NCBI GenBank assembly: GCA_018806915.1
Contig: JAGKQI010000104.1
Coordinates: 1,922,001 to 1,986,000, forward strand
Direction of reading: 5' to 3'
DNA: 64,000 nt
DNA from: Phytophthora colocasiae
Taxonomy: Eukaryota > Oomycota > Peronosporomycetes > Peronosporales > Peronosporaceae
The translations under genes were made by a program, and so were the position numbers. A model generated the notes under the pieces. It did not search any database. It saw only the letters and a list, made by a program, of their open reading frames with translations, and was not told the DNA's origin. This document shows, piece after piece, positions 1 to 64,000 of this stretch. Position 1 is the stretch's first letter. Each line of letters starts with the position of its first letter.

Positions 1-1145
1 ATCGGTAGAAAGCTCGCGCGCAAGGCGACTATCATGTCCAATCTTGAATTCGGTATATCCCGTGTGGCGTTCGCGAATTCGTCGCTGTAACTCCTCGACA
101 GGTTTTCGAAGTTTTATAGCAGTCGATACCATATCCCACGTGCTGTTCCAGCGAGTCACACAGTCGAGTTCGTGGATACGGAATAAAAATTTGAGCGCCT
201 CGCACACGCTCTTTAAGGCTTCGAGTAGTGAAGGGGACTCGGCAATCTTCTTCAAAATATCGCGAACAACTCCTATGCTACTGTCAACAAAAGGGCATTT
301 TTGTAGGCCTTCACAGCAAGTTGAAGGACATGCGCCATGCAATGAACTTGAAAAACTACTGGGGCATCTGAGTTATTGGTCGCGGTGGACGTTTCCATGG
401 CCGCGGACGACGCAATGTTGATTTCCATTTGCTGACGGAGTAGATTAGGTAGGCAACAATTGATCGATTCCACCATGGTGCCATTGTTGCTCGCGTTATC
501 AGTCGTTATTGCCCATAACGACTGTAGCAGCTCGCCATCCATTTCCATTATGACGTCAAGAAGGTGGTCGGCAAGCCGAACACCCGTGTGTGGATACTCA
601 CCTTTCTTAAAACCCAGAATAACCGATCGCATAATCCACCCCCGCTTTGCTGCAGAAGTCCACATATCGGTGGTCATACTAGTACGACAACCGATACATT
701 CGCGGATCAGCGTCTTCCTCACCAGCTCTTTTTCCATTTTCCATTTTATTGTAACATGACGTCGAACGGTCTGCCGAACAGGAACCTTGTAATTTGGTTG
801 AAGCGTATTGCAAAAGGCTACAAACTTCTTATCATCAATTGCAAAGGGCTGCGAGTCTGCGACGATCCAATCCACCAAGGCACTGTCCGCAGCTGACTTA
901 AAAAATTCGCCATCCGTTCGCTGCTTTACACACCTTTCAAAATAGCTCAGCAGGTTACTTTGTTGTGAAGCGCTTTCACTTGTAGATACCTTATATTCAG
1001 CTGAATGATAAGTTTGCAAATGTCTGCGCATAGTTGTATGCGCTTTCGAGTTCCAAATCTGCGTCTTTGCACTGCGAGTACATAACAGACATGAATAGGT
1101 TCCATCATCATACTCCGCGATAAACTCCCAAATGTCAGATCATTT
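1..1145 (-). pseudogene. hAT-superfamily transposase, decayed and running off the left edge
   Basis: Read on the minus strand, the sequence starts with a BED-type zinc finger at about 1145-1005 (C-x2-C, then H-x4-H). It continues into a hAT transposase core: TTDMWTS, TTDNASNN and CMAHVLQLAVK at roughly 650-300, and RWNSTWDM at about 140. BED plus these blocks is the usual N-terminal to middle part of hAT (Ac/ZBED-like) transposases, which cut and paste DNA. At least two lesions are visible. An in-frame TGA at about 1140-1142 cuts the BED region from an open upstream frame (to 1529). A frameshift at a short A-run near 290 moves the reading frame, so the longest intact ORF is only 273-1031. The C-terminal dimerisation domain would lie left of base 1. 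I am confident of the family; an undetected intron instead of the frameshift is possible but unlikely. Confidence 0.82.
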
Positions 1146-1531
1146 CTGTGCCCTCTGCTCACTTGACGTCGATGTCGACGCTGCAACCTCTGCGTCAGTC
1201 TCTGGATCTGGATCTGCATCCGCTGTCACTTTACAGATCTTAAACTCTCCAGGCCATTCCTGCTGCATATCGTGATCACTCTCCATCCTCGGTCGAGGAC
1301 GAGCAACGCACGCAGTGGACACGCCGAAGAGTAGGGAGGATTGTCTGGGCTCCTTCACGAAGTGTAGTGGGGATTGTCTGTCTGAGTTCCTTCTCGGGAT
1401 CCGTACCCGGATAACCTCTCGATATCGTTCAATCGGAGTCGAAACCAGTCGAATCGATCGGAATCGGTCGAAACGATCGAATCGATCAAACCGGCCAAAC
1501 CTAAGTTCTCTAATAATTTGTAAGTTCATTA

Positions 1532-2660
1532 GGGGGGGTCAAAGTCGTCCAAAACTATGTCTATTTGTATGCAAAACGTGTATCCATTTCATTTGCATAA
1601 GTGTGCCCATTTTGAAATGGACCCGGTCATGAGCGGGTCCATTTTAAAACGAAGCGTGGGCAAACACACACACACAGCGGAGTGACCTTCACTCTTGTTT
1701 CCGCACTCGAGTGCGCGCGCACGCCCACCAAGCCGAACACGTCTGCGTCTCCGTTCATCTCTGTCCGCACAAGCGTCGGCGATCAGGTACACTACACTCT
1801 TGTCGCGAGGCAATGCCGCTCTTGACTTGCTGCTGGCATTGTGTGCGCTGTAGGAATGGGGAAGACCGCATGAGCCTCGAAAATCCACCTCACCAGCGAT
1901 GATTACCGCATTATTGTGGGCTGGATGGAAGACAAAGAGCATTTTGACTGGATTCATGGAACCTCGGAGAAGACAACCGTGAGCGGAAAGCCTAAAGTGA
2001 CCAAGACCACCGCCTTCAATGCCCTTGCCGAGCATCTTTTCAAGAACTCCACGAACCCCAAAAAGCCTGCGCTCAATGCAGCCACAATGCGCTCCCGCTA
2101 GACAAGGTACAAGACCAAGTACACCGATACTCTCAAGGTCAAGACATCAGAGACAGAAGAGCTCAACAAAGTCATGACGATTGAAGACAAAATAAACGAG
2201 ATGTGCCCGCATTTTGACCGCATGGATAGCTTGTTCAGAGAGAAGCCAAACGTGCAGCCAGCGGCTGTTGTGATGTCCAACAGCGACTCGAGAGCAGAAA
2301 CGATTGACGAAACAGATATTACCAGCACCACGCAGCCTGCCCACCAAAGTGTAGCGTTTTCAGCAAGTGCAATAGCTTCTCATCCCGGTGGATCCGCGTT
2401 CTCTGCATCAAATTCGTCCAGCGAGGAGCTGTTGTCTTCATCTTCATCCAGAGCGCAGGCGGATATGACCCCTAGAAGCTCCGAGAGGAGCTGCTGGCGC
2501 TCAGAAGTCTTCGGCATGTCGCGGAATGAGAATACACACCTCTTGATACTTTGACCCGCCCCTTTTGATTTCTGTTCATTTATTGGTCGAAATAATGTCT
2601 ATTTGTCTGTGAAAAAGCTGTCGGCCATTTCTGTCCGTTTGCCAACTTTGACCCCCCCCC
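1532..2660. mobile_element. 1.1-kb DNA transposon with G-run TIRs and TA target duplication
   Basis: The left end reads GGGGGGGTCAAAGT from 1532. The right end is its inverse, ACTTTGACCCCCCCCC, ending at 2660. A TA dinucleotide flanks both sides (1530-1531 and 2661-2662), consistent with a TA target-site duplication. The only gene inside is the broken Myb/SANT-like gene at 1856-2554; no DDE transposase is visible, so the element is non-autonomous or its partner ORF lies elsewhere. The superfamily is not assignable from these ends: TA duplication suggests Tc1/mariner-like, while a Myb/SANT accessory protein is more typical of PIF/Harbinger. Confidence 0.6.
1856..2554 (+). pseudogene. Myb/SANT-like DNA-binding protein of a transposon, two nonsense codons
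   Basis: From ATG 1856 the frame reads a few residues, meets TGA at 1871-1873, then continues with the block that begins KIHLTSDDYRIIVGWMEDK. It proceeds through a helical, basic region to TAG at 2099-2101, and the same frame reopens (RYKTKYTDTLKVK...) through an acidic, serine-rich tail to 2554. The W-rich helical opening (VGWMEDKEHFDWIHG) resembles the Myb/SANT-like domains common in oomycete transposon accessory proteins. This is an assignment by pattern, not by a database hit. Both stops are in one continuous frame, so the gene is a recently decayed pseudogene and not a set of separate small genes. It lies wholly inside the TIR element 1532-2660. Confidence 0.5.
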
Positions 2661-2884
2661 TATTGAATTCTAATTAGGGATGTTTTTTATCGTTTCGATT
2701 GGGTCAGCCACTCGATCGGAGGTGCACAGAATCTAATCGCTGATTGGCCGAGTGATCGACGATCCGACTCTTTGCGATCGACTCCGGTTAGACAAACAAC
2801 CTCTATTAGGCAGTGCCATCTAAACCGCAATGATATAATATCCTAAAGATCCTTGCCAATTTATTTTTTTTCAATCTCTGCATG

Positions 2885-2925
2885 AAACCTTGTCATCATC
2901 ATGTAACATGATGATGACAAGGTTT
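2885..2925. repeat. Perfect 19-bp hairpin in a 304-bp gene-free stretch
   Basis: AAACCTTGTCATCATCATG (2885-2903), a 3-base loop TAA, and its exact reverse complement (2907-2925). It lies 40 bp past the stop codon of the minus-strand LRR fragment that ends at 2965. In the rest of 2661-2964 I see no gene, only AT-rich DNA with many CGAT-containing words resembling the area around 1430-1490, possibly the interrupted hAT non-coding end. The hairpin could act in 3'-end formation of the LRR transcript or be a foldback remnant. Confidence 0.75.
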
Positions 2926-2964
2926 TGTTTGAGTCTGACTCAACACCATTTGTAAAAGTGTGCA

Positions 2965-4344
2965 TTATTGATAAAGATACAGCGAATCAAACAAATGCAT
3001 GGGGAAGTCTCCTTCAGGAGGACGTTCGAAGCACATAACTTGATTCGCGAGGGTCGGGTCGGTCATTGGAGTAGCACAGAATGGGGTATTAAATGCCCAA
3101 ACGACCTTCGTATTGGTCTTCACCCATGCTGGCATCGTCGTCACTGACGTGTTCTGTATGTTCAGGGACATGATGAATGGATCTGGCGCCATTAGCGTTT
3201 CTGGTAATTCTCGAAGCGGGTTATTCTTCAGTCGGAGCTCAGGGATGATCGTACCTGGGGGCATCATCGCCAACGTAGGTAACGTCTCGATCTCATTATC
3301 TATGAAGGACAACGCGTACACCGGTGACAAGAACATTTGGTACGGGATCTCCTTCAGAATTCCGCTCTCAAAGGATATTAGACCAAGCGCATGCCATTTC
3401 ACGTACAGATCCTCAGGCAGCTGGGTGAGATTTGTCTGCGAGAACTGCACACTCACTAACGAAGCAGGTAAAGGTTGTTGTAGACCTACTGGAAATTGTG
3501 TCATCTGTGTTTTCCCCACCAATACTGCTAGTAAACGAGTATGCGCAGTAGCAGAGACCGAACTGGCAGCGTCCCAAGTCACAATAGTCGAGTTGTATAG
3601 ATGAACCACGACCAAATTCTTTAGCCGCTGGAAATCAGAAGGCATTTCCAGTTGAGAGCAGTGGACAATGGCAAACGTTGCGAGGGCCTCCAGGTCCAGC
3701 TTGTCGAACGACGTATTATCTGGAGAAGTAGTGCTTCGCGCGTGACAATCGAACACTAAACTGGAACAAGGCTCCTTGCCATTGGAGAACCAGGGGCGTG
3801 TTATGGCGCGACATCCGATCACCTCGTAATTAGCCGCACGTTGGGCCGCTGATCCATGCAGACCGAGGACTATAACGCCCCATAGGACGAACAGCCCAAT
3901 AACAACCACGTGTTTCCACTTCTGGAGAGTTTCAACACTACCCAAATGGCTTAACATTTGAGGATTAGACCTCTTTCTCGCATCACTCGGATTAATCTCC
4001 GTACTGCTCGCTTTGGGCTTGAGATTTAACGCCTGCATCTGTCCAGTACCGGCACCAGGGACTACCTTGATTTCTCTACGTCCGAGTAGTTCGCTGATAG
4101 TCATTAACGACAGGATAATGCTCAACTGTGGAATCAGCTTAGTAGCAAAATCGAAAAGGCTCGAAGCGAAGATCAAACGATTCTCCAAAACCATTGTGGT
4201 CAGAGGCACCGGATCGTACAAGGAGTCGTTATGGTTACATTTTTTTGGGATCAGTTCCTGGATTGAACTGGATCTACTGTAGTTCAATAGCCAAATAGTC
4301 CGAAATGCAATTTGACTGTATACAATTTTAAAAACTCTGATCAA
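2965..4344 (-). pseudogene. TM/leucine-rich-repeat protein, C-terminal half (copy 1)
   Basis: 459 codons. The first 33 or so (to about 4246) are read from the inserted TIR element, so the gene-derived part starts near the block MVLENRLIF. It has a hydrophobic pair around LIPQLSIILSLMTISELL, a basic loop, a strong TM segment (VVVIGLFVLWGVIVLGL), then a Cys-containing presumably extracellular region and 6-8 degenerate LRRs (for example LPASLVSVQFSQTNLTQLPEDL and IPELRLKNNPLRELPE). It ends with a Cys-flanked cap near the stop. This is the second half of a large oomycete family of multi-TM LRR membrane proteins; the first half is at 5299-6150 on the same strand. Function unknown; LRRs suggest a surface receptor or binding role. 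The halves are separated by a 1.1-kb insertion, so the gene is broken although both halves remain open. Confidence 0.7.
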
Positions 4345-4370
4345 GATCTGTAGTTTCGGATCAATAAAAT

Positions 4371-5200
4371 ACCAGCGCTTGTCCTCTCTCTACTGCCCTT
4401 TACAACCCAGCCACCCCTTGCGGCTCGCTACGCTCGCGAGTGCAGACCCTAAGCCCGCTCCGGCTTCGCCTTCGCTTGATCCGGCGGCAGCACTGGGGTT
4501 TAAGCCCGCGTGCTCCGCACACGGAGCATTAAACCGCTAGCCAGCGTTCTCCGCGCTTGTCCTTTACTGCCCAGCTACGCGCTGCGCGCGATCCCAGCCA
4601 CCCCTAGAGGCTCGCTACGCTCGCGGGTGCAGACCCTAAGCCCGCTCCGGCTTCGCCTTCGCTTGATCTGTCGGCAGCGCTGGGGGTTTGTTGCGCCCGA
4701 TCTCCACTGGGGAGACCAGGCGCAGAGGAGAACCCTCTGTGGAGTCAGCTGTGTCGGTAGGCAACCGACACATCTGATCTCCAGATGGGTTCAGTGGCTA
4801 CTGAGCCAACAGATTTGTATTTGAGTTAATTAAGGCTATAGTTTAGCTAAGGTTAATCAAGTGACGATACAGTCTGTGGTCAGTTGACAAGTACGTAGCC
4901 AAGCTGTGATTGGCTAGTACCGTCTCTCTGGAGAGAGGCACCATTTGTGCGATGAGGAACCGGAGGCAAGAGGGAGAGGATTCATTCCTCTCACAACCGC
5001 TTTTGCTTCGGACTGAGCACGTTCGTAAGGATAGCATAAGTTAGCGGTAGAGAGAGATAAAATCAATAAAGACAGTTGATTAAAGACATTCTCTTAGCGT
5101 TTATTCACTTTAACAGGTTTAAGCCCGCGTGCTCCGCACACGGAGCATTAAACCGCCAGCCAGAGTTCTCCACCGCGCTTGTTCTCGACGTTGTGCGCTA
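4371..5200. repeat. ~187-bp GC-rich tandem repeat interrupted by a solo LTR
   Basis: Key words recur at about 187-bp spacing: GGCTCGCTACGCTCGCG (4422 and 4609), AGCCCGCTCCGGCTTCGCC (both copies), and TAAGCCCGCGTGCTCCGC (about 4501, and again at 5120 once the 427-bp LTR and its duplication are removed). Each unit carries a small hairpin around GTGCTCCGCACACGGAGCA. Copy 1 is about 4371-4540, copy 2 about 4541-4688, and copy 3 is partial after 5115. Short ORFs across this region are translations of the repeat and are not genes. Confidence 0.7.
4689..5115 (+). mobile_element. Solo LTR (427 bp)
   Basis: The sequence starts TGTTGCGCCC and ends TTTAACA, so it has the TG...CA termini of an LTR. It is flanked by GGTT on both sides (4685-4688 and 5116-5119), a 4-bp target duplication. 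It interrupts the third unit of the surrounding tandem repeat exactly. It contains a CAATAAAG-type polyadenylation-like word near 5068. No internal retroelement sequence is present, so recombination between two LTRs probably removed it. It is unrelated in sequence to the 2-kb LTRs at 14302 and 29205. Confidence 0.7.
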
Positions 5201-5298
5201 GAAACACCGCAAAAGTACGGTCGGAATTTAGTCTCTTGCTTCACGTATTTCGGGACTATAATACAACTTTTTTTTTGAACAGGTGCTCTGATCAGAAA

Positions 5299-6150
5299 CT
5301 ATACCGCCTGATCCCTGATCCAGTTCCAGTTGCAATCTGATCCCATATGAATTCTACCGTCGTAATCGTAGGGAATATTGTACTCGAAGTTGAAGCCTTG
5401 AACGTACGGGACGAAGATAATGAGCGGCACCATGACCATCATACCAAAACTCAGTAACGCATCGTACATCAGAGTGACAACCCGCTCCAGAGCCGGCGAC
5501 TTGCGAAGGAAAAACTGGATCGCAGCAGTGGACCAGCAGTTTGTAACCAACAGACCAACCATCAAAGAGTTGAGGGCCGGACGAGGAAGCAAGTTGGCAG
5601 CTCGATACGCCTGATACGTCTGTGAACTCACTTCTAGCACCTCTCGGAGAGCGAAAACGGTGGAGAAGTGTTCGCTCTCGACTCCAAAAATCCCTTTTCG
5701 AGAGAAAACCTTGGCCCAAATGACTGGAAAAACACCAGGACGTCTTGGATGACTGTCATCCTTAGCAGATTGAATGGAACTTATCCTGCTCGCAACGAAG
5801 CTCTGAATCCGACCGGGACTTTCAGACCGCAACGTGAGTCGTCGAGCTCGGAATGACATGAGGAGACGGTTTATCATCTGAAGTCCGTGGATGCCCCCGA
5901 CAATACCGAACACGACACTGTAGAAGCGGTAGTTGTCGATTCCTGTGCGTGACCAAATGGAGACGTAGAGCGGCATGACTCCGTTCGTCAGGTACCAGTA
6001 TGTCATGGCAGCGCAGACGAGGTAGACGCCACATACAGCATGGAAAGAGACGATAAAGAGCCAAGCGACTGCGTGTACAGAAGATGATAGCTCTAATGTT
6101 AAGAGTAAGGACTGTGGAAGGCCAGCTTGGACAGTCATCTCTGAGTTCAC
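5299..6150 (-). pseudogene. TM/leucine-rich-repeat protein, N-terminal half (copy 1)
   Basis: 283 codons from ATG 6150; the last ~14 codons (below 5345) are read from the inserted element. It has several hydrophobic spans: VAWLFIVSFHAVCGVYLVCAA, a G-rich span near FYSVVFGIVGG, LMVGLLVTNCW and MMVMVPLIIFVPYVQ. It also has the family block FGVESEHFST...SSQTYQAYRA and SPALERVV. The same block recurs at 34837-35090 (KGLFGVESEHFST, QTYQAYRAS, SPALERVV), which identifies the two loci as copies of one family. In an intact member this half would run straight into the LRR half now at 2965-4246. Probably an integral plasma-membrane protein; ligand and role unknown. Confidence 0.7.
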
Positions 6151-7158
6151 TTCGATCTAACCAGAGCAGGAAAGGAGACTGCATGTGCCAAGAATACACA
6201 TAGACTTGCCATCGTTTTATTTTGGTATCCTTTTGCTTGATGATGTTGATGATGTTGATGCTGTAGCAGTGCGACACTGCCATCGACAACTGCACACTGC
6301 GCGTGCGTGAAAGGCGGCTGGTCTTTTTTCGTGGCATTGACTGAAAAATCCTTCATGAGTGAAATCACTAAGGTGTTGTCTGTAAATTTGTTGTGTTTAA
6401 AAAATATTTGGCATCATGGTCTTCTAATAGAGTGAAAGGCAAGTTGCCCCTCAGAGTGTTGAAGTGCTCGGTCCGACGCCTTATTCTCCATCACGCGGTC
6501 GCCAGCGATTGGTCAGAGTCGCACGGCTTTGTGCATGGCTCCAGACCATCGCGGCATTGCAAGATGACGGTACAGTATCAATGGCTGGAGACCAAATTTG
6601 TTTTAGCCTTTTGGCTCTATGTTAGTACACTATCGCCTGGCGGCGTCGAGGTGAGTGCTAAAGCCATGTGCTAGCGTGGTGGCGGCTGTCTTGTCGAGTG
6701 TCTGTTGATTGAAACCAGTGGCGACGTTAGACTTGTCTAGACTATGCTCCTCCAATCCGCTGAATCCCGCTCTTTAGGTACATTACCGACTGTATTTCAA
6801 ATCGCAACACATCATCTTCACTATATTAAACAAGTCAACTCATTCTCAAGAACTTCTACACTTTGGTTTTGCTTTGAACTATTATCTATTTACATAGGTA
6901 TATTAGTTCTCAGTGTATCAGATGCCTGATTCGGCGGGCCGGGATCATCCGCCCTCCGTTCCATTTCCGCACTCCCCAATACTCGGCCGCAGCCGTCCTT
7001 ACGTCGTTCCTCCGCGCCCGTCGCGACTGCACGACCGTCTTCTTCTCGCTTACGCCCGCCTCCCCTTCGTCTCCTCTTGCCGCTCGTGCAATTCTCGCTC
7101 CTCAGAGCCCCCTAGATCTCACGCAGTAAGCGTTCGAACAGAGCTCCTACCAGACACC
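6151..7158. other. Intergenic region between divergent genes, 5' region of the kinase gene
   Basis: About 1 kb between the start of the minus-strand LRR gene and the chosen start of the plus-strand kinase. A TGATGTTGA microsatellite-like patch lies at 6237-6262. The frame of the kinase is open back to an ATG at 6913, but those 82 codons are Pro/Arg/Ser-rich and lack any domain, so I treat 6913-7158 as 5' UTR. I see no RNA gene and no convincing ORF in this stretch. Confidence 0.5.
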
Positions 7159-10102
7159 ATGGGCGCCGAACTGAGCCGCCCCGCGCTAGGCTCAGACATC
7201 ACCAACCTCAAGGATGACGCGCGTCGACGCGTAGGCAGCAGCAGCGCGTTGGATGGGCGTCGCCAGGGCGTCAAGGGCCAGAGCGGCTTCCCCACATCTG
7301 CCAGCACGACGGCGCTGTCATCTATGACGCAACCAGGCAGCGGCCCGAGCAGCCGCAGCAGCAGCGCCAACGCCAAGTCGCTGTTCTCCAGTATGAGACG
7401 CTCTCGGAACAACAGCAAGAGCGCTAACACTAATGGAGGAGATGTCATGAGCGTACTTAGTGGGGACAACTGTGTGGAGAGTTTGGACCTGCCCATTGTG
7501 GAATGGGAAGGCTACGTGACCAAAAGGGGCCATTTGGTCCGCAACTGGAAGTCGCGGTTCTTCACGTTGGAGGGGAACCTCGTGTCATGTACGTGGAGAA
7601 AAAAAAAAGAAAAGGAAGGAGAGAGAAAACTAATGTTTAATGCTGCTGGATGTCTACAGACTACGAGAACAAGGTGGATGCGCGTAATCGCAGCCATTTA
7701 AAGGGCCGCGTGAATGTCGCGTCTGTCAAGATGGACAAAGTGGCCAAGAACGGACACGGATTCGACTTTTCCTTCGAGACGACGGAGGGAAAAGTGTTTT
7801 ACTGCAGTGTATCCACCCAATTCGATCAACTGGCCTGGGTCTATTTCCTAGAGGTGCGTTTGTTGCAATTGTGGGATGAACAGACAGAAATTTATATTGA
7901 TTTGTGATGATATAGGCTGGAGTTGACACGGTCAGCATGCGCCAGAACAACAAACCAGTGTACGGCACTTACCATCACGGCGCACTGCCCGATATGCACA
8001 CAGAGAAAGGCTATGAAGCCTACAGACGGATGCTGGGTGGTGATGCAGGCGTCGTGACCGAGCTGCTGTCGTACTTTAACAAGGATCTGGTCTTTTCGTC
8101 GTCGTACCCGAAGAGCACCCCCTTCTGTGGCGACTACTTTGGGCGGGAAGGCCTGCTGCACTTCCTGGGCGCGTTCCAGAGCAACGTGGACCTCATTGAG
8201 ATTAATGTACAGGAGTGCGAGCTGGATGCGAACGGAAAGAGCCTCATTGTGAAGGGAACAGAGACACTCAAGAGCAAGCACTCCGGAGCAGTCATTACAC
8301 AGTCGTGGTCCCACCGTGTGCGTTTTGGCCCCAACGGCCGCATTTTGCGCTTCCGTGTGGATGTGGATCTGAAGAGTGCGACTGGAAACTGGAAGGCGTT
8401 CGGTGTCAAGAACCCGTACTCAGAGATGTCGGACGCGTCTATTCGATCCAACCGCTCGCTCAGTATTTCGATGAAGGACTTCACGGTGTACAACGTGATT
8501 GGCAAGGGTGGCTTCGGCACGGTTGTGAACGCCGTGAAGAAAAGTGATGGACAGATTTACGCGCTGAAGATTTTAGAAAAGGGGAAGATGACCAAGTACG
8601 ACGTGGAGAGCTCATTTACGGAAATGCGCGTGGCCCAGAACATCCACCATCCGTTTATTGCAGGCCTGCGCATCGCCTTCCAGAGTAGAACGAAGCTGTT
8701 CCTGGGAATGAACTACTACGGTGGCGGCGATCTTTTCCACCACATGAGCAAGGGATCGAGCTGTAGGATACCTTCGGACAGAGCTCACTTTTATACTGCT
8801 GAGCTGGTGCTGGGTATCCACCACTTGCATCAGCACGACATTCTGTACCGTGATATCAAGCCTGAGAACGTTATGATCGACGCCGATGGCCATGTCGCAC
8901 TGGTAGACTTTGGGCTTGCTAAGCTTCACGTGTCCGAGTACAAGGGCGCCAAGACGATGGCTGGATCGCCACAGTACACAGCGCCGGAGCTTCTTCTACC
9001 AAAGGCCAAGCGATCGTACGGCAAAGCGGCAGATTGGTGGAGCCTTGGTATCCTGCTTTACGAGATGAGCGTGGGCAAGTCTCCTTTCTACGACAACAAC
9101 ATTGAAAAAATGTACCACAAGATCCAGAACGACCCTCTGGTCTTCCCCTCCAAGCCGGTGCTTACAGATGAACTTAAGTCGATTCTCAGGGGGTTCCTGC
9201 AGAAGGACCCGACGAAGCGTCTGGGCACCAACATCAGCGACATTCTCGAACACCCTTACTTTCGGGGTATCGATTGGGACTTGCTGTTGAAGAAGCAGAT
9301 CACTCCGCCTTGGAAGCCCAAGCTCGCATCGCCTCTGGACGTGGAATACGTGGACACAGAGTTTACAGACCTTGACGTGCACAATGAGGTGCAGTCGCCA
9401 ACAGACAAGTCTTCCACTAAGTCGAAGGGTTTCTTGTCGCTAGTGTCTAGCCGTAGTAACCGTGAGAAGGCAGCTCCCCCAGTACAAGACCCCACATTCA
9501 AGGACTTCACATACTTCTGTGAAGACCCGGATGCTCTAGTGGAGGTGACAAATCTGGTGTCTGAGTTACGGCCGCCTCCCCCACCTCCAAGCCCAACTCC
9601 TAGTCCTCTTCTCAACGAAGAAGACTCGGACGAGTCGGATCGGCCCAGGGAGCACGAAAACTCGATGCCTTCTGAGTGCGAGGGAACGCCGTTGTCATCA
9701 TTTATTGAGAACGGACATCTGAACCCGATGCCCATTTCACCGAAGCAATTTCACGAAGGATTGAAGAAGCTAGAGGCCTCGATGTCGGAGCAGTTCGAGC
9801 GCGTGGAGGTGACCATTTCCCGTGAGCGACCCCCGATAAAAAAGTCCAACGGGAGCTCCAGCTCGAGTAGTGAAGAGCAAGAACAAAACCGAGTTCACGT
9901 GGAAAAGCTCGTGATCTCGCACGGACCTTCAATCCCTACTGAAACCACTACGGCATCAACGACCAGCCCCAGCGCCAACTCCCGGGGAGTATCTGGATCC
10001 AGTGACACAAACTCGCGGGGCCACTCGGCCGCAAGTCGAGGGCCATCAGCTGTGAGCCCCGCAGCGGTCGACCGCCGGCCTATAGTGGAGGCGGAATTTT
10101 AG
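7159..10102 (+). CDS. AGC-family Ser/Thr kinase with PH and NTF2-like domains
   Basis: Three exons: 7159-7588, 7660-7853 and 7916-10102 (introns of 71 and 62 bp, GT...AG, phases fit), giving 936 residues. The start MGAELS is an N-myristoylation signal (Gly2, Ser6), the reason for preferring 7159 over the in-frame ATG at 6913. Domains in order: Ser-rich linker; PH domain about 114-212 (WEGYVTKRGHLVRNWKSRFF...); an NTF2/SnoaL-like alpha-beta region about 230-340; and a kinase domain about 397-665. The kinase has GKGGFG at 404, the ALK lysine at 426, YRDIKPEN with Asp521 and DFG at 539-541. It ends with an AGC-type C-tail, then a long Ser/Pro-rich tail with a poly-Pro patch. Expected role: a lipid-recruited, myristoylated signalling kinase at membranes, resembling Akt/S6K-type kinases. 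Substrates unknown. All catalytic residues are present. Confidence 0.88.
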
Positions 10103-10278
10103 CTAAAAAGTGGCCATATTTTCAGGGATGGCGCCCACCGAGAGGAAAAAAATCCACGCACTAGAGGTGAGGTGCGTGTTCACTATGGCGTCTCAATGTT
10201 TCCTCTCGTTATGCTGTGCATGTTAGACTTGACAAAGAAGAAGAAAATAATCAAATGCACCCAAGATTTCGTGTCTTC

Positions 10279-11963
10279 CTAGTCCTCGTCGAAGATATCC
10301 ATGACTTTTGTTGCTTGGTCCATGCCAGTATCGGGGCTACCAGTAAAGGCGCTCGTTGCGATGCGACTCAGAGTAGAGAGACCTCCGGACGTGTACAGGC
10401 GCAGCAGAGTCCACGCCACAGCGAGAAACACGATAGTTCGAGCGTACGACGGCTTCTCCGCTTCCTTTTGCTCATCCAGTTTAGACAGCAGCACGTGTTT
10501 GGCCGTCTCGAGGAACTGCTCGCGATCGGAGATTTTGTGATAGTCGATTCCCTCTCGACTCAACAGTTGGGCGATTTCCGTGTTGGACATGGATTTAAGC
10601 AGCGAATCCACCGAATCGACTGCGCTAGGAGTAGACTGTTTAGATTCCGGTTGGGTTTCTGGGGAAGAAGAAGACGATTTGTTTCGCTCTTCCTCTTGAA
10701 GATCGTGTAGCATTTGTTGGATATTCCGATCGGTCAGATCGATTCTGGGTCACAAAATACCTAGTTAGACCTTTAAACTCCGAACTTGACTGGTTTTGCC
10801 TGCACTTACCCGCTTTCCTTTGCGTTTGCAATCATCTCGGGCGTTGGATGGAAGAAGTCGACGCATTTTAATCTGCGACTACGAACTTCTTGAGCTTGGG
10901 AGATTTTATCTCGGATTTCTTTGGCATATTCAGCTTTGCCTTTAGCCTCAAAACCACGAGCCAAAGCTTCAGCTTCTTCCACCTAAAAGATAACTATTCG
11001 TAAGGTTAAAACATCACCAAGATACGTACTGGCAGTACCTCCTGTCGGAATTTCTGTTCGCGAGCGGCTTCATCAACTTGCGCGTCCTGTGCTGCCTCCG
11101 TTTCATCATACACGTGACCTCGATTGAACATGCCGCTGAAAGTCTCTTTGTCCTGAGCGCGCTGTCTCGTACGCTGCTCCATTAGTTCCCGAAGGAGTTT
11201 CCGAACTTCTCGGTTCTCAGAATCAACCGCGTATGCTCTCTGGAGATCCGCAATGGCTCGATCAAATTCCAGAGCACCGGACGATGCAGGTGTGATCAGA
11301 GCTTGGGCTCGTCTACAAAATTGACGTAGTGCATCAGAATTTACTACTAAGGAGATATTTTATCTTCCTTCTCGTACCTGTAATATGCTTTCACGTTGTT
11401 CGGGTCGAGCTCGAGACAGTCGTCGCACGCGCGGATACAAACCGGAAACTCTTTGAGTTTAAACTTGGCCACTACCACGTCAAAACAAATGTAGTAAATC
11501 GTAATACCCTTGAAAAAAAGAATTCCTTTGTCCACCTACCTGCAATGTTCAAGTAGCAGGAAATCTTCAAGATGTCAAGTCTCTTTTGGTCTTCAGGGTC
11601 GCTGCATTGAAAGTTGATGACGATCATATCTGTATCCTCAATACCTTTCTTCTTCCAGCCAGGATCTTTGTTTTCCAGGTACTTAAAAACAGCCAACGCT
11701 TTCTCGTACTCAGCAACGGCTTCTTCGATCGCCTCACTTTTGAAATGATCATTTCCTGCGGCCTTCATCGCTTCCGCAGCAGCAATCCGTTCTGGAAAAG
11801 TCTTGGAGCGAACCGACACGACGGACTCCTGCATGAACAGCGAGTGCTGGAAATGTTGCGGCCACGAGTCGAATTGGGTCCGAAGCTGGGCTTGTTGGGC
11901 CCCTTTCAGCTTCACCGCCTTCGTCATGAGATCGGTGAACGGGTTTTCAGCAGACATATCCAT
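10279..11963 (-). CDS. TPR-domain protein with C-terminal membrane anchor (co-chaperone-like)
   Basis: Five exons: 11963-11540, 11471-11378, 11312-11030, 10982-10810 and 10744-10279, giving 479 residues with all phases consistent. The exon 3 end could alternatively be at 11039, also in phase. N-terminal ~55 residues, then three TPR motifs (about 60-230). KAAGN, CYLN and KAYYRRAQA look like the Lys/Asn/Asn/Lys/Arg positions of a carboxylate clamp that binds Hsp70/Hsp90 C-termini. A charged coiled region follows. A Ser-rich linker then leads to one hydrophobic helix near the C-terminus (TIVFLAVAWTLLRLY) and a short acidic end. The layout resembles FKBP8-type tail-anchored co-chaperones, but no peptidyl-prolyl isomerase domain is present. 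Likely role: recruiting chaperones at an organelle membrane. It converges on the kinase gene, with 176 bp between stop codons. Confidence 0.78.
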
Positions 11964-12059
11964 CGTGGCACGAGTTTTTTTTTTCCTCCAAAAATGCTTA
12001 TGAAGGGACGCAAAGCCCTGTACAACTCAAGAAGCTCTGGATATTTCTGTTGATAATTT

Positions 12060-12544
12060 GTATGTCCTACAGAGTATGTAGTGCAGCCGTCTACAGAAGA
12101 TTGAAGATAGTCAATTGGCTTGCTCTGGCCTACATGTATGTGTACGAGCCTTCAATAATGACATCATCGATCATCCACACAACGGCTGTGCCACAACCTG
12201 CGTGGCCAGTTACAGTTGCTGCTGCTTGCCGATCAGCTGGGAGCTCCTTCAATGGGTTGTTCTTGAGCCGGAGTTCTGGGATAACAATATCGGGAGGCAT
12301 CATAGCTAATGCCGATGATTTGATTAATATCGAGATTTCGGTTAAAAGTCATTCTCGAAGACGAAAAGTGCCGCCACAAACATAAATCATCCGGGATAGC
12401 AGTCAGATTCGTCTCTGAGAACTGAATCGACATCATAGTGGCCGGTAGAGGTTGAAGATGCCCTTGAGAGAATTCTGTCATGTTGGTATTCCCCAGTAAA
12501 ACTGACAGTAATTTGTTGCCGAGATGGAGCTCTCTACGCCCCAG
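12060..12544 (-). pseudogene. TM-LRR protein copy 2, C-terminal LRR fragment
   Basis: Read from 12544 downwards this continues the fragment that ends at 34157. It starts NWGVESSISAT, then LLSVLLGNTNMTEF, LPATMMSIQFSETNLTAIPDDL and, in a second frame, MMPPDIVIPELRLKNNPLKELP. Each block matches the LRR half at 2965-4246 (for example MMPPGTIIPELRLKNNPLRELP). One frameshift separates the blocks near 12330-12400, and the match ends near 12230 in Ala/Thr-rich sequence with a stop at about 12133. It is the downstream half of the LRR gene cut at TTAA by the piggyBac element. Confidence 0.75.
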
Positions 12545-12904
12545 TTAACCCCCCTGCGCCCAAGCTGTTTTTCTACCCGTTTTTCATGATGGTAACATAT
12601 TCAAAATACAGCATGTATAGACGCTGGACACTTAAAGTTTGTATGATCCCGGATAAGTACGTGTACCGGTTTTGAACTGCCCTCTCTACCCATCACCCCT
12701 CATGTTGGATCTAAACAGCTCACTTCATGTGTTCATGTTGTATCATACACCATGATATCGAATTTGAGGAGGGAGTGTGTTGGACTTTTTATCAAGAGAC
12801 CGGACAAGTAGCACAGAGACCATAGTTTTTCAACAAGCAATCAAGGTCAAAGCAAAAACAGAGACCATGGATTCACCAGCTTAGCTATCTTAGAACCATT
12901 ACCA

Positions 12905-14301
12905 TTAGATTTCTCCGGCAGCAACTAGCTCGCGTGCCGCCTCTAGGTCGTCCTCAATGCCTTCGTTATCCGAGTTCTCATCACCTTCTGAGTCTTCCGC
13001 GTCTTCCACGGCTTCCACACTTTGCGCGTCCTCCACGCTCTCTGTGTCCTCTGCATTTTCCTCTCCTTCATCACCTTCTGAATCACCTTCATCGTCCTCA
13101 CCCTCTCCGCTGGATCGACTCTTGCGCTTGCCTGGACTTCCACCAGATTCTCGGCTTTGAATTCCTCGTCCGCAACGAGGATTCGGACGTTTCGCCCCAT
13201 TATTCCACTTGTAATGCCATATCTGCGAGCACGTCAACGAGTTGCCAGGGTAGTGTTAGCCAAACTCTGTTGCACAAATACATCCTAAAAAAGAACAAAA
13301 TAGATCAGCTTTGCATATGCCTCGAAACGTGAGGACGTACCGAGCTTTGTCCGAGGTGCTGCAGGCAGCGCAGTAATACTTTGTGGCACGGCGCTCTCCA
13401 ACTCGACGTTTCAATATAGAGCATACCTTGCATTGGCGTTGACGACGTTTGCGCACTCCATTGACAACTTGGTACTCAGGGCATTCTTCTGACTGGTGTC
13501 CTGGTGGCAATGGCGGAAGGACCTCACCATCTGCGGTTTCCTCTGGCTCGGACTATGGGTAGGACATTATTAGTTCCAACATGTAGCAGATACACCATGT
13601 CTCAAGATGCAACATGATCAAAATACAACATGTATCGATGGCAACAGTTGTACAGCATCCTCCACATCCAACATGTGTCTGCGTACAATGTTCATACAAT
13701 ATGTACAGGATACAGCATGTATCCAGACCACCAGTTCTATACAACATACACGTGATACAACATGTGGTACTTACGCTCTCAGCAAAATCACGCTCGCGCA
13801 GCCCCAGCATCTCGGTGTGCAGCTCCAGCAGGAACTCAGCATGGGTGATAGGACGCTCCGGGCTTGCCTTCTGTGCTTCTCTGAAAACGATGTACGCGTT
13901 CACGATGGCGACGTCGACGAGTCCCATGAAAATTGCCTTATAGTACTTCTTCAACCACGTTTGCATTTGCAACGAGTATCGCTGGAGGCGGAGCTGGTCG
14001 TGGATATCCACTCCGCCCATCCAGCGATGGTAGTCCCGGATCATCGAAGGACACGGAATGTCTTGCCGCACACCTCTAGAAGTTCTCGTCCGCCGCTCTA
14101 CAAAAGTATAAGTTACCAAATTATACAAAAACAGAAGTGAAAAAGACGTACGGCAAGTTTCAATAGTGCGGCTTGACCCGGTTGCCAGGAACTGGACAGG
14201 TTTTCTGTCCCACCAGACTAAAGCCGTCATTCCGGGGCAATTTTTCGCGACTGCCATTCGTGTAGTCCCGTGTGGAATGGACTTAGGCCGATCTCGGTTT
14301 T
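12905..14301 (-). pseudogene. piggyBac transposase, C-terminal part
   Basis: Continues the transposase from the retrotransposon insertion point. Exons on the minus strand: 14301-14152, 14097-13775, 13552-13341 and 13284-12905. Family marks: ALVWWDRKPVQFL, then CPSMIRDYHRWMGGVDIHDQ with the third catalytic Asp, YYKAIFMGLVDVAIVNAY, and a C-terminal Cys-rich zinc domain (CKVCSIL...YYCAACS). A very acidic tail ends at 12905. A one-base shift near 13245 separates the last zinc-binding LCNRV block from the CSQIWHYKWNN block, so the last exon is damaged or mis-sized. The ATG that opens an ORF at 14350 lies in the retrotransposon LTR and is not the native start. No longer functional because the N-terminal half is 17 kb away. 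Confidence 0.82.
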
Positions 14302-14419
14302 TGTGGTGAAGTGGATTCAAATCAAGCCGGACAGGACGCAGAACGACCACGATGATGGGTGACGTGCGACAGTGGTGCTACGATAAGGGCAGATCCCTGG
14401 AACTGGTACCTACTCTAGG

Positions 14420-15330
14420 GCGGATCCTAAGTTAGGATCCACTTGGCCTGGCTAACTTAAGTTCGGATCCCACAGTCCTAAGTGCGGATCCGGCAGTCCT
14501 AAGTGCGGATCCTTCAGATCCAAGATCCTTGGATCCAGATGCCAGGGATCCAGATCCAAGATCCAGAGATCCAGATCCAAGATCCTCGGATCCTGAAGCC
14601 GGATCCCCAAGATCCAAGATCCAGAGATCCAGATCCAAGATCCCCAAGATCCAAGATCCTCGGATCCAGAAGCCAGAGATCCAGATCCAAGATCCTCGGA
14701 TCCTGTAGCCGGATCCCCAAGATCCAAGATCCTCGGATCCTGAAGCCGGATCCCCAAGATCCAAGATCCAGAGATCCAGATCCAAGATCCTCGGATCCAG
14801 AAGCCAGAGATCCAGATCCAAGATCCTCGGATCCTGTAGCCGGATCCCCAAGATCCAAGATCCTCGGACCCAGATGCCAGAGATCCAGATCCAAGATCCT
14901 CGGATCCTGAAGCCGGATCCCCAAGATCCAAGATCCAGAGATCCAGATCCAAGATCCTCGGATCCAGAAGCCAGAGATCCAGATCCAAGATCCTCGGATC
15001 CAGAAGCCAGATCCCCAAGATCCAAGATCCTCGGATCCAGAAGCCAGAGATCCAGATCCAAGATCCTCGGATCCAGAAGCCAGATCCCCAAGATCCAAGA
15101 TCCTCGGATCCAGAAGCCAGAGATCCAGATCCAAGATCCTCGGATCCAGAAGCCGGATCCCCAAGATCCAAGATCCAGAGATCAAGATCCAAGATCCAGA
15201 GATCCAGATCCAAGATCCTCGGATCCAGATGCCAGAGATCCAGATCCAAGATCCTCGGATCCAAGAGATCCAGATCCAAGATCCCCAAGATCCAAGATCC
15301 AGAGATCCCGAAGCCGGATCCTCAAGGTTT
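14420..15330. repeat. GGATCC/AGATCC short-repeat array in the 5' LTR
   Basis: A mosaic of short modules such as CCAAGATCCTCGGATCC, AGAAGCCAGAGATCCA and CCGGATCCCCAAGATCCA, combined into units of roughly 25 and 36-37 bp. The word GATCC recurs every 6-15 bases. All six reading frames stay open over long stretches because the repeats carry few stop words, which produces several false ORFs on both strands. A homologous, longer array lies in the 3' LTR (about 29320-30335). Confidence 0.9.
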
Positions 15331-15439
15331 ATGACATCAACGTGGTGAGGCAGTTGGAAGAGAGCCAGCATGATCTAAGATAGAGGTTTGCGATGGGAAA
15401 GATAGGGTACAGGATGAGAAACTGGATAGTCATAAATCA

Positions 15440-15830
15440 GAGAGTCGAATTTGCCTTCTAGTGCGCAAGTGGTTTTCCTCAGGGCTCACCAAGGGAAGAG
15501 GATAGCGTATTGGCCTCCCCTTAGTGTTCCTGCAAGTTTCTTCGCACACCTAGCTACAGCTAAGACCGGATCCCCGATTTGGCCGGCTTACCTTACGCTA
15601 GTGTAGGGATCTCTCGATATCTCACCCCCCCTAGAGAGTCGAATTTACCTTCTAGTGCGCAAGTGGTTTTCTTCGGGACTTAAGACAAGGGAAGAGGATA
15701 GTGTATTGGCCTCCCCTTAGTGTTCCTGCAAGTTTCTTCGCACACCTAGCTACAGCTAAGACCGGATCCCCGATTTGGCCGGCTTACCTTACGCTAGTGA
15801 AGACCCCGGATCCAACGGTGTTGATTGCTT
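15440..15830. repeat. 194-bp tandem duplication inside the LTR
   Basis: The segment beginning GAGAGTCGAATTTGCC at 15440 recurs at 15634 (GAGAGTCGAATTTACC). Both copies continue through TAGTGCGCAAGTGG, AAGGGAAGAGGATAG, TTGGCCTCCCCTTAGTG and CACACCTAGCTACAGC to CTTACGCTAGTG. Differences are a few substitutions and small indels. The same duplication is in the 3' LTR (about 30445 and 30637), so it predates this insertion and is a stable feature of the family. It may double a promoter or transcript-end signal. Confidence 0.8.
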
Positions 15831-16235
15831 AACCGTAGGATCCCTCGACCTCTCAACACCCCCAAGACCAACCGCTACAGGAGGCGGCAAGCAAGACAGT
15901 AAAGGAAAGGAAAAGGACCCCACACCCATCAAGGCAACCCCGGATCCAAGGATCCACAAGATCTTCGGGTCCAAGACCAAGATCCCCCCAACCAGGACCT
16001 GTGTGCAGGAATACCCACGCAAGTCCAACCTCCCAAGTCCCCGCCAAGGACGTTCAAGCCCTCACGCCTGTGTACAGTCTCCCGTTCCTGAGAGAGCAGA
16101 TCCCGCCCACTGACGGGTACACAAGGTGAGCCTCAGCAACCCCACGGTTATCGGAGTACCCTCCGGTATTCAGTGTCTGGGCGCCGTGTGTGAACGTTGG
16201 ATCCCTGCTCATTCCAGCGGATCCACTACACCACA

Positions 16236-18560
16236 ATGGTGCGCGTGCCCGGATCTTTTGGGGACGGCGGATATCACCGTGAGTCCGAAGAGACTGTACA
16301 AGTGAAGGAAGAACCGGGAGAAGAAGTGCCGACGGTCGTTGGATCGCCGTCAGCACCGCTGAACGCTAGATCCACGGATCGGCGGAGCCCTGGGAGGAGC
16401 TCTGCCGACAGGGAAGGAGGCGAGTCTGGCAACAGACTCGGAAGAAAAACCTCCCCTCCTCCCCAGGTCCTTCGGGGACCCCTGCGGATCGGAACGCGAG
16501 TTCTGATCCGCCGGGTGGGGATTCATCAGCGAAAGCTGTTGGATCTTTATCCACCACCACAACCCCCGCGCAGATCTCAGGTGGTAAAACGTCGAAGAAG
16601 AAGATGAAGACTGCGCGGAAGAAGCTGAGGGCACCAGGATCTGATGTCGACGAGAAGCCGGTGGTGAAATCGGAGTGGTCGTCGACCCAGCTGGAGGCTT
16701 CGTATCGCCGGATCGCGCTCGAGGACTTCCTCCGAGAAGACCCTGTGATGAGGATCCTACAACCCCAGTTGGTTGGATCCCTCACCGGCCCGATCACGGC
16801 GCCGGCGCAGTCTACGAACAGTCTAGACAGCGCCTTGGACCTCCTCTGCCTGTTAGAGGAAGCTGGTTTCGCGGCAGGAGCTTTCGATGGGGACTCACTT
16901 TTCCGCTTGGACCACGACAGGATCCGTATCGCAGCGGCTTCATTATTCAACCGACTGAAGCCCCTCGTTGGTGAACGACGAGCGACCCGGGATCTGGTGT
17001 CCAAGCTAGCGCAGTCCCCAGAGTATCAGACTGGATCCTCTCGATACGCCTCGGCGGAGTCTGAGGCAGGATCCGACAGTCCGTCTGAACCCCGACGTAT
17101 GGCGCTCGGGCCTACAGGTGCTGCGATGCTGGCAGCCCGTATGCCGACGGATGTCCCGGAGATCAAGCCAGCCCGAACGCGGGACATCTCGCGTGATCAG
17201 CCCCGTGCCATGGATCCGCCGCATGCATCCACCAACAGGCTGCAAACCTATTTCCAATCGGCCATGGACAAATTCTTGAAGGAACAGCAGATGACTGTGG
17301 TTCCACGGGTTACAACGCACACTGCGGATCCTGTGTACCGGGATGTCGAGATGGAGTCAGTAGGATCACACCCTGAGAACTGGGGAGTATGACCCTGACG
17401 ACCTTGACGGATTAGCTCCACGGCGTACGGCGACGACTACCGCTGTATCCGTTACGGCAGGATCCAGCACGATTCAACGGATCCGGATCTCTGCAATATC
17501 GGACTTGAAGGAGTTCACGGGCAAGGATCACGACGAGGAACGAGCAAGATCATGGATTAGTAAGGTCAAGTCAGCCTTCACGAGAGATCAAGCATCGGAC
17601 GAAGAAAATGCCTTACCTTCGGAGATCTGCTCACTGGTCCAGCGCGAAACTGGTACAGACAACTCAGTCGATCCACAAGGCTGAAGTGGAGTGACTCTGC
17701 TGAAGGCCTTCCAGACGCAGTACTGTGGCCTCGGAGTCTCGGTGGCGTGGCAATACTACCACGCTCGCAAAAGATCCGATGAGTCGCCACTGGAATACTT
17801 GTATCGCTTGAACGTAGCAGGTCTCCGTGCGAGGGTGATGATCAAGGATGGAGATGCCAAAGCCCGCCGCGAGCACGTCGAACACTTCATCGAAACGCTC
17901 GGGGATGCGGATCTGGCAGACCAATTGACATTACTCCGACTTGCGGACGCGGATCAACTCGAAGACGTGCTGCGGGCCAGAGATCGCGCGAGATCCAGAC
18001 AGAAGAAGCCGTCGTCAGGGTCCAGCAAGTTCCGGCCGAAGACCACGACGGCCCCGCAGCCAACCGGTCCAACGCGTGCGATCCGTTCCATGCAAGTTGT
18101 CGAATCGGAGGGATCCGACTCCGAGGACTCCGGATCCGATGGTGAACTTCGCAGAGCATACGTAGCAGCTTCGAGTGAGCGACCGACTACCTCGACGACA
18201 GCCGGATCAACAGAGGCCAAGACAGGGACTTCGGATCCTAAGAAAGATCCGGATCCAGCCCAAGCCAGCTCGGATCCAACGCCACAAGATCGTCGACCAC
18301 GTTTCTCCGAACGAAGGCAGCGCTGCTCGCACTGCGGATCCAGGAAACATTCGGATTTTGGCTGCTGGAAGCGCCTTACCTGCCAGAAGTGCGGCAAGAA
18401 GGGTCATCCGTCGGATCGCTGTTTCTTCGTGTGTCGCGGCTGCGGAGAACTTCACGATCACGGCAAATGCCAGATGGAGGAGTTCTACAACCTCATCCGG
18501 CAGTGGTTCGATCCAAGTAAGCACATGCTTCCGGAAGCTGCCGAGAAGATGTTAAACTAG
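16236..18560 (+). pseudogene. gag: gag polyprotein, four frameshifts
   Basis: The first frame (from ATG 16236 to about 16607) is Pro/Ser/Arg-rich. The reading then moves to the frame of 16604-17392, back at about 17385, shifts at a short A-run near 17607, and returns near 17688. In the best-fitting path, capsid marks appear in order: SDLKEFTGKD, RSWISKVK, LTFGDLLTGPARNWY, LLKAFQTQYCG and ESPLEYLYRLN. These are typical of Ty3/gypsy Gag. Nucleocapsid: CSHCGSRKHSDFGC and CQKCGKKGHPSDRC zinc knuckles at about 18328-18420, then another Cys/His pair. It ends MLN-stop at 18558-18560, right at the frameshift cassette to pol. GGATCC hexamers occur throughout. Gag normally forms the cytoplasmic particle; this copy cannot make it without repair. 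Confidence 0.75.
16237..16252 (+). other. Putative primer-binding site
   Basis: One base after the LTR end (…CACCACA, A) the sequence reads TGGTGCGCGTGCCCGG. Position and the leading TGG, complementary to a tRNA 3' CCA, are typical of LTR-retrotransposon minus-strand primer sites. I cannot name the tRNA without a tRNA set. The site overlaps the first ATG of the gag frame (16236). Confidence 0.45.
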
Positions 18561-18600
18561 GACGCTCGCCGGGTTTGAATCCGGTACGAGACGAGCGTTC
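18551..18600 (+). promoter_or_regulatory. Candidate -1 ribosomal frameshift cassette between gag and pol
   Basis: The gag frame ends ATG TTA AAC TAG. G TTA AAC (18551-18557) is a known type of -1 slippery heptamer in the correct phase, immediately before the stop. Slipping back one base continues as CTA GGA CGC, which is exactly the pol frame. Downstream, GGACGCTCG (18560-18568) can pair with CGAGCGTTC (18592-18600), one G-U pair included. Inside that, CCGG (18569-18572) pairs with CCGG (18581-18584). The spacer of 2-4 bases is shorter than the usual 5-9. Confidence 0.65.
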
Positions 18601-21600
18601 AACGTCTTACATCTATGCATATGTGAACAAGAAAGCCATGGATCGAGTTAGCAACAAGCAAACGGATCTATTGGATAATACATGTGAACTTCATGGGAAA
18701 CGTACGGCTAGAGTTGCAAGCTTCCGCTCTACAGACGATGAATACCAGAGATCCGAGATCGCTATGTCCTTGGATCTCATGCCTGGAGAGTCACGCGGGT
18801 ACTGGCAGTACCATGTCCCCAGCAAACACTTCAAGCAGGCCAAGGCAACGTGCAAGATCAACAATGCCAAGTCCACCGTGCTTCTTGACTCGGGATCCGA
18901 GGTGTCGATCATCGATGCCGCCTTTGCTCGTAAGGTTGGATCCCAGATTGACACTAGTCAAACACAAGAATGCCTCGGAATTGGTGAGCAGTTGTATATT
19001 GCAGCAGGCAAAACAAGGATTAAAGTTATCTTGGCTGGGTACTTAATAAACTTCTGCGATGTCTGGGTCGGCGAGGATCTTCCACCCAACTGCGACGCGA
19101 TCCTCGGTATGGACTTCATGGTACCGGCCGGGATCCGACTTGACTTGGGCGACGGATCCGTGTGCTTGCACGACGAGATCCGTGTGCGACTCCATGGACG
19201 GCGGCAGATCTTCAGTGGCCGGGCTCGCTCGCTACTCCTCCAAGAAGGCATACGGCTGGAACCCGGCGGGATCTTCGAGCACCCGGACCGGATCCATCTC
19301 AGGGAGTATGAGAAGCTGTGGTTACGGAGAGGGAAGCAATGGGTACCGACGTTAGTACAAGGCCCAGGCAAGATCCGCTATCTACAACTTACCAACATTG
19401 GTGAGAAGGCGATCTCTCTCAACCACAACGAAGAGATCGGCATGTGGCTGGCCGGGGATCACGTTCCCCGCACTCCAGGCTTCATCTCCGTCGGATCCAG
19501 GCGCTACCACGAATGGCAGAACCTCGCCATGAGCGCCACGACGGAGATCCCGCCGCCACCGCGTCCGAAGGAGCCATGGGAGCTTGAGCCGGCGGTGGAT
19601 CGCCCGAAGTACACCGAGCCGAAGGGGATCTTGAAGCGCCCTGTCCACACCGCTGTCGTGTCGCGCTGCCCCGGCTCGCCACCTACGTCGGACCGAATCC
19701 TTGAAGGAACGGCCGACTGGCGAGACAGGATCCAGTCAGGTGGATCCGATCCGTCAACGGCTAAGCTCCAAGCTCACCGCCGTGTCCGATTTGGGCCAGA
19801 GGCCACAAAGGACGTTGCGCAAGCCTCATCGGACCAAGGGGCGTCCTCACACGCCCGGATCCGAGATCCACAGGCTCAAGGATCCTCCGGATCCTCTACA
19901 GCTTGTCTGATTGAAGATCCGGCAACGTGTACTGTCTCTGGCCAGAGACTGGACGCCACCGTTGAATATCGGCAGCATGTCCGTGCGACGGGCGACGACC
20001 ATCACCCCGACAAATCAGTCGGAGATGACGTTTTGACGTGCCCTGGGGCGAATATGCATGCACCACTGCCAAAGTTGGTATGGGCATGCAGCGCGATGCA
20101 AGGCGCGTCTAACGAGCCATCACACGCCTTCAACGGAGCCCTAGAAGCCGAAGGGGCCATGTCGACACTCCTCCTTGAAGATCCGGAGGGCTGCCCCGTC
20201 TCTGCACAGAGCCGGGACAATGATGCCGAAGGGTCGCCCCATAATCATGGGACAGGTGACCATCATTCAGATGGCACAGTCGGATCCAAGGTTTTGGGGT
20301 GCCCCGGAGCTCACAGGAATGCCCAGGAACTCAGAGCGCTACCATTATACGCGCCCGATCAAGACCTTTCGAATGAGGTGCCTCACGCCTCCCAACTCCA
20401 TCTACAAGCAAAGTCGGATCCTTACCTGACACAGCTTGAAGATCGGTGTCGCACATGCGACATGGGTCAAGGACGGGGCAGGTCCGAACAGTCGTCTGAG
20501 TCCGCACTTAGTGGGGATCTGAGCTCCTCATATTCACACAAATATGAGCGAGCGGCGGAGACGGCCTGCAGGAAGGGCGCCGCCGATTGCGAGGCACCCA
20601 GGGCGATCTACGCGTGTACCAAGGGTGCTACAGATGCGCCTCGCCGAGGCGAAGACGATGGTGTGCGCCAAGGCAAGATTGAAGACTCAAGGGCGCCAGG
20701 GGATCCGGATCAAGGCGTGACGGCACAAGAAGATCTGGACCAAGGGACGACGACGTGCGTGGGAGCGACAAAGACCCCAGAGGATGATCCAGGAGCTGGA
20801 TGTGGTGCGCAGAAGAGTGATCCTGCTGTTGGAACCGGTTTGGAAGCGGGGAGTGAAGTTGGAGGACGTACCGAAGGAGGTACCGCTCCGGAGTCGGATC
20901 CCGCCAGGAGGAAGCTGGATCCTGTGTCCAGTGATCAGCCAGCAGTTGGGATGAGTGGAGATCTGTTACTGGATCCAGGGTGTGGAGATCGTGAAGGAGT
21001 CTTCGATCAGGATCTCGTGGTTGGATCCCGACCGGATCCCGTGGCTGAGTCCCAGCCGGATCCTGGATCCTTTGCCCGGTCACACGCTACAGTCAGATCA
21101 TCGGATCTTGTCGTGAAATCTCGGCCGGATCCCAGTAACGCGGAAGATCACGTCGACGATGGAGGTTTTGTCCACGAGAATGGTGGATCCTACGCGGAGG
21201 ATCTTGAGAAGGAGATGACGGTGCTACCAGAAGTTGTGACGGCAACGGTCGAAGTGAAGATCGAGGATCTCCAAGTGGGGGATCCAGCCTCCAACACGCC
21301 TGAGGAGATCCGACGACTGGCGAATGAGATCTGGAAGTACAAGCACCTGCTGATCGGGAAGGGTAATGCCTTACCGCCTCCTGCCGTAGGCGCGATCTGT
21401 GACATCGATGTGGGAGACGCCAAGCCGATCGCCCAGCGAGTACGTAAAGTGGCACCGCAGTATCGCGAGAAACTTTCGGATCTGATCAAAGGGTTGTTAC
21501 AAGCGAAGATTATCCAAGTCTCTACATCGCCGTGGGCCTCGCCAATCGTCGTGATCATCAAGAAGAATGGCGTTGATATCAGGCTCTGCATCGACTACAG

Positions 21601-22210
21601 GCTGGTGAATAGCTTGACGAGGCTGATGGTATATCCTATGCCTCTCATCAATGATCTACTGGAGGATCTCGACGCCGTGTTGTGGTACTGCTCTCTCGAT
21701 ATGGCTAGTGGTTTTTGGGTCGTCTCTATGACGGATCGTGCAAGGGCCATCTCGGCATTTATCACTCCGTTTGGACTGTTTGAGTGGAACCGGATGCCGT
21801 TTGGTCTCAAGAATGCCCCGCAGATCTACCAGCGTTTGTTGGACAACGCCCTCTATGGGTTCCTACGGATCCTGCCCACGGCCGGATCCGGATCCGCGTT
21901 GGATCTCTTCCGAGATGGGATCCCGGAGACGAACGGTGAACAGTCTGTACTTGGACGAAGATCGTACATCGACGACATCTTAGTGACCGCCGGATCCTGG
22001 GATCACCTGTGTGAGCGAGTGCATTTATTGTTGGAAGCCTGTGACAAGTGGAACTTGTCGATCAGCGTGGCCAAGAGTTTCTGGGGTCTGAAGAAGGTCG
22101 ATTACCTGGGACACCGAGTGTCTAGCGAAGGACTAGAGGCACATCCGAAGGACCGAGAAGCGCTGGTGGATCTCGAGATCGCTGCGCGCTATGCAATCTT
22201 TCCTGGGTAG
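18575..22210 (+). pseudogene. pol: pol part 1: aspartic protease, acidic/repeat linker, reverse transcriptase
   Basis: 1,211 codons, open upstream to 18557 in the -1 frame of gag. Retropepsin-like protease: LLDSGSEVSIID with catalytic Asp at residue ~105, and the partner block AILGMDF. A ~500-residue linker of low complexity follows, containing two diverged copies of a ~75-residue unit (EDPATCTVSGQ... and EDPEGCPVSAQ...). Reverse transcriptase is at about residues 960-1200 (SPWASPIVVIIKKNG, LCIDYRLVN, SLDMASGFW, YIDDI at ~1131). It has a ~35-residue insertion just before YIDDI, as seen in some oomycete elements. The ORF ends at TAG 22210 although the RT/RH connection (MQSFLGSLNYY) continues in another frame from 22191. 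A one-base indel near 22185 therefore inactivates the polyprotein. Confidence 0.85.
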
Positions 22211-25136
22211 CCTAAACTACTACGCTCGATTCATCGAGGACATGGCGGTCTACGCGTCGGTACTCTACGAACTGAGGGAGGTCGACTTCGCGGAGTTAAG
22301 GTCCAGCCGCAAGATCCTGCAGCCAACCGACTCTGTGATCAAGGACCCCGAGGATCCGTCGAGCCCGAGAGATCCGGATGAGAAGTGGATCCGTGCTTCA
22401 GCCGCCTTCGAGGCCCTGAAGAGGAAGATCGCTATGACTCCTACGCTTCGGCATTTCAATCCCGACAAGCAACCGGTGGTGATTGTCTACGCCAGTGAAT
22501 GGGCCATTTCAGCTTCCCTGACGCAGGATCACGATGGAATCTACATGCCGGTGATGTTCGTTAGCAGATCCCTGAAACCGAACGAAGTGAACTATGGGAT
22601 CGTAGAGAAGGAGGTGCTGGCATTGTTAAGGATCCTGGATCTCGGATATTCCATGTTGGTTGGACGACGGATCCGGGTCCTAACCAGGCACTCTACCCTC
22701 CGGTGGTTGTTCCGTTCTACCGGACTACAAGGAAGGTTGGGCCAATGGGCAGCGCTGTTATCGCCTTGGACCTTGGAGATCACGAAGTGTACGAAAGGGG
22801 AGGACGAGACCCTCGGATCCCTCGCCGCAAGTATCACCCCGAGATCCGAGGTGGATCAAGCTCTAGTGAACATCGCCCCGAGGAAAGAGCCACGCCGAGC
22901 GATCCAGATGCCAGTACCAACCGTAGGACCGGAGGAAGAGTTGTGGGTGGTTAGTTTCGACGGATCCGCCAGGGTGAAACGAGGCGGTGGGTCCTTCAGC
23001 GCGATCGTCTGGAAGTTACCTGAATGGAGGGTGATTAAGGCAGCATCTCGATACGCAGAGAACCTGACAGTCAACGAAGCGGAGTACAACGGACTTCTAT
23101 TATGTTTCGAGTTACTCGAGGATCTGGCTAAGGGGCGACTTGTTATCTGCGGAGATTCGAATCTGGTGATCCGCCAGATGCGCGGCGAGATCGACTGTAA
23201 AGCGCCGGCCCTGACATTACTGAGACGGAAGGCGTTAATGCGGCTTCGGGAATGGCCGGATCACGACCTGCTACATGTGAAGCGAGCGTGGAACACAAGC
23301 GCTGACAGCTTGGCCAGTGCAGCATTGCAACGAGAGAGCGGGACTACAATCGACCAAGGGGCGGATCGCGAGGATCTCGTCACTTTGAATCGGTTGGATG
23401 AGATTCTGACATCAGGATCCGAGGATCCGACACCACGGATCAGTGCAGTTGCTACTCGAAGACAAGCTAGAGAGGGGCGACCCCGAGTACTCGACGAGGA
23501 GTCCGTGCAACGGTTGAGGATCGACCGGATCCGACAAGCCCAGGACGAAGAGACATGGATCTTCAACCTGAAGTCGTTCCTGCGGGGACAGCTGACAGAT
23601 CTGACTGCGGCTGAAGCCAAGACGTGCCGCCTGCTGGCAGACAACTTCGAGTTGGACGGGGATGAGCTGTTGTTCTATTGCGCACCTTCACGAAGGGCCG
23701 AAGCCGATCGAGATGGATTGCTACGACTGGTTATACCTGAGACGCTTCAGGCCGACTTGTTGCACCACTATCACAACAGTCTAGAAGGAGGACATCAAGG
23801 GATCGGCCGTACGTACCAGAGGATCAAGGATCACTTCTACTGGAGAGGACTTTTCAAATCTGTACAGCGGTTTGTGGGAGAATGCGTGGACTGCGAGACA
23901 GGCAAGGGGCGACCCACCATTCGTGGTGTATCGCCAGGCAACATTCAAGCCACCTACCCGTTCCAAGTGATCGCCATGGATCACATACCCTCGCTACCAC
24001 GATCCGAGAAAGGGAACACTGAACTCTTGGTATGGGTGGATCTCTTCACTGGTTATGTGATCGTCAATGCGAATAACTCGCGAACGGCCCAGGCCATCGC
24101 GGAGTCCTATGAGATCTGTGTGTTTCGTCGTTTCGGCGCCAGCCAGGTGATCCGTCACGACCGAGAACCTGGGTTTATGTCCGACTTGTTTCGTGCTTTC
24201 AACCGGATCCTAGGCCAGCGCCAGAGAGCCACTATGGCTTACCGACCACAGTCAAATGGCACGGCTGAGCGGATGGTGCAGACAATTACCCGAGCGATCA
24301 AGATGTATGTCCAGGATCCCGACCAGCGCGATTGGGACGAGTATGCCGAACGATTGACTTTCGCCTTGAATACTGCGCAAGATCGGACTAGGGGCGACAC
24401 ACCATTCTACCTCGCACACGGTTGGGACCTCAAGACGACTCTGGAAGCAACGCTCTCTGTGGGGAATACCGGACGTCGAGATACAGATCCACGACGCTGG
24501 AGGTATCGGATCCAGCGACACTACCAACTAGCCAGGGCTGAGGTGAATGACCGCCTGAAGCGGGCGATTTCGGATCGTGCAGACCGGCAGAACGAGACGG
24601 CGACTCAACACTCCATCGAGGCCGGATCCCAAGTGTGGCTGTTCTTAGACAGAGTTAAGGAGGGATACGCCAAGAAACTGGCCCACCTGTGGCATGGACC
24701 ATTCCGTGTGGCGGAGATGACGAATGAGTACGCAGCCCGCTTGGAGATCGTTGGTACAGACTACCACTTGTTTCCGGTGGTACACATTTCCAAGTTGAAG
24801 CCAGTCAGGACATTCCCAGACCGACCGAAGACCCAGTTGACAGTGGACGAAGCGGATCGCTTAGACTTCGACGAAGCTTTGTTACCGGAGGACAGCTGGG
24901 ATCGTGATCTGGAAGACGACGAGTTTGAAGTCGAGCGGATCGCGGACGTTCGGACAGGACGACCCACTCGATACGGCCGGATCCGACGAGAGTTCCAAGT
25001 TTTCTGGAAGGGGTATGAGAATCCCACTTGGGTGGACGAAGCGGATTTGAACTGCGGCGCGTTACTGCATGAATTCCTCCAAGAACGAAGCAAAAAGAAC
25101 CGGTTCCAAGCGATGCAGTCGCACGAAGAAGAGTAG
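22191..25136 (+). pseudogene. pol: pol part 2: RNase H, second RNase H, integrase, chromodomain
   Basis: 981 codons, the continuation of pol after the frameshift near 22185. First RNase H about residues 97-190 (YASEWA in place of the usual TDAS, so its first catalytic Asp looks lost). A second, plant/archaeal-type RNase H lies at about 250-380 with its acidic set intact (SFDGSA, NEAEYNG, CGDSNLVIRQ, NTSADSLA). Integrase: H-H-C-C zinc finger about 523-565 (LLHHYHNSLEGGHQG ... CVDC), then D ~595 (AMDHI), D ~656 (RHDRE) and E ~691 (NGTAERM). C-terminal chromodomain about 910-965 (FEVERIADVR ... FQVFWKGYENPTWVDEADL), which would steer integration to marked chromatin. Loss of the first RH active site with retention of the second is the pattern known from plant Tat-type elements. 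Confidence 0.87.
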
Positions 25137-25289
25137 GCGACGGGGGTGGATCTTCACTGGTGAGGGCGCTCGTTAGTGTGGAGAAGAGAAGACTGGCAGT
25201 CTACTGCGAGTGGACGCGATGTATGTTTGTATATGAAGAAAAGAAGACCGATTTCTGGAGAGGGCTGGAAAGCAGGATCAGAACCTACG
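25137..25289. other. pol 3' spacer
   Basis: Between the pol stop and the 71-bp array. No ORF with domain content; a short reading frame on the plus strand runs into the array. I see no terminator signal I can name. Confidence 0.4.
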
Positions 25290-25875
25290 CTCGGATCCCG
25301 TCTAGAGCTCGAGTTTGGGACGAATTTTCTACCTGGATCCTCGGAGCTCATAAGGGGATATGTCTCGGAAGTTGGATCTTCGGATCCCGAGGCCGGATCC
25401 CTGGATCCTCGAAGCGGATCCATTCTGGAAGTGGGATCTCCGGATCTCGAGGCCGGATCCTCGAGTTTGGAAGTTGGATCTCTGGATCCCGAGGCCGGAT
25501 CCTCGGATCCTCGATTTTGAAAGTTGGATCCTCGAGTTTGGAAGTTGGATCTCTGGATCCCGAGGCCGGATCCTCGGATCCTCGATTTTGAAAGTTGGAT
25601 CCTCGAGTTTGGAAGTTGGATCTCCGGATCCCGAGGCCGGATCCTCGGATCCTCGATTTTGAAAGTTGGATCCTCGAGTTTGGAAGTTGGATCTCTGGAT
25701 CCCGAGGCCGGATCCTCGGATCTTCGATTTTGAAAGTTGGATCATCGAGTTTGGAAGTTGGATCTCCGGATCCCGAGGCCGGATCCCCGGATTTTCGAAA
25801 TGGATCCATCTTGGAGCTGGATCCTCAGAGCTCTGAGTCGGCTTTGTAGGATCCAAAGGCTGGATCCCCAGTTTT
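25290..25875. repeat. 71-bp GGATCC-rich tandem array between pol and the antisense gene
   Basis: Five regular units start at 25476, 25547, 25618, 25689 and 25760, exactly 71 bp apart. Each begins GGATCTCTGGATCCCGAGG or GGATCTCCGGATCCCGAGG and contains AAAGTTGGATCCTCGAG. Degenerate units extend on both sides from about 25290 to 25875. Each unit has several GGATCC words. Frames in both directions read through the array, giving false ORFs with repeated DPR, RIL and SWI blocks. It lies 3' of the pol stop (25136) and 3' of the antisense ORF stop (25987), so it separates two convergent coding units and may hold their transcript ends. Confidence 0.88.
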
Positions 25876-25986
25876 GGATACTGGATCTCGAAATACATCT
25901 TAGCAAAACTGAAGATGGAGGACATGGATACCAGGTGAAGGAGACAGAAGACGGGCAAGAAAATATAAAAAGTTATGCAATGCCGC

Positions 25987-28900
25987 TTACAAAGTTCTGG
26001 CCCTGGCAGCTTCAGCATCGAAATCAGGTAGCGATCGGACGAACTTCATGGAGAGTCGACTAGTGCCAAGGCTGGGGTGAGAAGATCCAGACCGGTAGTG
26101 AGTACGCCAAGGATCTTGACGATCACAATCTTCGAGGGCAGCTAAGAGGCTCCGTGGAGGATCTGCTCCAGTGTCGACAGCCTCAGCCCCAGGATACCAA
26201 GTGACATCTTCCGCCGGTAAGGGGAAGTGGACGAAGTGTGGATCTAACCATAGATCCAAGTCGCAACACCCGGTCAGGCGCATCCTCTCGAAGATCTTGC
26301 TCTGAAGCTTGCGGTAGTTGCTCCGGGCATGGGACCCGCGATTCTTTCGGCGGCGATAGAAGCTGGTGAACCAATGGTCCGCCTTCCGAAGCTCTATAGA
26401 GATGGGGAACGAGTGCGTGCATTCCCAGATCGCTTGCAAGTTGGCAGCCTCGAATGCGTCATACCAGCTCAGGATCTCCGCGAGATGGGGTGACAAGCCG
26501 GCTTGAAAGGTGTAAGGAGGCGGAGACTGGGACCCCAGACCCTTCCATGGCTCCGTCGCGTACAACTCGGTAATTTGCGCCTTGGAGATTAGATCTGGAG
26601 CGTAGCTGGATGGATCCATAGCACCACGACCGACACGAAGGGGAAACAGCCACCCTGGGCGATAACAAGCGGTCAGGCCACTGGCAGAGAGTGTTTGCAG
26701 ACTCAGAAGGCTGACTTGGTCTGCGATCCAAGGGGCCACCTCTTCAGGAGACATCTCGCGTGGATCCCGAACAGCCGGAACGAACTCTTCTAGTGGGCCG
26801 TACGCCTCGAACTGAAGCCCAACACTCCTTTCGAGAGAATCCGTCGGGTGAACCTCGGGGGACGCAGAACGTGAAGGGCTGGATGCAACACTGGAGTGGG
26901 TAGTGGGGGCGTCTCGGATCTCAATGGGAGCAGACGCCGACCCGTCCCCCGACGAACGCCGACGCAGTTCCGACCGAGAGCGTGACATGACGGCCTTCAA
27001 CTGTTCTTCATCAAATTCCTCCGACTCGCTGCCCGAGCCGAATCCTGGGTCGTCTCCCGCACCAGATCCAGCTGGACCTCCCTCACCGGAACCCTGTGAT
27101 CCCTCAGGGGGCTTGGCAGCGGTAGCGGAAGACTTCGCGGAAGATGTCAGATCCGGGATCTCTGAGGGTGCACTCGGCAGGGGTGCCTCAGCAGACTTGT
27201 CCGGAGGTGGAACACGCTTGGGATCCGCCGAGTCTTGATCCTTCCCCGGTCGCTCTTGCGCCGCGTCCCCGAAGTCGAGATCCGGATCGTCAGTCGCATC
27301 ACCTGCTGTTTTGGAAACGGGAACAGGCGCAGGTTTGGACACGACAGTGGAAGGATCTGCAGGATCGGCCTGACGCGATATCTTGTGCGGCGGCTCTCCT
27401 GTCGGGACAGAAGTTTCGCGTCGACGACGCTTGGCAGAAGAACCTTCTTGGGAAGTAGAAGACTCAGACTGCGCGCTTGGGGCATTCGAGGAACTGCGCA
27501 TAGCCATAGAGGCGATCGAGGCCAAATTACGAAGGGCCGACGTACGCTCGTCAATTACACTGCGATGCTCTTCTTCCAGGGCGAGGTGCTCCTGCTCGAG
27601 CGCGTCATACTTCGTTTTGAGATCTTGATGGTCGTGGCGGAGACGCTTGAGGTCTTCTTCGCTGGTCACTGCCCGTGTCAACGACGCAGCCAGCTGCTCC
27701 GATTCACTCTTCAAGCGCTGGATCTCCATCCCTTGGTGACGAATCACTTGATCCTTCCCGGCGAAGATCTGCCTGGCCTGATCGCGTTCGAGGGTTACTG
27801 TGGAGATCTTCTGCATGGTCTTGTCCAGCTCTTGCATCGCTGCTGTAGACGCCCGGGCAGCCTCGTCGCGCTCGAGGCGGATCCGATCCAGATCCGCACG
27901 TATCTTCCTCTGTTCTGACGACTGGTTCCGGATCCGATCGATCTCACGTTCGGCTTTCTCTCTGGCTTGGTCCGCCCGATCGCGTTGACGTTTTACTTTC
28001 AGCAGATCATCTTCGGCCCTCTGGAGACTCTTCTCGGCGCTCTGACGCTTGGATACGTTCTTCTCAGACCGTCTCTGCTGATGCTCGATCTCTTCACGGG
28101 CGTTGAGGTTCTCTTGCGTCAGACGCGCCAGGTTTTCGCTGGCCCGGTCGAGTTTCTGGACAGTATGCGTATGAACTCGATGGAGTTCCCCACGTCGACG
28201 TTCTGATTTGGCGAGAAGATTCTCCAGCTCATGGACCCTCTCGTTCCGAACATGAAGATCCAGTTTGAGCGACTCGACAGTCTTGACGAGATTTTGATTG
28301 GGGAGCTGCTTGAGCGACTCACGTAGCTGGTCACGGTGGGCCCGAAGATCTTCAATCTTGCGTGCTTGTTGGTCGCAACGGATAGCGGACTCCGCGAGTT
28401 GGACGCTGGTACGATTTTGCTCGAGTAAGGCCGCATCTCGCGCGGTCTCCGCGTCTTTCAACTTCTCCTCCAATTCCGTTGAACGCTCTAACAGTTCCGA
28501 AGATTCTTCACGCTGATGCTCAAGCTCTTGAGCCAACCGTACCACGGATGGATCCTCCGCCGAGATGTCTTCCCCAGCAATCTGCCGCTCGAGTCCGACT
28601 GCATAGTCCTGTAAGACAGCATAGGCTTCTGCTGAAGAGACCTCTAGATCCGAGTATTGGGCCTTGAGGACGTCGAGCTCACGCAAGTGATCCTTGAGCC
28701 GATCCAGATCTTGCACCGCTTCCGCTTCCTTTTGCTTCGCCAGCCGGAGAGCACCTTGAGAAACATTATACCGATGCTGCGCGAAGTCAATGAACGCTTG
28801 AGCAAGGTTCAGACGAGGCTGCAACAGACCATGGAGTTCTTCATTGTGTCGCCGCGCCGAAGTGAGATCCCGGAGCACTTGTTGGTAGCTGGCCTGCATC

Positions 28901-29253
28901 TCAGCGTATCCATCGGAGAGAGACTGGAGGGAAGCGACGGCAGCATACACAGGATCCAGATCCGGGACCGTTGGAGTCGCGGCTACAGCGGGATCGGAAG
29001 GAGCGTGGTCACAATGGGAACATGGAGGCTGAGCCGCAGAGGGATCTTGGCCGAAGAACACGGTGGTGTACGCGGAGGAACAGTCGTCGGCAGGCCGATC
29101 CATTTTGCAGAGGTCGCGATTTGAGGAATGACGAGCCAAATTGGAATTTTGTATGGGAACGACGTGATGCCGTTGTGCGGCAACAACCTCGTCCCAGGGG
29201 CGATTGTGGTGAAGTGGATTCAAATCAAGCCGGACAGGACGCAGAACGACCAC
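25987..29253 (-). CDS. Antisense coiled-coil protein carried by the retrotransposon, unknown family
   Basis: A single uninterrupted frame of 1,088 codons, opposite to gag-pol. The first ATG (29253) lies inside the 3' LTR, so ~16 codons are LTR-derived. A more conventional start is ATG 29103, just inside the element. Layout (full-length numbering): a Cys/Ser-rich start, then about residues 120-610 almost continuous heptad-type coiled coil rich in Glu, Arg, Leu and Gln. Next come a KRRRRE nuclear-signal-like patch, a Pro/Ser/acidic linker, and a compact C-terminal ~220-residue region rich in Trp, His and aromatic residues (for example WLDPHFVHFPLP). It has no RT, envelope or transposase motif and no obvious signal peptide. 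GGATCC words occur here too. Plant Grande/Retand-type elements are known to carry antisense ORFs in the same place; I do not know of one in Chronos. It is the only large ORF of the element without a lesion. Confidence 0.7.
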   Translation of the reverse strand: MVVLRPVRLDLNPLHHNRPWDEVVAAQRHHVVPIQNSNLARHSSNRDLCKMDRPADDCSSAYTTVFFGQDPSAAQPPCSHCDHAPSDPAVAATPTVPDLDPVYAAVASLQSLSDGYAEMQASYQQVLRDLTSARRHNEELHGLLQPRLNLAQAFIDFAQHRYNVSQGALRLAKQKEAEAVQDLDRLKDHLRELDVLKAQYSDLEVSSAEAYAVLQDYAVGLERQIAGEDISAEDPSVVRLAQELEHQREESSELLERSTELEEKLKDAETARDAALLEQNRTSVQLAESAIRCDQQARKIEDLRAHRDQLRESLKQLPNQNLVKTVESLKLDLHVRNERVHELENLLAKSERRRGELHRVHTHTVQKLDRASENLARLTQENLNAREEIEHQQRRSEKNVSKRQSAEKSLQRAEDDLLKVKRQRDRADQAREKAEREIDRIRNQSSEQRKIRADLDRIRLERDEAARASTAAMQELDKTMQKISTVTLERDQARQIFAGKDQVIRHQGMEIQRLKSESEQLAASLTRAVTSEEDLKRLRHDHQDLKTKYDALEQEHLALEEEHRSVIDERTSALRNLASIASMAMRSSSNAPSAQSESSTSQEGSSAKRRRRETSVPTGEPPHKISRQADPADPSTVVSKPAPVPVSKTAGDATDDPDLDFGDAAQERPGKDQDSADPKRVPPPDKSAEAPLPSAPSEIPDLTSSAKSSATAAKPPEGSQGSGEGGPAGSGAGDDPGFGSGSESEEFDEEQLKAVMSRSRSELRRRSSGDGSASAPIEIRDAPTTHSSVASSPSRSASPEVHPTDSLERSVGLQFEAYGPLEEFVPAVRDPREMSPEEVAPWIADQVSLLSLQTLSASGLTACYRPGWLFPLRVGRGAMDPSSYAPDLISKAQITELYATEPWKGLGSQSPPPYTFQAGLSPHLAEILSWYDAFEAANLQAIWECTHSFPISIELRKADHWFTSFYRRRKNRGSHARSNYRKLQSKIFERMRLTGCCDLDLWLDPHFVHFPLPAEDVTWYPGAEAVDTGADPPRSLLAALEDCDRQDPWRTHYRSGSSHPSLGTSRLSMKFVRSLPDFDAEAARARTL

Positions 29254-31240
29254 GATGATGGGTGACGTGCGACAGTGGTGCTACGATAAGGGCAGATCCC
29301 TGGAACTGGTACCTACTCTAGGGCGGATCCTAAGTTAGGATCCACTTGGCCTGGCTGACTTAAGTTCGGATCCCACAGTCCTAAGTGCGGATCCGGCAGT
29401 CCTAAGTGCGGATCCTTCAGATCCAAGATCCTTGAATCCAGATGCCAGGGATCCAGATCCAAGATCCAGAGATCCAGATCCAAGATCCCCAAGATCCAAG
29501 ATCCTCGGATCCAGAAGCCAGAGATCCAGATCCAAGATCCTCGGATCCTGAAGCCGGATCCCCAAGATCCAAGATCCTCGGATCCTGAAGCCGGATCCCC
29601 AAGATCCAAGATCCAGAGATCCAGATCCAAGATCCCCAAGATCCAAGATCCTCGGATCCAGAAGCCAGAGATCCAGATCCAAGATCCTCGGATCCTGTAG
29701 CCGGATCCCCAAGATCCAAGATCCTCGGATCCTGAAGCCGGATCCTTAAGATCCAAGATCCAGAGATCCAGATCCAAGATCCTCGGATCCAGAAGCCAGA
29801 GATCCAGATCCAAGATCCTCGGATCCTGTAGCCGGATCTCCAAGATCCAAGATCCTCGGACCCAGATGCCAGAGATCCAGATCCAAGATCCTCGGATCCT
29901 GAAGCCGGATCCCCAAGATCCAAGATCCAGAGATCCAGATCCAAGATCCTCGGATCCAGATGCCAGAGATCCAGATCCAAGATCCTCGGATCCAGAAGCC
30001 AGATCCCCATAATCCAAGATCCTCGGATCCAGAAGCCAGAGATCCAGATCCAAGATCCTCGGATCCAGAAGCCAGAGATCCAGATCCAAGATCCTCGGAT
30101 CCAGAAGCCAGATCCAAGATCCTCGGATCCAGAAGCCGGATCCCCAAGATCCAAGATCCAGAGATCAAGATCCAAGATCCAGAGATCCAGATCCAAGATC
30201 CTCGGATCCAGATGCCAGAGATCCAGATCCAAGATCCTCGGATCCAAGAGATCCAGATCCAAGATCCAGAGATCCAGATCCAAGATCCCCAAGATCCAAG
30301 ATCCAGAGATCCCGAAGCCGGATCCTCAAGGTTTATGACATCAACGTGGTGAGGCAGTTGGAAAAGAGCCAGCATGATCTAAGATAGAGGTTTGCGATGG
30401 GAAAGATAGGGTACAGGATGAGAAACTGGATAGCCATAAATCAGAGAGTCGAATTTGCCTTCTAGTGCGCAAGTGGTTTTCCTCAGGGCTCACCAAGGGA
30501 AGAGGATAGCGTATTGGCCTCCCCTTAGTGTCCCTGCAAGTCACTACGCACACCTAGCTACAGCTAAGACCGGATCCCCGATTTGGCCGGCTTACCTTAC
30601 GCTAGTGTAGGGATCTCTCGATATCTCACCCCCTAGAGAGTCGAATTCTACCTTCTAGTGCGCAAGTGGTTTTCTTCGGGACTTAAGACAAGGGAAGAGG
30701 ATAGTGTATTTGCCTCCCCTTAGTGTTCCTGCAAGTTTCTTCGCACACCTAGCTACAGCTAAGACCGGATCCCCGATTTGGCCGGCTTACCTTACGCTAG
30801 TGAAGACCCCGGATCCAACGGTGTTGATTGCTTAACCGTAGGATCCCTCGACCTCTCAACACCCCCAAGACCAACCGCTACAGGAGGCGGCAAGCAAGAC
30901 AGTAAAGGAAAGGAAAAGGACCCCACACCCATCAAGGCAACCCCGGATCCAAGGATCCACAAGATCTTCGAGTCCAAGACCAAGATCCCCCCAACCAGGA
31001 CCTGTGTGCAGGAATACCCACGCAAGTCCAACCTCCCAAGTCCCCGCCAAGGACGTTCAAGCCCTCACGCCTGTGTACAGTCTCCCGTTCCTGAGAGAGC
31101 AGATCCCGCCCACTGACGGGTACACAAGGTGAGCCTCAGCAACCCCACGGTTATCGGAGTACCCCCTCCGTTAGTCAGTGTCTGGGCGCCGTGTGTGAAC
31201 GTTGGATCCCTGCTCATTCCAGCGGATCCACTACACCACA
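29205..31240 (+). repeat. 3' LTR of the retrotransposon
   Basis: 2,036 bp, beginning TGTGGTGAAGTGG and ending CACTACACCACA, followed by the T-run that is the target duplication. About 100 bp longer than the 5' LTR because its GATCC array (about 29320-30335) has more units. It also contains the 194-bp duplication (about 30445/30637) and the unique U5-like end. No clear polypurine tract: the bases before it are CCAGGGGCGAT. Confidence 0.9.
29320..30335. repeat. GGATCC/AGATCC short-repeat array in the 3' LTR
   Basis: Same modules as the array in the 5' LTR but in a different order and number (for example a CAGATCCAAGATCCTCGG join near 30112 and an extra GAGATCCAGATCCAAGATCC near 30260). The shift in copy number between two LTRs that are otherwise nearly identical shows the array changes faster than the rest of the LTR. 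ORFs on the minus strand here (Leu-Asp/Gly-Ser/Trp-Ile repeats) are not genes. Confidence 0.88.
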
Positions 31241-31593
31241 TTTTTTTCTACCACTTCTCGTGGATACCCAAGGCGATCACCCATGATAGTACCAATACTG
31301 TAGACGTTCCGTTCCAGCAGCTGAAACGAAAGCTGGACCGATGTATAGAATCGGTCTGTCACCACTAGATGGAACACATCGTCTTGACGGCGTGGCAACA
31401 CGGCTTCGAGATTGCGGATAACTGCGGATGGACCAGTGTTTGGGTCTGCAGATCGCTGACTCTCAGGAACGTTTCCAACTTCCTGGATATGCTGCTGTTT
31501 TCCGCAATAAATCTCAAGTCTACATGTAGTAAGATACACCATGTTCAAATACAACGTTAGGATACAACATGATTAACATAGCCAAAAAAAAAT

Positions 31594-31623
31594 ACGCCAC
31601 AAGCCCGTTTGGGCTTGTGGCGT
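31594..31623. repeat. Perfect 13-bp hairpin in a piggyBac intron
   Basis: ACGCCACAAGCCC (31594-31606), loop GTTT, GGGCTTGTGGCGT (31611-31623), next to an A9 run. It lies near the 5' splice site (31633) of the intron 31633-31520 of the transposase gene. On RNA it would form a stable stem close to the donor site. Confidence 0.75.
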
Positions 31624-32842
31624 GTTTACCTACCGCATGCAATAAGCCGTATTTGCACAACATGTCAGGAATAACTTGGTCCCCCACTTGTGCGGTTTTG
31701 CCTTCAAGTATTGTCGGGTTGGGTTCTTGCGATTCTTAGAAGGTAATATACCTTCGTCGAATGAAATCACGGGAGGAGTCGAATACCCCAACGGAAAGGT
31801 TTGCTGGAGCGTATCCACAATAGATCTGACTTTCCACGCCCTATCAGTGGTTGCCTTTTCATCAGCATTATTCGTGAAGTGGAGATTCGCCATGATGTGC
31901 TCAAACCGATGTCTAGCCATAAAATCACCAAAAGACCCACGCGGAACCGCCCCCTTGGTATTTTGTCCCCAGTGATCACGGAAACGGCGACGATGGGGGT
32001 TCTGCATCCGCGCGATGAGTAACCCAATGACATGCAAGAGCTCGTGTGGTGCAATGTCAGCTTTCTTTGCTTCGCGTTGCAAAAACCACTCTTTTGACCT
32101 TCTTCCTGGTGTGTGCTGCTTCTCAAACATCTTGTCAACTCGGGCCGTCAGGTTTTGAACAAAGTAGCGATTTGACTCTTCTGCGATAGTCCTCCATAGA
32201 GATTTTGGCATGAAGAAGAAAAACAGCTTCAACGGTGAATCAGACAACTTCAACACTTCTTCCGTCGGTCTATAATCCCCACTGAACAAATTCGGATAGC
32301 GTTGATCTTGCGGGAAATTGTCAGGATCTACGTACAACATGATACAGGTAAGAACGTGTTGTATGATACAACATCAACCAAATCTATTCATATACCGTGT
32401 GTCCAACCGCTTGCTCTCATTGCAGCCATATTATCCGCACTCTTCGCGAAATTTGCCATGTCCTTCTTGTCGAGCTCGCTCCATGTCTGGACTGGTATTC
32501 CTTGCACTGAAGATCCTTCATCCACTTCCACGTCAATATCGGAAACTCCGGAATCTTCATCTTCGTCGTAAATTTCACTCCCATCACTAGTTTGTCGTCC
32601 GAGATCGAGCTCATCGTCATCATCCACGAAACAAAATTCAGTTTCAGTGTCTTCACAATCCGACCCTATGACATCGTAACCATCCATCGAGCCCTCCACT
32701 TCTTCTGAAACAATAGCGAGGGGGGATTGAACAATACCAGGAGAGGTTGGTTGACTACCTGCTGGAGAAGGACTCCCAGAATGTTGAGACGATTCCGAAA
32801 TAGCAGCAGAACCCATCGTGACCGGATTTTGAACAGGAGATC

Positions 32843-33125
32843 TAGAATAGCAAACTAAGTTAGTAACAGAGTTGATGTCCAACATGATATCAAGTTGTAC
32901 GAGACATCATCCAATGATGATGTACACATGCTGGACCTCCCGTCATGTTGTACATCACACCACTTTTTGCGGTTGTACGCATGTTGGAGGCCACTACATG
33001 TTGTACGGTACACCGCTGGAGACGTTGTATACATCCTGGAAAGTGAATATGTTGTAAGTACCTGCATAACATACAACATAGGCCGTTAGAACATGTTGTA
33101 TCATGCAACATGATGCATGTTGTAC
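32843..33125. repeat. Intron packed with TACAACATG / CATGTTGTA motifs
   Basis: This intron of the piggyBac gene contains many copies, in both orientations, of a ~9-base word close to TACAACATG (for example near 33121, 33094, 33074, 32998 and 32948). The same motif fills the other introns and UTRs of the element (13560-13775, 31530-31575, 32330-32375, 34085-34130, and the 3' flank near 12600-12770). It is almost absent from the exons and from neighbouring host genes. See findings. Confidence 0.7.
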
Positions 33126-34156
33126 CTGAGAGCTGAAGCGGAGTCTTCGTCCTCATCGATGACGCTTGCCGTGCGTTTCTTCTTCAACGGCTCCGCCGAC
33201 TTGCCACGAGGCTTCCTCTTTGTCGTCGTAGATGCCGTCTTTACCTTCTTCTTAGCGGAAGCGACTTCCTTGAGCTTCTTTCGGGCGTCTTGTAGAGCGG
33301 AGGTACCTTGAGTTTCAGCACTCGCAGCCTCAGCAACTCGATTCTTGGCCGCATTTGCCCTTCCAGCAATTTCCGACTCTTTGTTGACCTGGATAGCTCT
33401 ACGTTTCCGTGCTGGTTTCGGATTATCCGGTGCCTTAGACTTTGTCGCAGCTTTTCTCTTTGTCTTCTGCTTGGCCTTTCCCTTTGACACAGGCAAGGTG
33501 GCTACCTCAACGTCTTCACTTAAAAGAACCTCGTCCTCGTCATCAACCTCCTCTTCGTCATCGTCGGGGAGGTAATCGGCATCGTCGTCTTTAGGCTTCG
33601 GTGGGGAGCGTCTCTTTTTTCCGGAACCAGCTACGGTCTTTGCAGCCACAGCACGCTGCCTTTCTGCTGCCTTGCGCTTTGTTTGTCTCTCGTACGCAGC
33701 ACTCTTCCCTGTGGGAGCGATAAATAACGGCGCGCGGCTCACACTTGGACCACCACTTGTCGAAGGCTGGGAATCACCGAAGTTAGCGTCCGTAGGCCTC
33801 TTCCTAGCAAGGAATTCTGCGTGCTCCTTCTGCAGTCGTGCACGATCGTGCGGATCCCTCCCTTCTAAGCGCTTTAGGAACCGCGCGTGTTCACTGCGCG
33901 TTTCCCGTAGGGGGACGTTGGCCATCTCGGTTTCTCCTGAGTTCTTTTTGAAATGAGCCTCACAGCCACTAGTTGATCGGTAGTGGTCCACACAACTGAA
34001 ACATTTTATGTCAGCTTTGAAGCAGATCATTTACACCTACCCCTGTGCATTTTCCCGCAGGACCCCAACTATGTTGCAAAATGTCCTCGTTTTAACATGT
34101 TGTACGTACAACATGATTGATGCTGTACGTACAACGTATGGGCGTTGGGGGGTTAA

Positions 34157-35090
34157 CGATCGTGGAGTTGTAGATGTGGACCATGACTAAATTACCGAAA
34201 CGTTGGATGTCCGATGGCTATCGAGCACTGGACAGTGGTAATGTTGAAAATCACGCAGCAGAACGAGCTTCTACTCGGTGATAAAGTGCCAAGAGCTTTA
34301 AAATCATACACCAAACTGGAGCAGGACTTCTTCCCATTCGAAGAACCACGGACGAGTCTCTGCGCGACAACCCACAACATCGTAATGAGCAGCTCGGTAT
34401 GCCGCAGTACGATTAATCCCCAAAGGAGAAAAACAGCAACTGCGATCACGCCCTTCCACTTGTGAAAAGCACGCCATTGGCTCGGGTTTTCTGAAATTGT
34501 AGAGCTTTTCGCTACCACACTTGGGATTTCAACTCAGTCCTTCGGTTTAACTACCGCCGACTGAATCGCCTTGTTCTCAGCGCTAGTAATCGCTTGAACG
34601 TCTCCATAGCTTAGCAACTCGCTCAGAGTCAGTAAAGCCAAGAGGATATTGGTTGTGGGATGAGTTTCGTACCAAAATCGAACATCCCTGAAGCGAAAAT
34701 GAAGCGGTTCTCCAATACCGATTTGATGATTGCTACAGAAAATCTGCGTTCTGGAACAATTTAGTTGGGATATCGAAGGCCTCGGTGTACGGGACGAACA
34801 CCATCAACAGAACGATCGTCATGATCCCGAAGCTGATCAAAGCACAACAACACGTTCGAGAGCAGGAGATTTCCGAAGGAAATAGGCAGTAGCTGCTGTG
34901 GACCAGCAGTTGGCTATTAGCAAAGCGACGACAACCGAATCGGGAAGTAAGATACTTGCTCGGTAGGCTTGATACGTCTGCGAGCTCGCCTCCAGGACCT
35001 CAAGAAAAGCAAAATCAGTCGAGAAATGTTCACTTTCCACCCCGAAAAGCCCTTTTCGAGTTCCAGGAATGCACAACATGTGATTTAACC
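34157..35090 (-). pseudogene. TM-LRR protein copy 2, N-terminal fragment
   Basis: On the minus strand from about 35090: KGLFGVESEHFST, SSQTYQAYRAS, ANCWSTAATAYFLRKSPALERVV, then (shifted frame) VLENRFIFAS-like and LSELLSYGD-like blocks. Next comes a TM segment (GVIAVAVFLLWGLIVL), then SNGKKSCSSLVYDF, and finally NLVMVHIYNSTIV abutting the TTAA at 34153. Every block has its counterpart in copy 1 (2965-6150). Several frameshifts and a stop are present, and the N-terminal TM region is missing, cut off near 35090. The rest of the gene continues on the other side of the piggyBac element at 12544. Confidence 0.75.
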
Positions 35091-35211
35091 GTCCAGCAGG
35101 ATACGAGTCGTTCATGTATCTGTTTGGAGAGCTCTATCCGTTTGAACAAGCACTGGCATAGAATATATTTTGTAGAGTATACAATACATATCTTTCAGCA
35201 AATTCCACCAA

Positions 35212-38200
35212 CTACGACGCTCCTGCATCTGGTGCAACCTCATCGTCGAGAACCACCTCGTTTTCAGGAACTTTGTGTAGTTCGCCCTGGGTCAGACCCT
35301 GTTCACACATCGGACAAGTCGGGTCCGTGCCCAGGTGTTCGATAAACTGCGAGTACAACCCTGGAAATGTGCATCGCGGACACTGCGTCCAGTCGTCCTT
35401 GACCATGTGAAAGCCCTGATCAAAACCACGTTCATTAGTCTGTAATCACATCAAGTAAAACACATTTCGTACCGTGACAACGCAGTACGGAATGGAGTTC
35501 TTGCACGTTGGACAGTCCAGTTCCGCCTCTGCTAGCTCATGTGCACAATACGGACAAGGACTTCGTGTGTCCGGCGGTTGTTCCTTATTGGGTCGACGCA
35601 CAATAGCCTCGATCTTGCGTCGGATGTCCTTATCCATGGATCCGCGATATTCTGGCGTTCGCATCAATGTAGCCGCGAAGTCGTAGCTGTAGGCTCTTAA
35701 CCCTGCGCGTTGGCACTCGATGACTGCTGAGATGAGGATATTCGCGGCGTGGGTCGGGAATTTGGACAAATGTTGCGCCACGCGCACGAGCATGCGCGCG
35801 GCCGGGCCGTGCTGCGATCGTTTGACCAATTTCTTGACTAAAACGTAGCTGTGAAGCAGCGCCAAAGCGTTTTGAAGCTCTCGAGCCACGCGTAGTCGAC
35901 GTGCACGTAATTGCCGCGAAGTTTCCACTAAAACATCCCTCGCGAGCTTGTAATTACCCAGTTCCTGCTCCTGTCGAGCGATGATCACCGCCGTTTTAGC
36001 TGCTTGCGTGTAGTTACCCAGAGCCAAGTAGAGGCGGAAGATATGGTGTGGATCCTTCGGAATGCCGTCTTGTTCGCCCATGAGGTGGTCGATCAGGGTG
36101 TGCGTTAACATATCGTTGCGAGCTGCTCCCACCACTTCAATAGCTCGTACGAGCGCCGTATCCGCTGCAGATCCCTGACCTCCAGCTGTACCGCCGGCCG
36201 CACTACACGCCAGTAACAGTCTCAAAGCCTTATGGTAGTTTCCAGCAGCCTGGTAGAACTCGGCTGCACGTTCAGGGGATAATCTCTCGTAGTGTTCAGC
36301 CACTTGCGAAGCTCTCGAAGCCGACATGTTCTCCTGGCCTAAGGTAGAAGCAAAACAGTCGACTTCTCCATGCTGTTGAGCCAGAGCGAACGCCTCGTCC
36401 TCTTTATTCGCTAGCAGTAGAAACTCAATGGCGTTCGGGTAGCGACCGGCATCTGCACAGTAACGAGCAGCGGATAAAGCTCCTTCTGACGATTTCGTCT
36501 CGCGAACGATGTCGAACGCTTTCTCCGCTCCGTCCAGGTGTTCCAGTTGAAGACGAACAACATTGTCCATTTCCCCTGCATGTTCGTACGCTTCCGCTGC
36601 AGCTGCAAACTCCCCCGCCGCTTCTTTCGCTCGTGCGAATTGTGCGTGAACTTTCGACGCTTTCACGCGCGTCATTAATGGCGCGGCACGGGCGAGATTC
36701 TTCATCTGTACGAACAACTGCGCAGCCTTCTCGATCTGACCGCCTTGTTCGTACAGCGAAGCAGCTTCAGCCGTCTGCTTCATGGACTCTAAGATGGCTG
36801 CGCACTCTTTAAAGACTGAGAGGTCTCCGATCTCCGTCACCAACTTGACACCGCGTCGCAGATCTCCCAACCGGAACGTACAACGCGCCACCCCCGCAAG
36901 ACTTTGAGTTCGAAGCTTCTCTGCAGCTTCCGGTTCTGTACTTTTGATACTTTCGTCTCTGCTGATACTCTCGATAGCGTTAGCTGCGTGCTCGTACATA
37001 CGCAAAGCGGCATCGAACTCCCCACGGAATTCCAGTTGAGTGGCGTACGCGGCACTAAGTTCCGGTACGAGGTCGCGAGCTAAAGAGTCTGCGAGCTTCA
37101 AGGCTTGTTCCCATTGCAGTAAGTGGCGTTGCATTTGCAGAGCAGATAGTGGATCGCTGGAATTCAAGAACAACCGACGAGCTTCACTGTAGTCGCCGAA
37201 GAGCATACAGACATGGCCAGCCAACAGGTTTTTCTCCTCGATATCTGCCAGACGGTCGAGACCAAGCACCATACCAGAATCTCCTAGCGATCGGTAAGCT
37301 CGACGAGCAGCAGGGATGTCAAGAGTGTGCATGGCTCGACCAGCAAGAGCAAGCCAATAGTCCCGTTGATCCACGCGAGAGGCCAATCTCCAAGCTTCAT
37401 CTAGTCGGAGGAGACTCAGATTCTGTCGGAAAGCTGCTTTCTCGGCTTCTCCTGAGCCTGTGGATGTTGCTGGAACCTTCCGAAGCTGATCATGAGTCAC
37501 ACAAGTGAGAGAAGCTAGTCGGCCACCTCCAGAAGCGTGTTGACACGTCACGATGCCATCACTAACGAGAATTGGTTCCAAGTCGGCAGGAATTGGGGTC
37601 GTTTGAGGCGCAATTAACACGTCCCCGTCGGGAAGAACCTCCAAAACGCCGAGTTGAGTGACTTCTGGACCTCGAATCGTTGCGTCTGCTAGCTGGAATA
37701 CGCCCATTTCCTTTGGTTGTAAAGCTACGAACACTTGTTGATCCACCATATCCCAGAGAACACCCGACGTACTCGTAGGGAGATTGGGGACGCTCATAGT
37801 CTCCCTTGTAGCTGCGTTCAGTACAAAACCCCGTCGTTTCGTGTCCAAGAAGAAAATTCGCGTGCCCGTCCGGTTCGGAGCAAGCTGAACGATCCCCACT
37901 CCGTCTTCGTGTCGATAAGTACAACCATCCAGGAACTGCCAGGCGTTCAAGTAGAAGAACTGGATGGAACCGGTACCGTTCGTGGTGCAGTAGATGAAAA
38001 AGTCCTTGGTCAAAGCCACTGCACTGATCTCGCTATTACGTTCATCTCGACCGCCACCGGAGAAAACTTTCCCGTGTTCTCCCTGTAATTCACCGCCGTT
38101 TGTAGGCGAGTGAGCACTGCCACCGCCCGGTTCGATCAAGTGTAAACTTGCTTTCCCGTCACAAAGTACCACCGCATAGTCACGATTGAGTTTCATACTG

Positions 38201-39771
38201 GTGACGCGACCGAGATATTGTTGTTCGTTCACCAGTGCGTCAGCTCCAGAGCCGTCGCAGCGGTAGAACCACACGCGGTTGTTCATCCCCACAGCTACAT
38301 GTCTTGGTCCGATAGCTACAAAAGACGGTTCTACAGACAAAGCGATACGGATGGCGCCACTGCTGCTGCTCCCAGTCTCGTTACGACGAGTGTCCACGAC
38401 GCTGAGCTCTCGTAAGGAACTCAGGTATGCGACGTAGTGACCGTAATGGTCGTGAATACGAGGCATCTGAGCCAAAAAGTTGAGTACAGTGCCGCCTTGA
38501 GTCGCTACGGTTAAGATTTGGCCATCCGACGTGAAGTTCATCAGATGCGCTTCATTCTCCTGTGCAAGTTAGTGTTTAAGTGAGGGAAATGTTGGTAAGA
38601 GAAGACAAAAATGAGTGAAATTTACCTCGGTATCGGATAATTTGATGGCGTCTGCAGCCACTTCAGTGAACGAGGTCATGTCCACGACTTTAATGCCGCT
38701 TTCGCCACTGAGAGCAACGCGATCAAGTGTCGATGAGTAACATGCAGTGAAGATTCGATCCGAGAAGAACCGATGCGACTGGAGTTCCTCACCAACTTCC
38801 TGCAATCCAAATTCCCAATCAGTTCAATACAATAGATTGTACAATACTTTGCAATCTTTTACATCGATTTTAGTGGAGATGACGATAAGGTAGCCTTCCG
38901 AGAAGGCGATCATGATCATACCGTCTGCAAACCACTCGATGAAGATGATATTGCCGTAGTGCTACACAACAACACAATTTAGTAACCTTTCTTGATCTAA
39001 AAGTGAGCAATATTCGTACCGTCTGGAACGTCAATTCCACGGGGTTGGAAGGATCCTGCAGGTTGAACAAGATGATCGCTTTGGACAGCGCAATAGCAAT
39101 CAACTGCTCGGCTGCTTTCATTGAATCACCTCGCTTCCGTCCAAACTTAATTTCCCACGGCTAAAAAACTCACACAAAGCTGTCAGTTCCAATACAATAC
39201 TTTTCAAAAATCAAATTGCTCTCTTCCTTACCGTGTGACTCAGTTCTCGTTGATCAATGGTATCTCCTTGTGGGTTACTCACTGTAAGCATCCGATCTTC
39301 TCCTCCCAAAACCAATTTATCATCACCGTTCCAAGATCCACACAAGATGCGACGCGAATGTTTCCCCACCACAGGCACCAATTTCCTCGTGATCTTACTG
39401 TACAGTACGAGGTTCCCCTTCTGCGTGCCCACAGCCAGTAGTGACCCCTCCTTCGACCATCGAGCAAACGTCGGATCCTTAAGATTCGTGTCCAGACTCA
39501 ACGTTGAGCGTGTCCCATTGTCCCATAGAGGAACAACACTACTACCTTGTTGCAAAATGGCCAAAGTGCTGCCTTCCGTGTCCCATTCCAGAGCGACCAC
39601 GGGGGCCGCGAGATCCAAGCCAATTTCGTCGTGCTGCTCGCCCTGGCGGTCGAAGATGTGCACTAGTCCATTTTTGCCTGCAGTGGCGAGGAATGTACCG
39701 TTCGGGTGCCACGCAAAGACTACAGGACCGACACCGTGGAACTTGGATGCTAACTTGAAGAGCTTCTTCAT
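35212..39771 (-). CDS. WDR19: Intraflagellar transport protein IFT144 / WDR19
   Basis: Six exons: 39771-39232, 39160-39020, 38961-38863, 38799-38626, 38559-35473 and 35415-35212; all phase 0, giving 1,414 residues (animal WDR19 is ~1,340). N-terminal WD40 propellers, with blocks strongly like WDR19: AWHPNGTFLATAGKNG, GKHSRRILCGSW, LVLGGEDRMLTVSNPQGDTI and HLIEPGGG after VGMNNRVWFY. Then a long TPR-like alpha-solenoid. At the end are two Cys-rich zinc motifs (CPYCAHEL...CPTC and CPRC...CPMC), with the conserved HMVKDDWTQCPRCTFPGLYS. WDR19 is a core subunit of the IFT-A complex for retrograde transport in cilia/flagella, so this gene implies flagellate zoospores. No lesion seen. Confidence 0.93.
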
Positions 39772-39829
39772 CTTTTCAACGGAATTGCGAGACTGAGGGG
39801 TCTGCGTCTCTTCAAGATCGAGATCTCTT

Positions 39830-41838
39830 TCACGTTAGGATTTTCGTTGCAGTGGCTACTTCTAGAAATGTACAGTCGATAATGATCTCCGGACTAAGAG
39901 AAGCTCCGTGACGAGAGAGTTCGGTGTCTACGAAGTCTCCGGGTGAGAACGATCCGGGCCAGAAGTTGGAACTGGAACTGGAAATGATCCCGAGTGCTTT
40001 ATAAGCTTCTGCTGCCTGCAGTTAGAGCCTATTTAGAATGATTTGAGGTTTAAAATGTCTAGAAAGCAGTACGAACCAATTCGGAGCAGAAGAATGTGCT
40101 GTCTTGTACGTGGCCTGAGTCAAGGATCTTACGGATGCTTAAACCGTAGGAGAGACCCTCGACCTGCAATGTATTAGAAGTTAATAAGAGAAGGAGATGA
40201 TTAAAAGAGACATTGGTGCGAACCTGGTTGGTAAATCGTTCTAGTAGGTCATTCACCACAGCTCGAGAAAGCAGTGGCGTCCGAAGCTTCCGAAGTGTAA
40301 AGTATCGGACGTGGAAGGCTGAATACGCTAGCAACCGAGCCGTCTAGAGCACAAACAGGGCGTTAGTTCTGATGTAATTTATGACTTTGGTCATTCGTAC
40401 CAAAGGAGTTAGAGTGACGCCGTCTCCTGTCGCTTCCAGAAGCTGAAGAGTGCCCACTTCGCGTCCTGGTACAATAATGCCAATGTGGTCCCATTCGGAT
40501 CTTGTCATCTACAAAATGTAAACGAGTTGTGAGCTAGTAGAACTGGTTTGAGGACTGGATCTGTGAACTTACGGATCTCTGAATCATGCTCACTTTGGCT
40601 CGACCGTTGAAGAGGATCAAGTCTCCTGGACAAGTGTAGAATTCTAACACTTGAAGATGCAGGATCTGAGTTCTATAGCTACGTAGGGCGACATGATCGA
40701 CATAGGTTGTCGATAGAACTGTAAAGCAGAGAGTCAGTACTACGATGGGGGCCTAATTTGAATTCATACCTCCCAGGAAGACAAGCAAAGGTACTGCATC
40801 GAGTAAATCGTCGATCATAAAAATCCCCTTGAGGTAGTTTTCCAGCTGTACACGACGCTGGAAGAGGAAACTAGGATCGCTCGCAGATAACCACTTTGTA
40901 GGTGGAAGTTGAGGTAGAATTGATCCATCAACCACCATTTTTAAGCGAGTATGTAGCTCAGCAAACTCGCTGTATCTTCGAGAAAGTCTCCACTTGAGCT
41001 CCCCGAGGTATATTTTTATGTTGAAGACCTGCTCGATACAACAGTGTTTAGAAAACAAACGATTGAATGTGAGAAACTCACTTACAATGAATGGAGGTTC
41101 AATAATGGTCGCTGCACTTGGTGTTTGTAGACTTGAACACCGTAATTTACGCTTTTTGTTTTACCAATTTCTTTAAGACGAAGATGATAATATGGTAGCG
41201 CTTGAGGCGGAACTCGCGGCTGGTATAAAGGAACAAGAGTGAAAACAAAGCTTCCCCATTATTTTCAAACTGTAGTTGTTTCTTACCAAGTTCAAAGTGA
41301 TAAATTGCAGCACACTTTGGTGTTCCATTTCTGGTAAAATAAAATGCTGTTGTCTCCAACCACAAGAGCATCCAGTACTTGTTCCACATCGTGCACAAAG
41401 TAGTAACGTGAAAAAGAGACTGGACTGGGTCTTTAGTTTTTGCTTTGTTGTGTCAAAAACTACTCGCACGTGTTGATTTAGTTGGGAACTAGTGATGTTG
41501 AGGTCAATTGGGGGATATTCCGATGTCGTAGCTACCACAAAAAAAGTCTCTTCAATCGGCAGATGAAGTTGCAGGATTCGCTTGAGAAGACCTAGTGGAA
41601 GGTGATGCAAAGGTTGTCCCAAGTGTCCTGCAGTCTCAGCAGATAAAATAAAGCAGTCCGTTGTCTTAACCTCGATCTTTAAAGCAGGGTAGAAGCCCTA
41701 CACAAAGAATTAAGGTTAGCAGCAACTAACAAGTATAAACAGTATCCGAACCTCGTCCATTGATCGCTTGGAGTTTTCTTCACTTAGAGGAGGGGACCAG
41801 CTATGACATGAGAACGGAGTGGATGAACTCGCTCCCAT
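39830..41838 (-). CDS. Myristoylatable PX-domain protein with a permuted papain-like (YiiX/C92-type) domain
   Basis: Ten exons: 41838-41752, 41697-41287, 41219-41165, 41111-41086, 41028-40770, 40718-40573, 40508-40401, 40343-40224, 40163-40077 and 40015-39830; every phase fits, giving 494 residues. The start MGASSST fits N-myristoylation. Residues ~30-165 are unassigned. PX domain about 180-280 (LKWRLSRRYSEFAELHTRL, LPPTKW, QRRVQLENYL), which binds phosphoinositides. The C-terminal ~180 residues read CPGDLILFNG, EWDHIGIIV and STFFCSEL...AYKALG, the His-then-Cys order of circularly permuted NlpC/P60 or papain-like enzymes. The His in WDHIG and Cys in FFCSEL are the likely catalytic pair. Probable role: membrane-bound amidase, acylhydrolase or peptidase; substrate unknown. 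Only 58 bp separates its stop from the IFT144 start. Confidence 0.72.
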
Positions 41839-41928
41839 GACTAGATCCTCCGTCTCTTCACCTAGCTAAATCTTAAATTTGAACCACTTCCTCAACGATT
41901 AACAGCCTGGTGAACTTGTATCTCTCTT

Positions 41929-43855
41929 CTACCTCCAAGATGCTCGCGCTGTCTTTGGTCGTCCATAACCAGTGGATGACGTAGTAGAAGTCCGTCGCAC
42001 GCCTCGAGCTGAGACTGTAGGATTCGCATCCAAACCGGGTGTAAAGTCTAGTGACGAGTGCAGACGGTAGGTCTTTGGGTCGATTGCGATCTGGCTGAAG
42101 GCCCCCAACTCCACCTTCTTGCTCTGTAAGAGATCCCTCGTCTCCACGTCTCTGCGTGTACGTGGAGGAGCCGTTCGAGGACGAGCTGGGACGGAACTTT
42201 GAGACTGTTGAGAATCGCTCACTGATCGCCGTGCCGAACCCGTCAAGATGTGGCCTCCGCGACTGCGACTGGAGAGCGACGCCGTTGACGACTGCGGTGG
42301 GAAGTTGACGTTGTAGAACACACGTCCTCCTTGAGCTGTGGTTGGAGTAGTCCGTGTCATTCGTCCTGTCTTCTTCGGGACCCCCTTGGACGCAGTCTCC
42401 TTGGACGTCGTGGAGCCTAAAATGGCACCGGAGCTGTGGCTACGTCCATTAGTTGGCCGTGACACGCGCTTAGTAGACGATGCTGTTCGGGTGGGGCCAG
42501 AACTGGATTGACGTCGCGGACGGGAGTTGATGGACGCTAAAGTCTCGCGAAGGTAGCGAGGGGTGGAGCCCGACGTGTCGTCGAAGTCAAGCTCCTCACT
42601 GACCGTCGACGGAGACGTGGACGCCTCGTCGTCCAGCACTTCTGTCCTCTTTGGAGCTGAGAAAGAATGAAGACGTTTGTTGTTGTGCACGAGTGGTGTT
42701 TCCGCTGCACTTGGGACTCGCAGATCGAACTCAGGCTCGCTCGGATCCAGATATCTGCTCGATGTTCGTGGGGGGTTCAACCCCAAGTCGGCGAAAGCTA
42801 CTCGAGCAGCAAGGAGACTAGTATCTGCTGCCATTTCCTGCGTAAATCATCCCGGATCAAAGCCTGTTAAGGTGCCTCCTTTAGTGCGTGAATTGTAATG
42901 CGTCTTACCTTAATCTTCGCTTGGTGGGCTAGTGCTGGTGAGGGATCGAGCAGGTCCACCCAACCGTTTGCCTGCAAGTGAAATCCAAAGATTATTAGCA
43001 TCCAGTAAATAGCTACAAACAATAGAGCTGGCAGTTTACTCACCGCTGTCATCTTGCTGTAGGAATTGTTCGGTGGACGCTCTGGTCGTACGAGTAATGA
43101 CGGGTGGAGCTTCCTCTAATAAAAAGGAGGAAACTGTCAATTAGGGAAATTCATCAGATCATAAAAACCTGGTTACTTACCATTTCAGGAGTTTGATCGA
43201 TCCAGGTCAGTCGGCGCTCGGGTGTTGCACCGCGGTGTCGTTTGCTGGTATCTAGTCGTCGACGTTCTGGAACAGCATTTGTATTTGTAGTGGACGTGCT
43301 GGCAGTATTCAGGAACGTGTGGATCAGTACCACCTCATCCGACTTTGAATCGGCCGAAGCGGTGCTCCACTCGTACAGTTGACGCTCGGTGGCGCGTGCT
43401 GGGCGGTCCTCTTGAATCTGAGCCTCCAGCGAGCAAAGCTGGTCGATATAAGACTCGTGCAGCTTCATGTCGGAGCGCTTGGTCATGACAAACTCGTGCG
43501 CCTTGTCGAGCCCCCAACAGTATTTCACCATTAAGTACCCGATCATGATGCTTGGACTGCGGTTGATACCGGTTAACGAGTGCACCAACACGCTCTCCGT
43601 CCGCTCGAGAGCTCGATCGATGAGCTGGATAATATGCGTGAACTCGCGGTTCTTGAGATCGAAGAAAGGTCGACGCAGTACTTCGTCCAGGTCGCACGCC
43701 GTGTAGGATAGCCCTAGACTCTGTTGGAAGATGTTAGGCATTTGACGAGGGATGCAGTTGACAATATGCACGATTCCGTTCAGCTGCAGGAAGTCTGCGT
43801 CCTGAGCAGCATCCATGTCCCCCATGAAGAGTCCATCCTTGATTTTGGACGACAT
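41929..43855 (-). CDS. Dual-specificity phosphatase-like protein lacking the catalytic Cys, long Ser/Arg-rich tail
   Basis: Four exons: 43855-43181, 43115-43044, 42971-42909 and 42837-41929; phase 0 throughout, 572 residues. DSP fold at about 1-150: IKDGLFMGDMDAAQDADFLQLNGIVHIVNC, then the signature loop VHSLTGINRSPS. The usual HCxxGxxRS motif reads HSxxGxxRS here: codon TCG in place of Cys. Arg is kept. This resembles STYX-type pseudophosphatases that bind but do not hydrolyse phosphoproteins. The remaining ~400 residues are disordered, Ser/Thr/Arg-rich, with no domain I recognise. I chose the splice path that keeps all four exons in phase; an alternative reading of exon 2 would end early. 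Lies 73 bp past the start of the PX gene on the same strand. Confidence 0.75.
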
Positions 43856-44053
43856 TTGACGCTCGTACGCTGGCGCGTTCCTTCCTTCAGCTGCTCTTCG
43901 GCTCTGTCGATACTAAAGACTGGAAGAGTGATACAGACGATGACACGGTTCTCACCTGAATAGCTCCCCAAAATACAACGCTAGCTCATCAAGGAAGAGG
44001 AAGCGCAGCATGGTATTAATAGTGGAAGCGGACTTTGTCCTGAGTCCAAGACT

Positions 44054-45937
44054 TCAAATATAGGACCGTAGCAGCACTTGATCAGCTTCCGAGATGTTTT
44101 TGTCGATGCGAAATTGAACTTTCACCACCTCAACAAACCCCTCGTTGATCTAACATATTCAGAAGATGTGTCAGTCCTGCAACCCTTTTGTCAGTTTACA
44201 AAAGATGGGAGGATCACGCACCGTTGGCGCCACGAGGTTCTTATAAAAGCCGTGGATGGCGACGTCGGGGATTTTCTTCTGCTCTGTCAGCGATCTGAAT
44301 GTGTTGAGATGCATTGAGAGCGGCTTATCGACGTTCATTTCGAAGCACCGAACGGGTAGGTTCTGGAAACAGCAGTTGGTGAGTATTATGGCACAGCTTT
44401 AAATACTACGACATGATTTCTTACCTTTTCCTTTGCAATTGCAATCCACTCCTTTCTTGAACGTGGATCACGATTGGTATTGTCGATAACCACGCTCTTC
44501 TTCTGCTCAATTGCTTCAAGACATTTCCTCTTGCAATTGGCAGCTGTGCGTAGCTCATCTTGGCTCACGATAACGTAGGAGCTAAGGTGAGTCTTCGCGA
44601 AGAATGACTTCCCAGAGGCAGGAGGACCCACAAGAACCACCAGCTCTTGGTCAGGTTTAGCAGCATGTGCAAAAGGTGGGTTTAGCAAGGGATCTTCAAA
44701 TATGAAAGAAAAATCAAGGTTAGTTCGGGAGCAAGTAGAGAATCACACAGTGAAGACGGCACCTTACCGATAGACTCACTGAGAGCGATAGACTTGGGGT
44801 CGAAACCGAGCTCCCATGTGTCAGGACGCGTGTGGATCCGTTGCTTCGAGCCCAAAAACAAATCTTCAGGCGTGAAGAATCGGATACCAACGTTAAGGGC
44901 AAACTTGTAGTCTGTAGCAGCAAAGTCTTTCGCTCGTCCAGTTATCTTCGGCCGTCCTGCCGCATCTCCGCAATAGAAACTACCTCTCTTGTCAATCGCT
45001 TCCTCTCCCTTCGCACTCAATAACTTGACCATTTCCTTCCAGGCTCCAAGTCGAGGTTTACGCATGGAATCGTTCTCTGTCCCTAGAAACACCAGCATAG
45101 GCAGCTTCAGCTGCTTCACGATTGCCTCCAGCTTACTCTACGCAGCAGCCACATACAGATTAGCACTCACTTTACCACTAGCAACAGTTCAAAAGCCTTA
45201 ACCTGGACTTGAGCAGCCGTAATGTGGCCCTTGGCGATTCCGTTCTGGTTCGAGAAGATGGTCAACGTGAATCCGTCACTTGCCAGTTCTGTTAATTTCT
45301 GCTTCACGAGCGTCGGATGGAACAATTTCCAGTCATCTTTGTCCTTGGCGAATTTCTTCCCGCTCTTAGTGGCGATGAGCGTCCCATCCAAGTCAAAACC
45401 TGCGATTTTGAACGTGTCCGTCTGCTCTTTTTGCTGCTCTTTGGCACGTGCATCGAGCACGTACAGAGAGTTCTGGATCGTTTTCCACGGGGTGAAGTGC
45501 GGCTCCGGCAGAGATGCATCGCTCTTTGCTGCTGGCTTACTGGAAGAAAAGAAATCTGCACTTGTAGGCGTTGCAACCCTCTGCTTCTTAGCTGGAGGTT
45601 CCGTTCCGGTGGTTGTCGACTCCATTGCAGGCTGAAACAGTCGGTAGGACGTAGTGGACAGTCTCCGATTCTTTTGGACGCTGTCGTGGGCCCATTGGGC
45701 GCGCAGGATCTCGGCCTTAGGGAAGCGGGAGACTAAAACCTGCAGCACGTCGTCTTTTTGGTCCTGTCCTGGCAGCAAAACGACATTCACGCGAGCGTCT
45801 TCTGCGTCCTTTTGGTCCTCACTGAGCACGACGCCGCCGTGCGTCTTCACCAGGTCACGAGCCTTGGCGGATTCGCTGTCTGTCGCAAGAAACACCACGT
45901 CCTGCGCGAACAGCTGCCGCTGGAGGAAGGCGTCCAT
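44054..45937 (-). CDS. PNKP: Bifunctional polynucleotide kinase 3'-phosphatase with N-terminal BRCT-like domain
   Basis: Five exons: 45937-45203, 45137-44768, 44693-44425, 44362-44222 and 44149-44054, all in phase, 536 residues. Residues ~1-100 look like a BRCT fold (AQDVVFLATDSES... RAQWAHDSVQKNRRL) where animal PNKP has an FHA domain. Phosphatase: FDLDGTLI (DxDGT nucleophile), TIFSNQNGIAKG, and FYCGDAAGR. Kinase: Walker A GPPASGKSFF and VIDNTNRDPRSR. The C-terminal block is NLPVRCFEMN...IHGFYKNLVAPT, then GFVEVVKVQFRI. PNKP repairs DNA break ends to 3'-OH/5'-phosphate in nuclear single-strand and double-strand break repair. All catalytic motifs are present. Confidence 0.9.
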
Positions 45938-46316
45938 GCAGATACCTGTATTGGACCGTACAAGTGCAAGAACACGGAAGTATACAATTATTTTGTGCTA
46001 AAGCACGAAATCTGTTGCAATATTTGTGTACATTCTGGTGATCGCATGAAATTAGCGCGGCGTTGAAGGAGCAGAGACTCTGCTTCACGCTTCAAGGTTC
46101 TCTGCCAAGAGAGACGGATTGATGCCTTGTCGAACGAGAATGGAAAATTTACCAGGCATTGACGAAAATTGCCGCGAGTGCATGGGCTGGGTTGTACGTC
46201 CGACTTCAGTGTACTACGTCCATTATCAACATCAAATTCTCCTTAACAGCTCTGTTCCTTGGCGAGCTACGGCGTGGCGGGGCAGCACAGCACATGCACA
46301 CACTACTCCACTTCTA
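45938..46316. other. Intergenic between PNKP and FYVE-TPR genes
   Basis: 379 bp, upstream of PNKP and downstream of the FYVE-TPR gene, both on the minus strand. Holds the PNKP promoter by position. I see no ORF with domain content, no RNA gene and no repeat. Confidence 0.4.
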
Positions 46317-48842
46317 CTACTCACTATCTTGTTCGTCCTCGCTCTCATCGTTTCGCCCCAAAGCTGATAAATAACACTCAATCGCCTCGTCGTCTCGCCC
46401 TCGCTCGTGCATGATGCGGCCCAGCATCGCCACCGCTGCGCCACTCGGCTGCAGCTTCAAACTCGTCATACAGGCATCTTCCGCGGCTGCCGGTTGACCG
46501 ACCTTCAAACGGCACTCGGCAAGCAAATACCACAACGTCGCATTGGACCGCTCGATACCGGTGGCGCGCGAAAGCTCCAGGATGGCAGCCATATACTCCT
46601 TCTGCTTCATGTACAGCTTTCCGGTTCGAATGGCTCGCGATACCGCTGCGTGGGCCTTCTCGTATCGAGCCACACGCACCTTGGCCTTCTGGAGCTCCCT
46701 TTGTGCCTTTTGCGATCGCTTCATGGCTTCGCTGTACATGTCGATCAGATCCGGCAGCTCCTTCTGATGCTGAAGTACAGTCGCTTCTAGCTCCGATATC
46801 TGACGCATTAACTCCTTGTCTTTCGCGGTCAACTTGTAGTTGGCGGTTGTCGGAGCCTTTTCCTTCGCTTCCAGACTAGCAGCGTCAATTCCTGCAATGG
46901 CTTTCTTCTTGGCTCGAAGTTTCGCGGTCAGGTCCTGCTTCCCCCGGTTGGACGCTGCAAGTAATTCCGCAATAGCTTCGTCGTCGTCGTTGCTAATCGA
47001 ATTGTCGTCACCTAATAAAACACGCGTCTCCTGGAATTCATCGTAGTCTGAGATCGACATCGTAGCCCCACTATTTTGAGGCTTTCTGTTTCCACCTCGC
47101 ATAAGCTCACTGCTATCGCGGAAACTGGCATCAGGTCTGTTACGTCGGAACAGGGACATCATCTTACGGTCGTTCTGCGTCTCTCCACGAACCTTATTGC
47201 GCCTTCTTTCACCTGTGTATGCTTGAGGGTCCGCCCTACGTCTGCTCGGGCCCCTTGCAGATTCCTCCTCACTGTCCTCCTCAATCATCGGCTTTAGCGT
47301 AGTTTTCTGCATCGCTGCTTTCGCTGGTTTTGGCTTGAGATACTTCTGCGTGATTGCCGACACCTCGAAGCTTTTGATGCTGCTGGAGGATGCACTAAAA
47401 TCGAGATGCTCCTTCTTCTCCATTGACTCGCGATTCGCACTGTTCGCGCTCGCACCAGGTCGACGCGTCGCTCTCTTCTTGATTGGTGCATTGCTACGCG
47501 CCTTGGCTTCCGAGCTTTCGTGGTCAGATCCTGCAAGGCTGAAGATGGAAAACGTCGAATCGGCGAACGCACTGGGCTTCTCCGTCTCCTCCTTGCGTGG
47601 CGGTGGGCGCTTCGGCTTCGTCTTTGGTGGTGGAGCTACATCCTTTATTTCCTCAGTCGCATTAATAGCAGCATACAGGTTGCTCAGCGTTGAAGAAGTA
47701 GTGCGGCATGTAGACGACGTATCTCTACGCACCTTGCCGCTACTGACGTGCTTGCCAAGACTAGGCGCTGGGCTACGCATCTGCTCATTCTTCCTGTTCC
47801 TGGTGGGGTCCGTGCTTGGTATGCGGCGGCGCTCCTTTTGCGCTGGCGAATCGCGTGAAGATCTTCCCCGTGGGGCGCCATCAAACAAATCGCGCTCGTG
47901 CAGAGCCCTATCACGTCGTTCCCTGTCACGAGGGTCCCGATCGCGCCGCTCACGCTCACGGGGATCTCTCTCACGAGGGTCTCTTTTCCGAGGGTCTCTT
48001 TCTCGAGGGTCTCTTTCTCGAGGGTCTCTTTCACGAGGGTCTCTTTCACGAAGATCTCTTTCACGGGGGTCTCTTTCACGGGGGTCCCTGCGACGTTCTC
48101 TCTCACGTGGGTCTCGCTGGCGTCGCTCCTTATCGCGTGGGTCTCTCTCGCGTGGGTCCCTGTGTCGTCGCTCCTTGTCCCGTGGGTCATGAAAGAGATC
48201 ATTGGGATGCAAGTCTCCTTCACGCGAAGGTCTATCACGAAGATTTTTGCCGCGCGTTGAAACCACCTCGCGTGGGTCTCTTCCGTGCGGAGATCTCGCA
48301 GCATGAGGAGACTTTGCACGAGGTGATCGCATGCGTCGATCACGTGCTGAGTGCACCGTACGCGGCTCTCCGTCCCGTCGGATGATGCGTCTAGGTTCGT
48401 CGTAGTCGTCGTCTCCATTCCACGTCCTGTTATCCCGTCGGGCACCTTCTGCTGTTTTCCTCGCTCCGTCGCGGGGGCTCCGCATTCGGTGGCCATATTC
48501 CCGCTCGTCCCTCGATTCCAGCGTGTGTCGTCGTGGTTTGTCGTCCGGCAAGTCTCGACGTGGCGGAGGTGCGAGTCCCATGGCGACGTTGCGGCACTTG
48601 GGGTAGCACTTGTCACACACCCGCTGGGGCACCTTGGAGAGGGAGGTGGGCACGATAACTTTGTTTCTCGAGTGTTTGCCGCAGACCGAGAGTCCGCAGC
48701 TGCGGCAGTGGTGGCGCGTGTTCATGAGCGAGAAGTCGCTGTTGCAGATGCCACATCGGTCCTCCACCTGCCACCGCTTGGGCTTGAACTGGGCCATGGC
48801 GCTGTTGCCGCGTGGGGGAGCGGCAGCTCGCGGTTGTGGCAT
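46317..48842 (-). CDS. FYVE zinc-finger protein with charged minisatellite and C-terminal TPRs
   Basis: Single exon, 841 residues from ATG 48842; MAQFKPKRW at 48797 is a plausible alternative start. FYVE-type finger at about 22-82: W..ED, CGIC, NTRHHCRSCG, VCGKHSR, RVCDKC. The sixth zinc ligand is His in place of Cys (C-x2-H). The HHCR pocket for phosphatidylinositol 3-phosphate is kept. Residues ~100-320 are extremely Arg/Asp/Glu-rich with DPRER repeats. The middle is disordered and basic. About 640-720 is a coiled coil, and about 730-830 holds two to three TPR motifs (WYLLAECRLKVGQPAAAEDA...). Expected on endosomes as a PI3P-binding adaptor; partner unknown. Shares a 788-bp divergent upstream region with the Csm1-like gene. 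Confidence 0.8.
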   Translation of the reverse strand: MPQPRAAAPPRGNSAMAQFKPKRWQVEDRCGICNSDFSLMNTRHHCRSCGLSVCGKHSRNKVIVPTSLSKVPQRVCDKCYPKCRNVAMGLAPPPRRDLPDDKPRRHTLESRDEREYGHRMRSPRDGARKTAEGARRDNRTWNGDDDYDEPRRIIRRDGEPRTVHSARDRRMRSPRAKSPHAARSPHGRDPREVVSTRGKNLRDRPSREGDLHPNDLFHDPRDKERRHRDPRERDPRDKERRQRDPRERERRRDPRERDPRERDLRERDPRERDPRERDPRERDPRKRDPRERDPRERERRDRDPRDRERRDRALHERDLFDGAPRGRSSRDSPAQKERRRIPSTDPTRNRKNEQMRSPAPSLGKHVSSGKVRRDTSSTCRTTSSTLSNLYAAINATEEIKDVAPPPKTKPKRPPPRKEETEKPSAFADSTFSIFSLAGSDHESSEAKARSNAPIKKRATRRPGASANSANRESMEKKEHLDFSASSSSIKSFEVSAITQKYLKPKPAKAAMQKTTLKPMIEEDSEEESARGPSRRRADPQAYTGERRRNKVRGETQNDRKMMSLFRRNRPDASFRDSSELMRGGNRKPQNSGATMSISDYDEFQETRVLLGDDNSISNDDDEAIAELLAASNRGKQDLTAKLRAKKKAIAGIDAASLEAKEKAPTTANYKLTAKDKELMRQISELEATVLQHQKELPDLIDMYSEAMKRSQKAQRELQKAKVRVARYEKAHAAVSRAIRTGKLYMKQKEYMAAILELSRATGIERSNATLWYLLAECRLKVGQPAAAEDACMTSLKLQPSGAAVAMLGRIMHERGRDDEAIECYLSALGRNDESEDEQDSE
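47885..48225. repeat. 15-bp coding minisatellite (DPRER)
   Basis: On the plus strand the word GAGGGTCTCTTTC and variants recurs at 15-bp spacing, encoding repeats of Asp-Pro-Arg-Glu-Arg on the minus strand. The central part is nearly perfect, the edges diverge. Length changes by multiples of 15 keep the reading frame, so allele length variation is likely. Confidence 0.8.
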
Positions 48843-49630
48843 GAAGCGGATAGTCCGAGGGGCTGCTACGGAATTGTCTGCTTGTCAAACAAACGTCCCT
48901 CTCCTGTGTGTTTTTCTCCTCTCTCTCTCTCTGCTCTGCTCTGCTCCGTCCCCCGTGCGTTCGTCCGTCGCCACGTCCTGTGGCCCGCCGACTAGCGAGC
49001 GAACTGAACAATTGACACACAGAGACACAAACAGAGACCGCTTTCCCCCCGAGACGGAGTAAATTGAGTGACGGACAAAGGAGCTGTACGGTTCGACTCG
49101 AGGGCGGAAAGACAGGCGGACGGGGAGCGCCGAGAAGATGCGCAGGGAACAGCGAACAGCAACTCGACCAGCCGAAAGGCTCGAATGACGGCGATGGTTC
49201 GGTCTCTGCTAACGCCACGTGCTAATGCCGACAGCGTCTGGAAGCTGCTGGGTTACTGCGGACGGAGAGCGGATCACTGGGTGCTGCCAGGTGGCGATGG
49301 TGTCACGGTGAAAAGCGTATGGCACTGGTACGAATGGCTTTAGCCATTTAGTCTCGAGCTCAACGTATCGTGCTGCATCCTGATACGACCAAAGCGCCGT
49401 CATTTTGGCCGACCCCGCCTTTGCCGGCAAGGAATTCTACAATTTCAGTACACACGATTTCAGAACTGTCTTACTGCACTTCTACATGTACTTATGTTTG
49501 TTCAAGTTGACCATAATCTACTTCTTTTGTTGAATTCCTCCAAAGACTGGTCTAAATGTTCTAAAATTTTGATCTGGTCTCAAAATTTGAAAAAACGTGG
49601 CGGGAATTAAGAGCCCAAAAGCTTCCAGAC
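48843..49630. promoter_or_regulatory. Divergent intergenic region between FYVE-TPR and Csm1-like genes
   Basis: 788 bp between two divergent start codons. A CT-microsatellite lies at about 48915-48945. There is no domain-bearing ORF and no RNA gene that I can see. By position it holds both promoters; I do not see an unambiguous oomycete initiator word. Confidence 0.4.
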
Positions 49631-50802
49631 ATGCCGCCCCGTGCGCATAATAAACCCGTGGAGAAGAAGCGAGCACCGTCGAAGAAGACTGGAGCGGCCC
49701 CCAAGAAGAAGCAGAAGCGTAAGAACTCGTGGGACGACGAGGATGAAGACGGAGAGTTCGACGGTACTGGGGACAGCAGCAGCGAATCAGAGGAGGAGGT
49801 GCCAAAGCCTAAGAAGAAGCGCTCACGGCCTCGTAAAGATCCAAAGGCGGACGAGAAGATCTCAGTAGTACAGAAGAAGAAGAAGACAGCTAAAGAGAAG
49901 GACGATGACGACGAGCGTTTCCTTCTGGAGGAGAAATACAGGGGCAGGAAGCAGCAGTACGAGAAGGACAGTGAGCAGCTGCTGCAAGAGGTGCGTGACT
50001 TGGCGCTGCAGGAGAAAAAGACGCAGGAGAAACTCATCGAGAAGCTCAAGAAGGACATCACGACGCTGTCCAAGCAGGCCGAGACGGAGCGCAAGAAGCG
50101 CAAGAAAGAGGTGGACAAACTCGTGGCTGAGAAGATGCGCGACTACGAAGCCAAGCAGAGGAACAGAGATGACGGGGATGTGGAGAAGAGGGCGCTGCGG
50201 GAACGTATTAAGGAGCTGGAGTCCCAGTTTGCATCCTACAAAAGGAGCACAGGGCCTGATGACGTGGTAACGGTGAACGCTGCGGCGGCTTCAGCTACCA
50301 CAGCCATGCAGAACAGTGAGGCGATTTTGCAACTCAATCAAGCGAACAAGGTACTACTGGCTGCTTGTGGTGATTACAATTGTGACAATTCACGTTAACT
50401 TCCTGTTGTGCTCTGCTTCTTGTAGCTGCTCGAGCTGTACCGGTTGGTGACCAGCACGGACATTCGTCTAATCCAATCCGGTGACGACGACGACGATGCT
50501 GATGACTGCACCGAGGTCGTTTGTACGACAACAGACTCAGCAACTGGCAAACAATTCGAGTTCGAGCTAGCTGTTCCTGCCATCGCATCGAGCGAAATTG
50601 AATATCTTCCAAGCGAGACGCCGCCGAAGGGCATCACAGTGCCGTCATATTTACGAGTACGTGTGCACAGCATTCCATCTCTGTCATGACAAGAGCTGAC
50701 CTTTATCTGTGTTTCTAGGAGGAGCTGAGCTTCAGTAGGTCCGAGATGACCAAATTCATTCGATCAGTTCTTGACGTCGTCATTAGAAAGACGAAAGTAT
50801 AG
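49631..50802 (+). CDS. Csm1/Pcs1 monopolin-like chromosome segregation protein
   Basis: Three exons: 49631-50350, 50426-50656 and 50719-50802, in phase, 344 residues. N-terminal ~85 residues are Lys/Ser/Glu-rich with nuclear-signal-like KKKR clusters. About 90-215 is a long coiled coil. The C-terminal ~100 residues form a globular domain: FEFELAVP...IEYLPSETPPKGITVPSYLREELSFSRSEMTKFIRSVLDVV. That pattern of beta strands (polar-hydrophobic FEFEL, then Y-x-P, then P-x-YL-xEE-x-F-xR) is that of the Csm1/Pcs1 C-terminal domain. Csm1/Pcs1 forms V-shaped dimers that crosslink kinetochore parts. Identification is by pattern, so moderate. Its stop codon is only 15 bp from the TIR of the neighbouring Tc1 element. 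Confidence 0.62.
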
Positions 50803-51324
50803 GTAGGTAGGTAGGTACAGTGCGCGCGGAAAATATAGCCGAAAACTCGGGTTTTTGCATTATTTTGTCAAATCAAACGCTTTGAAGCCAAGCGTTTTAG
50901 CCAATAACAAGCAGTTCTTGGCGGTCATTTTGCGGTGCCGCTTGCGTCAATCGGACTTGTGGGGGCCAAGCTACAGTCAAAAATCTACCGGGAGCGGGGG
51001 AGTCCAAGCGCGAAAAAGATAGACCAGGTAAGTGTTTACAGTATTTGTCCGACAGTGTTATTAGAGTCAATAGAGGTCTTTAGCAGAACCGTCCAATCAA
51101 GAAAAGTCTGTTTGCCATCCGGAAATTTCGCCTAACCACAGCTCCCAATCGACAAGTGCGAACAAGTAAATGGTTTCGAATCTACAATTTGAAAAGAAAA
51201 ATACTGTTCGGTGTCTTTACTAAAACCACGTGGTGGCAGCACTAAATCTTAGGTGGCATAGGTGAAGTCAGAGGTCGCAGAACGCCCCCTGACACTCTGT
51301 AGGCAGACGAATATTCTCTAAGCA

Positions 51325-52511
51325 ATGGAGGTCTCATCCTCGAGCGGCGGAGACGACGCTAATCACGCTGTTTTAATAGTGCGAAGGCTAACATCGGGGC
51401 TGCGCCGTCACCACAAAAAGATTTATCTACTCCGAGTGTGGCGTCAAGCACAGATTGATGGGGACGCTGTTATCGCTGCAGCAATTTACACGGTATTGTC
51501 AGCGGATATGTCCCCCGAAGCCACTTTTCACGCGCCATTTAATTTCAACTCTCTGTCCAACGACCAGTGTATTGACAAGTTTCGATTCGAGAAGCACCAA
51601 ATAGTGGAGCTTGTCATTTTGTTGGGTGTGGAAGGAATACGAACGCGAGAGAGGACAGTAGCGTCAGGTGTTGAAGGTATTTGTATTGTTTTATACAAAC
51701 TTGCTGTCCCTGTGCGCTGGGTGGACCTGGAAGATTTTTCGGGCGCGACGCAAGTGGGTTATCCAACATTTTTCTCCATGTATTAACTTATATCGACAAG
51801 AAGTATGACCGACTTCTATATTTCTATCATGACTACGTCGCGCAAAATCTTCAAGACTACGCCGACGCAGTGTTCGATGCTGGGGGCCTCCTACAAAACG
51901 TGTGGGCCTTTATTGATGGTACGGTTAGAGGAATCTGCCGTCCTCAACCTCGGCACATCAAACGCGACGGGATGTTCATGAGCCAGAAGTCAGTGTACAA
52001 CGGACACAAACGCAAGCATGCCCTTAAGTACCAGACATTGACTACACCGGACGGATTAATCGTGCATCTTTATGGACCGTTTCCTGGTAGAAACCATGAT
52101 ATCAAACTTTTCAAGGAGTCCAAAATCTCTGAAAAGATTTTGAATGACACTCGCTTTCGTGGATTCCGTATTTATGGCGATCAAGCGTACGGGAACGACT
52201 CCATTTTGTGCTGCCCATACGCCGGTGCTGTTGGAAACTTATCGAGACAGCAGCGCCAAGTGAATGTAAGCATGAGTCGTGTTCGCGTATCGGTTGAATG
52301 GTCTTATGGTCAGGTTATAAACTATTGGACTGCACTCGACTTTAAGCGACAAGCCCGAGCCGGTGTCCAACCCGTTGGTGTAATGTACAGGGTCGGTGTA
52401 TTCCTCACGAACTGTATTGCCTGTGCTCAAGGTGGCAACACGATAAGTGATTACTTCAGACTGTCCCCTCCAAGTCTTGCAAAATATCTGAAGTTCATTT
52501 CAAATGAATGA
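51325..52511 (+). pseudogene. PIF/Harbinger DDE transposase, one frameshift
   Basis: The N-terminal frame (51325-51786) runs into the second frame (ending 52511). The natural path passes from PVRWVDLE to FFGRDASGLSNIFLHVLTYI, so one base was lost in the T-run near 51737. Catalytic region: NVWAFIDGTVRGICRP (first Asp), KYQTLTTPDGLIVHLYGPFPGRNHD (second Asp), and IYGDQAYGNDSILCCPY with VSVEWSYG (Glu). This is the DDE_Tnp_4 pattern. Works with the Myb-like partner at 52570-53409. The single frameshift suggests a recently inactivated copy. Confidence 0.85.
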
Positions 52512-52569
52512 AATGAAGATTAAGCCGTAGTTAATACAATGGTCTTCTTTTTAAATACAGAATGCATTC

Positions 52570-53409
52570 TCATTTGCTATCTGCCTTGGAAACTGCAGCA
52601 CCTAATGCCTTGACGCACTCTAGTATTAGCTGTCTGTTGCGTTCTTCGGACTCGCTTCGCGCTTGCTGCGCTCGTAATTCTGCTTGATTCTGAGCATCGA
52701 TCCGAGCCTGCTCGAGTTCGATCCTACGCATTTGTATGTTTCGCTCCAACGTCATCCGGTCCGCGTGTTGTTGTGCTTGGGCCGCCATTTGTTGCGCGAA
52801 CTGCTGCTGACGAAGCTCCATATCGTCGCGCAGACGCTTGTCTTGACGGTCAGCTTCCAGTTGAAATGCGCTTTTACGTTTATTGCGTCTAGGCTTTGCT
52901 GGTGTAGATTTGGTAGACGATGTTTCTCCGCAGTCATCGTTCTCCGAAGAGCTGCCATCGGAATAAGTTTGCTCCCCTCGCTGCGAGCGCCGAATCATCG
53001 CCTCTTCCACTATCTCCGACGCACAACGTGTTGTTCTTGTCTCTTCTGCTTTTTTTTTCCTTGACGCGGCCTTTTTGTCGTCTATGAATGCGTCTTCAAG
53101 CAGTACGTATTGCCTGACTAGCCCTACCAAGGTCTCATAGTGGCTTTGCTCGTTAACAGCTTCTAATGTCTCCTCAATGCCACTTCCTAGCGCAGAACGG
53201 AGCTCTCCTACACGCCAGTTCTTCTTGAGTAGCCGGACCCGGTCCCGAACTTGCTTCTCCCCCACGACCTCTTGGATTGCCGTTGACACCCGTTGCGCAA
53301 CGTGTGCCCACAGGCGAGCGGACTCCCCGTACTTTGCGGCAAACGGCTTTTGGACAATAGCCTCCCTCATTAGTTCCTTGTCATTTTCCTCTGTGAAGCG
53401 GAAAACCAT
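52570..53409 (-). CDS. PIF/Harbinger Myb-like accessory protein
   Basis: Start chosen at ATG 53409 (MVFRFTEENDKELMREAI); the frame is open to 53457. N-terminal Myb/SANT-like trihelix at about 1-75 (FTEENDKELM ... W ... VRLLKKNWR), a linker with Lys/Arg, an acidic Ser stretch (SDGSSSENDD), a nuclear-signal-like KPRRNKRK, and a C-terminal Gln/Arg-rich coiled coil. In Harbinger elements this protein binds the TIRs and carries the transposase into the nucleus. No lesion seen. It converges on the transposase, with 58 bp between stop codons. Confidence 0.75.
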   Translation of the reverse strand: MVFRFTEENDKELMREAIVQKPFAAKYGESARLWAHVAQRVSTAIQEVVGEKQVRDRVRLLKKNWRVGELRSALGSGIEETLEAVNEQSHYETLVGLVRQYVLLEDAFIDDKKAASRKKKAEETRTTRCASEIVEEAMIRRSQRGEQTYSDGSSSENDDCGETSSTKSTPAKPRRNKRKSAFQLEADRQDKRLRDDMELRQQQFAQQMAAQAQQHADRMTLERNIQMRRIELEQARIDAQNQAELRAQQARSESEERNRQLILECVKALGAAVSKADSK

Positions 53410-53626
53410 CTTGTAGCTTTGGCACAGATTGTAGAGTGAGTAAAATGTGACTCTCATTGTGCTAATTACAGGCTATTTGGCATCAGGCTGCGAGGAACGA
53501 GGACTGTTGTGTTAAAGTTAGACGATTCAGTTTGACGGTCTCATTACAGCTGTCTGTAAAATTCAAACTGACACAGTTCTGCTAAAGACCTCTAATTAAG
53601 TGTTCTAATCTATTGCTACTGCTTCT

Positions 53627-54621
53627 TTAGTAATCAATCTTGCGGCCGTCGGCCTTGTGGACTTTTAGGCAGCGAGTTTTCATCGAGCGAACAAGACTTT
53701 CCAACGTTGACACAGGTATCGCGTTCCAGGCGGTCTTGATAGCCTCGATCAGCTCGCTCTTACTGTCATATTGCTTCCCGTTGATGTATACAGCCCGAGC
53801 AAGAATTCCCCACAGATTTTCGATAGGATTTAGGTCTGGAGACTTGGCCGGCCACCACATCACCTTGACTTTGTTGTCCTTCAAAAACTCTTTAGCAACT
53901 TTTGCAGTGTGGATGGAGGCGTTATCTTGTTGAAATTCAAATCGTAGGCCGTGATTCAAGTGCGCAAAAGGAAACAAATAGTCCCCCAGCGTGTCGATGT
54001 ACTTTTCTGCGTTCTGCTTGCCTTCTAGGAAAGCCAGATCAGACTTACCCTTGGCACTAAAAGCCCCCCAAATGAACACGCCCCCACCACCCGACTGACG
54101 CTTAGAGAATATCTGCTTGTCCTTTCTTAGATCTCTCCAATAGTATTGGTAGCCATCAGGGCCATCGAGGTTAAATTTCTTCTCGTCTGAGAAGATTACA
54201 CGTCCCCATTTGTCGCCGTGTTCAACATGTTGAAGTGCCCACTTCAACCTGGCTGCAATGTGCGCAGCCGTGAGCACAGGGCTCGACACTCTCTTCTCGT
54301 GGACCATGTTCTCGGAGTTGTATAACACCTCCTGCACCCGACGGACCGAGATGGGCAGCTGCAGCCCGTCTTTGAGCTGCCTAGCGCTCACACCAGTCTT
54401 TGATGCCTCACGAAGGAGACGACGCTCAGCAGCAATAGTCAGCTTTCTGGGCCTTCCTGAGCTCTTCTTCGAGCCATACGACTCTGGATCATTCAGGAAG
54501 CTTTTACGACCTTCCATGACCGCCCTACACGTGCTGCGATAGCGCTGACGGACAGCCCGCACTCTTGGTGAGCGAGAATCTTACCCTTCTCGATGTCTGT
54601 TAACGGCTTGCCTCTCCCCAT
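53627..54621 (-). pseudogene. Tc1-like transposase of element 1, one frameshift
   Basis: From ATG 54621 the frame encodes the paired HTH start (MGRGKPLTDIEKGKILAHQ, SVSAIAARVGRSWKVV). It then shifts near 54510 into the frame of SFLNDPESYG..., which stays open to 53627. DDE core: VIFSDEKKFNLDGPDG (Asp 1), FQQDNASIHTA (Asp 2), WWPAKSPDLNPIENLWG (Asp/Glu). Length and motifs are those of Tc1/mariner transposases. One small indel near the HTH/DDE boundary is the only lesion I see. Confidence 0.85.
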
Positions 54622-54966
54622 CTACAGAAATCAACAAGAAGCCCACCATTAGCAACCACCGGTTAGGACATCTACACGCTGCGATAAGAGACGCTAAAAC
54701 GCGTAGATGGCGGCGAAGGCGACGTCAAACTGGAGCAAACGCCCACCTGGTCTATCTTTTTCGCGCTTGGACTCCCCCGCTCCCGGTAGATTTTTGACTG
54801 TAGCTTGGCCCCCACAAGTCCGATTGACGCAAGCGGCACCGCAAAATGACCGCCAAGAACTGCTTGTTATTGGCTAAAACGCTTGGCTTCAAAGCGTTTG
54901 ATTTGACAAAATAATGCAAAACCCCGAGTTTTCGGCTATATTTTCCGCGCGCACTGTAGGTAGGTA

Positions 54967-56530
54967 CAGTGCACGCCGGAATTATAAACGCACCAGAAAA
55001 TTGACTTTCCTGAAAACCATCTTCAGTGTTTCCAGCCGAACCAACCCTTACAGACTACTGGACGACAATAGAAAACGTATGCAAAACGGAGAAATGGAAA
55101 AGCTGGTGTCGTTCAAGAGCAATCGGCAAAAATCATGTTTTGGCTCGGGTCAAAAGTATAAACGCACTGGTCAGTTTTTTATTACGGGCGGTAATAAACG
55201 AAATATAAGCGGTCTTATTGGTAATAAATGAAACAGATAAATAGCGGTTTGAAAAACGTTTCAGATACCACCACTTGTTTTTTTGGGGAGGTGACAACTA
55301 TGCCTCGCGGCAAGCAGTTAAGCCAGGAAGAATGCATGAAGATAAACAAGCTGCTAAGAGAGGGAAAAAGCAACAGAGCAGTGGCAAATGAGATTGGACG
55401 CAGTGAGACGGCTATAAGGAACTACTTAAAGCGCGGCAATGCTTCATTAGTGACCAAGAGAACCAGGAGAAGGCCAAAATTGAATGACCGAGAGTCGAGG
55501 CGTGTTGTTTGGCTGGCTGTAGCGCGAAATCTATCAGCTTCCCACATATCTAGTCATTTGCCATGCCGTCCTAGTAAGTCTACCGTGCTACGTGTGCTGC
55601 GTAAACACCGCTACATCACATTTGCTAAACGCAAACTCACTCCAACCATCAAGCCTCACCACAAGAAGGCTCGAGTGGCTTTTGCGGAACGTTACCGTGG
55701 CAAACGCGTATTCTGGCGGCGCGTGGTGTTCACAGACGAAAAGAAGTTCAATTTGATGGCCCTGATGGGTTCCGTTACTACTGGCATGACATGCGAGCCG
55801 AGCCGAAATACATGTCGAAGCGGGTGAACGGTGGGGGAAGCGTCATGATTTGGGCAGGGGTGAACTGGTACGGCAACACCGAGATCGTCTTTTTAAAGGG
55901 CAAGCAAGGTGCTAGCAACTACACTGAAACTCTTCGCAGCAGCTTGCTACCTTACATGAGAGAACTTAAGTCGAATATTGGCGATTTGGACCCAATATTT
56001 CAGCACGATAACGCGTCCATTCACTCGGCAAGACTCACGAAGGACTTCCTCGCGGTAAATAACATTACTACGCTACCATGGCCGGCGAAGAGCCCCGATC
56101 TCAACATCATAGAGAACGTTTGGGGACTTCTGGCTCGCAAAGTATATGCAAACGGTCGCCAATTTGAGAGGGCCGCCGATTTGATCAAACAGATCAAGTT
56201 AGAGTGGTCTCGAATTGATCCAACGTACATTAAAAGTTAGTTAGGAGTGTTCTAAGCGACTGGAAGCGACACGGTTGCTGAAAGGCTCGAAGACTCCCTA
56301 CTAGAGCCCAACCAATTTTGGCAAGTAGAGTGCGTTTATACTTTTGACCCGAGCCAAAACATGTTTTTTGCCGATTGCTCTTGAACGACACCAGCTTTTC
56401 CATTTCTCCGTTTTGCATACGTTTTCTATTGTCGTCCAGTAGTCTGTAAGGGTTGGTTTGGCTGGAAACACTGAAGATGGTTTTCAGGAAAGTCAATTTT
56501 CTGGTGCGTTTATAATTCCGGCGTGCACTG
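54967..56530 (+). mobile_element. Tc1/mariner element 2
   Basis: Ends CAGTGCACGCCGGAATTATAA...TTATAATTCCGGCGTGCACTG, with TA on both sides (54965-54966 and 56531-56532). Long inverted repeats of about 205 bp (54967-55170, and about 56325-56530) explain why the same protein-like ORF appears at both ends on opposite strands. One transposase gene on the plus strand. Only 10 bp separates it from element 1, both inserted in the same (GTAG)n microsatellite. Confidence 0.9.
55300..56240 (+). pseudogene. Tc1-like transposase of element 2, one frameshift
   Basis: Start ATG 55300 (MPRGKQLSQEECMKINKLL); a helix-turn-helix follows (SNRAVANEIGRSETAIRNYLKRG), then a basic linker. DDE core: VVFTDEKKFNL at about 55725-55757, then a one-base loss moves the frame. 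It continues with DGPDGFRYYWHD, NGGGSVMIWAG, FQHDNASIHSA and PWPAKSPDLNIIENVWG to the stop at 56240. The protein differs clearly from element 1 (different HTH and DDE sequences), so these are two families, not two copies. Confidence 0.85.
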
Positions 56531-56658
56531 TAGGTGCGTACTCTCAGAACCAAGGTGGTGGCTGGGGATAGGATGGGTGGTGCTCGTCGCCAACTTCAAA
56601 CGTGATTTTGCTTCCCCCTTTGCTCGCTTTGAACGTCTATTATCACGCGGCAACATCT

Positions 56659-57787
56659 CTATTCCATCGGTACAGCCTCGACCTGTGGTTCGTTCTCGAC
56701 ATTAGTAGTCGCAGTCTCAGCTAGAGTTGACTCCGTGAAATTCTCGTCAGCCAGCGTTTTAGCCTTCGAGATCGCCCGAAACTGCTTGTACTCATCCTTG
56801 GATAGTAGCGATTCCTGTATTTCCGCGACCTCCACCTTCTTGGGTTGAATGATGACAAGATACCCGTCCGATTGGTGCTGCAATAGATGCCAACGCGTGT
56901 TAGCCAACAGTACGTGCACGTTTAGCAGAGGACAAACTCACCTTCTGCTTCAACAGTTCCGGTTCTCTCTGCAGACGCTCATTGACTTCAATCAATGCAC
57001 CTCGAATGCAGCTGTAGAGCTTAAATTCACGGCCACTCTTGCACTTGAGGACAGCAAGTACCGTGTCAGGCATCATGAAGCGTCCACCTTTCTTCTTCTT
57101 GCCCGTCACACGGCTATCCAGCACACTCTGTGTGAACTCAACGCTCACGAGTTCCTCCTGCATCACAGGGTGCGTCTCAGCCACGCCCACCACACACAAT
57201 CGGTTGGAGTGCATGTGCACGTATTGGTCCTCCATTGGTTTTCCCTTTATGTCACACGAGAACATCTCCGTGTAGTAGCGCTCGATCTACAGGAATCAGT
57301 CAGTCTTCTGTCATATATAGTAGCTGTCACAGGCTGCAAACTGCAACTTACCATTGTGCCTCTACGCTTGGAAGTGACGGCGCCTGCGTCTGCCGTCTGG
57401 AATTGTTCCTCAGCCCGATGGATGGCCTGTTCCCGAATGAGTCTCCGCTGAGCTGCCACCGAGTGCGTGTCATTGTCATTTACCTCCGCTCTGCACGCAA
57501 CAACCAGAAATGTAAAGCCTATCGGAAACAGCAAAATATGATACAAGCAACACAATTAAAACTCACCGTCCGTGTGCGAATTTGCAATTGAAGAATGGAC
57601 ATCCACCAGGCTTGTCGAAGTGTTTGCACAGAGCGCTTTTGCGCATCCGCTCACGTCTCTCCACGCGTCGTTTCTTGATCACGGGGGCAAGAGATGAAGG
57701 CGAAGAAGTTGAGGCCATCGGTGCCTCCGTATTAGGAGTTGGAGGTACAAGCGACTCTGCTGCTTCGGTTCGATCGACCGTCGTCAT
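56659..57787 (-). CDS. ABITRAM: ABITRAM/Simiate-like protein with an N-terminal CCCH zinc finger
   Basis: Four exons: 57787-57567, 57490-57352, 57286-56942 and 56877-56659, in phase, 307 residues. N-terminal ~50 disordered residues, then a CCCH finger (CKHFDKPGGCPFFNCKFAH, spacing C-x8-C-x5-C-x3-H counted from the sequence) like RNA-binding CCCH proteins. A charged helix follows. From about residue 120 comes the ABITRAM (FAM206/Simiate) fold: IERYYTEMFSCDIKGKP, DQYVHMHSNRLCVVGVAETHPV, LYSCIRGALIEVNERL, GYLVIIQPKKVE. Animal ABITRAM is ~180 residues and has no zinc finger, so this is a domain fusion. Animal family members are nuclear and linked to transcription and actin; role here unknown. Confidence 0.75.
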
Positions 57788-57957
57788 GGTTGCAGTGGTG
57801 AATAGTGGTGAGTTTTTGTATTGATTTTTTGTGGGCCAATCATTGTTTAGATTTTAAACAGTTTGGGCTTTTCCTCTATTGCTGTATTGCCACAGTACCA
57901 AGCATTGAAGGTCGAACTGGTAGATGGCAACAGCGTGGTTTGTTGTACCCTGTACAA

Positions 57958-58908
57958 CTACGGAATCTCACGGAAAGGAGACCAATCGCGGTAGCAGGAA
58001 TCGAACACCTTTTCGATGCATTCGTCCGCCTGTACAGGAAATCAAAAAAGAGTAAGTAGGGATAGCTAGATGCAGTGGAGAATTTGAACGTACCCTGCCC
58101 TTGCAAGCGTCGTTCTGCTCGATAGATAACTTTGCTCGTCGTCGTGTACACATCTGTGGTCAACGATCAAAACCGCACAGTCAGTAAACGTTATGTGGAA
58201 ATACATGCTGGGCAAACTTCGACGTACCTGGTGCTGCTTGCTCACATTGAAATTCTTGCGGAAGAACTCGTACTTCCAGTTGCAGTCACCACTCAACGCA
58301 GCAGCACGAATCTATCGCAAGATAAACGGTTAACGCCTCGCCCCACCTTCCTCCGTCCGCATTGCAGTACCACCTCACCTCACTGCAAGCATGGTGCTCG
58401 CACTTGTTCCAGTCGATCTTGTTGCGACAGTGATCGAACGCGTGGATCAACTCGTGCGCCATGGTGCGATCCATCCACTCTTGGTCGGGAATGTGGTTCT
58501 GGCACAGCACCACCTGCAACAACAGCAACAGTTCATCTTCTCTTCTTCTTTTTTTTACTGCATCAAACAATATCCACCCACCCCAGGTTTGCTCTCATTG
58601 TCCAGATGAAATCCTCCGTTAATCTTGCCCTCGCATTCCACGCTAGAGAAGAAACCCGGTTCCAGACTGCAGCCCATCTTGTCCATGGCGTCCACCAAAA
58701 ACTTGACACGGGAACCTATAGCAAGAACACAGCAGTGTCACAGTCTCGAGCGATACCGCAGTTATCCAGCATTTCTGCAGGTTCTATCGCGTTTTATTCA
58801 CGCACATTTGGTAAGAGACTTCTCTCGCATGTCCTCGCATTTCTGGTGGCGTTCCTCCTCCTCACTGAGGGCTGGAGCCGCCTTGAACGTCTTCTTGAGC
58901 GCCTCCAT
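57958..58908 (-). CDS. ATP23: Mitochondrial inner-membrane protease ATP23
   Basis: Six exons: 58908-58806, 58715-58582, 58513-58379, 58311-58228, 58153-58094 and 58029-57958, in phase, 195 residues. Zinc metalloprotease motif [11 protein letters not shown] with the family context [46 protein letters not shown], and the C-terminal Cys block [22 protein letters not shown]23 processes the mitochondrial ATP synthase subunit Atp6 and aids assembly in the intermembrane space. The start is the first ATG after an in-frame stop. All catalytic residues are present. Confidence 0.9.
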
Positions 58909-59255
58909 TGCGTCCTCCCAATCAAAATGTCACCACAACTTGAGTGCACTTTATAGGTACAGCAACTAAAAAGACAAGCCAATCAGATATGTGAAGAGAA
59001 AATAAAGAGGTAATGATTGGCTCGCTTTTTTACAGACAGCATCTATAACCGAATGTGTTTCTGCATGTGCGGCTCATAGACGTCCCCCTGCTTGACATGC
59101 TTCCAACTACCAAGATCGAGGACAAGTGTGGGGATTGCAATGGGTCATTATGCATGATAAAGTCTGAAGCGAGACGACGCAAAAGCGACACCAAACACGC
59201 TGCTATCTGTAAGTAGGGGTTGCACTGTTAGGAGAGGAAGCGAACGCCCAAAGCT
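58909..59255. other. Intergenic between ATP23 and bL12m
   Basis: 347 bp upstream of ATP23 and downstream of the bL12m stop, both on the minus strand. I see no ORF, RNA gene or repeat. By position it holds the ATP23 promoter and the bL12m transcript end. Confidence 0.4.
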
Positions 59256-59872
59256 CTATTCCAGTTCCACAACTGCGCCCACAGCCTTAAGCTTCTCGAT
59301 GAGTTCGTCGGCCTCCTCCTTCTTCACGTCCTTCTTTAATGTACTGGGGGCTCCCTCCACGAGCTCCTTGGCCTCCTTCAGGCCCAGACCGGTGATGGCG
59401 CGCACCTCCTTGATAACCTTAATCTTGCTCTTGGCATCGAAGCTGGCCAGCTTCACGTCGAAGGCAGTCTTCTCATCCTTGGTCTCCTCAGCAGCAGGAG
59501 CGGCACCGCCGGCACCGCCGCCACCCATGCCCACCTGGAACGCGGATTCAGCAATTCCGAACTTGGCCTGTATTTAAAAAAAAATAATTCCACAACATTA
59601 GCATAAAGCTCAGCAGAAAACAGCGTTCCAAATTTGTCGTGACGAACCTGAATAGCGTGCGAAAGCTCAGCGATCTCCACCATGTTAAGGTCGAGGATCT
59701 GGTCCAGCACAGTCTGCACCTTAGGAGACAGAGCCAATTCCTCCTCAGCAGTAGCGGGGATCTTAGCAGCTTCCTCGGAGAAAAAGGCCACCTGGGTAAG
59801 ACGCATGTTGTTCACACACGTGCGACGCGTGGCCGCGCTGCGGAGCGCCGCTCGAGATACGCGCGAGAGCAT
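59256..59872 (-). CDS. MRPL12: Mitochondrial ribosomal protein bL12m (L7/L12)
   Basis: Two exons, 59872-59648 and 59567-59256, in phase, 178 residues. Start [18 protein letters not shown], an amphipathic Arg/Ser/Ala-rich mitochondrial targeting signal; an upstream in-frame ATG at 59998 would add a non-mitochondrial extension and is not preferred. Then the dimerisation region ([28 protein letters not shown]), a Gly/Ala hinge, and the conserved C-terminal domain ([42 protein letters not shown]). It forms the ribosomal stalk that recruits translation factors in mitochondria. Confidence 0.92.
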
Positions 59873-60133
59873 TCTAAAGCTGTCGAGGAACGCTGGAGGA
59901 CAGTCGGGAATTTGGGGCCACAAGCCGCTAATGAGGAGCTCCAAAAGCGTCTCGCGACCACGAACCACAGAAAAACATTTCAGCCACTTAGAAGTCAAAA
60001 AGACAAATGAAGCATTTTAACTGGTTTAAATTCCGATATGGGATTTTGACCAATATCATGACAGCATATCAAAGAGCTACGTGTCAGTTGGGAGATCCGC
60101 AGTGCACGAAGAGCAGCTCCAGTTCCTCTCGAT
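59873..60133. promoter_or_regulatory. Divergent region between bL12m and ribophorin I
   Basis: 261 bp between two divergent start codons, so both promoters must fit here. No element I can name. Confidence 0.4.
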
Positions 60134-61615
60134 ATGATGGCGATGAAGCGCGTTCTGCTGCTCGTAGCGGCAGTGACGATGGCTGCTGTGCAGGGCGAAG
60201 TCATCAACCAATCGGTGTGTCTTGTATATACTTTTACAGGATGTTTAAATCCTCGTCTAACTTGAATTGTGTCAATTTAGGCCAAACGCACTTTCGATCT
60301 AACTAAGCACGTAGTACGCGAGTATACCGAGTTCCAGTTCTCCGATGCGGACGCTGAAGTGACCAAATTCGACGTGGCCTTCCCTCGTGCACTGGAGAAG
60401 CATCTTGCGGACGTTTCTGCGCGTTGTGGCAAGACCCCATGTGAGGTTGTGCCAGCTACGCAGAAGCACACGGCTGCTGTTAAGACCCCCGAGGACGCCG
60501 CACTGTACACTGTGCTTCTAAAGAAGCCTGTTGCTAAGGGCGAGACTGGCACTGTTAAGGTTACTGCTTACTTTACGCGCGTGCTCACACCCTACCCGGC
60601 CGAAATCACGCAGAAGGATGACCAACTTGTGCTCTTCGATGCCAGCCACCTTATCACTTCGCCCTACGTTACCAAGACGCAGACTACCAAGCTGAAACTG
60701 CCGTCGGGTAATGTGGAGAATGTTCGTGCTGCTGAGCCAATCTCCAGGAAGGGTTCTGTGGTCACTCTTGGACCCTACTCCGACATTAAGTCCTTCGCTG
60801 CCGGTGTGGAAACCTCGCCTCTGAGTGTGCACTACAAGAATCACGCCCCGTTCATGACCATCACCAAGCTTACACGTGAGGTTGAAGTGTCCATGTGGGG
60901 CCGTGTATCCTTCGAGGAGGTTTACGACATGGAGCACACTGGCGCCAAGCTTAAGGGAGGTTTCTCTCGTTATGACTACGTGCAACTGCACCAGCGCAGT
61001 GCCTCGTTCCACGAGATGTACGCGCACCTCCCTAAGGATTCGGTGAACGTCTACTATCGCGACCAGATTGGCAACATTTCGACATCGCGTCTTCGTCCTG
61101 CTGGCCGCACGGGCTCGTACCAGAACCTCGAGTTCAAGCCGCGCTTTCCCCTGTTCGGAGGCTGGAAGAGCCAGTGGTATCTGGGCTATTCGGTGCCCAC
61201 CCACTCTGTGTTGACTCACGTCGGCGACAAGTTTAAGCTCGAGGTTGACTTCTCGACACCCGTTCAGGGCGCCGCTGTGGACGACCTCACGTTGAAGGTG
61301 ATCCTGCCCGAGGGTGCTACCAACGTGCAGGTGAACGTGCCGTTCGGCCTTGACAGCACAAGCGAGACGACTCGTCAAACGTACCTGGATACGCCGGCCA
61401 TTGGCCGACCTGTGGTGATTCTGGACAAGAAGAACGTGGTGGCTGCTCACAACGTGCCGTTCGAGGTGACTTTCGAGTTCCCCAAGTCCTTCATGCTGCA
61501 CGAGCCGCTTCTGCTGGTATCGGCCTTCCTGGCCTTCTTCGTCGTTTGCATGTTCCTCTTCCGTCTGGACATTAGCATCGCTAAGAAGCCCGTGCAGAAG
61601 AAGAAGACCGAGTAA
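60134..61615 (+). CDS. OST1: Oligosaccharyltransferase subunit OST1 / ribophorin I
   Basis: Two exons, 60134-60214 and 60281-61615, in phase, 471 residues. N-terminal signal peptide (MMAMKRVLLLVAAVTMAAVQGEV). Ribophorin I domain blocks: YFTRVLTPYPAEITQKDDQLVLF, GPYSDIKSF, THVGDKFKLEVDF-like strands, and SFMLHEPLLLVSAFLAFFVVCMFLF as the single C-terminal TM segment, then a Lys-rich cytosolic tail ending KKKTE. Part of the ER oligosaccharyltransferase that N-glycosylates nascent proteins. Size close to yeast and animal proteins. Converges on uL3 with 307 bp between stops. Confidence 0.92.
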
Positions 61616-61922
61616 GTTGGGGTCATTTGTTGGAATGAGTTTTGAGAACGAGAAGAAGACCGAAACGTTGTTTAACACAAAATACACCAGCTCAAAAAAA
61701 ACGAGTCTACCTGAACAACGATTCATGGGCAAAGAGTAAACTGTGTAACAGAAACAAATCAAGGAAGACAACGGAATAGTTTACGAGTTTGCAGCAGTAT
61801 CATTGTTTGCTTATGGTTTCCCTTCACAGGTCTGACAGAAGCATGGGAGCTACGCTAACTCAACAAATGCCACAGAGGACACCTGCCACATAGCAAAGCA
61901 GTGCAGAAGCCTTGGAAAAGAC
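61616..61922. other. Convergent 3' region between OST1 and uL3
   Basis: 307 bp between two convergent stop codons. It should hold both transcript ends. AT-rich, with AATACACC and CAATAAA-like words; I see no terminator I can prove, and no gene. Confidence 0.35.
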
Positions 61923-63092
61923 TTAAGCACGGTTCTGGCGAGCGAGAGGGCCCAACCACTTGGCCTTCTCCTCGGCGGTCTGGAAACGACCGTGACCGAA
62001 CTTCGACGAGGTATCGATGAACTTGAGGTTGATCTCCTCGAGGGCCGAACGCTTGGTGTGCACCAGAAGCGACTTGCGCAGAGTCAGAGCGCGCTTCTTC
62101 GTGCCGACGATCTGGCCCTTGATCATGAGCCAGTCCTCGTTGATCACACCGTAGTGAGGGAAGCCACCCAGAGGGGTGATGTCCTTCTCCGTCAGGTCCT
62201 GCTCGGTCATGCACGACTTCTTGTCGCCAGCGGCACCAATACGGTAGATCTTCTTGTTGATCTCCGTACGGTGGTGGTAACCGTGCTGACCAGCGCGCGG
62301 CACAGTGAAGCGAACGCGCGACGGGTGCCAGGCACCAATACAAGCGACCTTACGCAGACCACGGTGAGTCTTACGCGGCAGACGGGTAACACCCCAACGG
62401 GTGATCACACCCTCAATACCGTGACCCTTGGTAACACCGATGACGTCAATCATCTCGTCCTTGGCGAACACGGCAGTGACAGGCACCTGCTTCTCGAACA
62501 GAGACTTGGCAAAGTCCACCTTGTCAGACACCGAGCCACCGTTGACCTGCACCTCCAGGAGGTGGGCCTTCTTCTGGCGAAGCTTGACCTTGCGGACCTG
62601 CGTGTGGGCGAGCACGCGCACAACCTGGCAGTACTTCTTGATGCGGTTGAGCTCGTTCTCAATGTCGGCAGGGGCCGTCTGGTACTTCTTGGCGTACTTA
62701 GTGAAAGCTTTACGCTTCGACTTGTACCAGTTCTTGTAGAAGCGACGCTTGACCTCCTCGCTCAAGTGCTCAGCGAACACCGTAGTGAGGGTGCGCAGAC
62801 CGCGCGGGGTCTCCAGGTAGCCAACGACACCGATGACAACCATGGGGGGCGTCTCCACAATAGACACGGGCTCCACGATCTCCTTCTTGTGCACCTTGGA
62901 GCCAGGACGGTCAACCTCACGCAGGATGTGCGTCATGCCGGCCTTGAAGCCCATGAAGGCCGTAAGGTGCGGCGCCTTGGACGCATCATCACGCGGGAAC
63001 TTGCGAACGCGACCGCGGTGGTGCTTGGTACGCTTCTTGGGGAGGAATCCCAGGTGGCCGTGACGCGGGGCCTCGAACTTACGGTGACCCAT
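61923..63092 (-). CDS. RPL3: Large-subunit ribosomal protein uL3
   Basis: Single exon, 389 residues (yeast has 387). Start [21 protein letters not shown], the family's near-universal N-terminus. Conserved blocks: [63 protein letters not shown] with the Trp and His that reach the peptidyl-transferase centre, and [16 protein letters not shown]. Codon use is biased to C/G third bases, as for a highly expressed gene. It shares a 184-bp divergent promoter with the next gene. Confidence 0.97.
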
Positions 63093-63276
63093 ATTTGATA
63101 CGGAGAGCTACTGCAAAAACTCAAAGTGTCGTGGTCAATTGATACAATGGAAAAGCAGTGGGCTCTACCAGCCAATCGCTTAAATCGTACTTAGTAAAGG
63201 AAATTGGTAGAAATTGAATATTACAAATATACAATGTATAATTACGCTTGTGTTACTGGGTATTTGACTATCAACG
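63093..63276. promoter_or_regulatory. Divergent promoter between uL3 and the last gene
   Basis: 184 bp between divergent start codons (63092 minus, 63277 plus). A pyrimidine-rich stretch and a splice-acceptor-like word before the uL3 start suggest a possible 5'-UTR intron. No further element is visible. Confidence 0.45.
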
Positions 63277-64000
63277 ATGGCGGACCCGCTCGAAGCTATC
63301 CTGGCGTCGATGGCTGCGGCCACTGGCAATGTATCACAGCCTAAAGCTGAGAATTCTACGTCTACTAATGCAGTGACTGCAATTTCCAAGTCTTTGGGTA
63401 AAAAACGAGAGAGAGATGCGCAATTTACAGCTCCGTCGGGGATCTGGAACCCTCAGGAAGAGATGTTACTCGACGCCGCCACTCTCCGTAGACTGGAAGA
63501 CGCTACTAAGACGAACACTGTTACTCCAGCAATGGAGATTGCTCGACAACAGACTGTGCGTGCTTTATGCAACAAAATCCGCCGTGCCAGTGAAGACTTG
63601 GGTATTGGGAAGCTGCCGAATTCCGCCTACGAGACGTGGCAGTTCACGTCACAGTTAACGGTCAAGGAGCTGGATCCACTTATCCCCCACGCTGGTAGCG
63701 ACTATAGCGGCCTGTTCGAGGAGCTTCGCAAGGCTGGAGCCACCAAATCTGGGGCTACCAAGAAGTGCAAAGAGCTCACACGTGAATCTGAGCGAATGTT
63801 GCGTAAATTCACCCAGCAGGACTTTGTCGCTGGCAAGAAGAAGAAGGTGCATGTAGCGACGATAGAGGACGGCATGAAGCAATTGACGTACGGCCACTCG
63901 ACGGTGAAACTCAGTGCTGACCATTTCGCGAAGCTGCGGGAGATGTACGCGAGGAAGCAGGAGCTTGAAGGTGACGGATCGAAGATGGCACCAAAGGATC
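63277..64000 (+). CDS. Unknown conserved-looking protein, truncated by the window end
   Basis: Open from ATG 63277 to the window end (241 codons, no stop). Helical and highly charged, no signal peptide or membrane segment. Blocks such as IWNPQEEMLLDAATLRRLEDATK, ETWQFTSQLTVKELDPLIP and KCKELTRESERMLRKFTQQDF suggest an alpha-helical, possibly coiled nuclear or cytosolic protein. I do not recognise the family. The C-terminus, which could reveal it, lies outside the window. Confidence 0.6.
   Translation, partial: MADPLEAILASMAAATGNVSQPKAENSTSTNAVTAISKSLGKKRERDAQFTAPSGIWNPQEEMLLDAATLRRLEDATKTNTVTPAMEIARQQTVRALCNKIRRASEDLGIGKLPNSAYETWQFTSQLTVKELDPLIPHAGSDYSGLFEELRKAGATKSGATKKCKELTRESERMLRKFTQQDFVAGKKKKVHVATIEDGMKQLTYGHSTVKLSADHFAKLREMYARKQELEGDGSKMAPKD

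What the first reader, a model, noticed from the sequence alone, without database searches (positions are those of the whole stretch)
16236..29204. An LTR retrotransposon saturated with GGATCC in every reading frame
GGATCC, expected about once per 4 kb by chance, occurs many times per kb across gag, pol, spacers and LTRs. Six copies lie between 18111 and 18341 alone: 18111, 18132, 18233, 18251, 18272, 18336. In coding regions it is read as Gly-Ser, Asp-Pro and (x)-Ile depending on frame, so the protein sequence seems to follow the nucleotide word, not the reverse. The flanking host genes (kinase, IFT144, FYVE) have it only rarely. Possible causes: spread of a short repeat seed by template switching during reverse transcription, a binding or modification site needed by the element (the core GATC is palindromic), or a nucleocapsid/packaging signal. 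I do not know of another element with this property.
Basis: partly seen in the sequence, partly recalled or inferred. Interest (0 to 1): 0.88.

Follow-up and report, generated by a model that had tools for sequence, protein, structure and literature searches.

The report
Retrotransposon saturated with selected GATC palindromes
A jumping gene in what looks like a Phytophthora genome keeps the 4-letter palindrome GATC every few dozen bases, choosing its codons to do so, which suggests the word is a signal read on the element's own DNA.

Summary
The element (14302-31240) is a Ty3/gypsy retrotransposon with Chronos-like architecture. GGATCC is its top 6-mer (58 against 5.1 expected in 16236-25200), but the true unit is GATC. 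GATC ranks first of 256 4-mers against synonymous-codon shuffles in six of six coding sets from this family and a sister family (about 68% DNA identity in pol), and 23rd to 196th in six control sets: three Ty3 pieces, two Copia pieces, host ORFs. Between families, silent third positions inside GATC are kept 77/92 against 289/778 elsewhere. Asp is GAT in 117/149 cases before C, in 48/138 otherwise. Within the family, singleton mutations hit GATC normally but shared variants are rarer there, pointing to constraint on the replicating lineage. Flank preferences are largely mirror-symmetric and differ between families, pointing to double-stranded DNA recognition. Best guess: a dispersed site for a family-specific factor, perhaps the conserved, fast-evolving antisense-ORF protein (compare VANC). 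Host 6mA methylation at GATC is the main rival. My searches found no such element in print.

The parts
14302..16235 (+). 5' LTR (TGTGGTG...CACCACA)
   Evidence: Aligns to 3' LTR; 98.3% identity, 10 mismatches, over the 905-bp part outside the array. T-rich target (TTTT) on both sides.
14516..15308 (.). GATC-dense tandem array in the 5' LTR (units of 36/37, 73, 131, 167 bp); 98 GATC in 14422-15330, flanked A..C 68, G..C 29, A..A 1
16237..16252 (+). probable primer binding site (TGGTGCGCGTGCCCGG)
   Evidence: sequence directly after the LTR; matching tRNA not tested
16370..17392 (+). gag ORF1, 340 aa
   Evidence: open frame; no Pfam match; assigned to gag by position only; 19 GATC, 7 GGATCC
17685..18560 (+). 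gag ORF2 with cysteine/histidine knuckles (motif recognised by eye, recalled)
   Evidence: open frame; no Pfam match over cut-off; 19 GATC, 6 GGATCC
18521..22210 (+). protease, low-complexity spacer and reverse transcriptase; RVT_1 at 21557-22120
   Evidence: Pfam RVT_1 1.8e-20, gag-asp_proteas 2.8e-6; 89 GATC, 29 GGATCC
22137..25136 (+). RNase H, second RNase H-like domain (RVT_3, 22956-23324), integrase (H2C2; rve just below its cut-off), chromodomain (24924-25082)
   Evidence: Pfam (Chromo 27.6 bits, cut-off 25.1; rve 30.9, cut-off 32.6); 59 GATC, 14 GGATCC
25382..25862 (.). second GGATCC minisatellite (71-bp and 21-bp units) between pol and the antisense ORF
   Evidence: all 36 GATC in 25330-25870 have G on the left
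25990..29103 (-). antisense ORF, 1038 aa from its first Met, coiled-coil-like by eye, no Pfam family
   Evidence: frame; no Pfam; relative in four sister copies, 33-35% over about 250 aa, best 3e-34; open homologue in L044 with dN/dS 0.27
29205..31240 (+). 3' LTR with its own GATC array (29419-30330)

Best explanation
This is a Chronos-like Ty3/gypsy retrotransposon whose whole length is a field of one short palindrome, GATC, kept on average every 34-58 bp in the pol and antisense-gene stretches measured and more densely in the LTR arrays. SHOWN: nucleotide-level constraint on GATC, overriding codon choice, in two families of one clade and not in the other elements or host ORFs tested. SUPPORTED: constraint acts on replicating lineages rather than through a low host mutation rate, and the site is read as double-stranded DNA, since flank preferences are largely mirror-symmetric. 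INFERRED: the sites are landing places for a sequence-specific, probably dimeric DNA-binding factor that acts along the integrated element (keeping it transcribable or shielding it from silencing), with specificity coming from density rather than length. Because two families in one host prefer different flanks, the factor is probably element-encoded. The lead candidate is the conserved, fast-diverging antisense-ORF protein, as VANC proteins do for VANDAL transposons.
For: GATC first of 256 4-mers versus synonymous shuffles in 6 of 6 clade coding sets (z 3.7-11.3; two of them near-identical sister copies), rank 23-196 in six control sets. 12 of 12 one-base neighbours lie below their shuffle mean, 9 of 12 by z of -1.8 or lower. 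Best-conserved of 57 frequent 4-mers from window to sister: 52/83 against 875/3842 for all 4-mers; identity 0.81-0.87 on the four bases against 0.51-0.80 at -10 to -1 and +4 to +13. Silent third positions 77/92 and 74/93 against 289/778 and 291/776. Separate test in the antisense ORF at 82% identity: 51/60 against 522/745, p 0.017. Within the family, shared variants 30/168 against 1936/6252 (p 1.8e-4), singleton-only 43/168 against 1378/6252. At GATC sites shared by both families this family has G on the left more often (12:4, p 0.07; 10:1, p 0.011) and C on the right (14:1, p 0.0025; 11:1, p 0.007), background about 1:1; L029 and L030 are near-identical, so this is one comparison seen twice. 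Flanks versus phase-matched expectation: pol G 107 (53.4) left, C 83 (48.3) right; antisense ORF purine 43 (25.9) left, pyrimidine 38 (26.6) right. Unrelated tandem arrays built on the word in both families (sister seen in one copy). 2529 triple-GGATCC clusters genome-wide against 22 for the reversed word (not assigned to families). Antisense protein: dN/dS 0.27, most matches 57-100% identical, RT of this family mostly 94-100%.
Against: No DNA-binding domain was found in the antisense protein; the structure model failed (pLDDT 32); no homologue elsewhere; 22 of its 74 matches have in-frame stops. Copies whose antisense protein is only about 66% identical still use GGATCC (for example L019 with 77), so flank and candidate reader do not co-vary within the family. 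Taken from the sister's side the signal is weaker: 52 of 111 sites kept, and the four bases (0.74-0.79) are not clearly above the best neighbours (up to 0.81). In the antisense ORF GATC is only 5th-7th best-kept word, and a codon-matched expectation leaves 51 against 44.7. The sister's -3 C is strong (p 1.9e-6) but its mirror is not significant in L029 (p 0.13; chi2 12.3 in L030). Frame NGA|TCN was not better conserved than average (4/11). Ile ATC is conserved equally with or without a preceding G. Complementary flank pairs are slightly above independence in four of four sets (76/66.0, 18/17.1, 46/37.8, 42/37.7; G..C in pol p 0.02). VANC motifs sit in non-coding DNA, here they fill coding DNA too. 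Neither binding nor any effect on expression was measured.
Confidence: 0.38

Rival explanations
1. GATC is the substrate of host adenine methyltransferases (DAMT1/3): the element keeps GATC so that it becomes densely 6mA-marked along its length, and the mark (not a bound protein) alters chromatin or expression. Flanks drift, as palindromic extensions do around cyanobacterial HIP1.
For: Host carries the DAMT motif set described for Phytophthora: neighbouring DPPY and EPPH genes and one DPPF gene. Passages of PMC6211444 report recombinant DAMTs (not PsDAMT2) making DNA DpnI-sensitive, 6mA peaks enriched in TEs, and 37% (P. infestans) and 15% (P. sojae) of peaks in LTR elements. The constrained unit is close to exactly 4 bp, typical of a methyltransferase site. 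HIP1 is a GATC-cored iterated palindrome tied to GATC methylases (PMC4390886).
Against: DpnI can only report GATC, so the published specificity is not independent. P. capsici nanopore 6mA motifs are reported as TTATT(A/T) and (A/G)AGGAG, not GATC (PMC10936191). No Dam or D12 methylase match in the genome. No clear A-to-G excess at GATC among singletons (7/132 against 77/1704). One host enzyme would not obviously give different flanks in two families. 6mA is reported with low expression, so the benefit to the element is unclear.
Confidence: 0.3
2. RNA-level signal: GAUC in the genomic RNA is a distributed binding site for Gag nucleocapsid or an RNA-RNA pairing unit, driving selective packaging or dimerisation, comparable to uptake sequences.
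For: Sites are spread over the whole transcript; nucleocapsids bind short words (recalled); a packaging bias would act each cycle. Complementary flank pairs are slightly above independence, as pairing would predict.
Against: Only 16 of 256 4-mers are palindromes, so a palindrome is unexpected for single-strand reading. Flanks shift on both sides in mirror fashion. The sister's preference lies at +/-3 with +/-1 and +/-2 weak, which does not fit extended base pairing.
Confidence: 0.12
3. Mutational or conversion drive: reverse-transcription errors, template switching or a repair process creates and protects GATC without function.
For: Tandem arrays show local duplication; one copy is a recombinant. 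The shared-variant deficit alone cannot separate selection from a mutation bias confined to the replication cycle.
Against: Depletion is spread over transition and transversion neighbours versus synonymous shuffles; against a simple dinucleotide model it is less even (TATC, and in the sister GTTC and GGTC, are not depleted). The sister shares GATC at conserved codons but with other flanks. Singleton rate at GATC is normal.
Confidence: 0.1
4. Codon or codon-pair preference of the host explains the word.
For: Host and Copia ORFs do show a word of that kind (CAAG), so codon-context effects exist here; Ile ATC is generally conserved.
Against: GATC is near expectation in host ORFs (z 1.9) and five other TE pieces (z -0.9 to 0.3). 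The word is also in non-coding arrays and in ORFs on both strands. Asp GAT before C: host 43/95 against 89/253, other TEs 20/44 against 87/181.
Confidence: 0.03

Closest known systems
Chronos group of oomycete Ty3/gypsy LTR retrotransposons (PMC5348765; section 5 and passages read)
   Same: Dual RNase H, integrase and 3' chromodomain; Phytophthora-like host.
   Different: The paper's main text has no occurrence of 'antisense' nor of 'GATC', 'tandem' or 'palindrom'.
HIP1 highly iterated palindromes of cyanobacteria (PMC4390886; passages read)
   Same: GATC-cored palindrome repeated far above chance, with palindromic flank extensions that vary by lineage.
   Different: Whole bacterial genomes, not one transposon clade; longer word; linked to known GATC methylases.
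VANC / VANDAL anti-silencing system of Arabidopsis (PMC5735166; passages read)
   Same: Short family-specific motif expanded in tandem arrays; an accessory TE protein that diverges with it (shown there, here only a candidate).
   Different: DNA transposon; 8-9 bp motif, lacking in the coding probes; binding and loss of methylation shown there; no homology shown here.
Phytophthora 6mA / DAMT system (PMC6211444, PMC10936191; passages read)
   Same: Host gene set matches; LTR elements reported to hold many 6mA peaks; DpnI assays read GATC.
   Different: The passages seen do not treat GATC content of elements; the in vivo motifs reported for P. capsici are not GATC.
Retand LTR retrotransposons of plants (PMC11963269; search listing and start of abstract only)
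   Same: Long internal region beyond pol; the listing counts 10 uses of 'antisense ORF'.
   Different: Plant lineage; relation of the ORFs not tested.

Membership tests
Chronos (oomycete Ty3/gypsy) | original plus second ('dual') RNase H before integrase | tested here: met
   RT_RNaseH at residues 109-209 and RVT_3 at 274-396 of ORF 22137-25136; that the second one is of archaeal type was not tested
Chronos (oomycete Ty3/gypsy) | chromodomain at 3' end of pol after integrase | tested here: met
   PF00385 27.6 bits, cut-off 25.1
Chronos (oomycete Ty3/gypsy) | RT phylogeny groups with named Chronos elements | not tested
   no reference Chronos sequences were fetched
Chronos (oomycete Ty3/gypsy) | host in Peronosporales or Pythiales | tested here: inconclusive
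VANC-type anti-silencing system | short motif in tandem arrays in non-coding parts, differing between families | tested here: met
   (sister arrays seen in one copy, L042)
VANC-type anti-silencing system | motif confined to non-coding parts | tested here: not met
   GATC is enriched in the coding regions too
VANC-type anti-silencing system | accessory protein binds the motif and removes silencing | not testable with these tools
   the antisense ORF is only a candidate
HIP1-like iterated palindrome tied to a methylase | palindrome over-represented beyond codon and composition nulls | tested here: met
HIP1-like iterated palindrome tied to a methylase | methylase for the core word in the same genome | tested here: inconclusive
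   no Dam (PF05869) or D12 (PF02086) match; PF10237 genes present, specificity unproven

The most novel reading that the evidence does not exclude
A clade of eukaryotic retrotransposons carries an element-wide address code: one 4-bp palindrome, held by selection every few dozen bases across coding and non-coding DNA, read on double-stranded DNA by family-specific factors (an element-encoded reader or 6mA machinery) to decide the element's chromatin fate. This would be a eukaryotic, transposon-borne counterpart of HIP1.
Probability: 0.5. Interest if true: 0.9.

Novelty: new variant of a known kind. Interest (0 to 1): 0.8.

Why it matters
A dense selected word that overrides codon choice across a 17-kb mobile element, in two families with different flanks, means something probably reads GATC on these elements. 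That makes open questions testable: whether 6mA at GATC is real and functional in oomycetes, and whether retrotransposons outside plants use VANC-like self-recognition. It also warns that 6mA enrichment over LTR elements should be corrected for GATC density, which in this element's internal part is about four to five times that of the host flanks (22.3 against 5.9 and 4.6 per kb).

Tried and rejected
Rejected: chance and composition; codon usage; tandem duplication alone (the coding enrichment lies outside the arrays); a single mutation type such as C-to-T (neighbour depletion spread over many changes). Spacing: no 10-11 bp period; values at 200 bp were mildly raised in the three near-identical sister copies (3.4-4.8) but not in the window (0.46), so not pursued. 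No bacterial Dam or D12 methylase match.

Led nowhere: AlphaFold of the antisense C-terminal domain from a single sequence (pLDDT 32), so no fold search was run; protein homologues of that domain (2814 candidates, none at E 0.001); pol relatives in viral contigs and genome contigs; A-to-G signature of 6mA decay. L041 (only its first 50 bases match the stretch sought) and L043 (no match to the antisense ORF) were fetched but gave no comparison. tRNA scan of the window: none. Promoter and terminator scans and Rfam were not run.

Limits and dropped rows: and 78 rows covering under 95% of a piece were left out (17-21 rows per piece; row numbers not printed), as were 4-column windows with gaps or N or with a commonest word below 60%. 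One search was a first version on five pieces (shared 20/113 against 1191/4184, p 0.011); one search is the fuller one. Cross-family codon tests used L029 and L030 of four sister copies; the four are 95-98% identical and not independent. Control Ty3 pieces L038 and L040 are 74% identical in protein, so they are one lineage; control identities were checked by Pfam. The controls are 3-kb pieces picked from a capped list of 150 integrase hits, plus the Copia insert in L027. The row labelled 'sister aORF L042+L030 tail?' used the L030 tail only (1266 nt), and its sister L029 row holds an overlapping second slice. Flank independence was tested for G..C only and for all complementary pairs together.
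Full report
WHAT IS THERE. The window lies in a 92.5-Mb, 105-contig genome that is not named. The element runs from 14302 to 31240: LTRs TGTGGTG...CACCACA, 98.3% identical outside their arrays, two presumed gag ORFs, protease, RT, RNase H, a second RNase H-like domain, integrase and a chromodomain. Between pol and the 3' LTR lie a minisatellite (25382-25862) and a long antisense ORF (25990-29103, minus strand, 1038 aa from Met). Dual RNase H plus chromodomain is the architecture given for the Chronos group (PMC5348765). Host: matches to three PF10237 genes, two neighbouring ones with DPPY and EPPH and one with DPPF, the motifs described for Phytophthora DAMT1/2/3 (PMC6211444). Phytophthora is therefore inferred; the species is not known.

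THE WORD. GGATCC: 58 against 5.1 expected in 16236-25200; GATC: 196 against 73; host flanks GATC 79 against 66 and 150 against 134. GATC is the only one of 16 palindromic 4-mers with a large excess in both families; GTAC is about two-fold in this family only. Against synonymous shuffles GATC is first of 256 words in window pol (146 against 81.0, z 11.2), gag (38/23.6, z 4.9), antisense ORF (54/37.1, z 5.3), sister pol (148/80.4, z 11.3; 116/64.2, z 10.0; near-identical copies) and the sister's antisense ORF piece (23/14.5, z 3.7). In three Ty3 pieces, two Copia pieces and host ORFs it ranks 196, 187, 102, 139, 145 and 23 (identities by Pfam; two of the Ty3 pieces are one lineage).

FAMILY AND CLADE. 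Of 40 scored copies (102 first-look candidates), 20 were fetched over the gag-pol region: 19 hold 60-107 GGATCC per 9.9 kb, one with a Copia insert 31. A protein search with the RT scored 150 of 2617 candidates; the matches below the top 45 or so are nearly all at 81-84% amino-acid identity, a sister family. Four sister copies (about 68% DNA identity over the aligned pol piece) hold 175-199 GATC in 7 kb against 72-75 expected, but only 12-13 GGATCC. So GATC is the clade's word and GGATCC this family's version. In the one sister copy read that far (L042), the 3' region has its own, unrelated tandem arrays (22-, 23-, 30-bp units) around GATC. Genome-wide, triple clusters of GGATCC number 2529 (overlapping matches) against 22 for the reversed word; which elements they lie in was not sorted out.

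SELECTION. From window to sister, GATC is the best kept of 57 frequent 4-mers (52/83 against 875/3842 overall); seen from the sister, 52 of 111 are kept. The identity profile on window GATC is high on four bases (0.84, 0.87, 0.81, 0.81; neighbours 0.62 and 0.68; range 0.51-0.80 over ten bases either side); on sister GATC it is flatter (0.75, 0.74, 0.76, 0.79 against up to 0.81). In codons with unchanged amino acid, third positions inside GATC are kept 77/92 (L029) and 74/93 (L030), others 289/778 and 291/776. Matched comparisons for L029: GAT before C 22/25 against GAT before other bases 5/10 (p 0.027); NNG before ATC 22/27 against 114/255 (p 0.0004); NGA before TC 5/8 against 16/44 (not significant); Ile ATC with or without G before it 28/32 against 13/15 (no difference). 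By frame: GAT|C 20/31, rank 4 of 45; G|ATC 28/41, rank 1 of 52; NGA|TC 4/11, rank 22 of 54. Codon choice follows the word: Asp GAT 117/149 before C, 48/138 otherwise (p 5e-14); Gly/Arg xGA 42/68 before TC, 148/526 otherwise; other TEs and host show neither. Within the family, singleton-only windows are about as frequent at GATC (43/168) as elsewhere (1378/6252), but shared variants are rarer (30/168 against 1936/6252, p 1.8e-4); five other of 29 frequent words, CAAG among them, have a still lower share. In the antisense ORF (82% identity to L044) third positions in GATC are kept 51/60 against 522/745 (p 0.017), 44.7 expected from the same codons outside GATC; GATC is 7th of 83 and 5th of 89 words there. 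This fits constraint on the replicating lineage and not a host-wide low mutation rate at GATC; a mutation bias confined to the replication cycle is not excluded.

DNA OR RNA. Compared with phase-matched expectation, flanks mirror each other. Window pol: G before (107 against 53.4) and C after (83 against 48.3). Antisense ORF: purine before (43 against 25.9) and pyrimidine after (38 against 26.6), with T before (2 against 12.5) and its mirror A after (5 against 14.9) depleted. Sister: C at -3 (64 against 36.3, p 1.9e-6) with a weaker mirror (56 against 45.4, p 0.13; in L030 61 against 44.1, chi2 12.3). Host ORFs and other TEs lack this, apart from a one-sided excess in host ORFs (p 0.013). At sites shared by both families the window family differs by G before and C after. 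The two half-sites are close to independent for G..C (p 0.40, 0.27, 0.81; in window pol p 0.02), although complementary pairs are slightly in excess in all four sets examined. Together this suits a dimeric protein or methylase on duplex DNA better than RNA pairing. It is an argument, not a proof.

THE ANTISENSE GENE. It looks like a real gene: a homologous ORF lies at the same place and strand in four of four sister copies (33-35% over about 250 aa). A second copy (L044) is open, 82% identical in DNA, dN/dS 0.27, while the other two frames of that strand give 1.2 and 1.6. A search found 74 matches (43 of 2094 candidates scored), most at 57-100% identity (lowest 39), 52 without in-frame stop and 22 with, while RT in this family is mostly 94-100%. 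Part of this contrast comes from recombination: the C105 copy is 98-100% identical to the window from 16.0 to 23.0 kb and 89-91% from 23.5 to 25.5 kb.

MECHANISM. I commit to a double-stranded DNA recognition site under selection, read by a family-specific factor with the antisense protein as lead candidate (0.38). Host adenine methylation is close behind (0.30). The nearest precedents are VANC/VANDAL (PMC5735166, passages) and HIP1 (PMC4390886, passages). Steps shown: enrichment, conservation, codon override, restriction to this clade among the elements tested, flank difference.

IN PRINT. Searches for this property gave no paper whose listing describes a GATC- or GGATCC-saturated retrotransposon. 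Only five papers were opened (passages; one section of PMC5348765); subscription papers are outside the library.

Noticed in passing
window 25990-29103 (-), L030 5736-7001, L044 89-3181: Conserved antisense accessory gene downstream of pol in two Chronos-like families; no Pfam family; diverges far faster than pol.
   Followed up: partly
L011/L044 (copy at G000 C105, about 981-994 kb): Recombinant copy: 98-100% identical to the window from 16.0 to 23.0 kb, 89-91% in integrase and 82% in the antisense gene; element modules are exchanged.
   Followed up: partly
window 13553-14377 (-): Open frame with a transposase match (DDE_Tnp_1_7, 6.8e-9; PiggyBac type is recalled) running across the 5' LTR boundary: the element sits in or beside an older DNA transposon.
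   Followed up: no
L039, L027 insert, host ORFs: CAAG is the top 4-mer versus synonymous shuffles in two Copia pieces (z 7.4, 4.7) and second in host ORFs (z 3.6): a separate codon-context preference of this genome.
   Followed up: no
L033-L036 (G000 C100 about 3.592-3.594 Mb; C82 about 0.745 Mb): Three N6-adenineMlase genes with DPPY, EPPH (neighbours) and DPPF motifs, as described for Phytophthora DAMT1/2/3.
   Followed up: partly
window 15439-15799 and 30443-30802: 195/196-bp direct repeat (1.9 copies) inside each LTR, outside the GATC array.
   Followed up: no
window 47956-48188: 15/45-bp tandem repeats (TCACGAGGGTCTCTT and a second 45-bp unit) outside the element.
   Followed up: no
sister family L029, L030: GATC there is preceded at -3 by C far above expectation (CNNGATCNNG tendency), unlike the window family.
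   Followed up: partly
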